This document shows, piece by piece, positions 1 to 64,000 of a DNA stretch of 64,000 nucleotides. Below the pieces are notes generated by a model, which saw nothing but the letters and a program-made list of their open reading frames with translations, had not been told where the DNA came from and ran no database searches. Source of the DNA: Bryoerythrophyllum caledonicum (lineage: Eukaryota; Streptophyta; Bryopsida; Pottiales; Pottiaceae); NCBI GenBank assembly GCA_963971425.1, contig OZ020517.1:11720501-11784500 (forward strand), in the 5' to 3' direction. A program made the translations under genes and the position numbers. Numbering within the stretch: position 1 is the stretch's first letter; every line of letters starts with the position of its first letter.

Positions 1-332
1 TTTTGGATCATGTATGGCATGCCTCTTCTCTTTTACTCACTACCAACTTCTAATATTGGGCAAAAAGGAGGAGTGGGCATAGAATTCCGACCCAACCCAT
101 GACAAACATCCCATACTCTACACTCACTTTAGGAATTTTGAGCTTTTAAATTCTCTATCAATATGGCACCTCTCAAATTAAATTTTCAAAACAAATTCTC
201 GTTAAGCTCCATTCCTAAATCCTCATCTTTTCAGCATAAAGATAAACCAACCATAACCTATAAGCAACACCTACCAAACCGGGGTACATCCAATCCACTT
301 CCATCCCATCACCACCATTGACCCATCTAAAG
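1..332. other. Flanking DNA without recognisable gene
   Basis: AT-rich sequence at the window edge. I see no convincing coding region or repeat family here; short open frames lack recognisable domains. Confidence 0.5.
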
Positions 333-1395
333 TCAAGACCCCTTTGAGGGGGAAGTAGTTCCATACTACTGTAGGTCGGTTTATACTGGGGGCCGGATTG
401 AGGGCCGGCCGGAACTCTCCAAGTTTCAACCAATAGGGTCTCTTAATCTCTCAAAATCCAACCCAAGAGCTTTATACTTGGAGCCGGCCGGAACTACATT
501 TCATCCTACGTGTCGCCTTAGGTGACATGGTTTTGGCGCCAAACCTTCCGGCCCCAAGGGAGCAATCGGGACGAGGTTTGGGTTGGCCCAAACTCCCATC
601 TAGGGCCGGATTCGGTTCCTCCGTTGGATCCTTCAAATCCCTACCGTCAATTAATAAAAATTAAAAAATATATTTTATTTTATATTTTAGAAAAAATAAA
701 TTTTTATTCGAAAAAAATAACTTTTTATTTCGATTTTTTTTTTAATTTTTTGATTTTTTTTTGAAAAAGTAAAAATATTCCTTCCTTTTGGATATGCACC
801 CAAAAAAAGGGACTTGGTCAAACAAAGTAAATAAAACTCTTTTTTCAAATAGTCAAAATAGGAAGAAGAATTAGAAGTTGCATATATATGAAAAAAACTC
901 TCTTTATTTTTGACCTTTAAAAAATAAGAAAAAAGAGGAAATTTTTATGAAAATAGAAAAATATTTTTTTTTTTAAAAAAAAATGTATTAAGGAAAGAAA
1001 ACACATAAAGTAAATATAAACTAGGAAAGAAACAAAGACAAAAGCTTGACACATGTGCTTCTATAATTTTTAGTTGAGCCTTATGAAAATCTAAGAATTT
1101 TAAGACACTTAAAAATTGGAATTTAGCACTAGAATCCGGCCCCAACACTTTACATTGACTAGGGCCAAGATGATGAATTTGAAATCCGGCCCTAGAATCT
1201 GGCCTCAATGCTTAACATTATTTGGGGCCGGATTGAAGGCAAATCTGGCCGGCCTTCCATCCGACCGCAGGCCTAATGTAAACCGGCCCTAATTCCTTGC
1301 CTGGTGGGCATGGTCTTAGGAGTGGAATGAACAAACATTTTATTCACACCAGGCCCCGTACCAAGAACCAACGTTCCTCTTCTTCAAGACCCCTT
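333..1395 (+). mobile_element. 5'-truncated LINE copy (3' UTR only) with target duplication
   Basis: The same 12 bp, tcaagacccctt, flank the unit at 333-344 and 1,384-1,395. Just inside, 345-376 resembles the LINE-2 3' UTR near 41,745 (the gggggaagtagttcc stretch). The part from about 1,287 to 1,383 resembles the LINE-2 end near 41,790-41,859 (catggtctt, ttattcacacc, then a TTC-rich tail). Together only about 130 bp of LINE are present, so this is a dead-on-arrival 5'-truncated insertion. The middle (about 377-1,286) is foreign and described separately. The TTC-type tail and 12-bp duplication match the full-length LINEs in this window. Confidence 0.7.
376..1286. mobile_element. Possible TIR element nested in the truncated LINE
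   Basis: The left edge (taggtcggttta, then GGCCGGATTGA and GGCCGGCC) and the right edge (GGCCGG, GGCCGGCC, then taaaccggcccta) are imperfect inverted repeats of about 50 bp. The TAGG/CCTA ends recall hAT-like non-autonomous elements, but I could not define a clean target duplication, so the superfamily is uncertain. The interior is AT-rich and has no transposase. Confidence 0.4.
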
Positions 1396-1534
1396 CTTCG
1401 CAGCACACACTTTGAAAATCCATAACTAAATCAAATTTCATCAAGAAAAACATGAAATCACTTGGGTTGAAATCGCAATTCCGTTGCCTCTCATTGGGAG
1501 AAGAAAAAAACAATACTATATATATATATATATA

Positions 1535-2177
1535 TCTACTTATATAATAGGCGACAGTCCGTCTGTCCGCCGCTCCCGGTCACGTGACCTTTGGAATTGC
1601 CATTTGAATCAAATGTGCCTTTTGAATTGAATGAGAACTTCAAAAGAATCCTCCATATGTGCCCTTTGGAGGAATCCTTAATAGTGCCCTTTGGAGGAAT
1701 CCTTTACAGTGCCCTTTGGAGGAATCCTTTACAGTACCCTTTGGAGGAATCCTTTACAGTGCCCATTATTCAAATTTGGCTTATTGAGTTTTAAAATTAT
1801 ATTATGTATCAAAAATAGAAAAATAAAACCATAATTTCCAATATATTGAAACTACACAATATACTACCTTGGGTACATAAAATAAATGATAGTTATCTAA
1901 ATACAATAACACGTATATGAAATAAATAATGGGTATTTAAAGTGAATAGTAGGTATATGTAGTACATAATGCATATATAAGGGATAAATTTTATTTTTGC
2001 ATTTACATATGTTTATTTAACTTGGGATGGCCCCGGTCAGTTGATGACAACGGGGAATGTACTTGATTCGATTTAGATTCGATTTGAGCTTATAGGTTTT
2101 AAAATACAAAACATACAAACGTAAATTTAACACACCACCCTCCACTCTCCCCGTCGGGACGACGGGTACAAACCCTA
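1535..2177 (+). mobile_element. Non-autonomous Helitron-like element, copy 1
   Basis: The 5' end is A|TC (1,534|1,535, TCTACTTATATAATAG). The 3' end is CTAG|T (2,174-2,177). An 11-nt loop-free-looking hairpin region cccgtc-gggac-gacggg lies at 2,150-2,166, seven bases before the terminal CCTAG. TC start, subterminal hairpin, CTRR end and A/T insertion flanks are the Helitron signature. The interior holds four 25-bp tandem units (gccctttggaggaatcc core) at about 1,660-1,760. There is no Rep/helicase gene, so it is non-autonomous. Confidence 0.65.
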
Positions 2178-2823
2178 GTACTTATATAATAGACGTCAGT
2201 GTTTGTCCGTCCGCCGCTCCCGGTCACATGACCTTTGGAATTGCCATTTGAATCAAATGTGCCTTTTGAATTGAATGTGAACTTTGAGAGAATCCTCCAT
2301 ATGTGCCCTTTGGAGGAATCCTTCATAGTGCCGTTTGGAGGAATCCTTCATAGTGCCGTTTGGAGGAATCCTTCATAGTGCCATTTGGAGGAATCCTTTA
2401 TAGTGCCCTTTTATTCAAATTTGGCTTATTGAGTTTTGAAATTGTATTCTGTATCAAAAATAAAAAAATAAAACCATAATTTCCAACATATTGAAACTAC
2501 ACAATGTACTACCTCGGGTACATAGAATAAATGATAGTTATCTATAGACAATAACACGTGTATAAAATAAATAATGGGTATTTAAAGTGAATAGTAGGTA
2601 TATATAGTATATAATGCATATATAATGGGTAAATTTTATTTTTGCATTTACATATGTTTATTTAACTTGGGATTGCCCCGGTCAATTGATGACAACGGGG
2701 AATGTACTTGATTCGATTTAGATTCGATTTGAGCTTATAGGTTTTAAAATACATAACATGCAAACGTAACTTTAACACACCACCCTCCGCTCTTCCCGTC
2801 GGGACGACGGGTACCAACCCTAG
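2178..2823 (+). mobile_element. Non-autonomous Helitron-like element, copy 2 (tandem)
   Basis: It starts directly at the CTAG|T end of copy 1 and repeats it with roughly 90% identity by eye, including the 25-bp internal units (about 2,300-2,405), the cccgtc/gacggg hairpin (2,795-2,811) and a terminal CTAG (2,820-2,823) followed by T. It lacks its own TC start because the junction is shared, a head-to-tail tandem arrangement. Confidence 0.65.
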
Positions 2824-3319
2824 TTTGATATACAAGGTGTGAGAATTGATGTATACAATAGTTACAAAAGTTTGTATTTGTGTTCAACCTGATTCAATTG
2901 GCGTTGGCGTGATAAGTTGCCTCGGCACTGAGCGGGAGGCTCGGAACTTGTTGTTAGATGCAATCTAACAAGATTTGGTTGTTGTTTGAATAGTACCGAG
3001 TTCAAATTTAGATCGTCAATGCACCTATTAGTACATGTTTGAGAAGTTGTAAAATGGTCATGTATTCTACGTGTATGATGTCGTATTTGAACATGAAATG
3101 GTTCAAATATCAAAAATGGCTTCCAAATAAAGATGCTAGCCTTCAAATATCAAAATGACTCTTCATTTTCAAGGTGTATTCGACAAAAAGAGTCTTCAGT
3201 TCCAAAAATGAGTCTTCAATTCCAAAAATGAGTCTTCATTTTCAAGGTGTATCTCTTGCTAAATTTTAATATAATTTTTGTATTCTAAAAGTAAGATACG
3301 TAACAATATATATGGTCTT
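2824..3319. repeat. Intergenic DNA with short repeats
   Basis: No gene seen. About 3,160-3,250 has a duplicated gagtcttca-ttccaaaaa / ttttcaaggtgta segment. About 3,040-3,120 is, in reverse complement, clearly similar to 7,575-7,660 on the other side of the 14-3-3 gene (shared tcaaatacgacat and gtagaatac). Confidence 0.45.
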
Positions 3320-3720
3320 CGACAAACCTTTAACCCCTAATGGTCCATTAACCTTTGGAGACGTTTTCATTTTGGGTTTTGAAGTTTTTATACTAGAATG
3401 TCCCTAGTAAGAGCTTTGTGGAATTTTTATTTGATTTGGGATTCATAATATGAAGGCTATTAACCTTTAAAGTCAAATTGGAGACTTTGGGGAGCTCCAA
3501 TCATTTGGCTAGAAGTTTCTATTGACGTTGAAATTTTTCATACATATAGAGAATATTACTTTCTTTGGAGGTGTTAGAAAAATTCTTGTCTTTAGTGTTA
3601 ATAAACATTTTAACCCAAGTCAAACATTTTCACACATTGTTGGGCAAGGTACCAAAAAAACTTCTTCTTTTCTATATAAAATCTTCTCTTCATAAAATCT
3701 AGAGATCTTTATATTTTTCA
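3320..3720 (-). repeat. Inverted, divergent copy of the 0.95-kb repeat of the large transposon
   Basis: Read on the minus strand, this segment matches the 3' half of the repeat units at about 54,320-54,735 and 55,560-55,970. Shared landmarks are gaagtttttttggtaccttgccc, then caatgtgtgaaaatgtttga-ttgggtt, aaagacaagaa, and aggggttaaa at the far end. No coding capacity was seen. Confidence 0.6.
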
Positions 3721-3879
3721 CTTTTTATTTTTTTGAAAACAAAATGTGGTGGAAATCTTCTTATTAACCACTTTAATTGTCATTTTTGAACATATTCAGT
3801 TTGCAAAAAAATAAAATAGGAATTGGCAATTTCTGAACCACCCTTGCTTGTATATATATATATACCATTCTTTCTCCTC

Positions 3880-4613
3880 TCCACATTTCTAGGGAATGGG
3901 TCGCTCTACCCCCACACAATGTGATTTCAGACGCTCCCTGACGATGGGTCAGGGGCTCCTCCTGACTGGCCTTTGAACACTCCTAATAAATGAGGGCAAG
4001 CACCGAAGGCAGGAGCAAGTAGCTGGATCCGAGGAAATGCTGCCAAGATTCAGATCCACCCCTCACGGAAATAGCAGCAGCAACCAACCCAACAAGAGTA
4101 AATAGCAAACCGCAAGCTGCACAACCCGGGTTATTTTAACTTAAACAGCAGTCAGTCAGGCTGGCACACTCTTTTCATAGCCCCTACCAACTTCTTCGTC
4201 CATCGAACTGGACGAGAACACCGCCGTCAACGTCCGCGCCTTCCCCGGAGCGACGACGCAGTCCGGGAGTTATCCAAACCGTCCGCCCTATCACCGCGCG
4301 CCCTCTACCCCCTCGCTACATCTGGGCCCCTCCCGTTCCTAGATTTCCGAGGGGGCGTACGGGGACAGGGACGAACCGGTCAACATCTACGTATTCCCTC
4401 CCCGGAGGCGCGGAAATGCGTTCTGTACCGCGGGGGGTGATTTCTCTTCCGGGGTGGGGTGAGGGGTTTGGGGGCCTTCTTCTTCGGAGGGCGTTCAAGA
4501 GGGTCTTGCAGGGATTGTTGCTTTGTTATTTGCTGTTGTTGTTGCTTCTTCGCAGGTTGTGTGTGACGCATTCCTTGGTTGCGTTGTTTCCCTCGTTCAC
4601 GGTAGCGGGCATC
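3880..4613 (+). promoter_or_regulatory. Upstream region and probable 5' UTR of the 14-3-3 gene
   Basis: GC content rises from about 3,890 into 4,613, with pyrimidine-rich stretches typical of a plant promoter and leader. An ATG at 4,416 opens an out-of-frame upstream frame that overlaps the main start; whether it is transcribed is unknown. No transcription start or TATA box can be assigned with confidence. Confidence 0.35.
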
Positions 4614-6721
4614 ATGAGCACGGAGAAGCAGCGGGAGAGCTATGTCTACATGGCGAAGCTTGCGGAGCAGGCCGAGCGTTACGATGGTGCGTGGTGTTTT
4701 TTTTTTTTTTTTTCGGGTTTGGTTTGGTTTTGTTTTGTTTCTGGTTCTTCTGTGTTTTAATTCGGGGCTGCGATGTGGTTTTGTTGTTGTGTGGTGGAGA
4801 TTTTGCGGGGTTTTGAGGTCGTTTCCGTGATGCATTTTCGAGGAGTGGTGGTTTCTGATTTTCTAGGGGTTTGCGTTGTCCCGACGGTGTTCTACGTTTG
4901 GATGGGAGGATGCGTGGCGGTTTTTTTTTGTGTTCTCGTGACTCTGGCCGGGGTTTGCGTCGATGTTTGTTGCGTGATGTGATGTTTCGTGAGAGGAGGG
5001 AGCGGTTTTGGTTCTTGATGCGCTGCGTGCGTATGGTGTGCTCTGGCGCCTGACTGTTGGAAGAAGAGTTGGATTCCATCGGTTTGGTTTGGTTTTTAGG
5101 ACTGGAGACTTTGTCGAAGGCTTTTTTTTTAGTATTTTTTGAATTATTGTGATCCAGGTGTCGGGTCTGCCGGCCGTCGTGAAGATTCGATTCTAAAGGG
5201 ATTATCTACAGATGCAATTGCGTTAGGTTTTCAAATAGTTTAATTGGAATACAACCATGAAGTTGACGGCCGGTTTGTTGTGAACTGCAGAGATGGTGGA
5301 GTCGATGAAGAAGGTAGCGAAGCTCGATGTGGAGTTGACAGTCGAGGAGCGCAACCTGTTGTCCGTGGGCTACAAGAACGTGATCGGAGCCCGGAGGGCG
5401 TCATGGCGGATCATGTCGTCGATCGAACAGAAGGAGGAGAGCAGGGGCAACGAGCAGAACGTGAAGCGCATCAAGGAGTACCGACACAAGGTGGAGGAGG
5501 AGCTCGCAAAGATCTGCAATGACATTCTGACGATCATCGACGAGCACCTGATTCCGTCGTCGAGCACGGGCGAGTCAACGGTGTTCTACTATAAGATGTA
5601 CGTCGCGTCCTGGAAGGGGCTTTCATGATGGAGTAGTACTGAGTCATGCTGATTGCTTTTGTCGGGTCATGTACTTTTATTGCTGCAATGTTGGCGTCGC
5701 CATGATGCGCATGAATGAATTGGGTGTCCGTGAGGAGGAAAGTGGTTTGAGAGGGCGCTGGCAGCTGAATTGTCGGTTTGAATTCGTTTTTGAGAGGTCA
5801 TGCCTCTTGCAGAAAATATAGGTTAGAGAATTGGTTATCATTAGACGTTGGTCTGATTGGTTTGTGGTGTTTGGTTGTTATCAGGAAGGGTGACTACTAC
5901 CGGTACCTGGCGGAGTTCAAGACCGGGAACGAGAGGAAGGAAGCCGCGGACCAATCTTTGAAGGCGTACCAGGTATGTTCCGGGGATCGCTCGTGCGGGC
6001 GTTTGTTTTTACCGTCCAGTTTTACCGAGAGATGGTTCGTAAATTGCCGATGCAGCTTCGAAGTTGTTTACATTGAATGCTTTGGTTGCTGTTGCAGGCT
6101 GCTTCGAGCACCGCAGCGACGGACCTTGCGCCGACTCATCCGATCCGACTTGGACTGGCGTTGAATTTCTCAGTGTTTTATTATGAGATATTGAACTCTC
6201 CTGAGCGGTGAGAATCCATCGCGTCTGGATGTGATGCAGTTTGGATCGTTATTCTGGTTAGGTTGGATGAATAGTGGTGGAACCGGCGACTGACAGGGTG
6301 AGGGTGGCTGTTTTAGGGCGTGTCATTTGGCAAAGCAAGCATTTGACGAGGCTATCGCTGAGTTGGACACACTGAGCGAGGAGTCGTACAAGGACAGTAC
6401 ATTGATCATGCAACTGCTGAGAGACAACCTGACTCTGTGGACGTCGGATCTTCAGGAGGATGCAGGTGCGTGCTTTGTAACAGGGCAATTCTGAGTGACG
6501 CGTGCATTATGGGGACTCCCTCTTTTTCTTTATCTCTTCTGCATTGAAGCAGTAGACCACACTTTGTATCTTGTGAGGATGCGTTGCGGGGTCCCTCAAT
6601 AATGGTGATGTTGATGGCGTGAGTGATCGCTGACTTGATTGTATGTCGGGTTGCAGGCGACGAGCAGGGAAAGGGAGACGACATGAGGCCTGAGGAGGCA
6701 GAGGTACGGAGTCAGTTGTGA
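4614..6721 (+). CDS. 14-3-3 phosphoserine/threonine-binding regulatory protein (spliced)
   Basis: 14-3-3 proteins are dimeric adaptors that bind phosphorylated clients in cytosol and nucleus. Exons inferred by homology and GT-AG sites are 4,614-4,686, 5,291-5,597, 5,885-5,972, 6,098-6,207, 6,317-6,465 and 6,657-6,703. The stop is either TGA at 6,719-6,721 by read-through of that exon, or TGA at 6,798-6,800 after a further intron (gtacgg at 6,704, tgcag ending at 6,797). The latter gives about 258 residues, normal for the family. Start [20 protein letters not shown] is canonical. Signature [20 protein letters not shown] supplies the Lys and Arg of the phosphate pocket; YYRYLAEF supplies the Arg-Tyr pair; [14 protein letters not shown] and LLRDNLTLW supply the two Asn. 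The acidic, divergent C-terminal tail is typical. All splice phases join cleanly and no disabling change is visible, so this is an intact host gene. Confidence 0.95.
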
Positions 6722-7330
6722 GGTTCAGAGTAGTGATGACGCGGATTCTTGTTTCAGTCAGAAGGGTAACTGAGTGGGGCTTTTTACTTGGATGCAGTGA
6801 TGACGAGCTTTCCGAGGGTGGAAAGCCTTCCACCGAAGAGCTTGCGTCCGTTTGATGGTGGGCCGAGGGCAAGACTATGTATGCAGTTGCGAGGTGGCAG
6901 TCGACGACGCTAGATCTTGCACCCAGTGTGTCGTGCGTGGAGCGAAGCTGTTCATGGTGTTTTTGAATAGGATGTGCAATGGTAGGGAACGCAGTATTAT
7001 GATGATGAAGGATGCCTTGAAACACTAATGTTCGGTATTATCCGAGAAGAAGATGGGCAGCGGGATGGTTTATGGTCCTGCCTGTGCGGTTCACCAGCAA
7101 CCTCTTTAGTTTTTATTTATTTTTCTCTTTTCCTCCTGCTTTTGAAATAATAATTGTGTAAGTCCTTCCTGTGTACCTTTGTACCTCTTTTTGCTTTTTC
7201 TGCGCTGGGTCTTGTGCTTGTATGAGTGGAATATGGTGTAACAAGGATCCAAGGCCACGAATGAATGAAGTCGTTATGAACAGTGATGATTGTTTCACTC
7301 TACTTGTAAACAAAGATATCAACAGATGAA
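6722..7330 (+). other. Probable 3' UTR and downstream flank of the 14-3-3 gene
   Basis: T-rich sequence with no coding frame of note. It probably includes the 3' UTR (possibly after a last intron ending at 6,797). The polyadenylation site cannot be placed. Confidence 0.4.
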
Positions 7331-8689
7331 TCGGTTACTTTCAAGCCTTTAGGTTGCTTAAAAGTCTTCCCTAATTGAATGACATAGTCTTTTTTAGGTC
7401 AGCCCTAGCCTCACAAGTGTCCGAATGCCACAGCTTGCTTGATCAGTTGGGAATCGTATGTACAGGCACTTATTTTACTCTAGAACAGAATTTTTTTTAA
7501 TAAATGTATCAAAGGTCAGTAAGACTTACACCTTTGGATTGAAGGTTCTTAAACTACTGTAACATCTTTAATTTGGAGGTCATTTCAATATCTGAACCTT
7601 TCCATGTCCAAATACGACACTATGCAAGTAGAATACTATGGCCACCAGTGACACCTTCTGACATTTAAAGGTTAACCCTCAACCCCAAACATGGCCTATG
7701 ATCATAGAGGTTGTAATTTTATTAGATTAAGCTATAGAATTACTATGTTTTCTGTCTAAGTGGGAAAAATCTAAGAGACTTCATGTAAATAAGAAAAATA
7801 CATTGAAAGAACCATGTTTTTCCAAATAACTTACAATGAAGATTCTCATGGTGGATGAAAATCATATGTGTCTTTGACATTAGTAGAAATAACTATCCCA
7901 TGGTAATTCTATGAGTTTTAAGCAATTTGAAAATAGTAAAACATGGAGCCCATAATCTAATATTAACCTCGTTTCATTTGTAGAGCTTCAGATTCTTTTT
8001 GGTTCAAACAAAATTGTTGTTGAAAAGCCATGTGTCAAAATACACAACATGGAGATTTGTTTTAATTACATGGTCCAAAACTAAATCCGAAATTACTCAT
8101 AGGCACTTAAGGGCTAAAAGTACATGTATTGAAGATGCTGATAAATTGCATCTACATGCAATATTGGATGAAGATATGGTTTTTTTATCCATGTGAAAGG
8201 TCTCCAATTGTCAAAACTCCATATTTTGTCATTGTCACTTAAGAGTAAACCTCTTAAAATATAATGGGACAAGATTATACATTAGTGGAAAGAATTAAGA
8301 TTTATTGAATTTCAAAGATATTTGTAAAAGCATTCACATTTTCATTAAGTAGCAGTCTTATTATTTATAATATGACTTCAATACTCATTATTCCTTAAAA
8401 TCCTTGACTATTTCTCACCTAAAAAACTCCAAAATCATTCATTTTAGTACAAAAAGAAAAAAAGAAAAATCAATTTATTACCATCTCCAATTGAAAATTT
8501 TATTCATCCCAATTACCTATTGAATATCGTACAATGGCCTTTTGCATGCAAATGAAGTCAAATGGTCTCTACAAATTTAAAGACTAGATATTGTAAATAA
8601 CGTCAGATTTTGTTTTATCTTTTCGCCATTCATAAATAAATTCCTTCAAATGCAAGTTGACTATAAAGATTCTATTATTTCAAAATATA
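7331..8689. other. AT-rich intergenic DNA
   Basis: No supported gene. At 7,575-7,660 lies the partner of the inverted repeat at 3,040-3,120. The rest shows no structure I can name. Confidence 0.5.
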
Positions 8690-9375
8690 ATAATAGACAT
8701 TGTCTCTCTGAATATAAAAGACTGGTGTTAGTCCAGCAATCCGCAACGATTCTATAGGAGTATATTGGATGAACTCATTTGACGAAACCAAGTGATATTC
8801 TATCTCGAGTATAAAGTAAATGACGGGTATCTAAAGGAGATAATTGGTGTCTACAGTAAGTTGCAATTTCCCTTCCAAATTTGCTTCTAAGTTTAAAATT
8901 GCTTGCACCTTTGTTTCAAAGTCTAAATTTGCTTGCAACCCTGCTTCTAAGTTCAATTTAGTTGCAACTTTGCTTCAAAGACAAAATTTGCTTGCAACTT
9001 GTCTTCTTCGTCCAAATTTAGTTGACCTTTTGCTTCAAAGACCAAATTTGCTTGCAACTCTACTTCTAAAGAAAATAACGGGTATCTAAAGTAAATGACA
9101 TGTGACAAATCCATCCACAAGGGTATTGTGTTGCGGGGTATTATGTCATGGATATCCACGAGAGATATCATACACAGTGACAGGGGTATCACGTTAAAAA
9201 GACTTGCAATTAACATGTATTGTAGGTCAGGTGATCGCCAGGAAAGAATGGATTCAGATGCAACAAGTGTAAAAGGGGTACATGCAAATTTTGCATTTAC
9301 ATAGTACGTTTTCTTCATTAGGGATTGTTCTTGCCCCTTTGAGGATGATGAGGGTTCCACTTGTAATTCATTACA
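8690..9375 (+). repeat. Dispersed repeat, copy 1 (copy 2 at the right window edge)
   Basis: Positions 8,690-8,892 match 63,797-64,000 at over 90% by eye (landmarks gttagtcca, tctataggagtatattggatgaactcattt, aagtaaatgacgggtatctaaaggag). Inside, about 8,865-9,070, is an array of roughly 30-bp units built on caaatttgcttgcaac. A TCTCTC start near 8,704 could be a Helitron-like 5' end, but no 3' hairpin plus CTRR end was found, so the class is open. Confidence 0.6.
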
Positions 9376-9685
9376 AGAGTTACTCTAGAAGAAGAAGAAC
9401 GTCGGTCTCCGAAGGAGGCCGACGTGAATAAAGTGTCTGTTCGTTCCACTACTAAGACCATGCCCACCGGGCAGGGAATTAGTAAGCTGGAACTACTTCT
9501 CCCTTTTGAGGGTAGACACTATGTAAGAAGAAGCCAAGGACCACAGGACCTACTAACCATAAAAGTAACAAGGAAGGAAGGATGTGGGGGAGGAGGGAGG
9601 GGAGAGAAAAAATGAAGGGGAGGGAGCGATGGGGAGGAGGGTGTGCATTTCAATTTCATGGATGAACTCAAATAAGGAGGAAGTT

Positions 9686-11305
9686 TTATGGGGGGTCATG
9701 TATGTCGGGAAGGGCTTGGTTGTTTTCAATTTTACGTTTATGTAAAAGGATGGACATAGCGTGTTGTATGGCAATGACGTTAATATTCTTGAAAGTGTTA
9801 GTAATTGTATTAATAGGGATTTTGAAGGTATCTTCTAGGGTTTTAATAGATGGGATAAAGGTGGTGGCGCGAGCGCTGGCAATGATTACCATAAGGGGGT
9901 CCACTTTCCATCCGAGGGCAGTGATGTCATCGATAAGGGGTTGGTATTTATTTATTTTGTTGTTGATTGTTTCAGGGGAAAATCTGTCATTACAGTATGT
10001 AAATTCGATGAATTGAATCGTGTAGTCTAGGTTTATGTGGTCGGGTGGGGGGTCATTGAATGGTAGGCCTCTAACGCAGAGTATGTCCAATTTGAATCGA
10101 GTATTGCAGTGGCATCGTTGAGTTTCACATGTATATGGGAGTAGCCATGGGGGGACCGTATTTTCTTGTGGGTTGTTATTAAAGGTGCCGGCATTCATGA
10201 GGATGAAACATCTCGATTTGTTGTGGAAGGTGATTAATTTACGGATTTCCCATATGGCTTTGTTATGTCTTTTGACAATTAGGGAGTGTATGTGGTGGTT
10301 ATGACATTTAAGTAAAACATGTAACCATGTGTCGGGATCCGTAGATGTGCATATTGGGCATGTTATGGATGGGAATCTTTCTATTCCAAAAAAAAGTTGT
10401 TTTCGGGCGTTTCTCATGTATTGTCTCGTACGGAATTTGATAAGGCATGTTATTTGTGAGTCGGTGATGATGGGGTTTTTCCAGAAATTTGTAGAGAGTT
10501 CATTGTCTATGTTGTTGTTGTTAGTCCATTTTTCTATGATAGGGAAGTTATCTGAGATTGTGTCTAGGTTATTATATAAGTCTTGTTTTTTAAGGTATTT
10601 GCTCAGAAATCTAACCGGGCCTTTATCGGGGGTGTCTTCTTTGGAGGGCCAGTCTTCTTTTTGGAAGTAATATGGGGTGGCATGGGCATGTTCGTGTGGA
10701 TCTTTGGCATTTTTGTGTGATTTTTCTCGGCCCTCTTTTGCTAATTTATCCGCCTGTTCGTTACCATCAATGTCGGCATGGGCTCGAACTTTGTGGATGG
10801 TTGTGGTTTGTCTTCGTTTTAGTAACATTTGGACCATAGATTTTAGTATGATTTAATCGGGGTGGCTATTGGGGAGGGTAGGGTGTGTTATTTGAGTGTT
10901 TAATAAATATAGTGCATTAATACAGCCTGTGAATGTGTGCGCTGGCTCATTGTTGTATTTTGTTGTGATAATTTCCAATGTTTTGGGGATGGCCATGAGT
11001 TCAGCACTAAGGATATTTTGTAATCCATGCAGTCTTTTGGCTAATTTGATTTCTTTAGTAGGGTTGAATATTCCATAACCGGCTTTTTACCTACGCCAAT
11101 TGTCCGGACTAATCTGTTCTGGTGGTTTGAAGGATCCACCGGTATAGTAGCTATATGCGGGGTCGAATTTTGGTGAGGTGATAGTTTGGAAGTCTAGGAG
11201 GGGTGGGGGTGATAAGATGTAATCTAGTGTGTTGTTGTTGTGATTAAGTTTTGACCATTTTTTGTTTCTGCTCACGGGTGTTGGTATAGGTGTTGGTGTG
11301 GCCAT
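9686..11305 (-). pseudogene. LINE-1 ORF2 3' part: RNase H domain and C-terminal Cys/His motif (decayed)
   Basis: From 11,305 leftward the frame reads SYYTGGSFKPPEQIS, the start of RNase H, where the first catalytic Asp is replaced by Gly (LINE-2 has TDGSFKPP). It is then broken near 11,090 and within 10,840-11,080, and continues from 10,837 with KVRAHADIDGNEQADKLAKE, the last RNase H motif. A terminal CPIC-X9-H-X4-C motif (about residues 160-180 of the 383-residue open segment) resembles the Cys/His knuckle at the C-terminus of many LINE ORF2 proteins. The stop at 9,686 is the natural end of ORF2. Stops and the lost Asp make it non-functional. Confidence 0.8.
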
Positions 11306-12765
11306 CTTTGTGTGTAGCCAGTTTATGTTAAGAGTTTTTGCTATGGCGGTGAGTTTGGCAAGCTGTTCTAGGGTGCCAAGGGTCTGGTTTTGGTGGTGGA
11401 CGCATATTACTTGTAAAGTAGATGGTTCGGTTCTGGGCTTTTTTAGCTCAAGTGGGATAGTAGGTTCTTCGTATGTAATTGTGTTTGCTTCAAATATAAC
11501 AATGATATGGAAGTGTGCAAATGGGCTTGATTGTGGATTAGAGTTTTGGTACCAATTTTTGTTTGGTGTGATAATGAGTGTAGATGTGTATTGTGGGTCA
11601 TTTTCGGGAGCAAAACGGGCCTAGTGTAGTGCTTGTTGTATTTCCTCCTCATTGTAGGGGTGAGCTATACCCTCACCGACCCATTTATAGTCAAAGGCCT
11701 TTCCTAAGGAGCCAAATATTTTATCTCTTTCAAAGGGTGAGTAGCATTTTTTTTATTTTGGTGGAGCATGTGACGGGGGAGGAGAAGTATGATTGTTCTA
11801 TGTTAAAGGATGAGATTAATGAGTCTAGAATAGGTGTCGGTATTGTGTATTGTGCACTTTTAAGGGGATTATTTTTTGGAATGCGGTATTTATATCTTTG
11901 GTATAGCCAAATTAATTCGGTTTCGAATGGTTGGGTTGCTGGTTCAATGTTTGTAGGAGTTTGTAGTTTCAAATTGTATTGGTTCCATAGCCATTGGAGT
12001 CTAGTAGTGGGAATAGTGTGAAAATGTTGGCCATTTGCTTCATATAGATGGGCTTGATTGTTTTCTATTTTAATTGTGTTTGAGATTGTGATAATATCTT
12101 TTTCGGGGTTACATTCCGTTGTATAAATGTTTAGGAGTGGGATGATTATAGGTGGAGTTTCGGATCTTGAGTCTTCTAATTGTTCTTGAGGGTGGTGGGC
12201 TTGAATGTTTTCCGAGTAGAATTTATTTTGGATTCTTTGATAATATTGTTTTAGTTTTTCGGTGTTATATGTGGAGGTGTTGCAGTCGTGTCTTGGAAAG
12301 AGGTTTCTTTGAGGGAGCCATTTATTGAATGTATTGTTGTCGTCTTGCCATTGGCATAGGTATTTTGTGTAGGTTGTATTTTGTTAGTATCTCTATGTTG
12401 TATATGTTTAGGTTGTATGATGTTATTAATGGGATATGTGGTGGGGGGCGGGGGTGGTATGGATATAAGGGGTTGGGGGGATGTATTGGTGGTAGGGTAG
12501 TTCTTGGGAGGATGTTGTTGTTGGTGGTGATGAATGGGTCTTGGGGTATGTAGGAGTATGGGTGTATGTTGCAAGGGGTATCACATGTGGTGGGGCATGT
12601 TGGATGGCAAACAAGTTGTTTGGCCACATTTAGGGCACTCTTGATTAGTTTGGATGGGGTGAACTGGAAGGTTTTGAAGTCCTCATTATTCATGATGTGT
12701 GTGCCGTTTGGTAGAGTAATTTGTTTTAATTCAAAAATATTTTTTGAGAGGAGTTTGTGTGAAAG
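11306..12765 (-). pseudogene. LINE-1 ORF2 middle: Cys-rich segment and possible methyltransferase-like domain (decayed)
   Basis: On the minus strand this region aligns with LINE-2 36,150-37,670. About 12,600 encodes CHPTCPTTCDTPC, a Cys-rich motif downstream of RT. About 11,630-11,980 encodes YFSSPVTCS, then ERDKIFGSLGKAFDYKW and GIAHPYNEEE, followed by a TAG where LINE-2 keeps Trp (about 11,620). The pattern of an aromatic-rich start, FGSLGKAF-YKW and a -PYN- turn recalls phage-type and PCIF1-like adenine methyltransferase folds (NPPY replaced by AHPY). That is an inference from motif shape only. Multiple stops and frame breaks. Confidence 0.5.
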
Positions 12766-14292
12766 TTATTGGGAGAGTTGGGCGTTGAGTGTGTTATGGT
12801 TTTGTGTTTCTTGTTGCCATGCCTCTTCTAATGATGTAGAGTTAAAAAGGAAATTTGGAAGTGTACTTTTAAGGTAAACTTTAGCTACGTGTTTTAATAG
12901 GAAGAGTGTGCAAGTTATTGGTGATCTTATGCAATCCGTTTTTTTAGTCTTAGGTATACTGTCGGCACCACCGTATTGAGGAAGAACATAATGAGTTAGC
13001 CCATTACATATTTTTTCGAGCCTACCTTTGTCATTTAGGGCGTTTTGTAATTGTTCCCCTATACATCGTAAATAGGCATTTTTGAGGGAGAAAGCTTCAA
13101 GTCCAAATAGGTTATGTGGGAGTTGGGTTATTACGTTTGACATGCATTTGACCATACCACAGATGTTTTTTTGTATGGCTATAATTTTTTGGTCAAGTTT
13201 TTTAATGGCTGGCATAGAGTATGGTACTGCGTAAAAGTTGTATGCTACTCCTGGGCATATTACGGTGTCAATCATTTTAATTTTTTGTTTCATAGTGGCC
13301 GGGCATGTTGTTAATTCTTTACATTGTTTAATGAGTTTTGTGGTTGTAGTGTGAGTTTGGATTTTCCATTTTAGAGAGGGGACAAGGTTTGTGCCTAGGT
13401 ATACATATGATTCATTTTGGTGTAGTATGGGGATTGGTTGACCACGGTAGTTAACGTTAGAAGCTTGCATTAGGGCTTTAAATGTAGTTGGATTCATTTT
13501 GGATTTGTTTGGGCATCCAGTAGCAGCGCATTTTGGGACACCTACGTCCATACCAGTCCATTTGCAATATCTATCGATTTTATCAATTTGTGTTTGTAGT
13601 GATTTTATTTTGTTAGTTATATTAGCAAGGTCATCGGCATATGGGGCGGAATTTATGGTGATTTGTGATGTACCAAAAGTATATCCATAATTGCCTTGCT
13701 CTAGCCATCTAAGTAGTGGCTCTAAAAATATAATGAATAGATATGGACTAAGGGTGTCTCCTTGTATAGTGCCTCTATGGATGGAGATGGACTTAGTTTT
13801 ACCAAAGTGCTCTCCAGTGTAGTAAGTAGATGATTGGGAGTAGATATTTCCAACTAGTGTAATTGCATCTTTAGGGTATCCAACATCAGTCATTATTGTT
13901 AATAGACGGGCGTGGTCTATAGAGCCAAATGTGTTTTTGAAGTCAACATATAAAACGTATATGTCTTGGTTTGTGAATTTTGCGTCTTCTAGTGCCGCTA
14001 TTATTGTTTGTATCTGTCTAGAGGTACTTCTTTCTGCTCTAAATCCTTCTTGGCTATCGTGTAGAATTTTAAAATTTTCACCGTATGAGGATAGTATAGA
14101 GGTGAGTGTAGTAGTGAAGAGTTTATATGTTGTGTTGGCTAATGCAATTGGTCTTTGATTTGGTAGAATTGAGGGATCACCTTTTTTGTATAGTAAGATT
14201 GTTGCACTTGTTTTCCATGAGGCTGGTATTTGTTTTTGTTTATAACAATGAGAAAAGAATAGAAATAGTAATTTATTATATCTTGGGGGCAT
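12766..14292 (-). pseudogene. LINE-1 ORF2: reverse transcriptase domain
   Basis: A 508-codon open stretch encodes most of a non-LTR reverse transcriptase: LLYKKGDPSILPNQRPIALA (fingers), YVDFKNTFGSIDH (first catalytic Asp region), RGTIQGDTLSPYLF, and YADD at 13,630-13,641 with both catalytic Asp. Upstream, 14,293-14,600 carries the same frame's neighbours with stops. About 14,897-15,247 encodes the segment between endonuclease and RT. The stop near 12,766 (QLSQ*) is premature relative to LINE-2. RT residues are intact but the ORF is not. Confidence 0.85.
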
Positions 14293-15440
14293 GTGTTTAA
14301 GTATTGAGTTCGGTATGCGGTCTGGCCCTCGGGCTTTGTTGTTTCCAAGGTTATGGAGACATGTGTCATATATAGCTCTATTGAAGTATGTGTGTAATGG
14401 GATTTTGGGTTCGCCTCGTTTGTCTGAAGTAAACCTGTCGAGGTCGTGCCATGGGTATTGACGTACTACACATGTGCATTCGACTGAGTGTTGTGGTTGG
14501 TAGTTGCATGTTGGTACTGTGGGTCTATTGATTTTTGTCTGTTGGTTGTATATTTCGTTTGCAATGTCTTTCGGGCTAGTTAGAATGTTATTATATTAAT
14601 TGGTGATACAATCTAGTGGTGGGGTTTCTAAATTTTTTAAAACTTTTCTATTTATTTTCTTAGGGCTAGTTTCGTATAATTGTCTGTATTTTGAGATGGC
14701 TTTTTTAATATTGTCTTTTGAATATTTTGTAGTTTCTTTCCGGACTTGAATATTGGCATTTTTTGCGATTAGTGCAATGTCTTTTATCCATGTATCATGG
14801 AGAAGTTCCGGGGGGGGGGTGGAGCAGGGATTTGGGTGTGGTGTAAAGCTAGTAGTTCATTACATATGGGATGATTACGCCATTGTGGGTTGTTTTTTAC
14901 CGTTCTAATAGTTTTTTTCGTATTATATGGTATGTAGTTAGGTGTTGTTTCCATATTTTGGAAAGTTTACAGGGTAAATAACCTCCTTGTTGTGACGTTC
15001 GGTTTGTCATTTGTGGTATTGGTTGGGCTTTGCAAGTTTGTTCTACTGTATTAGAGATATTGTTGATGAGTGTGTCTAGGGTGTAGCATGCTTCATGCCA
15101 TTGTGTTTGAGTGAGTTGGTTATTATTTTTGAGTATGTTTATGAGAGAGTCAATTTGTATGGAGTTTCCTTCAAAGAACTTCGTCTTGAATTTTTCTAAG
15201 TTATCTTTTGGGATCGGGTTAAATATACGTATAGTGGTATTATTCATATTTATAGGGGTACGGCTTATTAATATGTTATTTGGAATGTGGAGTTGTATAG
15301 GCGAGTGGTCCGAGTTGAGAATAATGTCTTTGTTTGTAGTGGAAGTGTATTGTGTATTATTATTTGTGTTTATGTAGAAGCCGTCTATTAGGCTTCAATT
15401 ACTATAGTTATAGCCGCCTTGTCTAGAGTATTGGGTGTCA
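14293..15440 (-). pseudogene. LINE-1 ORF2: endonuclease C-terminus and pre-RT linker (decayed)
   Basis: On the minus strand it begins with DTQYSRQGGYNYS (15,440-15,395), then a stop where LINE-2 reads DWSLIDGFYI, the SxIDY-type motif of AP endonucleases. Next come the linker (MTNRTSQQGGYLPCKLSKIW, about 15,000-14,940) and the segment leading to RT. Several stops and frame changes are present, compared with the open LINE-2 frame at 33,400-34,500. Confidence 0.7.
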
Positions 15441-18365
15441 GGGAAGTACACTAGAGAGGATTGATGGGGGAAATGGAGAACTAAGGAGCTCCGAGTTTTC
15501 TGGTGAGGGACGTTTTGGGAGTTAGTCGCAGATCTAGAGTAGAGGGCAACAAGGGGTGTTGGGCTTGTTGATGATCCCACCTTTACTCCAGATCTAGAAG
15601 TGTATGAGCTTGGGAGAGACGTGAAGTGTTGGAAGAGGGGTCATGCTAATCAGATCTACCCGTGCAAACCTTCTGGATGTGAGAGTGTGCTTAGTTGCAA
15701 GATCTTGTTGCAGGTCATCTGTAGAGCTGGAACTTTAAGTGTTAGGCTAGTAGGTCTGAACCTCACCCAGATCGGAAGAGCAAGTGGTAGATCTGATAGC
15801 GTAGAAAGATATACGTACAAAGCTCATACACAAACTCCCCAGGGAGGCCAGATCCAGAAACATCAACCTAACAAAGCTGGAGCAAGAAGATCAACACGAG
15901 CTGCAATTAGTGCCTACACCACCTACTCTTGAGCTACGCATTTCCCTCAACCTTCTCTCTTATTTTTGCATAGTCTTTTTCTTGCTTTCTGTTGGCTTTT
16001 TTCAAGCTACCACTAGATACCCCACGATAAGCACACAATTTCAATTAGGTTTCACCACTAGACTAGATTCACAAAACTCTAGCAAATCCCCCAGTCCTAA
16101 TAGTTTACATCTAATCAATATCACCAACAAAAAAGATTTAAAAACACGTTAGAAGAACAACAAGAACACTACCACATTTTTAAACAATATCTTAGTACAT
16201 TTAGATCTAAAAAAAATCACACGGAAGCGCTGTCAAAAAATTTACAATCACCATTGCACTCAGCACTATTGCAGACAACTAGAACAAAAAAATTGCAAAT
16301 ATTTTACGAATTGTACAAGCTGTGCACAGGTCAGACACGAGCAAGCTCCGAAGCAACAAAGACTAGACACAAACTGCAAGAGGGAATACGCACGAATTGT
16401 GACAGACAACACACGCGACAAGGATAAAAAAAGACAACAATAGTTCCTAGACAGGGAGCAAACACGTACTGCAACAGAAAGTACACAGAAAAACGTCCCC
16501 AACCAACAAGCCCAACACCAAGATACGACGCATCACACAATACAAGAACGACGAGACCCATACAACATACAGAGCAGATCAACAACACAAGTTCCCCTCC
16601 CCTACCCTCTCTTAATTCTCTCCTCTTACGCTGACCAAAGTGAATGTGTGTTAGCTGCAACAGAGAGTACACATGAACATGACGAGGAACCGCAAATTCA
16701 ACACCAAGTCTTGAGACAACACACAACACACACAGCACAAGGGCGACCAAAATCACACGCCACATGAAGATCCATACCACAGGTTCTCCTCCCCTATCCT
16801 CCACTAACTCTTTCCTCTTCCATCGACCACAGTGTATGTGTGTTAGCTGCAATAGGGCATACACATGAATAGGACCAGAATCCACAAACCCAGCACCAAG
16901 ACCTGAGACAACACAAAGCACAAGGGCGACCAAAACCAAGCGCCACACGAAGAAGATCCATACCACAAGTTCCCCTCCTCTATCCTCCCTCCACCCTTTT
17001 CTCTTACACCATCTGCAGCGAATGTGTGTCAGCAGCAATTCAAAGTCAACCAAGCAAGAAGCCACAACGATCACACGAGAAGAAGGCAAAAGGAGTTATA
17101 ACGCCACACAGAACCAACGACCACCTCGTACCACAATCAAGTTCCGCCCTTCCAACCTCAGTGCACATCTACTTCATGATTATCCTAACATCCTCTCCTG
17201 GTATACTCATTGCTTATACAAGCTAGACCAAAAATCTAACTATGTACTAATCCTAAAAAATCTCACACAATATACGAAAAGCAGTTGTATACAAGCTAAC
17301 ATCTCTAGTAAACAACCTTCTTCCAGATCTAGACTTGCGTATGCCCTGCAGAAGTACTGTCAAACTTCCCAGAGATTTGAAGAAACCGCCCCAAGACTCA
17401 CATCCAGACTACCATCCTGCAAACCAAAACAACCACATCATCAAGATGCAACGTCCACAATAACTTACGGCTACAGATCCAAAGCAACATACTCACCAGA
17501 GATCGTCAAAAGGTACATCACAAGATCCTCTCTTCCCCATGCAGATCAGGTGGAAGAACACCAACACCAAGGTACAAGTCATCCCAACACCACGTCACCT
17601 GAAACAAGGACATCAACAGCAGCAGAAGCCCTGTCACACAAAAGAAGAAAATGAGGCAGCAGGAGGGAAAGACCTGGAGCTACACTATTGAAGCACGAAA
17701 CGTGGAACGAAGAACCCAAGAGTCATACACCCACTACAACCCCAAACACCTATGACCTGACACATACACGAACCTCGCAAGACACTGAAGGACGAGCACA
17801 AGTACAACAAGAAGCATACATCATCAGACGCATAAAAAGCGGAGACACTCGTAGATGTAGCAAGCAGGAATATAAGGCGAGGACGTACAACAGCACCCGG
17901 GACATACATCAACACAACACGAAGGGACTCCAGGCAAGACACAGTCCACGCACCGAAGGACGTCCACCACAAATACAAAACGCAAGGCTGAACTTGAGTA
18001 CCCCAGCACAAGGGAGGCAGCAAGACATAAGGCAACCCGCCTGCAACTTACACACCCGCTCCCAACGTCCACCTGCAGCTCAGCGACCTGCTAATCCCTT
18101 CCAATGACCTACCCAACCCCCCCAGCGACCTACTCAATCCCCCCAACGACCTACTACAACCTCCCAGCGACCTACTACACTCCTACATCAACCCCTGCAG
18201 CTACCCCATCGACCTCCTATCCCCCCTCCACAACAAATCAACCTCACCTACAGACCCTGCAAGCTTCAACAACCCTCCAGCAACCCACTCAAGGTAAGTC
18301 ACTCCACCCTTCCCCTGACTAACCGGTGCACATTAGTAGCTGTAGTAAATTGGGGAGGGGCAGAT
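15441..18365 (+). other. LINE-2 5' UTR with tandem monomers
   Basis: About 2.9 kb precede ORF1, nearly the same as the 5' UTR of LINE-1 (about 2.86 kb). At about 16,470-17,030 are three to four tandem monomers of roughly 185-190 bp (each with gtgtgttagctgcaa and a cacaagggcgaccaaaa block). At 18,080-18,190 are short repeats of cagcgacctacta. Monomer arrays in LINE 5' UTRs act as promoters in mammalian L1; the same role here is inferred. Open frames at 17,022-17,654 and 17,688-18,107 have no recognised domain and are probably incidental. Confidence 0.6.
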
Positions 18366-18460
18366 ATGGACACGCGAAGTGCGAAGAAAGCCCTCAACTA
18401 CGTAGACCACATGGAGATTGAGTCCCCTAGCGAAAGTCTCAAGAGGCTCAAGAAAAGCAA

Positions 18461-20034
18461 ATGGAGAAACAACAACATGGAGAAGCATCTGCTAGCAAAA
18501 AACAAAAGTCCATTTGGGAAGAGAACAAGGGGAAAGAAGGTACGGCTCTCATCACTATCCCCGAGATTAGTTGCTTCAAGTTTTGGCTCGGTTTCCATGT
18601 GATGGAGGAGCTAGCACTGGAAGAGGGATTAGATGAAGTCCTCAACGAGGAAACAATTGAAGACATGGTGACCAGAGGCCTGAAGGAAAGCGAAGCTCAA
18701 GAAGTCAAACAAGCAAGGATAGCCTTTCCACACATCCCACAGATCCACTATCCACAGTCGCGTGAGGCAGGAGGCCTTGGAGGACAACACTACAATCTTA
18801 CCCAAGTGCCCACTAATATCCCCGTGGACGAAGGTACAGGCTTGGCTCTTGACTTTCAAATTGCTATTCACTTTGAACTACCTACTAACCCTATGTTGCA
18901 TGATGAGATCAAAATGATGGTTACTAACCGCCTCAAAGACATGGACATCCCTCTCGGTAAGAAACTCATTGAACCAATCTCCATTCATTGTTTAAGTATC
19001 AAACAAGGAGGGGGGAAAAAGATGTATGGTCTGGTCTTATCAAGTTGCATCTTGCTAAACCCGAAATTGATGGTTTACTCCTCTTCAAGGGGATTAGACC
19101 CTTCATCCTCAAAATTCATGCGACCAACATGGTGGGAAAGGTATGTAAAATCTATCATGGCATTGCTCATCATTCTAGCCTTTCAGTTAAAATACATAGT
19201 CCCTCCTTGCATAACATTACCGCTAACCACCTCTTCAAAGAGGTCCTTGAATCTAGCTTCAAACGTGGGCATGATTTCGAAGTGACTAACGTGCAGAAAG
19301 CAAAAGGGGATGGATTTGCCTTCATTTTGACCACCACACCACAACAAGCCAAGAAAATCCAAGAACTAAAAGTAACCGCACGCCAAGAAATCATGCAAAC
19401 AAAGAAGCGCCTTGGAGGAACTCACATTTCCAAGGAAATGAAGGCTAAGAAAGATGCCCTCACTCTTACTCTCTCCCATCTTCCCATACTAATGAATGTT
19501 AATGAGACTACTCGTGCTATCTACAAGATTATAGGAGACTCTAACATTTGCTCCATTTGGTTTCACAAAGACAATGGTGTTTGCCATAACGGAAGTGCAA
19601 ATGTTGCATGTGCTAACCCAATTGTATATAGGACGTTTGTGGGAAAAACCATTCCCATAGAAGGCCACTTTGTGGAGTTTGCCCCTCAAAGGAGGAGCAT
19701 TGATGGAATCGAGCCCCCCACCCAAGCTCAACTCATAGAGTTTGGCTTTGAAGACATCAACAAAGCCATCATCAACACGGTGGAGACCTTCAAACTTCAA
19801 AACCCGTCTCAAGCCATCACCAAGAAGGACCTAGCGGAGGCATTTGAGGCAAACAACAAAATCTTGCGACAAGAAGTCAAAGAACAAGCGGAAAAAAAAG
19901 CTAAGGAGCTCCAAGAAATCAAAAACCAAATGTTGAAGATCCAAGAATGTGTTGGCACTACCTTCGCAATGTTGCAAAACATCACGGGGTCCAAACCATC
20001 CATCTTGATTGAAGAAGACTCGTCAAAAATGTGA
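18461..20034 (+). pseudogene. LINE-2 ORF1 (RNA-binding-type protein) with one frameshift
   Basis: ORF1 starts at ATG 18,461 and would encode about 524 residues, ending at TGA 20,032-20,034. One base appears lost in the run at 19,007-19,020 (GGAGGGGGGAAAAA): before it the frame matches LINE-1 ORF1 (AIHFELP, DMDIPLG, PISIHC), after it the match continues in the next frame (SGLIKLHL). The second half has KKDALTLTLSHLPIL, SIWFH, HNGSANVACANPIVYR and RRSIDGIEPP, all conserved in LINE-1, then a C-terminal Lys/Glu-rich coiled-coil-like segment. I recognise no named domain; an RRM-like nucleic-acid chaperone role is inferred from position. The frameshift could also be an assembly error in the homopolymer. 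Confidence 0.7.
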
Positions 20035-21185
20035 AGGACAACAACCTCAAGGCCAATATCTCAATATCCCACCCGTATTGCATAAAATACGACCGCAGTA
20101 GAATACGCCTAGTTACTACCTATATACACTACAAAATAGTATCAAAACTAGACATTCAATACTTACACTATATCTCCTTCGATCATAAATACAAATACAT
20201 ACATGTATATTGTTGTACAAATACAAATATTAGTACATATGCCGCTACATATAATGATACATCTACTAGTGCAAATACCGATACACACACTGATACATAC
20301 ATTAGTACGTATAATGGTATGTACCCCGGCGAATACACTGGGGCGTATACTGTTAAGTATACTCGTACGTACAATGTTAAACACACTGGAACATATACTG
20401 ATACCGATACTCCAATGAACTTTATAAAAACGGACACAAATAATAATACAAATACTGGTACAAATACTGGTACAAATACTGATACAAATACTAACATAAA
20501 TACTGATACGAACATTGATACAAATACCAAGACAAAAATAAAGACACATACCAATACAAACATATGTATGAATACTAATATAAAACCAAATACAACTACA
20601 TACACACACACATATACAAAACTAACCTCACACGATCAAAAAAACATAGACTTACACTCGTTCAAAGAAGAATACATACAATCAAATAAACAAAAAAATA
20701 ATAAAATACCAAAACCACATACAAAAACAAAAAAACAAAAAAAATCTCTAAATCTAAAACAAAACAAAAAACCCACCTACCACAAAATACTAATACTAAT
20801 TCGAGGGGACATAGAAACTAACCCAGGACCCATGCCAAACGTACTAAAAGACACCCTGCCTCGCACCAAAAAAATATATATATATATATATATTATTATT
20901 AACCATTGCCACAACAATGACTTAAAAACCCCCGCAAATACCAACATAAACTCATATACAAATATTTTTACACACAATAAACACATACACACAAAACCAA
21001 ACGCAACCACAAAAATATACAAACAAGAATACACACACCTATACATCATTAATAAAACAACAACCACTAAACTAATAAACACATGGGCACAAAAAAAGTT
21101 AAACATAAATTCAACTACACCCACTATAGAAATCAATAACAGAAAATTTATTACCCACATACAAAATAAAAGCATCCACATCCCC
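20031..21185 (+). pseudogene. LINE-2 ORF2 N-terminal leader with first 2A-like motif
   Basis: The frame opens where ORF1 ends (ORF1 TGA at 20,032-20,034) and runs open into the Gypsy insertion at 21,186. About 20,210-20,600 encodes a Thr/Asn/Asp repeat (TNTDTNTN type), probably disordered. At 20,805-20,831 is GDIETNPGP, preceded by ILILIR: this fits the D(V/I)ExNPG-P consensus of 2A peptides, which make the ribosome skip the Gly-Pro bond and release the upstream chain. Removing the Gypsy and one copy of its tcccc duplication joins the frame exactly to 32,008. There is no start ATG close to 20,031, so initiation (re-initiation or frameshift from ORF1) is unclear. Confidence 0.7.
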
Positions 21186-23952
21186 TGTAAGCCCAAAAAT
21201 AAACCCCCTAAGAGAATCCATTTTTAAACCTACGAGGTCCTATTGTTACACCACTTACCATTCCTTATGCTTAACTGTAAACCCTAATTTCTACTGGATT
21301 TGGATCTTGGCATATCCATTTATATATTTAGAAATCAATAGTACTATTATCTTAATCCAGTTAAGTGAACTCGATTAACCCTCCTTGGTATTTAAAGGCT
21401 TAACTCTCGATAAATTAGATAGGTATGAATAGTTAATTAATTAATTGTTATCTAATTATTATGGCTATTAGTTATTATGATTATTATTACTTATTCTTTA
21501 TTTATTTATTTATTTTAATTTTTTGTTGTTTTATTATTATTATTATTATTTTTTTATTTTTTTTTAGTTTAGGTCAGCTGATCAGGCCTGATCCAGACCC
21601 TGGTTGGAGCAGCAACTTCGGCAGCCTTTATCTATTGATTCGGGACTCCGAATACCAAAAAATTTCCTCTTAAAATGATCACCAGCTCAATTCCAACTTG
21701 GTTAAAACACTAAATACCTAATTTGAGATTGATACCGGCCTCCACCAGCAGTCGCAGCAGACAGTCCCTGTGAGTCCCAGGTTTTGTTTTTTTTTTTTTT
21801 AAAAAAACATCTTAACTTCCTAGGATTAACTCCGAATTGAGCGTTTTCAACTTCTAATCTTATTAGTTTTTCGTGCTCTTGACGATGGACTCCTCAGAAT
21901 GTCCAGCCAGACCTTGAGGACTGCCACATACAGACGGACAGCGGCGACCCAACAACCACAACAAGTATTCACAGCTTCCTCATGAGCTCACACATCATTC
22001 AATTGGGAACACCATTCACCAAATTCTCAACGATTCCAGCAAGCACCAACTTACAAGCATCAGCATTCTTGCATCGGCCAGCGAGCAATCATCACCAAGT
22101 TTTGGAACCCTAATGTCAAAAAAAATCCTCCAGCGCTTCCGCACAAGTTTAGAGATCCCACAAATTCAATCAACACAAGAAGGAAACCGCAACGACCGCA
22201 TGCAGGTAGGAATTAGGGAAGGTAGCTTCACCCAGGAAATACTCCCTGGTCCGAGCGCCGCAGCCTCTTCTCGCCTGGATCCTCCAGCTCGAGTCTTCTC
22301 AGCTCGCGGCACCTTCACACCACCGCGCGCACACACGGCTCCACGATCACCAACGCCGACCTTCAACAGCGCCTCCACACCGAAGCTCCCACCGCAGGAG
22401 CACTCCAGCGCGCTCTCTCAAAACCACAAAAAAAAAAGAAAACACGGCTCTCTCTCCCGTGCTCAGAGCCAGACCTCGTGATCACAATCACGGACCCTTG
22501 CGCGCACAGGTGCGCCCCTCGCCGAGCAGCCTTCCGGAACAGAGCCCAGCTCGTGCAAGCCCCAGCTCCGATCCCCGCGCACACACACAAAAACAGAAGA
22601 GTCCAGCTCTTCTCTCGCGCCGGAGCTCACCCTCCAGCTCCCCGAACACGAGACATCCTCGCGCAGGCAGGCGCAGACCCTCCTCGCGCGCAGCCGGTGC
22701 GCTCACCACAAAGACGAGAGACTCTCCTCGCACAGGAGCCTCGCACAAGAAAAACGAAGAAGAAAAAAAACAGAAGAGTCCAGCTCTTCTCTCGCGCCGG
22801 AGCTCCTCCTCAGCTCCCCGAACACGAGACCTCCTTCACGCGCTCAGAGCGCGCCTCTCCCCACAGAGCTCTTCCAAGAAAGAAAAAAAAACAGAGAGGC
22901 CAGCTCTCCCTCGCGCCCAGGGCGCACACACCACCAACCACCAAACAAAACAAACCCAACCCAAAGCAAAAAAACGAGAGCTCCAGCCCTCTCTCCTGCT
23001 CGCAGGAGCTCCTCCTCGCTCCAAAAACGGGCCCCCGAAAATCCCGTGACCCCAGCTCTCTCGCCAGCGACTCAGCCTGGCTGGTTCTCCTTTTTTTCTT
23101 TTTTTTTCTTTTTCTTTTGGTCTTTCTCGTTTTTCTTCCCCGACAAGACTGGCTTAGTTTAAATGAGGCAGCCCATGACCTCTCACAGAAGTGCAGGATT
23201 GGCCACTTACAGCCGTTTTTGCATGTTTTTAGTTTATTACTAGCATTAACTCGCCGCTTTGCTCCTGACAAGCCTCCCTAAAATTAATTCCATGGTGGCA
23301 AGAATTGTCATGTGGCATGTGCATGGGGAAGCACACCCAACCACCTTCTTTTCTTTTCTTCCCCTTTTTTTTCTTTTCCTTTTGATCTTTTAACGACCAT
23401 TACCCTAGATCTACTACTATCTACTGATGATTTGCAATTTACTTATAACTTCAAAAACTAACCACATAGCTGGACTCCTAGCACCCTAATTAGTCTACAC
23501 AAATTTTCCTAGCATTTTTGGAGTTCATTAAGTATTTTTTCCGAGTGGTCAACCCGTCGACTAACTAGTCAACCCCTAGAATTAAATAGTAATTCAACTC
23601 GGAAATTTCTAGAAATTTTACCACTACTTCTACCTGCTAGGAGACACTCTCTCAATTTTTTCCATAATTTTTGTCCCATTTCTCAATTTTTAGTCATTTT
23701 CCAAGGACCTTTTTTTCCCTTTTTTATCTTTCTCTTCATTCCCACTCCACTTCCACTACACTTTCAAGCATATTAGTAGGGAAGAGGAAAAATACGAACC
23801 GTAGTGTGACATCATGGCACTAAGTTTATTACTCTAGGAATTTGACTCTAGTAGATGGATTGACTACTACTTTAACTAAAATTGGGTCAATACTATCAAA
23901 AACTCGAAAAAAACAAAGAAAAAAGAGTGAGGGCCCACTTTGGCCACTCACA
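21186..23952 (-). repeat. Gypsy 3' LTR (left copy)
   Basis: 2,767 bp, TGTAAGCCC to CACTCACA on the plus strand. A pyrimidine/GC-rich part (about 22,250-23,080) with repeated cagctcttctctcgcgccgga blocks creates long but low-complexity open frames on both strands that I do not regard as genes. Promoter signals were not assigned. Confidence 0.92.
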
Positions 23953-24590
23953 CATGGCGACCATCTGGGCCGACTCGTGAGAGGAGAGTGGACCTAGACC
24001 TCTTGCTCACTACGGCACACGGTAATGAGAAAAAATAAAGAGATGTAGAAAGACAATTATGGAATTTGGAAGAAAACTAGGAAGTTAGACAAAAGTGATG
24101 GGATTGAAGAAAAGCTAGGAAATTTCAATAGAGAAGGGGGAAAAAATGAGAGAAAAATAGGGAAAATAGAGACGGCATTCGACTAGAAAGAATTGAAAGA
24201 TTAGCAGAATGGATGCACGTCCCAATTTTTGAGTTAAACCCATTCGCCCTGGACGGACCCAGGTTGAATCTACAGCCAAAAAAGATTTCAAAACCGCCTT
24301 CCGCCTTCATCGGAGTGAACTTGGACTACAGAGAGATAGAAGTTCCAATCTCTTTGGAAGGTAAGGAAAGCAAGGAGAGAAAACTATATTTTTGATAAGA
24401 ATTTGGGAGAAAGGAAAACACTTGTCTCTAGTGTAGTGATGAAACTAGTATGGTTGACCCATGGAGAAGAGATGACCGGCTGCAACTAGTGGTCAAAAGG
24501 CACTTAGTTGAATCGGAAGAGTCATGTCCTCCCCGTTGTGAGGCCAATTGTCACGAAGTGAGGTGGGCTAGTGATAGTGAATCCACTCTA
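23953..24590 (-). other. Gypsy untranslated segment between gag stop and 3' LTR
   Basis: 638 bp without convincing coding sequence. A polypurine tract would be expected on the minus strand just before 23,952, but none is obvious. Confidence 0.5.
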
Positions 24591-27500
24591 TCATGTCCGG
24601 TATTCCTTGCAACGACTCCCAGCCGTGCGCGTTGGAAATGATTCACCATTCAGGGTTTCGAGTTGGACCGAGTTGTTGGGAAACACCTTGGTAACGAGAT
24701 AGGGGCCCAACCACAACGCATCAAACTTCCCAGGGAATTCTAGCCTTCTCGCATCTTGAAGCAAAACCAACATCCGTGGCGACAATGTCCGCTTCTTGTG
24801 GCGTTTATCAAACGCAATTTTCCGGCGCCTCTGGACAACCTCAATGTGTTGTGCGCTCAGTCTACGATCCTCATCCAATTTCTCCAACCGTTCCAATCGA
24901 TGGATCAGGGACTGCTTGGTCAATCGAGTGTCTATCGCTATTCGAAGTGATGGCACTTCAAACTCTATGGGGAGTACAGCCTCTACACCATAGACTAATG
25001 AAAACGGAGTGGCTTGGGTGGTCACCTTGTACCAGTCATGGGGGATTGGTGGATAGATGGGTAGATCACTTCCCACTTGTATTCCTGATGAAGTGGATTT
25101 GAAGTGCAACGGAGAAATGAGGGCTTCTTCATCCAAGATAGGATCTACATTGGACAATTGTGTGCCATCTAAGGTGACACCACAAACATCCTCGTAACGT
25201 AGGTCATCTACGAGAATGGCTAAGTCAATGTCCTTGAGAGGATCACCACTAAGTTCTTCCATGAAAAACGTATCCATGGATCGGTCAGACTCAGTGTGCG
25301 GGTGCTCAGCCAACCAAGTAGAGAATTCTCCATCATCCTCCCATTCGTATAGACTAGGCCCCAAGCAACTCAATGAGGGAGGAGTGGTGGTTTTTGTTAC
25401 TTTTGGAAGCGCGAACTTGACCCCCTTGATTGTCTTCCTAGCACCGCGGGGCACGTGGTCTTCATCCTCCGATGATGAGCTAGAAGATCCTAAGGTCTTA
25501 GGGAAGCTAGGTTGAATATAAACCTTGGTTAGATTCGACCCCACACCATAGGTGATGTGAGGTTTTTCGCCACTCCAATCTACCTTAGCATTGGCTGCCC
25601 TCAACCACGGTCTCCCTAGAAGCAAGGGAAAGGAATTTTTGTTCGAGTGCATTCGAAGCACTTGGAAGGTGATCGTGTAGTCCTCCCCTCCTGTGTTCAT
25701 CTTACACCCAGAAATTTGGCCTATTGGTGCTTCTGGAATCTGGTTGGCCATGTTGATCACATAAGGTGAGGGCTCTGTGATCTCTAGCCCTAATTGTTCC
25801 ATGGTGTGAAGAGGCATGATGTTCACACCACTACCACCATCCACCAATACTTTAGGCAACACCTTATCCACTATAGTGGCCTCAATTTCTACCGCACGAA
25901 CCTCAAATGCTTTTTTAGAAGGCTTCCTAGAAGAGCTCATTCTAGCAGCTAAATTGGCCTTGACCTTTACCCTTTTGGCTAGGGGAATCTTCTTCTTCAA
26001 TTCCTTTCGTACCAAGGGAACCAAGTGGATGAGTTGGGCAATGGTAATGTTGGCATTCAACCTATTCAAGTCCTCCCAAAGATCATACGGTCTAAACGTG
26101 GGGGTGGATGAAGGGTTTTTAATCCCCATTTCTTGAATGGGAATTGTTGGACCCTCCCAGGTTGGCTCGGGTGTGTGGGGATTCTGGGGTTTTTCACCTC
26201 CTTCAGAAGGGGTGGAATCTAACATCAACGGATTTACCGGAGGCACCTTCTGGTTGGCCTCCTTTGTGGACTTCAAGGCTTCATGAACTACATCATTAAG
26301 TTCTGATAAGTGTGGTGAATCCTCGAAGCTAGCATCTGATTCCTGAGCTACGAAGGGTTGGTTGGCCTTTTGGGCTCGTGTCAATACCGCATTTACGGGA
26401 AGTGAAAGGTGAGCCACTTGATGTGGAATGACAGGTTCATGCGATACAAAATGGGATTGAGAAGAGGTAGAACTCTGAGGAGCTCCTTGAGACCCGAGTT
26501 CTGTCAATGTGACGGTGGTAGAGGAAGATGAAGAAGAAAGAGATGCAAATCGGGCATCTTGGTTAGGTGCCTGGTTTTGGCCAAAAGGCACAAAACCGTG
26601 TTGGGTTTGTAAGCCTTGGGGAGGTTGGTGGTTTTGACGATGATTATTATAATCATAGTACATGTTGGGAGGATGGAGACTATTGTCATTCGAAGAGTTT
26701 CGAGCCCCTCTCTGGTTATCCATGGCTTGTTGGGCAAAATTCCCTCTCATTGGCCTCATAGGAATGACTTTGTCCTTCTCCCTACATCTAATTGTGGGAT
26801 GATTACCACCGCAATTCCCACACACTACCCCATTTTCCAACCAACAACTCCCAGGTGGATGTCTTCTTCCACAGGATTGGCAGATCTCCCAACGAGGCTG
26901 GGACCTCAGACCTTGACCACGGTTAGGTGGTTGATTCCGGTGTGGGGGTTGATAGACGTTTGAATGGTGTGGGAAGGTGGTACAAAACTGCATGGTGTGA
27001 CCATTCTCGCCGCATGAAGTGCACCACATACCAGAAGAATGCCTACCTGACTCTATCTGAGGAGGTGGGGCATTAGGGTTCTGGTTCCTGAGTAGAAGAG
27101 CCATCTGATCTGTCATTGCCCTCAATTGTTGTTGGAGTTGGTCTTGGAACCCTTGCTGAGCGTCGTGGATCTCCTTCTTCATCTCGTGACGCCAAGTGGG
27201 TCCATATGTAAGAGCGGGTAGAGGAACGGGGGGCCTGACATTAAGAGGAATAGTATTCACCACAGGTGGAGAATACACTGTTGGGCCAGGTGGAGGTTCA
27301 ACTGAGTCTGACTTCTCCCGGGCATGGATGGGAATAAAGCTAGGAATGCTCTCATTCTCCTTCCTCCATAGTTTCTCGTGTTCTGTTGCCACCGCTGCCA
27401 CGGTCCTAGCTGCCTCCTTAGCTTCCTCTAAGGTGGTGGGCCTTGTCTGGAGGATTTCCCGTATCGTTTTCTCTTGATAAAACCCCTGAAGGAAAAAGTG

Positions 27501-28184
27501 TCTCAAGGTATCATCCGTGAGCAAATCACCCACGAACCGGGTGACAACTTGTTCAAACCTACGGATGTAGGATGAAATATCCTCATCCTTCCCTTGTCTA
27601 AAGCTTGCCAAGGCTGTCAAGGCTGCACTCTGGCCTACTTCGGGTCTGTATTGTTCCAAGAATGACCTCATGAGGCCATCCCAATCACGGAAGGTGGATG
27701 CCGCATGATTGCGGTACCATTCGTAAGCCGATTCCTTGAGTGTGGTTGGAAACCACACCAAGTAGTAACGGTTGTCGGTTATCAAACACGTAGTCAATAA
27801 CTCTATAAACCGCTCCACATGCATCGAGGGATCCTCATCCCTAGTTCCCTTGAAACTAGAAAGATTTGGGGGCATAGGGGCAGCTTGAAGCCCTTCAGGA
27901 ACTACAATAGGCAAACCCCTTGGTTGAACCAAGGGGTTTAGGGATGGGTTGACAATTGGATCTTCCATGTCACCAGGACTAGGAAGAGGGGAAGAGTGAG
28001 GAGAGGAGGAAGACCTAAAGCTTGATTCCTCAACGGTTGTACGGTCTTTTGGGCCTCCCGAGTTGGTTCTTGTACTAGGACCTCCTTCTAATGTCTCAGG
28101 ATTGGGAAATGAAGTTGGAGTAGTAGAAATTAGGGGAAGGGGAAGCGGTCTATAACATCTTCCAGATCGAGTCACAGGGCTCAT
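24591..28184 (-). CDS. Gag-protease-integrase tail fusion protein of the Gypsy element
   Basis: 1,197 uninterrupted codons. Residues about 90-280: retrotransposon gag domain (WFPTTLKESAYEWYRNH, RQGKDEDISSYIRRFEQV, FLQGFYQEKTI). About 384-397: CCHC knuckle CTSCGENGHTMQFC, followed by further Cys pairs (CQSCGRRH, CGNCGGNH). About 770-880: aspartic protease with VDGGSGVNIMP and LLLGRPWLR. About 1,050 onward the sequence jumps directly to the end of integrase (TPFSLVYGVEAVLPIEFEVP and the WLGPYLVTKV C-terminal motif). RT, RNase H and the integrase catalytic core are therefore missing through a deletion near 25,020 that kept the frame. Preservation of a full open frame suggests the shortened protein is what this family now propagates with. 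Gag builds the particle; the protease could still cleave it. Confidence 0.85.
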   Translation of the reverse strand: MSPVTRSGRCYRPLPLPLISTTPTSFPNPETLEGGPSTRTNSGGPKDRTTVEESSFRSSSSPHSSPLPSPGDMEDPIVNPSLNPLVQPRGLPIVVPEGLQAAPMPPNLSSFKGTRDEDPSMHVERFIELLTTCLITDNRYYLVWFPTTLKESAYEWYRNHAASTFRDWDGLMRSFLEQYRPEVGQSAALTALASFRQGKDEDISSYIRRFEQVVTRFVGDLLTDDTLRHFFLQGFYQEKTIREILQTRPTTLEEAKEAARTVAAVATEHEKLWRKENESIPSFIPIHAREKSDSVEPPPGPTVYSPPVVNTIPLNVRPPVPLPALTYGPTWRHEMKKEIHDAQQGFQDQLQQQLRAMTDQMALLLRNQNPNAPPPQIESGRHSSGMWCTSCGENGHTMQFCTTFPHHSNVYQPPHRNQPPNRGQGLRSQPRWEICQSCGRRHPPGSCWLENGVVCGNCGGNHPTIRCREKDKVIPMRPMRGNFAQQAMDNQRGARNSSNDNSLHPPNMYYDYNNHRQNHQPPQGLQTQHGFVPFGQNQAPNQDARFASLSSSSSSTTVTLTELGSQGAPQSSTSSQSHFVSHEPVIPHQVAHLSLPVNAVLTRAQKANQPFVAQESDASFEDSPHLSELNDVVHEALKSTKEANQKVPPVNPLMLDSTPSEGGEKPQNPHTPEPTWEGPTIPIQEMGIKNPSSTPTFRPYDLWEDLNRLNANITIAQLIHLVPLVRKELKKKIPLAKRVKVKANLAARMSSSRKPSKKAFEVRAVEIEATIVDKVLPKVLVDGGSGVNIMPLHTMEQLGLEITEPSPYVINMANQIPEAPIGQISGCKMNTGGEDYTITFQVLRMHSNKNSFPLLLGRPWLRAANAKVDWSGEKPHITYGVGSNLTKVYIQPSFPKTLGSSSSSSEDEDHVPRGARKTIKGVKFALPKVTKTTTPPSLSCLGPSLYEWEDDGEFSTWLAEHPHTESDRSMDTFFMEELSGDPLKDIDLAILVDDLRYEDVCGVTLDGTQLSNVDPILDEEALISPLHFKSTSSGIQVGSDLPIYPPIPHDWYKVTTQATPFSLVYGVEAVLPIEFEVPSLRIAIDTRLTKQSLIHRLERLEKLDEDRRLSAQHIEVVQRRRKIAFDKRHKKRTLSPRMLVLLQDARRLEFPGKFDALWLGPYLVTKVFPNNSVQLETLNGESFPTRTAGSRCKEYRT

Positions 28185-29212
28185 CTAACGATTAAGTTGC
28201 CGTTCTTAGTTTTCTAGACCTATGTGAAGACATTTCGTAAACACCAATAATTGACTTACAATGATTCCAAGTTTCTCCCAAACTCCCCCATGCTGGGAAG
28301 TAAACAAAACAGAAGGTTACATGTGGGGCTAACCTCCGGACGAGGTACACCCACTATGCCCCATACGATACAGACTCTTAGTTGGGCTGACCACCTACTT
28401 GGAGGTTTCTCCTCGGTATCAAGGTATCCCCAAATTCTCTCCAAGGGATGGCATCACCAACTTAAGAGAAACGACACCAACATGTACGAAAAATCCTTCA
28501 TTGGTTCATCACAATTTGTTCATTAAGAAGGGGAGAACGTACCTGGCTGCAATTTCACCATCCCTGTTCGATCCCTAAGCGAATCTAAGTGCCTAGTGTA
28601 GGGTTTGGTGTAGTGAGGAAGGTTCGTGTACTCACCTTATGCCGTGCTCCTTCCTCACGACCCCTTCAACATGCATATCATTCCATGTATGCAACATTCA
28701 TCCCATTCAACAACCAAGGCTATTGATAGCACGCAAGTTGCTCTTACCTTGGTGGTAGATCAAGTTCGGGGGGGAAGGGAAGGGCGCCCTTGTCCCATGC
28801 CCGGGCACATGCACCTTCCCTCTTTGGCTTAGAAGCTCACTGATTACTTTCAAGCAATCGTGGGAGGGCCTCAACCTTTCACCCCTAAGCCCCCTAACTC
28901 AACCAAAGCACAAGAGTTAGAAGGTGGTCCGCCTAACACAATGTGCTTGAGTTAGGAGGTCGGGAATTCCACACACCCTTCTAACTCCCCACCTCCATTA
29001 CAACTTGGACAAAACACTTCATACAAGGATATATGCACAAAAGTAGTTCAGCAACTTACCTCAAGCAATAGCGCACTCCACTCCCCATATGTGGCAAAAA
29101 CCACTCCATTCACGGTTTAGGTCAGAAATAGACCATTCAGAACCCTAGAAACCCTAAATTTAGCAATTCAGCAGTAAGACAAACACCTTCCAAGCAATGA
29201 ACCAAACAAAAG
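28185..29212 (-). other. Gypsy 5' leader (packaging region)
   Basis: About 1.0 kb between the primer-binding site and the gag start, without a supported gene. In comparable elements this region holds dimerisation and packaging signals; none can be pointed out here. Confidence 0.5.
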
Positions 29213-29233
29213 CTCCTCCCGGCAGACGCACCA
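29213..29233 (-). other. Gypsy primer-binding site
   Basis: On the minus strand, two bases after the 5' LTR, is TGGTGCGTCTGCCGGGAGG. It starts with TGG, complementary to a tRNA CCA end, and closely resembles the tRNA-Asp-type sites of plant Athila/Tat Gypsy elements (TGGCGCCGTTGCCGGGG). It sets the orientation of the element. Confidence 0.7.
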
Positions 29234-29235
29234 AA

Positions 29236-32002
29236 TGTAAGCCCAAAAATAAACCCCCTAAGAGAATCCATTTTTAAACCTACGAGGTCCTATTGTTACA
29301 CCACTTACCATTCCTTATGCTTAACTGTAAACCCTAATTTCTACTGGATTTGGATCTTGGCATATCCATTTATATATTTAGAAATCAATAGTACTATTAT
29401 CTTAATCCAGTTAAGTGAACTTGATTAACCCTCCTTGGTATTTAAAGGCTTAACTCTGGATAAATTAGATAGGTATGAATAGTTAATTAATTAATTGTTA
29501 TCTAATTATTATGGCTATTAGTTATTATGATTATTATTACTTATTCTTTATTTATTTATTTATTTTAATTTTTTGTTGTTTTATTATTATTATTATTATT
29601 TTTTTATTTTTTTTTAGTTTAGGTCAGCTGATCAGGCCTGATCCAGACCCTGGTTGGAGCAGCAACTTCGGCAGCCTTTATCTATTGATTCGGGACTCCG
29701 AATACCAAAAAATTTCCTCTTAAAATGATCACCAGCTCAATTCCAACTTGGTTAAAACACTAAATACCTAATTTGAGATTGATACCGGCCTCCACCAGCA
29801 GTCGCAGCAGACAGTCCCTGTGAGTCCCAGGTTTTGTTTTTTTTTTTTTTTAAAAAACATCTTAACTTCCTAGGATTAACTCCGAATTGAGCGTTTTCAA
29901 CTTCTAATCTTATTAGTTTTTCGTGCTCTTGACGATGGACTCCTCAGAATGTCCAGCCAGACCTTGAGGACTGCCACATACAGACGGACAGCGGCGACCC
30001 AACAACCACAACAAGTATTCACAGCTTCCTCATGAGCTCACACATCATTCAATTGGGAACACCATTCACCAAATTCTCAACGATTCCAGCAAGCACCAAC
30101 TTACAAGCATCAGCATTCTTGCATCGGCCAGCGAGCAATCATCACCAAGTTTTGGAACCCTAATGTCAAAAAAAATCCTCCAGCGCTTCCGCACAAGTTT
30201 AGAGATCCCACAAATTCAATCAACACAAGAAGGAAACCGCAACGACCGCATGCAGGTAGGAATTAGGGAAGGTAGCTTCACCCAGGAAATACTCCCTGGT
30301 CCGAGCGCCGCAGCCTCTTCTCGCCTGGATCCTCCAGCTCGAGTCTTCTCAGCTCGCGGCACCTTCACACCACCGCGCGCACACACGGCTCCACGATCAC
30401 CAACGCCGACCTTCAACAGCGCCTCCACACCGAAGCTCCCACCGCAGGAGCACTCCAGCGCGCTCTCTCAAAACCACAAAAAAAAAAGAAAACACGGCTC
30501 TCTCTCCCGTGCTCAGAGCCAGACCTCGTGATCACAATCACGGACCCTTGCGCGCACAGGTGCGCCCCTCGCCGAGCAGCCTTCCGGAACAGAGCCCAGC
30601 TCGTGCAAGCCCCAGCTCCGATCCCCGCGCACACACACAAAAACAGAAGAGTCCAGCTCTTCTCTCGCGCCGGAGCTCACCCTCCAGCTCCCCGAACACG
30701 AGACATCCTCGCGCAGGCAGGCGCAGACCCTCCTCGCGCGCAGCCGGTGCGCTCACCACAAAGACGAGAGACTCTCCTCGCACAGGAGCCTCGCACAAGA
30801 AAAACGAAGAAGAAAAAAAACAGAAGAGTCCAGCTCTTCTCTCGCGCCGGAGCTCCTCCTCAGCTCCCCGAACACGAGACCTCCTTCACGCGCTCAGAGC
30901 GCGCCTCTCCCCACAGAGCTCTTCCAAGAAAGAAAAAAAAACAGAGAGGCCAGCTCTCCCTCGCGCCCAGGGCGCACACACCACCAACCACCAAACAAAA
31001 CAAACCCAACCCAAAGCAAAAAAACGAGAGCTCCAGCCCTCTCTCCTGCTCGCAGGAGCTCCTCCTCGCTCCAAAAACGGGCCCCCGAAAATCCCGTGAC
31101 CCCAGCTCTCTCGCCAGCGACTCAGCCTGGCTGGTTCTCCTTTTTTTCTTTTTTTTTCTTTTTCTTTTGGTCTTTCTCGTTTTTCTTCCCCGACAAGACT
31201 GGCTTAGTTTAAATGAGGCAGCCCATGACCTCTCACAGAAGTGCAGGATTGGCCACTTACAGCCGTTTTTGCATGTTTTTAGTTTATTACTAGCATTAAC
31301 TCGCCGCTTTGCTCCTGACAAGCCTCCCTAAAATTAATTCCATGGTGGCAAGAATTGTCATGTGGCATGTGCATGGGGAAGCACACCCAACCACCTTCTT
31401 TTCTTTTCTTCCCCTTTTTTTTCTTTTCCTTTTGATCTTTTAACGACCATTACCCTAGATCTACTACTATCTACTGATGATTTGCAATTTACTTATAACT
31501 TCAAAAACTAACCACATAGCTGGACTCCTAGCACCCTAATTAGTCTACACAAATTTTCCTAGCATTTTTGGAGTTCATTAAGTATTTTTTCCGAGTGGTC
31601 AACCCGTCGACTAACTAGTCAACCCCTAGAATTAAATAGTAATTCAACTCGGAAATTTCTAGAAATTTTACCACTACTTCTACCTGCTAGGAGACACTCT
31701 CTCAATTTTTTCCATAATTTTTGTCCCATTTCTCAATTTTTAGTCATTTTCCAAGGACCTTTTTTTCCCTTTTTTATCTTTCTCTTCATTCCCACTCCAC
31801 TTCCACTACACTTTCAAGCATATTAGTAGGGAAGAGGAAAAATACGAACCGTAGTGTGACATCATGGCACTAAGTTTATTACTCTAGGAATTTGACTCTA
31901 GTAGATGGATTGACTACTACTTTAACTAAAATTGGGTCAATACTATCAAAAACTCGAAAAAAACAAAGAAAAAAGAGTGAGGGCCCACTTTGGCCACTCA
32001 CA
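29236..32002 (-). repeat. Gypsy 5' LTR (right copy)
   Basis: 2,767 bp, same ends and length as the left LTR at a constant offset of 8,050, with about three substitutions. It contains the same GC-rich low-complexity block and is followed by the tcccc duplication and resumption of LINE-2. Confidence 0.92.
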
Positions 32003-32007
32003 TCCCC

Positions 32008-32541
32008 CAAAACAAACAAGACCTTAATAACATAACAAAGCCTAAAAAAACTAGTACACAAAAAAGAAAAATGTTAAAATACAACACTAAACATACATAT
32101 AACAAACTATTACTACTTCTAGGAGGAGATATAGAAACCAACCCCGGACCCATGCCTAATATACTAAAAAGACACCCCCGAACGCATAAAAAAAATGCCA
32201 AAATATACTTCATACCTAATACCATAAAACTCCAACCAGAATATGAGCACATTGCAAAATCCTTTGCACCTTTTTTAAAGAACACACATACACTACACCA
32301 CATACACAACACTTCCCACCCAAACATTGCCCAATACATACAACTAAAAAATACACATCCACCACCCCACATTCTATATGCACTAATAATCACTACTCAT
32401 CCAAACATAGATGAATGCAACCTTCTTCTAAATCCACAAAATTTGAATGCAATTACATGGACCAATACACTTCTACAAACTTTAATAAACTTACAAAACC
32501 CACCAGAACAACACATTTACACTCCACACCCTTATACTTAA
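32008..32541 (+). pseudogene. LINE-2 ORF2 N-terminal region, continued, with second 2A-like motif
   Basis: This resumes in frame with 20,031-21,185 once the Gypsy is removed (HIP|QNKQ). GDIETNPGP at 32,125-32,151, preceded by LLLLLG, is a canonical 2A motif. Its surroundings (MPNILK, HKKNAKIYFIPNTI) match the single 2A region of LINE-1 at 43,116-43,142. The two LINE-2 motifs would be 157 residues apart. The frame ends at TAA 32,539-32,541, where LINE-1 has a Lys codon (FTKFLVENQN), so this stop is a decay mutation. Confidence 0.8.
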
Positions 32542-33092
32542 TTCCTGACAGACAACCAAAATATTATAAACCATGAGAACTCAATACATAAAACTATACG
32601 ACTTCTTACATAGTCAAGACAAACCACCCTCAAATGATACAATTAAACAAAAATTCCCTTACCTCCCTAACAACCTCATAAATGAATCACTAAAATGTCT
32701 AGATCATACACCATAATACACCCACCCACTCCCACCTCTTCCCTACATCCCTCTTCTAAATCAAAACATTAGAGCAAACCAAGAAAATACATACATAATC
32801 ACATGGAATGCCTCCTCACTAAACACTGCCCTTCCTAGCTTAAAAAACTGTCACATACACAGACACACCACCGGCCCTCATAGTTATACAAGAAACAAAA
32901 CTAACCGCCACAAAATCTACAAAATATATACAAAATATATTCCAAAACTATAAACTCATCTTTAACAATACACATGCACTTACAAGATGCATACAACAAC
33001 GGCGACCATACACACCGGGCCGCGGTGGCCTCCTTACATTAATACACAAAAAATATACGTTCCCAGGCAACATCAACAAAATCCCTACCCCA
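32542..33092 (+). pseudogene. LINE-2 ORF2: start of AP endonuclease, broken
   Basis: Homologous to LINE-1 42,300-42,800. ITWNASSLNT at about 32,800 and a downstream I-QE motif are the N-terminal catalytic motifs (Asn and Glu) of apurinic-type endonucleases that nick target DNA. Stops and frame changes lie between 32,541 and 33,093. Confidence 0.65.
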
Positions 33093-35891
33093 ATGCACAT
33101 ATCACCATACATTCAAATAATTAAAATCACTAATCACCGACTACAACCGTGGTTAATCTTTCACATGTATATGCCATCCCATCCCGAAGATACTAGATTT
33201 CTCTTAGATATACAAAACACTATTACATCCCAAATTAATAATTATCCCAATCATACATACCTATTATGTGGAGACTTCAACAGAGACATAGCGCTAATTG
33301 GCCGCCAAAATGGAAACCATCACACCCCCCCTCAAAACATTGATTACCAATGGTGTTGCTTCACAGAAAACTTAAACTTCACTTACATCAATATTGACAC
33401 ACAATTCTCTAGACAAGGTGGCTATAATTATAGTGATTGGAGTCTAATAGATGGATTTTATATAAATACAAACAACAATACACAATGCACCTCCTCAACA
33501 AACAAAGATATTATTCTCAACTCGGAGCACTCACCCGTACAATTGCACATCCCAAATAACACACTAATCAGTAGAACTCCTATAACCCTAAACAAAGACA
33601 CTATACGCATACTCAACCCCATCCCAAAAACCAACATAGAAAAATTCAACACAAAATTCTTCGAAGAAAACTCCGCACAAATAGACTCCCTCATAAACAC
33701 TCTTGAAAATAATAGTCAATTAACACAAACACAATGGCAAGAAGCATGCCACACCCTAGACAAACTCAGCAATAAAATCTCTGATACACTAGAACAAACT
33801 TGTAGAGCACACCCAATACCTCATATGACAAATGGAACTTCTCAACAAGGTGGGTACCTACCTCGCAAACTTTCAAAAATTTGGAAACAACACTTAACCA
33901 CATACCATACCATACGCAAAACCATTAGAATTGTAAAAAACAACCCTCAATGGCGTAACCACCCCATATACAATGAACTACTAACTCTACAACACATCCA
34001 AATCCCTACCCCGCCGCCTCCAAACCTTCCCCACGATACATGGATAAACGATATCGCGCTCATTGCAAAAAACGCCAACATACAAGCCCGGAAAGTAATC
34101 ACAAAATACACCAAAGAAAATATTAAAAAAGCCATATCAAAATACAAACAACTATACGAAACCAGCCCAAAAAAAATCAACAAAAAAGTCTTTAAAAATC
34201 TTGAATCCCCGCCAATGGATTGTATCACAAATCAATATAATAATATTCTAACTAGTCCCGTAGACATTGCGAATGAAATATTCAACCAACAAACAAAAAC
34301 CAATAGACCAACCGTACCAACATGTAATTACCACCCACAACATACAATAGAATGCACATGTGCAGTACGCCAATACCCATGGCATGACCTGGACGGATAT
34401 ACCATTGACAGACGGGGAGAACCAGAAATTCCAATACATAAATACCTCAACAGAGCCACATACGACACATGCCTTCAAAATCTTGGAAATAATAAAGCCC
34501 CAAGCCCAGACCGCATACCAAACTCAATACTCAAAAACATGCCTCCAAGATTTCATAATCTACTATTCCTCTTCTTCTCACACTGCTATAAACAAAAACA
34601 AATACCAAACTCATGGAAATCAAGTACAACAATTTTACTATACAAAAAAGGGGACCCGTCCATGCTATCCAACCATAGACCAATTGCACTAGCTAACACA
34701 ATATACAAACTCTTTACCAGTACACTTACCTCCATACTATCCTCATACGGCGAAAAATTCAAAATCCTACATGAAAGTCAAGAAGGATTTAGAGCAGAGA
34801 AAAGTACCGCACGACAAATACAAACTATAATAGCCGCACTAGAAGACGCAAAATACACTAACCAAGATATGTACATACTATACGTGGACTTCAAAAATGC
34901 CTTTGGCTCAATAGACCATGCCCGACTTTTAGCAATAATGATGGACCTTGGTGACCCAAAAGAGGCAACTACACTTGTTGGAAACATCTACTCCCAATCA
35001 TCTACCTGTTATACCGGTGAACACTTTGGGAAAACAAAACCTATACCCATCCAAAGAGGAACGATACAAGGGGACACCCTCAGCCCATACCTATTCATTA
35101 TATTTTTAGAACCACTACTCAGATGGCTAGAAAGAAGCAATTATGGATACACTTTTGGCAAATCACAAGTCATAATAAACTCCGTCGCATACGCGGATGA
35201 CCTAGAGACCATAACTAACAAAATCAAATCAATCCAAATACAACTAAACAAAATTGATAGATATTATAAATGGGCCGGTATAGACGTAGGTGTTCCAAAA
35301 TATGCCGCTACCGGATGCCCAAACAAATCCAAATTGAACCCTACCACTTTCAAAGCCCTAATGCAAGCCTCTAACATTAATTACCGCAATCAACCGATCC
35401 CTATACTACACCAAAACGAACCATACATATATTTAGGTACCAACCTCGTTCCTTCACTAAAATGGAAAATCCAAATCCACACCACAACGACGAAACTCAT
35501 CAAACAATGCAAAGAACTAACAACATGCCCAGCTACCATGAAACAAAAAATAAAAATGGTTGATTCCGTACTACGTCCAGGTGTGGCATACAATTTCTAC
35601 GGTGTACCATACTCTATGCCAGCTATCAAAAAACTTGATAAAAAAATAATAGCCATACAAAAAACCATATGTGGATTACCAAAATGTATGTCAAATACAA
35701 TAACCCAACTTCCACATAACCTATTCGGACTTGAAGCTTTCTCCCTCAAAAACGCATATCTCAGATGTATAGGCGAACAACTACAAAACGCTTTAAACGA
35801 TAAAGGAAGGCTTGGGAAAATATACAATGGACTAACTCATTATGTCCTTGCCCAATATGGTGGCGCCGAAAACATACCAAGAATTAAATAA
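33093..35891 (+). pseudogene. LINE-2 ORF2: endonuclease C-terminus and reverse transcriptase
   Basis: 932 open codons. Endonuclease motifs: GDFNRD at about 33,270, SDWSLIDGFYI at about 33,430, NSEHSPV at about 33,520 (the SDHxP-type His). RT: YKKGDPSMLSNHRPIALA, ESQEGFRAEKST, YVDFKNAFGSIDH, RGTIQGDTLSPYLF, and YADD at 35,190-35,201, followed by the thumb region. All RT catalytic residues are present. The frame ends at TAA 35,889-35,891 where LINE-1 continues (TKKTDCIRS), and homology continues past it in the same frame (SDCIRSPIT), so it is one decayed ORF2, not a complete gene. Confidence 0.88.
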
Positions 35892-37698
35892 AGTGACTGC
35901 ATAAGATCACCAATAACACGAACATTCTTCTTATTAAAACACATAGCTAAAGTCCACCTTAAAAGTACACTCCCAAAGTTTCTCATCAATCCTACAACAC
36001 TAGAAATACTATGGTGCCAAGAAACACCAAACCACAACACACTCAATGTCCAACTCTCCCAAAAGCTCCTACAAAAACTCCTCTCAAAAAATATTTTTGA
36101 ACTAACCCAAATTACTCTACCCAATGGCACAGACATCATGAACAATGAAGACTTCAAAACCTACCATTTCACCCCATCTTAACTATTAAAAAGTGCCCTA
36201 AATGTTGCTAAACAACTATTTTGCCATCCTACATGCCCCACTACATGTCATACTCCTTGTAACATACACCCATACTCTCATACACTTAAAAATCCATTCA
36301 TCACCCTCAACAATAATATCACCCCAAGGAATAGCCCCACACCAATCAATCCCCCCAACCCTCCACAAACATACCATCCCCGTCCCCCAACATACATCTC
36401 CAAAAACCCCACCACATATCCCATTAATAACATCATACGCCATAAACATATCCAACACACAGACACGAATAACATACAAAATACCTACACAAAATATTTA
36501 TGCCAATGGCAACACAATGATAATACATATAATAAATGGCTTCCTCAAAGAGACCTTTTTCCACGACACAACACCAATACCTCCACACATAACATCGAAA
36601 AATTAAAACAATACTACAAAAAAGTTCAAAACAAAACATATTCAGATATCATCCTAGCCCACCACCCCCAAGAATAAATCTTAGACTCAAGATCCGTAAC
36701 ACCACCCATAATTATCCCACTCTTAAACATCTACACAACAGAATGCAATCCCGAAAAAGATATTCTTACAACCTCAAACACAATCCAAATAAACAACAAT
36801 CAAGCACATCTATACAAAGAAAATGGCCGACATTTACACACCATCCCCGTTACTCGACTTCAATGGTTATGGAATCAATATAATACAAAATTGCAAACCC
36901 CTACAAACATCGAACCAACAACCCAACCTTTTGAAACCGAACTAATATGGCTTTACCAAAGGTATAATTACCGAATACCAAAAACTGACCCCCTAAAAAA
37001 TGCGCAATACACAATACCCACTCCCATTTTAGACTCACTAATCTCATCCTTTAACATTGAACAATCATACTTTTCTTCCCCGGTCACGTGTTCTATCAAA
37101 CTAAAAAAATTCCACTCACCTTATGAAAGAGACAAAATATTTGGATCGCTAGGCAAGGCCTTTGACTATAAATGGACCGGTAGTGGTATAGCTCACCCCC
37201 ACAACGAGAAGGATATGGAACAAGCCATACAGTGGGCTAGACTTGCCGCAAAACACGATCCACACAACACAAAAACAATCATCATCACACCGAACAATGA
37301 TTGGTACCAAAACAGCAACCTACAATTAAACCCATTCCCAGACTCCCATATCATTGCACTATTTGAAGCAGACACAATACCATACGAAGAACCTACTATT
37401 CCACCCGAGCTAAAAAAGCCCCGAGGGCCGAATAGAACCATCCACATTACAAATACTATGCGTCCATCATCAAAATCAAACCCTTGGCTCCCTAGAACAA
37501 CTTGCGGAACTTACTGGCCCCACCAACACCCATACAAACCCCCATAAACAAAAGCAAAAATTGGTCAAAACTAAACTACGTCAACAACACATTAAACTAC
37601 TCCGTCATACCTCCCCCTCTTCCAGACTATCCAACCCAGACCACACCAAAATTTAATCCCACACACAACTATTCCACAGATGGCTCCTTTAAACCACC
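35892..37698 (+). pseudogene. LINE-2 ORF2: Cys-rich segment, possible methyltransferase-like domain, start of RNase H
   Basis: From 35,892 the frame continues after the stop (SDCIRSPITRTFFLLKH), with a further TAA near 36,179 and then CHPTCPTTCHTPC (about 36,220). A 218-codon open stretch at 36,891-37,547 encodes YFSSPVTCS, ERDKIFGSLGKAFDYKW, GIAHPHNEKDMEQAIQWARL, TIIITPNNDWYQ and HIIALFEADTI. The order resembles small adenine methyltransferase-like folds seen in phage Dam-type and PCIF1-type proteins, with the NPPY catalytic loop degenerate (AHPH here, AHPY in LINE-1). The assignment is tentative. At about 37,672 TDGSFKPP begins RNase H and is cut by the CACTA insertion. Confidence 0.55.
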
Positions 37699-38814
37699 AG
37701 ACACTATAAGAAACTCGTGTTTTTTGTCACGTCCTGAATCATGTCCTAGGAGACATGTAGACATCCGAATTTACATCCCTCTGACGTACCAACGCGTGTA
37801 ACACGCTATAACGCGTGGGGACATCACCAAAAACGCGAGGACATCCTTGCGACAGGAATGATTTTCGGAGATTTTGGGAGGCTGGAAATGGTGCCAACTG
37901 GGCGCCACGTAGACGACACCTAAGCTGCAGGATGACGAGCAGTGCCACATGGCCGGGAATTTCATCCGATCCAATGGTGACGTGGAATCTGACGTGGCAT
38001 CTGACCTGGACCCGGGAAAGAGTGACGTAGCAGGCCACGTCAGCAGAGATTTGCGTGGTTTTTTTTTCAGATTCGTGTTTGCGGGGACGTCATTGGTAAC
38101 ATGGCTGTGTTTTTTAAGACGTCCCGGGTTGACGTGGAGATATCCTGTTCGACGTCTACGCCAACGATACCTGGATTTTGATGCTGATTTTGTTGAACAT
38201 CGCCATGCCCTAGAGGACGTGGCGATGGACATGATCGCGTCCTCCAATACATTGCCGACCCATGGTCGTCGGCAATGAGGGTGTCATCGCAGACATCTCA
38301 AAGAACTTATGCGTGTCTGACGTGACATCCCCTGATGCATGGTATTGCTGACGCTGTGTATGTGATGGTGTTTTGGAGGGACATTGAGAGATGTTGTACA
38401 AGACATGAATACGTTGTACAAGACATGAGTATGTTGTACAAGACATGAGTACAAGACATGAATACCTCATCATACATGTAACATGTACATTCATCCAAAT
38501 TCATGCTTACTGGCCTACTTGCAAATGTGGTAATATGATATACACGCAATTTAAAATATGAATGCCTTCCACTTTATAGTCATTACATACACGAATATAG
38601 CCTACACTGTACTCAAAATTGAACATCGCTAAAGTATCACAACATATTAGCCTAAAACATTGCCGTGTTTGTGAACATGTCCAGGAATGTCTCCATAGAT
38701 ACGGGGATGTTTCAAAAGACGTCCCCGCGTTTCCTAAGTGCTGCGGCATACGTCTTCTACAACATGGTCACGTCTATATGTCCCTCACAGCACATTGCAT
38801 GTCCAATACTGCAC

Positions 38815-38990
38815 CTCTAACCTCTACACTCTAAACTCTAACCTCTACACTCAAAATTCTAAGCTCTACACTCTAAACTCTAACCTCTACACTCAAAACT
38901 CTAACCTCTACACTCTAAACTCTAACATTCTAACTTGTAAACTCAGTCTACACTCTAAAACTGCAACCTCTACATTTTAAACTCTAACTA
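38815..38990. repeat. Minisatellite inside the CACTA element
   Basis: Tandem copies of about 22-24 bp based on ctctacactctaaactctaac. No coding role. Confidence 0.8.
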
Positions 38991-39399
38991 CTAGGAGAAA
39001 TGAAGGCCAAAGTGAGCTTTGTGCAACCTCAAATTCTACTTAAAGATCTCATGACCTAACTATGGCTGCAGCAGCTAACCCTAGCCGCCTCATGACCTAA
39101 CCATGGCTCCAACATCTAACCCTCGCCGCCTCTATTCATCCAATGAACTTGACAAAATTCATCCTACTTGATGGTTATGTTTTGCAGGATATCACAATGT
39201 TTTGCCAAACACTGCTGATGTTTTCAGAGACGTCTCTGTGGGATGTCCTCAAAGATATGTAGACGTTACTCGAGACATCTTCAATTGGATGTCTCAAGTG
39301 ATGTGGACTTATACACAGAATGACGTGTCACCTTATCCGACATGGAATTGTGTTTGCCATGTAGATGAAGTGCTATAAACTACAAAATATATAATATGT

Positions 39400-39780
39400 C
39401 CACATGGGTAAGCCACCAAGGACTTTACAAAATCACCCTAAATTCCTTATAATTCTGGTTTTGGTAGAAAAGTGGTATTTTAATATTATATTAATTAATA
39501 AATATTATTTAATAAATATTATTTAATATTTAAATATATAGTACTGAATTTGATATGTCCGCTTTAATTATAGAATAATCAATTTTTATAAATTATTATT
39601 ATAATATTAATTAATATTTTGTATTTTTAATATTTAAAATTAAATTAAATTTTGGAAACCATTTTGATACGAAGTGGACAAATCAAAAATTTCAGAGGAT
39701 CAAAGTTAATAAATATAATCAGAATATTCTTCAATTTTATATACTTTATTTTTTTTATTTAAAAATAAAATAAAATCTTG
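39400..39780. other. AT-rich core of the CACTA element
   Basis: Very AT-rich stretch (many ttaataaatatt words) with no coding potential, between the two subterminal repeat zones. Confidence 0.5.
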
Positions 39781-40170
39781 TTTTATAAGGCTCGTGCCCT
39801 TTTTTTTCTCTTCTTGCAGACCGCTGCCCGTTTCGTTGTTTTTTTTAACGTTGGGCTACTTTCTACCTTGCACAGTAGTAACTTCGACATTCTTACCCTA
39901 GGTGGAACGCCTGTTCGCTGCCAGCGTGGCAGTTTTGCGTCATCCAAGATGTCCTCGATGACGTCCTCGGTGACGGGCGCGTTGTTGGAGACATTGTCGC
40001 GTCTCCTATTTCGCACGCACGTTTCGGGACCCTCCCACCTCCACTGTTCATTATTGACGCGTGGACATCGTTACGTTCACGGGGACATTACTGGCTAGCT
40101 CCAAGACATCAAAAAAACACGCTGACATGATTAAGGACATAACAAAAAACACGGGTTTCTTATAGTGAGA

Positions 40171-41600
40171 ACAAATTAGCCCGGGCTCTTGTCGCAGAGA
40201 AAAAGCCGGCTATGGCATATATAATTCTACCAAAGAAATTAAATTAGCCAAAAGACTCCATGGACTACAAAATATCCTTAGAGCAGAACTCATGGCCATT
40301 CACAAAACACTACAAATCATCACAACAAAATACAAGGATGAACCCGCACATATATTCACCGATTGTATAAATGCACTCTACCTACTAAACACTCAAATAA
40401 CACACCCTACCCTTCATAATAGCCACCCCGACCAAACCATATTAACATCGATGGTCCAAATGTTACAAATCCGAACACAAATTACAACCCTCCACAAAGT
40501 AAGAGCCCATGCCAACATTGAAGGCAACGAACAAGCAGACAAACTAGCAAAAGAAGGCCGAGAAAAAACACACAAAAATGCCAAAGACCCACACGAACAT
40601 GCCCATGCTACCCCATACTACTTTCAAAAAGAAGATTGGCCTTCCAAAGAAGATACCCCCGACAAAGGCCCAATTAGATTTTTGGGCAAATATCTCAAAA
40701 AACAAGACCCCTACAACAACCTTGACACAATCTCAGAAAACATTCATTACATAGAAAAATGGACTAACAATAATAACATACACAATGAACTCTCTACAAA
40801 CTTTTGGAAAAACCCCATCATCTCAGACTCGCAAATAACATGCCTCATCAAATTCCGTACTGGTCAATATATGGGAAACGCTCGCCAACAACTCTTCTTT
40901 GGAATAGAAAGATTCCCATCCATAACATGCCCCATATGCCCCTCAACGGACCCCGACACATGGCTTCACGTTCTACTCAAATGCCAAAATCACCACATAC
41001 ACTCTCTAATTGTTAAAAGACATAATAAAACGGTATGGGACGTCCGAAAACTAATCACCTCCTACAATAAATCGAGATGTTTTATACTAATGAACGCCGA
41101 CACTTTTAATAACAACCCACAGGAGGATACGGTCCCCCCTTGGCTACTCCCATGCTCATGTATGACCCAAAGATGTCATTTCAACGCTAGGCTCAAACCG
41201 GACATCCTCTGTGTTAAAGGTTTACCATATAATGATCCACCACCAGATAACATCAACCAAGACTACACCATTCAATTCATTGAATTCACATATTGCAATG
41301 ATAGATTTTCACGGAAACAATCCAAAATAAAATAGATAAATACCAACCCCTTATTGACGACATCACTGCCCTTGGATGGAATGTAGACCCCTCATGGTAA
41401 TCACATCTGGCGCTCGTGCCACCACCTTTATCCCATCTATGAAAACACTAGAGGATACCTTCAAGATACCCATTGAAACAATTAAAACCACCTTTAAAAA
41501 CATTAACACCATCGCTACCCAACATGCCATGTCCATTTTACTACATAAACGCAAAATCGAAAACAACCAAGCCCTCCCTGATACACAAGACCCCCTTTAA
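40171..41600 (+). pseudogene. LINE-2 ORF2: RNase H domain and C-terminus
   Basis: Resumes after the CACTA element with EQISPG and KAGYGIYNSTKEI. RNase H removes the RNA strand during reverse transcription. Catalytic pattern: Asp in TDGSF before the insertion, Glu in LRAELMAIHKTL (about 40,280), Asp in FTDCINALYLL (about 40,360), Asp in GNEQADKLAKEG (about 40,530). A C-terminal CPICPSTDPDTWLH-X4-C motif (about 40,930) follows. The open frame from 40,292 is lost at 41,335 by a frame change; the last part (41,376-41,600, ending QALPDTQDPL) matches the LINE-1 ORF2 end. Confidence 0.85.
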
Positions 41601-41859
41601 AAAATACTTTGCTACCTTTAACACTTCTTGTTTTAATTGATCATGTGGTCTTGCTGCGGGTTTGGTTAGTTGGGTAGTCCATGGTTGGTTGTTTGTTTGG
41701 TTGGATCCTCGTTTCTCATTACATAGTGTCTACCCTTGAAAGGGGGAAGTAGTTCCAGCTCACTATTTCCTTGTCCGATGGACATGGTCTTGGTAGTGGA
41801 ACAAACAGACACTTTATTCACACCGGTATCCCTTTGGGTACCGGCGTTCTTCTTCTTCT
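41601..41859 (+). other. LINE-2 3' UTR and TTC tail
   Basis: About 260 bp ending in ttcttcttctt. The last 110 bp (gggggaagtagttcc, catggtcttggtagtggaac, tttattcacaccgg) are conserved with LINE-1 (9,388-9,520, inverted) and with the truncated copy at 345-1,383, marking the sequence the reverse transcriptase recognises. Confidence 0.8.
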
Positions 41860-41871
41860 TATTGGGTGTCA

Positions 41872-43457
41872 GTATTTATGTAGGTAAAGTTTAGGTTTTC
41901 TGTAAAGTGTCGCCATTGGTAGTCTATGGTTTGAGGGGGGGTGGTATAATTTCCGTTTTGTCTACCAATTAGTACTATGTCTCTATTGAAGTCACCACGT
42001 AGCAAGTAAGTGTGATTTGGGTTTAAAATGATTTGTGATGTTATATTGTTTTGTATGTCTATGATAAATCTAGTATCTTTGGGGTGGGATGGCATATACA
42101 TGTGAAAGATTATCCAAGGTTGTAGTGGTTGATTAGAAATTTTTATTATTTGAAGGTACGGAGATATGTGCGTTGGGGTAGGGATTTTTTTGATGTTGCC
42201 CGGGAAGGCATATTTTTTGTGTATTAGTTTAAGGAGGCCACTGCGACCCGGTGTGTATGGTCTCCGTTGTAGGATACATCTCGTTAGTGCATGTGTGTTA
42301 TTAAAGATAAGTTTATAATCTTGGAATGTGTTTTGTATGTATTTTATAGATTTAATATGATATTTTTTTTTCTTGAATGATTATTAGGGCCGGTGGCGTT
42401 TTTGTATATGTGGTCAGAGCTTTTAAGCTAGGGAGATCGGTGTTGAGGGATGATGCGTTCCATGTAATGATGTTTGTATTGTCGTTGTTTGTGCTAGTGT
42501 TTTGGTTTTGTGGGGGAAGGAAGAGGGGGGAGGGGTTGGATGGGTGTATTCTGTTATGGGGTCGCATCATTTTAGTGTCTCGTTGATTAGGTTGTTAGGG
42601 AGGTACGGGAATTTTTGTTTTATTGTATTGTTTGAGGGTGGTATGGTTTGGCTATGTATGAAGTTGTATAATTCTTTGTGTATTGAGTTTCTGTGGTTTA
42701 TGATATTTTGATTTTCTACAAGGAATTTTGTAAATGGGTGTGGGATATGGATATGTCTTTTGGATGGATTTTGTAGATTTGATAAAGTTTGCAATAGTGT
42801 GTCTGTCCATGTAGTTGTGTTCGGATTTTGTAGGTTTAGAAGGTGGTTACATTTGTTTATGTTTGCATAGGTGGTTATTACTAGAGCATATAATATTTGT
42901 GTTGATGGGTGGATATTTTGTTGTTATATGTATTGGGCAATATTTGGGTGTGTGGTGTTGTGTAAATGATGTAGTGCATGTGTTGTTTTTAATAGAGGTG
43001 CAAATGTTTGGGCGATGTGTTTGTATTCCGGATGCAGTATTATGGTATTTGGTATAAAGTATATTTTGGCATTTTTCTTATGTGATGAGGGATGTGTTTT
43101 TAATATGTTAGGCATTGGTCCTGGATTGGTTTCTATGTCTCCACCTAGAAGTAGTAGGAATTTTATGTGTTTGGATTTGGCGTTGTGTTTTAGAATTTTT
43201 GTTTTATGTGTGGATTTTGGATGTTTTTTTATTTTTTTGAGATTATGTGTGTTTGAGTGTGTATGTGGGTCTTTGGTTGGGTATGTTGTTGTCTCAGTAT
43301 TTGTGTTTCTAGCCAATGTAGGGGTAGTGAGTATAGACATGATATTAGGTGTTTTTGTCTTTGTATTAATGTGTAGTATTTTATTTTTTCTTGTGGTTAT
43401 TGTGTCTATTTCGTTTCTATTGTCTATTTTTTTGGTGTTGCTTTTCTTGTGGGGCAT
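41872..43457 (-). pseudogene. LINE-1 ORF2 N-terminal part: 2A motif and AP endonuclease
   Basis: The open part from 43,457 encodes a Lys/Thr/Asn-rich leader, then LLLLGGDIETNPGP (GDIETNPGP at 43,116-43,142), a canonical 2A-like sequence. After it come the conserved MPNILK and NAKIYFIPNTI, then ITWNASSLNTDLPSLKAL and LIIIQE (about 42,450-42,370), the first endonuclease motifs, and GDFNRDIVLIGRQNG (about 41,990). It is cut by LINE-2 after DTQ. Several stops and frame changes separate these pieces. Only one 2A motif is found in this copy. Confidence 0.8.
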
Positions 43458-44304
43458 TTTGTTAGTGTTGATGGAATTGTGTTTTTTGTCATTAGAGTAT
43501 ATTGTGGTTTGGGTGTTGTTGTGTTTAACGGGGGTGGGGTTTGGTTGTGGATGTGTGTATAGTTGGTGTGGTGTGGTGGGTCGGTGTAGTATGTTTGTGG
43601 GATATGGTGAATTGATTTTGGGGGGTATGTGTTTGTGATAGTGTGTGAGTGGGGGGAGGTGTTTAGCTTTTTGGGTGATGAGTATATGTGGTAGTGTAGT
43701 TTGTGATTGGTGTTTGTTTTTGCATAGTTAGGTATTAGTGTTGTTTTGTAATGTATTGGTAATGAGGTGTGAGGGTGTTTATATGTGCTGCTTGTGGTCA
43801 GTTGTTTTTGTTGTTGGCAAGGTTGTTGCGGTATTTTGTGTTTTTTGGCATGTGGTATGTGTGTGGTAGTGGAAATTTTGGTAATATGCCAATGCCATTG
43901 GCAATGCCAAGAAGTGTGTATATTTTTGTAGTGGTATTGATCATGTAACTTTGTCATAAGAGTTAGAGGAGCCCATGAGAGAGGTTGTGGCCTTCTCATG
44001 GGTTTATACTCATACCAATGACATGTGTTTACAAGGAAATACCTATTGGGAGCTACAACAATTTCTATGGAGGTAGAAGGTGTAGAAAGAGTGAGGAGGG
44101 TGATAGGTGTGTGGAGAGAACAATAAGAAGTGATTACAATGAGATATATCACTAACAACTCTATAGGGTGGAAGGGGGAAAGGGGAGTAATGAGGTAGAT
44201 ATATGAAGTAATGGAAAGAGATGTGACTATCAAGGGAGATGTAGCTAGGTATGTAGGAGTTTGGTGATCACCATGTTGTTGAACAGTTCATGGGCGGTCT
44301 TTTG
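43458..44304 (-). pseudogene. LINE-1 spacer/leader between ORF1 and the 2A region
   Basis: About 850 bp. One open stretch (minus strand, 44,233-43,424) is Thr/His/Pro/Asn-rich and in a different frame from the 2A segment, corresponding in position to the repetitive leader of LINE-2 ORF2. No second 2A motif. Confidence 0.5.
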
Positions 44305-45987
44305 TCAATCCACGTTTGACGGGTCATCCAAGGAGGGGAGAGATGGCTTTTCACGATTGGATTTGATACCCTTCATCACAGACAACGCGGCACTCATTAG
44401 CTTCTCAACATCATCAAGTTTCAAGTATACCTCGGCGTTGCGGGCATCGGTGTATTCTCGGGTCTCTCGAATGATGACCTTCTTGAGAGTGGCTAAGTCC
44501 AAGCGAAGTTTTTTGTGGCCATCCGCCACAATAGCAGCCATCTCTTCACCCATGTTGGTGGTGGGAACGGTGGTGGGATTGATGGCGGCAACCGTGTTCA
44601 CCAAGGCGGTATTTATGTCATTGAATCCCCATTTCTCCACCAAAGTGGTGGAAGGGGGATCAATGCCATCAAGACTACGGTGGTGGGGTTGAATCTCAAC
44701 CTGGTGACAACCTATATTGAAGGTTTGGTTAAGGTATTGTCTATAGACAATAGAATTAGCGACTTGCACATTGGCAGAGCCATTGTGTTTGCCACTAATC
44801 TGTCGGTGGAACCAAATGCTCACAATGTTCTTGGCCTCCAAAGCTTTCGTGATGGCCTCCGTGGTTTCAACCATGCTCAACAAGATTGGAAATTGAGATA
44901 GCGTGAGTGTGAGCGCATCCTTCTTGGCCCTGTCGGTGGTTGTAAAGGTTCTAGAATTGCTGGGCTTTGCGGGAATGATCTCATAGAAGGTTGTAATCTG
45001 GTGCATCGCTAGTTTCTTCGCTTGGATAGGGGTTGGTACCACAATCCATGCAAATGGTTCCTTCTCCTGTTTTCGGACATCAGTAACTTCAAACTAAAGG
45101 TTACGGGTAAAGCCATTAAGAACCACGTTATGAAACAAGGTATGCACAGAAACACCACATAAGTTGTCACTCTTGATGTTGACGGATAGGCCTTGTCGGG
45201 CCACTGCATGCCATGTTTTGCAAACTTTACCCAATGACACCGGTCCCATAGGGTCAAGTTGCAACATTAAATATCTTCTACCTTTGAGTAGAGAAATGAC
45301 ATCGATTGCGGATTGAGGAGGTGCAACTTTATCAATCCTGAGAAGACATGTTTTAGCCCTTCCTTCTTCACTCCTTTGCAGTGGATGGCAAGGGGATCCA
45401 AAAGGTTGGTACCAAGGGGGATGTCCATCTTGGTAAGTCTATCCCTAGCAAGTCTTTTGACATCATCGTGAAACAATGGGGTCTTAGGTAGTTCGAACAT
45501 GATGGCAACATAGAAATCATACGATAGGCCAGTTTTAGGATTAGTGACGATATCAAATGGAAGTTGTGTGAGGTTATAGTGTTGCCCCTCAACACCATCC
45601 TCTCTTACCTTGGGATATAGCATTTGAGGAATTCTGGGGGTAAGAGATTGTAGCACTGATGGCTTCCTCTGCTTCTGATTTGGGAACCCCTCCGGTCATC
45701 ATATCAGACACGCTCTCACCACTAAATAGTGGGTCTAGGTTTGCGTCCTTTGCAAATTTCTCCATGTTGGGGAAGCCCAGCCAGAAGTGGAATGTGGATT
45801 AGTCTGGAGTGCTACTGCTAGGATTTGGGTTTGGGGTGCTACCTCTTTGTTTCTTAGCAGGGTGTTGTACTTCTAGGGGGTCTAGGGTGGTGGTTTTGTC
45901 CTTGCAAGTCATTTTGGGGTTGGCTTGTCCATTTTCTATGTCCATGGCTTTGGTGGTGGTACTAGTCTCTTTTTGGAGCTGCTCCAT
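44305..45987 (-). pseudogene. LINE-1 ORF1 (decayed)
   Basis: Three open pieces (45,987-45,799, 45,656-45,267, 45,042-44,305) align end to end with LINE-2 ORF1: IPQMLYPKVREDG, FELPKTPLFHDD, DMDIPLG-type motif, FSGLIKLHL, then KKDALTLTLSQFPIL, SIWFH, HNGSANVQVANSIVYR, HRSLDGIDPP. The C-terminal part is predicted helical. Conservation of these blocks in both LINEs shows they belong to ORF1p. Frame breaks between pieces make it inactive. Confidence 0.75.
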
Positions 45988-48845
45988 AGTGTCAGAGGGG
46001 TTAGTGTAGGTAAGTTGATTTACATGGTCAGGAGATAAGGGGAGAAATGAAGTTTTCGAACGTCTTTGGCTTGTTCTAGAGAATATAAGAGGACCGTCCT
46101 CTTGGTCGTTTGAGAGATGGATTAGGGGCTCAGGTTGTTGTTGAGGTGAGGTGAGGTTAGGTTGATTTCTGAGGTCTTCTTCCTTCTACCTTGTGGTTTC
46201 GGGGTGAGGTCACGCTTCAAAGTTGGGGTAGTTAGCTTCCTTGCAATCACTAGTCTTGTTTTGACAGGTGTGGCTTCTACTCTAGAGGTACTGGTAGATT
46301 TTGTTTGTCTTGGCTGTGCGTTGTTTTTAGGGGGTACTTGTAGCTCTCCACTATTGGTCTTTCGATGTGCGTCTACGCCACTATCTTTCTCTTCAATGGT
46401 TTTACGGAGGGTAGATTTACATCGGCCTCCTGAACTCATGCGAGTTTGTCTAGTTCTACTAGTGTTGGTGGTGGTAGGGGTTAAGTGTAGAGGGGAAAAG
46501 TTTGGAGGGAGGGTAGTCGGGTTTAAGTGGTGTCTAGGGTAGTGTGTAGGGTGGGGGAGGTAGTTCTTGTGAAGAGGAGGGGGAGGTGGTAGAAGAAGAG
46601 GGAAGTCAAAAGTAGGGGAAAAGGTCGCTGCTATGGGGAGAGGGGGTCGTAGGGGGGAAGTAGTGGTGTAGTGGGGAGTCGCAGGGGAAGGGAGGGGGAG
46701 GTAGTAGGTTCTGGAGGTGGATCGCAAAGGGAGGAAGAGGCGCAAATAGAGGTCGTTGTTTACAGGTTTTTCCGCCTGGAAGGGATCGCTCGGTGGCAGG
46801 TGCCTTATTTAGATTCTAGTGCCGAATATAGGTGTGCTGCGCTCGGTCTGGTCGCTGAGGTGTTGCATTGGGTACGGGTCTCATGTGCTGGATTTGCACG
46901 TTGGGATGCTGAATTCGGACATTGGGGTGTCTTGAATTGGATTCCAACGGCTTCACTCGGTGGATGTAGTGGTTGGGCGCGCTTGGATTGTGCTGCAGCT
47001 TGGTTGCTTGGCGTTTCAGTGGGGTTGGGTCGAAGAGGGTGAGTTGCTTCGCCTTATAGGTGGTGAGTACCGGGGGGATTGAGTTGTAGGGGTTGATTTT
47101 CTTTGTCTTGTGGGTGGATGGAGGCACAGCGGTTGAGTCGCAGGGGCTGAGTTGTTGCGGTTCTTTTGTTTTTGATCCTACTTCTGGCCTTGTGGGAGTT
47201 TGTTGGTGTGTCAGGGAGGTTGGGTCGTTGGAGAGCTTACGGGAGTGCTTCTTCTCGCAGGTGAGAAGTACCAGGTCTAGGTAGCAATCGGGCTCTGGAT
47301 GCTTCACGCGTTGAGTAGAGTGCTGCTTACGTTGGGTGCCTATTGCTCCACTAGGTCGCGGGAGGATCTGGCATCGTGTGGGGAGGTTAGATCGCAGGCG
47401 AGTCTACAGAGGCATATCGCAATGTAGGTGAGGGATTGCGAGGACAAGGAGCAATCGGGCTTTGGATGCTCCTTGGTTTGGGTTGAGCATTTCTTGAGTT
47501 TGGTGCTTGCTGCTCGTTTCGTGAGGGTCTGTTGGTGAGTCGGGGAGGTTGAGTCTCGAAGGGGTCTGTAGGTTACGAATATGGGAGGAGGGGTGCTCCA
47601 ACTCGCGGGATTCATGAGTCGCGGTAGGATTTGTTGGTGCGTCGAGGGGGTTGGATCTCGAGAGGGTCTGTGGGCTATGGGTATGGGAGGGGGGATGCTC
47701 CGGCTCGCTAGGGGTCTGTTAGCCGGGGTTCAGGCTTGTCTGTGGGGGAGATTGGCTTTCTATCAGTGTAGGAGAAGGGAGGGGCACGATCTGGAGAGAA
47801 TGAGGGGGGAGAAGGGGAGAGGGAAAGGGAGATGTGGGTGAGAGAGGGGAGGAAGATGAGGGTGAGAGAGGGGGGGCTGGGGGAGGGGAAACCTGTTGCG
47901 GGAGGATAGAAGAGACTTGTTGTAGAGGGAGAAGGGCTGTGGACGTGATGGAGGAGGGTTGAAGGTTTTATAGGTATACTTACCTTATTTTTTGTCCGTG
48001 TTTTTATTTTTTTGTGTTGATGATGTGCTTGCCTCCGTGCTGTTGTTATTTGACTGCTGCTTACTTGTCGCTGTCCACCTCCAGGTCGTTTATCGCTGTT
48101 GATGATGATTTGTGGGGTTGTGGTGGTGGTGTAGGTCTTCTATGGGCGTGCGCGAAGTGTCTTCTTTGCTCCTCTCATTTGTAGTTTAGTTCTGTAGAAA
48201 TTTTGCCAACACTACCGCATGCGGCATGCAAGTACACACTTTCTATTCTTGTGCCTAACGATTCTAGGGTTAGCAATAAGGTGACTGTGGGCAATGTTGT
48301 GACTATTGTATGTGCGGTGTCTGTTGAGAGAGATCCATACTATGTAAACGCAATGAGATGAGTAAAGTGTAACCTAAAATGACTGGAGATTGCTGTTGGA
48401 TATCCGTGTTGAGATGATCTCTTGCTCAATCTTGTGTGTGGAGTGTCTGGGTCGGGAAGGAGGAAGACACTTTGTGAGAGGTAGCAGCTTCTACTGATTT
48501 CTCACCAGATCTGTGTTAGATCTGAGTTCCAACGCCTAATAGGTATGGATCTATGCACCAACACTAAAGCCCTCGCTCTCAGATCGGCTTTGCTCAGATC
48601 TATCCCTCTTGTACGTTTCGTGGTCAGCTAACCTCAGATCTGGTGTGTGAGCTCTTTCCAACACGAAACATTGCTTCCCAAACCTCTCTGCATCTCATAA
48701 CTATAGCTTATGGGGGCTCTCGACAAGGCCAGCCACTCTTGTCGCCCATAAACCCTACTTCTGAGACTAAGTCCTTCCTCCTCCCTCACCAGAAAAAACG
48801 GAGCTCACCTAGACTTCATTCTCTTCGATTATGAAGTACATAATT
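45988..48845 (-). other. LINE-1 5' UTR with tandem monomers
   Basis: About 2.86 kb. At about 47,190-47,720 are tandem units of roughly 120-190 bp sharing gtctgttggtg-gtc-gggaggttg and gggtctgt(a/g)gg. The open frame at 46,745-46,122 (Pro/Ser/Thr-rich) has no recognisable domain. Confidence 0.6.
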
Positions 48846-48857
48846 AGAGTTACTCTA

Positions 48858-49794
48858 CACATATAGTGGTGATAGATGATTGACATAAAAGTGATGAGAT
48901 GACAAAGTAATAAGGATGAATTCCAATATCTCATGGCTAGAGGTCCAACGTAATTATAGTATTATTCATTTCTTTTTCATAGCTTGAATCTACATGATGG
49001 TGGAAAAAAAAAACTAAGGTTACCAACATATGGAATCGACAAAATAGATGACAATTATGATTGAGGCGGTGAAAACAACTAAGATGATTGTGATTGTTCA
49101 CATAGATGAGCTAAGAGAATCTATTGTATGATGATATCAAATTTTTATTAATTTATCATACAAATAGTTGATCTATCATACTATATGTATGTTTATGATT
49201 ATGAATTGAATTTTAAATTTTAATCGCCTTAAATATGATGCAATGAAGAAAATTATTAAAACTTTATACTTCACTAGTTTCAAAAAAAAAATTCAATCAT
49301 TTCAATTTAAATTAAGATTTTTATTGTATTTTTTAGATCATATTTTTTAATTCTTTAATTTTGCTAAAAATGTTACGATACTTTTTTAATGTGATACTGT
49401 AGATGAAAATAGAAAACAAACTCACAATCTTACACTAAATTGATGGAATGTAATAAGGACCAAATTGAATTTGAAATTTACATACGATGGATTATGCAAT
49501 ATAGTAGTTTTTTAAATATTAAAAGTCATCACTACTTTGAATCTATTGACACCTTAGAATTGAAAATTGTAACTAAGTTTCACAATCAAACCCATTTCTA
49601 CCACACAATTGTTTGACATCATTTCAAAACCATATTCATACTTCAAATCATTTGAAAACACAAATTGAGTGCTAAAAAATATTTTGTATTTGTGATTGAC
49701 ATCAAGTTTGAAACACCTATAAAGTTTAGAAGCAACCTATCCATGTGGATACATAACCTATTTAGAATGTTGTGAACATGTAACTTTTGATTAC
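48858..49794. other. AT-rich intergenic DNA
   Basis: Between LINE-1 and the large transposon. No supported gene or repeat. Confidence 0.5.
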
Positions 49795-49798
49795 AACA

Positions 49799-49830
49799 AA
49801 CACGCAATTAAGCAATTATGCACTTGGCCA
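49799..49830 (+). repeat. Left terminal inverted repeat
   Basis: Pairs with 63,654-63,685 (31/32). The inner part forms a hairpin: gcactt (49,820-49,825) with aagtgc shortly after, loop about 10 nt. Confidence 0.85.
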
Positions 49831-50369
49831 TATAAAAGTGCACTTGGGTACAACGGCGGCCATTGCGAACAAAAGTGGCAAAATTGCAAAAAATAAATAA
49901 AAGAAAAAAAAAAAAAAGATTTCCAAAGAAAAAAAATTGAGCTTCTACAACAATATTACGTACAATCATGGTTGTTAATATAAGAAGCAATTTTTTGGGA
50001 TTTTCAACTAATTTGTGGTGGCCCCTTGTTAATATTAGATAAATGTGTATTTAATATAGTTTCACAATATTTCAAAGATAGATTTGAAGGATTGTAGTAT
50101 ACAAACAGGCGTAATCACAAAAAAACATACTTTATGCAAGGGTTGGCAGTTGATTAAAAGATATTCAACGTAGTATATAATGCATACAATGGTGGAAACT
50201 AAATATAGATTCTTCTATAAATGGACTTAGCACCAATAGTAAAATTACCTTTACCCTATAGGATTAATGACATAACGTCTTACATCACCCTTAGAATATA
50301 CTACTCTTACACATACACTATATATCTATTAATATACACAACTAGTATACTCTCATAAAGGCACACTAT
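49831..50369. other. Left subterminal region of the transposon
   Basis: Non-coding AT-rich sequence between the TIR and the transposase stop; likely includes the transposase 3' UTR. Confidence 0.5.
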
Positions 50370-53300
50370 CTACTCCACAGAATTTAGGGCTGCTTGCAAA
50401 CGGTCGTCATCGATAGCTTCGGTTTGCATTGCAACATATTGTAGTATGTGAGCCTTTGCCGATTGAAGAATGCGAATCGTGCTTTCAACCTGCACTCCAA
50501 ATACATTGCGCTTTCTGCACCCGCTGGCCCCGGACATGGTTCTTTCCGATGAGTCTACCCATGAAAAAATGCATGCATCTTTCACTACCCAACTATGGCT
50601 CTCCCCAGATGGCTCCCAGAATGAATCCATGCAATTTGCATACCGTTGTGCAGAAGACCCATGTCCATCAGCAACCCCCCTTTGGATGATGGGCCAATAC
50701 CAACAAACCTTAATCTTAAGTCTCCATCGGTTTTTTCCTTCCTCAATCACTTTCCCCACATAGAATGGTACACCGCCTTCTATCTCTGCTCGATCAACAC
50801 TCAAGGCTACAAACTGTCCACAACGGATATCAGATTGTGGATTAAATGGTGGAAATGGGTCGTGATTACCTTCATACATTGCTCCTTCTTCGGCGCGTTC
50901 CTCAACATAGTTGCGCTCTGTTTGTTGTGCCCTACGCACTGCTTGATTAGAGGGTCTTCCTCTACGAGGACCAAAGTATCCTCGAGACTCGGCATTTGGA
51001 AGCACCGCCACTACCTGCTCTACAACATTTACCTCGCGATTTTCTTCACTTCCACCATCCATTACATCCAAAGATGCGCTCCCTGTAGGTCTGGTGTTGG
51101 AGAACTCTGAAAGCCAAAACGGTGAGGTACGATGCTTATTGCTACGATCTTTGTGTGGAAATTGAGCTAAATAGACTTTCAATCTTTCAGCCTCTACTTT
51201 TGCCTCACGATTCTTGTCCTCATGCTGCAACCTTTGAATGCACCTTTGTTTATATGCAATGAAGTCATCCAACGCCTTCAACTCCCGTTCGTCCGCTGCA
51301 AATACTTCCGCAAACGATGGTCGTTCATCCCTATTTGGCAACGACCTCAAAGTTTTCGTCCCTGCCTCCGGTCCCCATGGATCCTTGCAATAATGCTTGT
51401 GTTGTACTCGAACCTCACGAGTCCTTTCTCGATTGTCCATATAGAATCGCATGTGGTGCGGAAATGTTATGCCCACCAATGAATCCTGACCTGTCAGTAA
51501 GTGAGGAGTTATGAACACTTTCCAATCCCATACATTCTCTAGCAGCCGGGCGCTAACAAATGCCTCCGTAGGAGATGTTCCTCGTTCTATAAGACTAATC
51601 ATTTCCTTCAACGAGTCCACGTCCGACCTCTTCAACGTATTTGATATACAACTGAAACGTTGATCAATATCTTCGTGTGTATGGCCCACTATAAGAAAAG
51701 ATAGTTCCACCTCCTGAAAAAACTCCAATCCCACCAATGTAGCACATAGAGCAAACATGTAAATGTTTTTGTTCTCACGCGTGCAGTTGTCGGCTTGAAT
51801 TAGCAGTGTTGGTGGCAAAAAGCCCCTCCTCCGTAGCACATCTCCAATCACGTAGAACAATGTACTCACAACTTGATTGCTATCGTGTTTGTGGTGAGCC
51901 CCAAACCACACGTCGCAATATAAACCAATCCCATGTACAAGAGCACCATACAAATGGGTCTTCACAAACCGGTGTTCAATGTTCTTTACAGTCTGATGCA
52001 TCCTCGGTACCATGGTCGTATTTTGGTCCATGCCATCCACTATGATGCACAAGTACAACTCAGGGCTAATATAACAAGACCTCTTGAATATCCAATAATG
52101 CCTACGTTCTTCCATCTGGTTGCGCAGATGCAACATAAACAACTCCTTTATCTATATCCTTGCATCCGCATTGGTGGTTCCCTCCATGGCACATTTATAC
52201 TCCCAACAATGATAACACTTTGAGAATCTTGAAAATGGAGGTACCTGAACGTGGGGATACTTGATGCGCCACATCCTCCGAAACAAACTCATAGAAATGG
52301 TTTCTCCATTACAAATTCTTTTGACCTCCTCATTCACGTAATTGAATACATTAAATTTGGTTGTATTCATAGGAAGGAGAATGAGAGGCACCACTTCGTT
52401 GTCACTTTTACGGCGAATACAACGATGAGGTTGAGGACAACCAGCTTCATCGACAAACGATTTAAAGCAAGCCTCTGCTGCAGACATTCTAGTACTCTCT
52501 CTTATCGGATCTGAAAGGGTATTGCCGTGAATCGATGTCACTCTTCTATATATTAGACAGTCCTTCTTCAATTGCTTAAAGCGCCTCTGTGAATATCCAA
52601 CCCCAAGAGCATAGCAAGCATTGCAAACTTCTTTCCCATCTAACTTTGTTACAAACTTGTCTCGACGAGTTCCTTCCGTCCTACTGTAAAAAGAAACCAG
52701 CATCTGTCTCATCCACGTACTTCGAACTGAAAACTCACTACCCCATGCACTATATCGCATGTCCAATAGATACCTTGCTGGAACGTCCCTCAAACAATTG
52801 CGTTTGCATCCTCCTTGTGCCATTGCAATTTGCACACTTCTAAGCGATACCTTAGATGGTGCAGCTTCTGTCAATGATGGCTCCCTTGAATCTCTGTTTC
52901 TCCTATTTTGCATAGAATATGGATGACGTACTGGTCTAACATAAGCAAATCCATCTACATGGGGCAAATCTTGGATATTTGAGGAAGTAGATTGGGAAAA
53001 CGGCGAATTTTCATCTATGGCGTTTGAAGCATGACTACTGCGTCGAGACCTCTGGATGGATCTTGGTGTGTTCATGAACTCAGGAAAATCAAATTCTGGG
53101 GCCATCACTTCTGCAGGCGCTATCTCTGATCGAATGTCACCATGGACACCTGTGATATCAGGTTCTACAGCCACTACACGTAGCAAAGATCGATGCCAAC
53201 GAATGATCAAGCCCACACACATGCCAAGGCGTTCTCCTACAATCTCTCCGGTCCAATGCAATGCATCATCTACCCTAGTGATACGCACCGCCACCTCGAA

Positions 53301-53600
53301 TGGGAACAACTTCGATCCATTCAATTCCATGCCACTTTTGAATGCATGCTCCTTGGTTGCTAAGCCCACCACATCTCCTCTTTCTGAAAGCAATTCTACT
53401 GCCCTTTCCAATTCAGAAGTCATGATCCCAACAGATCTCTGTTGAATTTGCCTTGCACGTGCTACTCGTACTAATCGGGCCCCTACAGAGCTATTAGAAG
53501 GCATATTGTCCCTTTCGATGTGTGGCCGTATCAATGGAGTCTGAATCGTGCGGCTCTCCATTATCACTATTAAAAAAATAGAAACATTATGGCTGCACAT
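50370..53600 (-). pseudogene. DUF7869-type putative transposase, one in-frame stop
   Basis: One frame of 1,077 codons broken by a single TAG at 52,152-52,154 (ADARI-stop-IKELF). Start is ATG 53,600 or, more likely, ATG 53,561 (MESRTIQTPL). N-terminal third: unknown globular part, then a Ser-rich linker. About residue 262: GCKRNCL. About 340-350: GKEVCNACYALG. About 470-480: CYHCWEYKC, so several Cys motifs suggest zinc binding. Core: VDGMDQ (about 520), LIQADNCTRENKN (about 600) and VGHTHEDIDQRFS (about 640) are hallmarks of the DUF7869 family; the three acidic sites fit an RNase H-fold DDE/D nuclease. About 878: RRGRP, an AT-hook-like motif. C-terminal FVALSVDRAE and YVGKVIEEG recall a BAH/SH3-like module. 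Its role as transposase is inferred from the TIRs around it. TAG probably arose from CAG. Confidence 0.75.
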
Positions 53601-53799
53601 TAGTCAAAATACATGTACTAATTGTTAACCTTCAAAGCACCATTCATCTGATAAAAGGTATGTTTCTAAACACATATTTACTGTTCAAAATATGATGATG
53701 ATATTGTACCTTTTGATAAAACTGCTTTGAAATGAGAAAATTAAGAATTTTTAGCACATGAACTCCTTGCACGGAGTCTTTAACCCTGAAGGTACAATG
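53601..53799. promoter_or_regulatory. Probable upstream region of the transposase gene
   Basis: AT-rich gap between the transposase start (minus strand) and the first repeat unit. Divergent promoters are expected within 53.6-59.1 kb; no specific element is recognised. Confidence 0.3.
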
Positions 53800-54740
53800 A
53801 TAGTGTTACACCAAAAACACTTCTAAATTGTTGGATTCCAGTGCAACGAACAAAAAATGAAACAAAAACTTTTATTTCTAGTTTTGACCGTAGTTTCTCA
53901 ATTACGACTTATTAATTAATAATTAAAAAAACATTCATAAACTTTGGCCGCACGGATTGAAAGATTATAGTGTTTGAAGTGAATCTTATGGTTCATTTAC
54001 TTCCCTGCGTGTAGTGGATCAGCAGACTTTGACTTCACTTGGTGTCAATTTTTTTTTTACAGAAGGTCTAATTCCTTAACCATCTTGTTTAGCATGATGT
54101 TAGTTCCTTGTACACCAATTTTTAGAGGGAGAAAAAAGGTGTAGCATATTCAAAACAACTGTGCAAAGAATCGAAGTTCGGAATTTGTTGATTCACACTG
54201 TAATTTTTTGTGAACTTAATATGTTTTAGATTGGTAATTGAAATGGTCAATAAGAAGGTTTACACCACATATTGTAGTGGAAAAAAAAAGTGAAAAATAA
54301 AAAGATATCTAGGTTTTAATTGGAAATCAAGAAGTTTTTTTGGTACCTTGCCCATCACTGACTGACAATGTGTGAAAATGTTTGATTTGGGTTGGTATGC
54401 TATTTTTCAATAAAGACAAGAACTTATTTTGACAACATCAAGGGAAATAATTTTACTTTTGAGTACAAAAAATCTCACAATCAACAGAGTGTCCTAGCAA
54501 AAGTTTTTGGAGGTGCCCAACTTGTTTGCTCTCTCCATTTTAAATTTATAACCCTATAAATTTTTGATCAAATGTCCAATTTACGTAAAAATTATTTTCC
54601 CACTAAGGTTTTGGTAATGCCTTTCTATAGTAAAATTTACAAAGAGGAATGTTGGACATTGACACCATAGAAACCTGACCAAACATTCAACAAGCCAATT
54701 TTTGACACTTGATCCATTAGGGGTTAAATATGCTACACCT
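53800..54740 (+). repeat. 0.95-kb internal repeat, unit A
   Basis: Landmarks in order: gtgttacaccaaaaacactt, tgaccgtag, ccgcacggattgaaagattatagtgtttgaag, cccctgcg-like tract, ccatcttgtt-agcatgatgt, gtgtagcatattcaaaac, ttttttggtaccttgccc, aggggttaaa. Roughly 85% identical to unit B by eye. Non-coding. Confidence 0.75.
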
Positions 54741-55019
54741 CTTTTGCATTCCTAAACATTGGTGAATAATGGAACTAATCAATCTTCACATGATGATAAT
54801 GAACCTAGATCATGTGTGATGCAATCTTTTGAATCCAAGTGAACTGAAACGAAGGGAATTCACTGAACCTAGGGAAGAAAATGAACCATGTTGTCTACTT
54901 GCTATTATTGACACCATTGGAACTTGTTACAATCGCTAATTAAATAATGGATTTGTACGTCCACATAAAGGTTATTCTACAAACAACATAGTACAAAAGA
55001 TCAATCAAGAATCAATCTT

Positions 55020-55975
55020 AACCCCTAAGGTATCGTGACAGTTTTACACCAAAAACACTTCAAACTAAATGGATTCTAGTGCAACGAATAAAGAAGGAAA
55101 CAAAAACTTTGATTTTTAGTTCTGACCGTAGGATCTCAATAAAGGCTTATTAAATAATACATATACAAAATTTCAAAAACTTTGTCCGCACGGATTAAAA
55201 AATTATAGTGTTTGAAGTCAACTAAATGGTTCATTTTCTACCCTGCGTTTAGTGGATCAATAGACGTTGACTTCAGTTAGTGTCAAAAAATTTCACTACA
55301 AAAGGTCTAAATCTATTACCATCTTGTTAAGCATGATGTGAGCTCCTTACATTTTACTTTTTAGAGGTAGAAACCGGGTGTAGCATATTCAAAACAAGTG
55401 TGCAAGGAGTGGAGGCTTGAAATTTGTTAATTCACAGTTTAATTTCTTTTCAACTTAATATGTTTTTGATTGACAATCCGAATGGTTAATATGAAGGTTT
55501 ACATTACATATTGATGTGAAAAAAATAAAAAGTGAAAAATATGAAAATATCTAGGTTTTATTTGGAAAACAAGAAGTTTTTTTGGTACCTTGCCCGACAA
55601 TGAGTGACAATGTGTGAAAATGTTTGACTTGGGTTGGTATGCTATTTTTCACTAAAGACAAGAATTTTTTTTTGACAATATGAAGGGAAATAATATTACT
55701 TGCAAGTAATGAAAATCTCACTTTCAATAGAGTGTCCTATCAAAAGTTTTTGGAGGTGCCCGAGGTGCCCGCCCTCCCCATTAAAATTCAAAACCCTATA
55801 ACTTTTTCATCAAATGTCCAATTTAGGTACAAATTGTTTTCCCACTAAGGTCTTGGTAATGTCTTTTTATTATAAAAATTTCAAAGAAGAATGTTGGAAA
55901 TTGACACCATAGGAACCTGACCGAACTTTCAAAAAGCCCGTTTTGGACACTTGGTACCTTAGGGGTTAAACTTGT
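55020..55975 (+). repeat. 0.95-kb internal repeat, unit B
   Basis: Same landmarks and orientation as unit A. Between A and B (54,741-55,019) is unrelated non-coding DNA. Confidence 0.75.
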
Positions 55976-56814
55976 ATAAAAATAAATGTTTACCTCAAGA
56001 TACGTTGCAGGTGTTAGCGGTACACGCACTGATGCTTGATGGCATTCAACATTATATCACCATTCCGTCGTTGTTGTTCGACATGTTTCTCAACCCTTCC
56101 CCCTTTACCTACAACACATGCATAAAGTTTATATGGTAAACTATGTGATAAAAAATCCTATATGTATCTTCGTATTACATATAGCCCGAAATTTTAATAT
56201 AATATATTGAAAAAATTAACATATGGAGAAACAAAGCAAAAGGTCCAAAGTTCTTAAAGTCAAATTTTTACTAGTAAACTTGAGGCACAAGGTTCCAACA
56301 TGGATAAAAGGTTTCTATGCAAACCTAGAGGTCATTTCTCTTTGCAGTTTCTAAGGTGGGCACTCTTGCAATCAAAACCTCAAGGCTATGTGCATTTTTA
56401 CTTCATTCACTAATTTTTGTCAAATTTGTATACTGTGTAGATTGGAGGAAATTTGCACATCGAGGAGATTTTTGCGAACTTGGTAAGCTTCTAACTTTGT
56501 TTCAATTCTGAATGTGAGGAACTTAAGGGTTATGTTCATGATGATTGAAGTTCAGACAGAATTACGTTAGTGTTAGGTGAGTACCAATGTTTGAATTCAC
56601 AAATGAGAACACCAACTGGAGTATGTACAAACTTGCAATTTCAACAAGAAAACATGATAGCAGTCAACAACTAGAGAGTGCAAGCATTGTTATAGTGAAA
56701 AAATGACACCAAAACCTCATAAAGTGAGTCAAAAGAGCAGCTCGTAGTATTGCACAAAATCCTCAATATGGCACATCAGCGCACTACTTCAAATCCTAGC
56801 CTCTACACAGAAGA
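55976..56814. other. Non-coding DNA inside the transposon
   Basis: No supported gene or repeat between unit B and the AAACCCTA cluster. Confidence 0.45.
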
Positions 56815-56950
56815 ACCTAAACCCTAGTTCCAAAACCCTAGCCGCCGTCACGAAACCCTAGCCACCACCACCAAACCCTAGCCATCGCCACCAAAACCTA
56901 GCCGCCGCCATCAAACCCTAGCCGCCACAACCACGAATCCAGACCCTAGT
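56815..56950 (+). repeat. Cluster of AAACCCTA(GCC) units (telo-box-like)
   Basis: At least six copies of aaaccctagccgcc(gcc/acc) in about 130 bp. AAACCCTA is the plant telo-box motif, common in promoters and 5' UTRs of plant genes. The units also look like a Gly/Ala-rich microsatellite, so function is open. Confidence 0.6.
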
Positions 56951-57011
56951 CAACATATTTGCATGACGTGGAAATCGCGTGACGCCTCCCAAAGTAACCT
57001 TGAGCTAGAGC

Positions 57012-57761
57012 TGTGCGCGCGCACACCCCCTACTGCTGGTGCTCCTCCACCAAGCTAATCCAAACACATCGAGGCAAAAATCAAAACAATAGCTTCCTCC
57101 GCGATCAAGTGTGGCAGTCAACCTCCTCGTTGCGCAGCTTCGCAGGTGCGACGCCTCCTTCCCATTTCATTGCCNNNNNNNNNNNNNNNNNNNNNNNNNN
57201 NNNNNNNNNNNNNNNNNNNNNNNNNNNNNNNNNNNNNNNNNNNNNNNNNNNNNNNNNNNNNNNNNNNNNNNNNNNNNNNNNNNNNNNNNNNNNNNNNNNN
57301 NNNNNNNNNNNNNNNNNNNNNNNNNNNNNNNNNNNNNNNNNNNNNNNNNNNNNNNNNNNNNNNNNNNNNNNNNNCTGCGGCCCTGCCGAGCAGGCGCTGC
57401 GCCTTACGCGGGCAGGCGCGGCGCTGCCACGGCGCAGGCGTGCAATGTTTTTTTTTCCTCTCTCTTTCCCCCACTAACCCACACACAATTTCCCTCACCC
57501 ACTCTCTCCTTCTCTCTCCTAAACCCTTGCCGCCCACAACTTCCCTCACACCTCCCACAACTTCCTCCCCTCCCTCACACCTTCCCCGCCCACATAAACC
57601 CATCTCTCCCACACATCTCCCACACATCTCCTCACACATCTTCTCACACCTCCCACACATCTCCTCACACCTCCCCCACATTGTCTCTCTCCTCCTAACC
57701 CTACCCCCTCACTCACAGCCTCATCACAACTTCTACCAGGGGTGTGCGCGCGCACACCCCT
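57012..57761. repeat. Pair of CG/CA palindromes flanking the assembly gap
   Basis: tgtgcgcgcgcaca at 57,012-57,025 and a longer perfect 24-bp palindrome at 57,738-57,761 containing the same core plus cccc/gggg arms. Both are followed by ccccct-type sequence on the plus strand. They flank a CG-rich stretch and the gap, and may mark ends of a nested unit. Confidence 0.5.
57175..57374. other. Assembly gap (200 N)
   Basis: Exactly 200 unknown bases, a typical placeholder length. Sequence on both sides is CG-rich. Open frames drawn across it are meaningless. Confidence 0.99.
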
Positions 57762-57979
57762 CCTAGGACTACCCACTTGAGCAAAGGATTGATATCCTTA
57801 TTGATACCCGGAAATCGAAACCCTAATCCAAACCCTAATTTGATACACCGGTTGATAACCGCTTGTGGTACCAAGGAGCTCATACCCTGGTCGTCATACC
57901 CTAGATATTGATACCCCAAGTACCTTGGTCCATAAATAATGTAGAGAATATCTAACCCAAATATCGTTAAAATTGTTTG
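57375..57979. other. Non-coding DNA between gap and repeat unit C
   Basis: CG-rich start, then pyrimidine-rich ctcccacacatct repeats (about 57,600-57,690) and a gataccc-rich stretch (57,790-57,930). No supported gene. Confidence 0.45.
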
Positions 57980-59040
57980 TTTTTGTGAAATTAGAAAGCC
58001 TCTAGAATTAATGTTTTTTTTAGTTTTAACCGTAGGATCTCAATGATGACTTATTAAGTAATATGCTCACAAAATTTCATAAAGTTTCACCGCACGGATT
58101 GAAAGATTATAATGTTTGAAGTAGTGAAAATGCTCATTTTCTTCCCTTCGTTTTTTGGATCAGCAGTCTTTTATTTCAATTGGTGTCACATTTTTGCACT
58201 ATAAAAGGTCTCAATTAATTACCATAATGTTAAGCATGATGTTAATTTTCTATATACCGATTTTTAGAGTTAGAAAAGGGGTGTAGAATATTCAAAAAAA
58301 TTGTGCAATGAGTGGGGGTTCAAAAATTCACAATTCACGTTATGTTTTTTTGTGAACTTAATATCGTTTGAAATGAGAATCCAAATGGTCAATACGAAGG
58401 TTTACATCACATAATGCCGTAGAAATAATCAAAAGTGAATCATACAAAGATCTCAAAGTTTTATGTGAAAAGGTAGAAGTTTTTTGGTACTCTCCTCGAA
58501 AATGTGTGACAATGTGTGAAAATAATTGACTTGGATTAATATGCTTTTTCACTAAAGAACTAACAACATGCTTAACACGATGGTATTGGATTTGCATCTC
58601 GTGTAGTGCAAAAGTTTTTAGAGGTAGACAAGGGGTGTAGCATATTTTTTTTAAATGTGCAATGAGTGGTGGTTCAAAAATTCTCAATTCACGTTATGTT
58701 TTTTGGTGAATTTGATATCGTTTGAAATGAGAATCCAAATGGTCAATACAAAGGTTTACATCAAATAATGTGGTAGGAAAAATTAAAAGTGGATCATACG
58801 AAGCTCTCAAAGTTTTATGTGGAACGGTAGAAGTTTTTTGGTACTCTCCTCGAAAACGTATGACAATGTGTGAAAATAATTGATTTGGATTAATATGCTA
58901 TTTTTCCTATAAGAACGAACAGCATGCTTAACACGATGGTATTGGATTTAGATCTTGTGTAGTGCAAAAGTTTTTAGAGGTAGACAAGGGGTGTTGCATG
59001 TTCAAAAATATTGTGCAATGAGTGGTGGTTCAAAAATTCT
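57980..59040 (+). repeat. Internal repeats C, D and E (partial units)
   Basis: Unit C (57,980-58,560) matches the first part of units A and B (ccgcacggattgaaagattataatgtttgaag, gttaagcatgatgtt, ggggtgtag). D (58,560-58,915) and E (58,915-59,040) are further tandem partial copies sharing acaacatgcttaacacgatggtattggattt and gtttttagaggtagacaaggggtgt. The array ends about 60 bp before the right-hand gene. Confidence 0.7.
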
Positions 59041-59102
59041 TATTCCATACTAATAGTGACTATCGTTTTGTAATGATATACAGGTTTTTTGAGTGTTGCG
59101 TT

Positions 59103-62100
59103 ATGGCACCACCAAATATTGATAGAATCTGGGAGAGCCACGGTTGGTGGATCGCGGAAGTGGATGAGTCGAGCGCCTTCTTATGGGTGACGGATTATCC
59201 CTTTGAGCTGGGGAAGCGTAAATCGGCGTTGGGAAAGAGTTTTGGCAAAATCCAAGCAATCACTCTTCGACGTGATGATATGGTATACGTTACATGCGCA
59301 GTGGGTCCAGGTCAATCGGAGGTGAAGACTTCTCTTTCGAAGAAGTTGCTTTTGGCACCTGTCCCTTTGAATCTTCTTCAAAATCCAGGTCAGGTGAAAT
59401 TCCTCAAATCCTTGCAGACGTTTTGGTTAAACATCTCTCTTGCGGGACGTACTACTAGACACAACAATGTCTTAGCCTGTTTAGCGTTATCACCGGAGAT
59501 GGTGCTGAAGGCTAAGAAGATTATGGAGGAACATATTGGATATGAAGCATTTCGGGAGAGAGACCCATCACGTGCGACAACTCAAGCTCCACCAGCAGAA
59601 CTAGAAGAAACAGAAGTTTATCGAATTCTTGCTGAGCCGTTGGAATTGGATTGGCGACCACTGGAGGGGGGGAGAGGAAGTGGAGGCCAACATCCCACCA
59701 CAACTTCTAAGGTACAGACATTACCGAATCCTCCATTAACGAGTAGACGTCCTACGAAGAGGCCACGGCGTGTTGACAGTGATATAGCTTCTGGTTCAAG
59801 AGAAGGCCCATCGAGTTTGGATCCAAGTGGGAAGAGGTTGATTGGGAGAAGTGCAAGATCGGGTGGCAGGATTCCTAGGTCGGAGCTCAGGACGTCTGAT
59901 GGTCATCGTAGGGCCCCTACATCTACACCGGGAGATTTAGCTGATTTGTCTGCTATGGCGCCGGAGCAAGAAGATTTTCACTACCTTCCAGACAATATAC
60001 CAGAGGATTTTGAAGACAATGCGGAGATACCGTAGGATGTTCCAACTCCAATGAATTTAAAAGCACCAGTGCCTACAACAGAGGAGATTGCGAAAGGATC
60101 AGTGTGGGGGAATTTTGTGTTTAAGGCACACATAGACCGCATTGTCTCTGTGGAGAATCTGGAAACCAACCACCGGGTTTTATCACAGAAGAGGGTCATA
60201 GAAGTATTCAATCGCTTACGAGACCCAGACTCCGCGACTCGGGTGAGTAGATTGGTACTTCGACCGATCAGATATATCGTGCATACTACCACCGATCATG
60301 GTGTCGTTGAGAAGGAAGAGCTGCCATTTCCGTTGGTAGGTACCGCACGAGAGTTTGAATGCATGTTCATTGCACACGAGAGTGCTTCTGCAGAGGGTGC
60401 TATGGGATCACAGTATTCTTGGCTTCAAGATCATATCATTTGGGAACCGGTGGATGGGCAACACATAGTAGCAGCTCGTAAGTTTGCACAACAGGAGTGG
60501 AGAGATGGAACGATGCCTTTAAACGAGTATCAGGACACGTTTGAGCGGCGGGAGGCCTCTTTTGTGGTGTATGATGATCGTCGCTTTTACATTGAGAAGT
60601 CTGCGCGGATCAATGTGGCGGAGTTCCAGAGACATTCATATTCTACCATGGAGGAGGATTTGAGGAAGATCCGTCAGATTTGGGATCTAAACGGGAGGCC
60701 TGATAGCACACTACGTGCGGACGATGCACGTAGGGCTGTTGTTTTGGTGAGTGCGGCAAGTGCAGTGCATAAGTTGCCCAAGGGGGATGGAGTTGTCACG
60801 GTGAAGAAGTTGGCCAAAAACATGGAGGATCTGACCAATCATGCATGGAATCCGAGCAATGATTGCTTCGAAGCTATCATTCAAGTATGTAAGGACTACG
60901 AAGACGGCAATCTCTTTTATAGCAAGGATGAAGAGGACAAGTGAAAGGACATGGCAAGGAAGAAAGAGCTGGATCCAAATGTGGACGTACGACCAACAAG
61001 AAAGGAGATGACCCAGAATTGGTTGAGGCCGTTAGGTAGGGTTCCGATTCCATATTATCTTCGGTTGACAAAGTCTGCTGCAGCGAAGCCGGTGACGGAG
61101 GATGGAGTAAGACCTCGTCAAACATACTACTTCGACGGTGTAAAAGACAAGAATCCACATCGTCATACGATTGCCGGTGTTTGTGACCGATATCAGAGAC
61201 GAGAAGCTGTAATCAATTCCATCCGTTGGTTGATGGTGGAGAACAAGGAAAGTACACCTGATTCCATGGAGTTCTTCCGTATCCGTGTAGGGAAGTATTT
61301 TCCGAGGAGTAACGCACAACTTGATACCTTTGGGAAGCTTTCGAATGCTGCCACGAAAAAAACTTGGACTGCTCCTGTGCGGGGGAAGGTGTCTAAGCTG
61401 GAAGACATAGGCTACCTCATCCCTCCTTCCATCAGGTTTCATTATGGTGACATTGCAGCAGGGGGGCGTGGATACATTGGATTGTCCGTGGATGTGGGAG
61501 GACAGGCTACTGCTAATTGGGAATGGCAGATGGAAGTCAAGAGGCCAGGCCAGAGCGACATAGAGAATCTTCTTCCAATTCAGTGTAGAAGAGGGTTATT
61601 CCGCACCGACTACATAGAGTTGGGAAAACCATGTTTGTGGGTGATTGATTGTCGACGTGGCGGTGGGAGGCATGGAGATGGTCATTGGGGAGACGTCCAG
61701 TTATCCGGAGCTTTTGCACAGCTGTCATTATGGATGGCAAATATTGAACAATGGAACGTCATCTTCTTGTTACCAGCGGCCGTGTATGCCAACGAAGACT
61801 TTTTCACGAAGGTGAAGCTTCCAAAGGGATGTACCATGCGACGTGGATGTTGGGCATTTAATCCAAACTCGGTTAATCCCTATGCTCTCGATTTTACAGA
61901 GAATGGGCGTCTGGAGCAAGTAGTACAATCGATTGGCGATGTTGTGATTTGTATGCAACACCCTGTGGGTACATCTCCTGGCCCGAACTATGTTTCTGGA
62001 GACGTTCCACTTCCTCTTGTTTTCTTAGATCACTGGAGTGAGGCATGCCAACCCTCTGAAGTTGATTCACTTGAGAGATCTCCAACAGAGCTGGCAAGAC

Positions 62101-63065
62101 TAGTGGGCTCATACTTGCCCCGTGGTTGGGATTTAGTGGCGTATAACATATCTACGGCCATTCCCACGATCCTTGAAGGAGATTTCCAGGGATCTGAGGT
62201 TTTCATCATTGACGATTGTACAGACAGAGTTTCATTTCTGTACAATGAATTGTCCGACAATTTCCAAGGACAACTGTTGGTCAGGATTGGTGGACCAAGT
62301 ACTGGTTACAACGTCGTACCTGAGACCGAAGAGGTGGTTGGTGGAGTGAGGAATGAAGACGACAATGAGGATGGAGGTGGTTTACATGAGAGATTGCCAC
62401 GTTCAGGTACCACTGAAGATTTCTCATCTCGTAGTGGTATAGACGCCGATGAAGATGGAGTGAACCAGTCTCCTCCAAGAGAGAGGATTCCATCAACGCA
62501 GCGGGCGGTGGGAGATACTTCAGGAAGGACGTCTGCAACACCTACAGAGAGGATGCAAGATATCGGTGTAGTGGATGTTGGTTTGGCGGCAGGGGCAGGA
62601 GGGGGGCGTACATTTGATGGTCGTAGGCTGGAGATGGAGGAAGAAGAATTGGATTCATTGGAATTTTTTTCGGTGCAGAGGAGGATTCCATAGTCTTCGA
62701 TGCCTTCTCAATCAGAGCCTGTATCGGAGACACAAGAGACGTTGGAAGGTACTCAGAGTGATACCGGACCAGGTTTGCCTTCCGTTCCAAGATCTAGCGT
62801 ATCCGAGGACATCATTGCATTTCAAGGGGCCTTCTCGTTAGAGCGAGAGATGTCCTTCAATGGAGAGGATGGCTTTTTCTACAATGATGATAGGGTAAGG
62901 CATATGCGGGAGGGTGTTCCTGGCAATTACCGATATGTTGAGTGTACCTCCATTGGCATCGAAGATGTGGGAGATCGTCCAGTACAAGATCATGAACTGT
63001 CCGCTATGGTAGGTAGCGCCATTGGACACGTGGAGGGAGTCGTTCCGCCAGAAGATGAGCTCTGA
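59103..63065 (+). pseudogene. Large transposon-borne protein with ParB-like motif and possible degenerate methyltransferase fold, three in-frame stops
   Basis: From ATG 59,103 (MAPPNIDRIWESHGWW) to TGA 63,063-63,065 there is one frame of about 1,320 codons with only three internal stops: TAG 60,033, TGA 60,942 and TAG 62,691. No frameshift separates the four open pieces. A splice acceptor-like tatacag ends at 59,083, so a 5' intron is possible. Part 1: conserved-looking N-terminal domain, then a basic/Ser linker (RRPTKRPRR). Part 2: EPVDGQHIVAARKF (60,450-60,476) resembles the GxHR loop of ParB/Srx nucleases. Part 3: LWVIDCRRGGGRHGDGHW, then WNVIFLLPAAVY and later WDLVAYN-STAIPTI, EVFIIDD, in the order of an amino-methyltransferase but with the DPPY-type motif replaced by DCRR. 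Part 4: acidic tail. ParB plus methyltransferase pairing is known in phage modification enzymes; the assignment here is tentative. Position beside the transposase implies a role for the element. Confidence 0.6.
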
Positions 63066-63653
63066 GGCCTAGAGCTATATACTGTAGTAGAGCATGCACG
63101 CAGTTTAGGTGACAAGTATATTAGTATAATGCAGTTTGAGATGTGTCTATCGTTCGATGGGTGGTATATATTTATATATTGGGTGGTATATATTTATATA
63201 TTGGGTGGTCCATATGATATGTTTGATTTTAGAATTCCTCAGCAATAGTGTGGAATTGCTTTATTATGTATGTTTTTGCATTATAAAATACAGTGAGGTA
63301 CTTTACACTGTCTTAGGAAATTGCAAATATATTTTTGTATCTCTTACACATTGTATTTGTAGTGCAGTACTCTAAAATCCTATAATAACTCATAACACAT
63401 TTATAATCTCTTTGGGCACATGATCATAATTTTGTAGCAGGATTTGCAAACTAGATTAGAAATCATATATTTTCTAAAAAAAGGTAGCGAATGTAAAAAA
63501 TATATTATTGATATAAACATGAAGATGCCAATGTATGACACGACAAACACCCAAAAAATTTGACAAAAAACATACTAAACTTTTGCCAAATTTTGATTTA
63601 AAAAAAAGTTATGAGCAAATAACTTGCGGCTTTCTACCAGCAACCAGTGCACT
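63066..63653. other. Right subterminal region of the transposon
   Basis: AT-rich, non-coding; likely 3' UTR of the right gene. A 26-bp duplication (gggtggtatatatttatatatt) occurs at about 63,160-63,205. Confidence 0.5.
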
Positions 63654-63685
63654 TGGCTAAGTGCATAATTGCTTAATTGCGTGTT
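63654..63685 (-). repeat. Right terminal inverted repeat
   Basis: Pairs with 49,799-49,830. The inner part is a compact hairpin: gcactt (63,649-63,654) and aagtgc (63,659-63,664), 4-nt loop. Confidence 0.85.
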
Positions 63686-63689
63686 AACA

Positions 63690-63796
63690 CTAGAAACCAT
63701 TATATGTCAAATTTGACTAAAACTTAAAAATGTTGAAAACTTTCACTTTAAATTTTTTATTGGAAATTCATTGTAAATTATAATATAAATGTAAAT
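63690..63796. other. Flanking AT-rich DNA
   Basis: No feature seen. Confidence 0.5.
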
Positions 63797-64000
63797 GTAA
63801 TAATAGACCTTGTCTCTCATAATATATAAGCCTGGTGTTAGTCCAGTAATCTGCAACAATTCTATAGGAGTATATTGGATGAACTCATTTGATGAAACCA
63901 AATGATATTCTACCTCGAGTATAAAGTAAATGACGGGTATCTAAAGGAGATAATTGGTGTCTAAAGTAAGTTGCAATTTCCCTTTCAAATTTGCTTCTAA
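63797..64000 (+). repeat. Dispersed repeat, copy 2 (cut by window edge)
   Basis: Matches 8,690-8,892 in the same orientation at over 90% by eye; continues beyond the window. Confidence 0.75.

Follow-up and report, generated by a model that had tools for sequence, protein, structure and literature searches.

A probable Sola-like DNA transposon of Bryoerythrophyllum caledonicum that pairs a DUF7869 gene with a conserved partner gene

One segment of the window (the whole 64,000-nucleotide stretch of DNA analyzed), between positions 49799 and 63685, carries two long genes that point away from each other between inverted ends, and it raises the question of what such a unit is, how it would move and what its second gene contributes. 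That it is a multi-copy DNA transposon of about 13.9 kb with two genes and 32-bp inverted ends is confirmed by comparison of its copies. We read it overall as a Sola-like cut-and-paste transposon with a DUF7869 transposase of the DDD type and a conserved partner protein, an interpretation to which we give a probability of about 0.72.

The left terminal inverted repeat (49799-49830, plus strand) and the right one (63654-63685, minus strand) are complementary at 31 of 32 positions, as the initial annotation had reported, and a match of this quality would be expected by chance about 1e-9 times in 15 kb, an estimate that assumes uniform bases. Eight loci with the left end were retrieved, consisting of the window's own and seven other copies. 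In all seven, similarity begins within 3 bases of 49799, and the sequences farther out are unlike those flanking the window's copy; homology does not run past the ends in any copy examined. The 4-bp duplication proposed earlier can be read directly as AACA on either side of the element (49795-49798 and 63686-63689), and a perfect 4-bp duplication is present in 12 of the 13 copies with both ends located, the remaining one matching at 3 of 4 positions. The duplicated sequence varies between copies and is mostly AT-rich. For 5 of the 13 sites we recovered uninserted relatives, each with a single 4-bp site: the flanks, once joined, align to other repeats or loci that lack the element, the match for the fifth being as low as 68-71%. 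The idea that chance inverted repeats happen to flank two unrelated genes in repeat-rich DNA is refuted by the many copies that share ends, duplications and uninserted sites; nothing was found in its favor, and we regard it as scarcely credible. The element is 13.4-13.9 kb long in the copies measured, with terminal inverted repeats of 32 bp. One 7,416-bp derivative, flanked by a TACT duplication, retains both ends and contains neither gene; its value as proof of movement in trans is weakened by the fact that the interior could have been replaced after insertion of a full-length element.

The layout of two long outward-pointing genes, proposed from the window alone, holds and the genes travel together, although the window's own copy is not intact. 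The left gene (50370-53561, minus strand) was delimited by frame reading, a Pfam match and genome copies. It occupies a single minus-strand frame from 53600 to 50370, encoding about 1,063 amino acids from the ATG at 53561 or 1,076 from the ATG at 53600, and it is interrupted by one in-frame stop at 52152-52154. The right gene (59073-63065, plus strand), delimited by frame reading and genome copies, lies in a single plus-strand frame from 59022 to 63065 with the first ATG and candidate start at 59073; it has 1,348 codons in unbroken copies, and in the window three in-frame stops (60033, 60942 and 62691). Because the standard genetic code gives unbroken copies of both genes, an altered code was rejected as the explanation of these stops, and the window's copy is decayed. 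Of 22 gene pairs among the matches listed, 6 have both frames unbroken.

At least 74 left-gene places and at least 75 right-gene places were scored in the 437-Mb genome. Among the matches listed, a divergent left gene lies no more than 40 kb away at 22 of 75 right-gene places and no more than 12 kb away at 19, the window included; random placement gives a mean of 0.36 and a maximum of 3 for the shorter distance. For the other 53 of 75 no divergent left gene is listed at up to 40 kb, and the two genes of one close pair, again among the matches listed, are not divergent. A pattern in which the two genes never share an element between such repeats was not seen in the copies examined. The ratio dN/dS is 0.24-0.60 for the left gene (45 pairs) and 0.20-0.88 for the right gene, where the median is 0.41 and all 36 pairs fall below 1, and all 9 full-length copies compared carry the right gene at full length.

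The right gene could be a passenger, captured from the host or from another transposable element and playing no part in transposition. Its protein has no recognizable domain, and giant transposons of the brown alga Ectocarpus often bear accessory genes that have no assigned function in the accessible part of their description (PMC12477816). Against this, the combination of dN/dS below 1 in every right-gene pair with the pairing of the genes suggests that the element keeps the right gene for its own use, and we consider a passenger doubtful.

That the left gene encodes the transposase, the role first assigned to it, is probable. Its product matches DUF7869 (PF25273; 51420-51971, minus strand; residues 61-244 of the 50373-52151 piece) with an E value of 8.4e-51, a family whose Pfam entry assigns no function and for which a literature search found no paper using the name. 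A Pfam scan gave no match to any other transposase domain. Three aspartates in a D-81-D-39-D arrangement are kept, with their spacing, in all ten rows found (nine other copies and the window), the residues beside them being altered in three of the ten copies, and they also align in two foreign relatives. The structural model of the DUF7869 core is weak (mean pLDDT 47.8, with the last helix, which holds the third aspartate, at about 29-48). In this weak model we read the first aspartate as following strand 1, the second as closing a later strand and the third as lying within the last helix, a placement that would resemble RNase H folds. Foldseek comparison of the model with the PDB returned nothing significant, the best hit being an Argonaute at E 0.13, with Endonuclease V lower. 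The left protein is most likely a DDD transposase in which DUF7869 would be catalytic.

The Sola superfamily, here Sola1 and Sola2, was reportedly described by Bao et al. in 2009. In the accessible parts of the published descriptions, Sola elements have a DDD transposase pattern and 4-bp AT-rich target duplications, are from 2 to over 15 kb long with terminal inverted repeats of 11-1124 bp, and are present in the moss Physcomitrella; a Sola2 transposase of 888 amino acids is described from Dictyostelium fasciculatum (PMC10741241, PMC3627910). As far as those partial descriptions go, the 4-bp duplication, the element's length and the length of its inverted repeats all agree with Sola, the aspartate arrangement resembles the DDD pattern, with the reservation that the fold model is weak, and the protein of about 1,063 amino acids is similar in size to the Sola2 transposase. 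The initial conclusion that this two-component transposon could be matched to no named superfamily is therefore too strong and unsupported as stated, since the 4-bp AT-rich duplication and the three aspartates fit Sola and a Sola1 with an accessory gene on the opposite strand has been published. What sets the element apart is an additional gene, an orphan of 1,348 codons, which the plant Sola descriptions, in the parts accessible, do not mention. We would file it as a two-gene, Sola-like variant whose partner gene is an orphan, a placement drawn from the published descriptions of Sola.

Other superfamilies agree less well. Kolobok and Sola3 use a TTAA target site, and among the 13 copies TTAA, the site expected of piggyBac, Kolobok or Sola3, occurs only once. 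CACTA elements duplicate 2-3 bp. According to the accessible parts of the literature, target duplications are TA in Tc1/mariner, 8 bp in hAT, 7-12 bp in Mutator and 3 bp in Harbinger (PMC12730594, PMC10741241). The duplication here is 4 bp, and the Pfam scan gave no match to the transposases of Tc1/mariner, hAT, Mutator, CACTA or Harbinger. Nor did it detect an integrase, in contrast to Ginger, which is described in part as having a Gypsy-like one (PMC10741241). PIF/Harbinger, in the portion of its description accessible, is likewise a two-protein transposon, one of the two genes encoding a transposase and the other a Myb/SANT protein (PMC12730594); it differs from the present element in its usual 3-bp duplication and its transposase family, and the Pfam scan found no Myb/SANT domain in the right protein.

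The closest published parallel in layout is Sola1-1_Ec32 of Ectocarpus, which the accessible part of its description presents as a giant Sola of 21.5 kb with an accessory gene opposite in strand to the transposase, whose 1,104-amino acid product combines ParB-like and DNA-methyltransferase domains (PMC12477816). The two elements share large size and an opposite-strand accessory gene of similar length; they differ, on that partial description, in total length and in the two domains, which are not HMM-detectable in the right protein. The right gene might be an accessory of the same type that marks or unsilences the element, its methyltransferase part having decayed. Within the right protein, VDGQHIVAA looks by eye like a ParB box and SPLELARLVGSYLPRG like part of a methyltransferase, so a very diverged form of the ParB-methyltransferase type may be present. 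Pfam scans of pieces of the protein at E values up to 10 gave no match to either domain, PDB searches returned neither ParB nor methyltransferase, tblastn against phages produced a single match at chance level (E 1), and a motif of the DPPY type is not visible. We think this identity unlikely. Searches of Pfam, NCBIfam, PHROGs and the PDB with the right protein returned no match, and its single-sequence structural model (pLDDT 32.6) is unusable.

Some transposition systems have an obligatory second protein, such as RAG2 for RAG1 or the Myb-like protein in Harbinger. The element could accordingly belong to a superfamily outside those named, with DUF7869 as a transposase class of its own and the right protein as an obligatory second subunit. 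The absence of a Pfam function and of a naming paper for DUF7869, the lack of matches to other Pfam transposases, and an orphan partner with dN/dS below 1, present in every full-length copy compared, would all suit such a superfamily. The features that can be checked (AT-rich 4-bp duplication, DDD, size and inverted-repeat length) nevertheless lie within the Sola description in its accessible parts, and a separate superfamily seems to us rather unlikely. Broader and quite unlikely is the proposal that DUF7869 marks out a class of eukaryotic DNA transposons with two components, in which the transposase works only together with an obligatory 1,348-codon partner of new fold, as RAG1 does with RAG2.

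We infer the following for the Sola-like transposon that we prefer. The left gene would encode a transposase with DUF7869 as its RNase-H-like DDD catalytic core, which would bind the 32-bp ends, excise the element and join it with a 4-bp stagger to mostly AT-rich targets, giving 4-bp duplications whose sequence differs from site to site. The right gene would supply the conserved partner that travels with the transposase; our guess is that this protein is an accessory factor, either DNA-binding or anti-silencing, that would aid expression or transposition and may be needed for the latter.

The center of the element, described initially as repeat-filled, resolves into two pairs of direct repeats and a GC-rich stretch with an assembly gap of 200 N (57175-57374). 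Two repeats of about 950 bp (53780-54728 and 55018-55970, 82% identical; overall 53780-55970) lie upstream of the left gene, and two overlapping repeats of about 425 bp (58261-58684 and 58615-59040, 88%; overall 58261-59040) upstream of the right gene. The shorter pair is related to the longer at 73-77%, and related repeats before both genes could give shared regulation.

DUF7869, to which Pfam assigns no function, is here found inside a demonstrated transposon, a genomic setting that points to moving DNA as its function; annotators could then exclude DUF7869 genes from host gene counts. The family is large, with two genes and many unbroken frames, and its second protein is conserved and resembles nothing in the searched libraries. 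Should that protein prove to be an accessory or anti-silencing factor, this family of elements would offer a natural system for testing how transposons escape silencing in this genome, and if the two-component class were real, "host" DUF7869 genes of no assigned function would be transposases or their domesticated descendants. Searches of viral contigs, of prokaryote contigs and of phages, the last with the left and with the right protein, gave no usable relative outside the genome. Scanning prokaryote genome contigs for a motif yielded 17 stretches, three of which (L008, L014 and L017) encode DUF7869-like proteins and probably stem from eukaryotic DNA that contaminates metagenome bins.

The element is inserted at many places in the moss genome; its ends are exact, the stagger is 4 bp and its two genes are conserved as a pair. 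The initial annotation had placed a 13.9-kb DNA transposon at positions 49799-63685, and inverted ends are indeed present there, complementary at 31 of 32 positions, with the proposed duplication, AACA, adjoining the outer side of both; the ends of another copy, on contig C8, agree at all 32. Eight loci were cut out for comparison, one being the window's own, and in all seven others similarity to the window begins at base 49799 (± 3 bases) and the outer flanks differ from those of the window. The sequence CCAAGTGCA, counted on either strand, is found four times within the two 600-bp end regions of the C8 copy and may well be a transposase-binding repeat.

Both ends were located in 13 copies, including that of the window, and the claimed 4-bp duplication is perfect in 12 of them (AACA, TTAA, TACT, ACAA, TCTT, TATG, TATT, TATT, GTAT, TGTT, CTAC and TCAA); the thirteenth is imperfect (TCTA versus TATA). 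Other duplication lengths gave no consistent match among the first 10 of the 13 copies. The joined flanks of 5 of the 13 sites align straight through the junction to element-free loci, the match at the fifth site (C6:6455058) being just 68-71% identical, with the four bases differing in some relatives. A match for C6:2258508 was left out of the count because it falls inside that site's own fetched right-flank stretch. LINE copies inside the same window are among the uninserted relatives. The matching duplications and the uninserted relatives of the sites thus establish where the element ends on either side and how long the duplication is.

All copy numbers given here are minimum values. The genome searched comprises 437 Mb in 894 contigs and contains the window as G000:C4:11720501-11784500; the 102-bp left end has at least 40 scored matches of 97-100% identity, window included, among 1,154 candidates at first look. 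A first sample took in both halves of 10 further copies, of which three are full length (13,538, 13,858 and 13,693 bp), one is a 7,416-bp derivative and six have no right end within the fetched 15 kb. Two of these six, at C7:3512590 and C12:3288538, have a right gene in the expected orientation approximately 26 kb from the left end, a spacing such as nested insertions would give. The second sample consisted of the end stretches of 20 further copies, picked in two batches by left-gene or left-end matches; the right end lies at full-length spacing in eight (5/10 in the first batch and 3/10 in the second) and is absent from the examined 1.1-kb stretch in 12, one of which also lacks the left end in its stretch. 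In the three full-length copies of the first sample, the match to the window is also interrupted (element positions ~7227-7723) near a GC-rich stretch at 56833-57766 that contains tandem units and a 200-N gap. The 7,416-bp derivative (G000:C12:19733094-19740509), inside LINE-like sequence, lacks both genes yet retains both ends and a TACT duplication, and therefore suggests, but does not prove, movement in trans.

The left gene (50370-53561, minus strand) is a single frame matching Pfam DUF7869 (E = 8e-51), with one in-frame stop in the window; elsewhere, by hand count, the frame runs unbroken for 1,066 codons or more in 37 of 74 scored places, the best of 3,818 candidates, some small contigs possibly duplicating chromosome loci. 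The right gene (59073-63065, plus strand) is also a single frame, which three in-frame stops interrupt in the window's copy. By our own count its 1,348-codon frame is open in 17 of 75 scored places (the best of 1,303 candidates), and it is full length in all 9 of the full-length copies that were compared, two of which are free of stops. The right protein matched nothing above chance level in Pfam, NCBIfam, PHROGs or the PDB, and a by-eye ParB/methyltransferase reading of its motifs failed HMM, PDB and phage tests.

That the two genes occur together is supported: 22 of the 75 listed right-gene places have a divergent left gene within 40 kb, 19 of them within 12 kb, window included. The remaining 53 have no such place within 40 kb among the matches listed, which were the best-scoring 74 left and 75 right places listed separately, so that partners can be missing. 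Under random placement, a crude model, 0.36 pairs of any orientation are expected within 12 kb, and no more than three arose in 500 trials. One near pair, on C4 and about 21 kb apart, is non-divergent, and both frames are uninterrupted in 6 of the 22 pairs. The dN/dS ratio is below 1 in 45/45 pairs for the left gene (0.24-0.60) and 36/36 for the right (0.20-0.88), the pairs sharing sequences, being non-independent and including damaged copies.

In a four-row alignment in which the window's piece is one row, the invariant columns include the aspartate of DGMDQ (DKMDH in L008, a prokaryote-bin contig), that of QADN, and the HTH[E/D]DID block. The D-81-D-39-D spacing, of a type usual for DDE/D enzymes, is kept in all 10 rows found, three of which are altered beside the aspartates (GHTHEDIYQ; GHTHKDIDQ; DEMDQ with QADNYTH); the derivative without genes contributes none. 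A five-row alignment yielded a DUF7869 model of poor overall quality (pLDDT 47.8). Its strands (33-38, 115-121 and 147-153) alternate with helices (93-109, 128-141 and 159-171), an order that we read as that of RNase H. In our reading the first modelled aspartate follows strand 1, the second sits where the 115-121 strand ends, and the third belongs to the final helix (pLDDT only ~29-48). Foldseek with this model returned nothing at E ≤0.001; the weak top matches include Argonaute and Endonuclease V, both RNase H folds. Among contigs binned as prokaryotic, the left protein aligns at 26% with L008 and 22% with L014, both stray contigs, and L017 encodes a third, fragmentary DUF7869-like relative. 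The L008 relative is a 947-aa open frame (893-3733, minus strand) for a DUF7869-like protein; its contig was assigned to a cyanobacterial bin but is likely a eukaryotic contaminant.

We propose that the DUF7869 protein would cut the element DNA and join it to the target, assisted by the right-gene partner protein. Copies of a related direct repeat lie ahead of each gene, and these repeats might give shared regulation. Sola elements have a DDD transposase, 4-bp duplications and lengths of 2 to over 15 kb, and are present in Physcomitrella (PMC10741241); amoebal Sola2 has 4-bp AT-rich duplications and an 888-aa transposase (PMC3627910); and the 21.5-kb Ectocarpus Sola1 encodes a ParB-like and methyltransferase protein on the opposite strand (PMC12477816). 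These published features agree, by description, with our element. We have fair confidence that the element works like Sola, and it may belong to that superfamily.

Elsewhere in the window, GDIETNPGP, which we take to be a 2A-like motif, occurs at 20808-20831 and 32128-32151 (plus strand) and 43116-43139 (minus strand), within sequence resembling LINE-type retrotransposons; 33093-35888 and 12769-14292 encode reverse transcriptase domains. Two identical ORFs (22459-23281 and 30509-31331), offset by 8,050 bp, flank a gag frame with a Ty3-capsid match (24594-28184), and 22459-31331 is probably an LTR retrotransposon.
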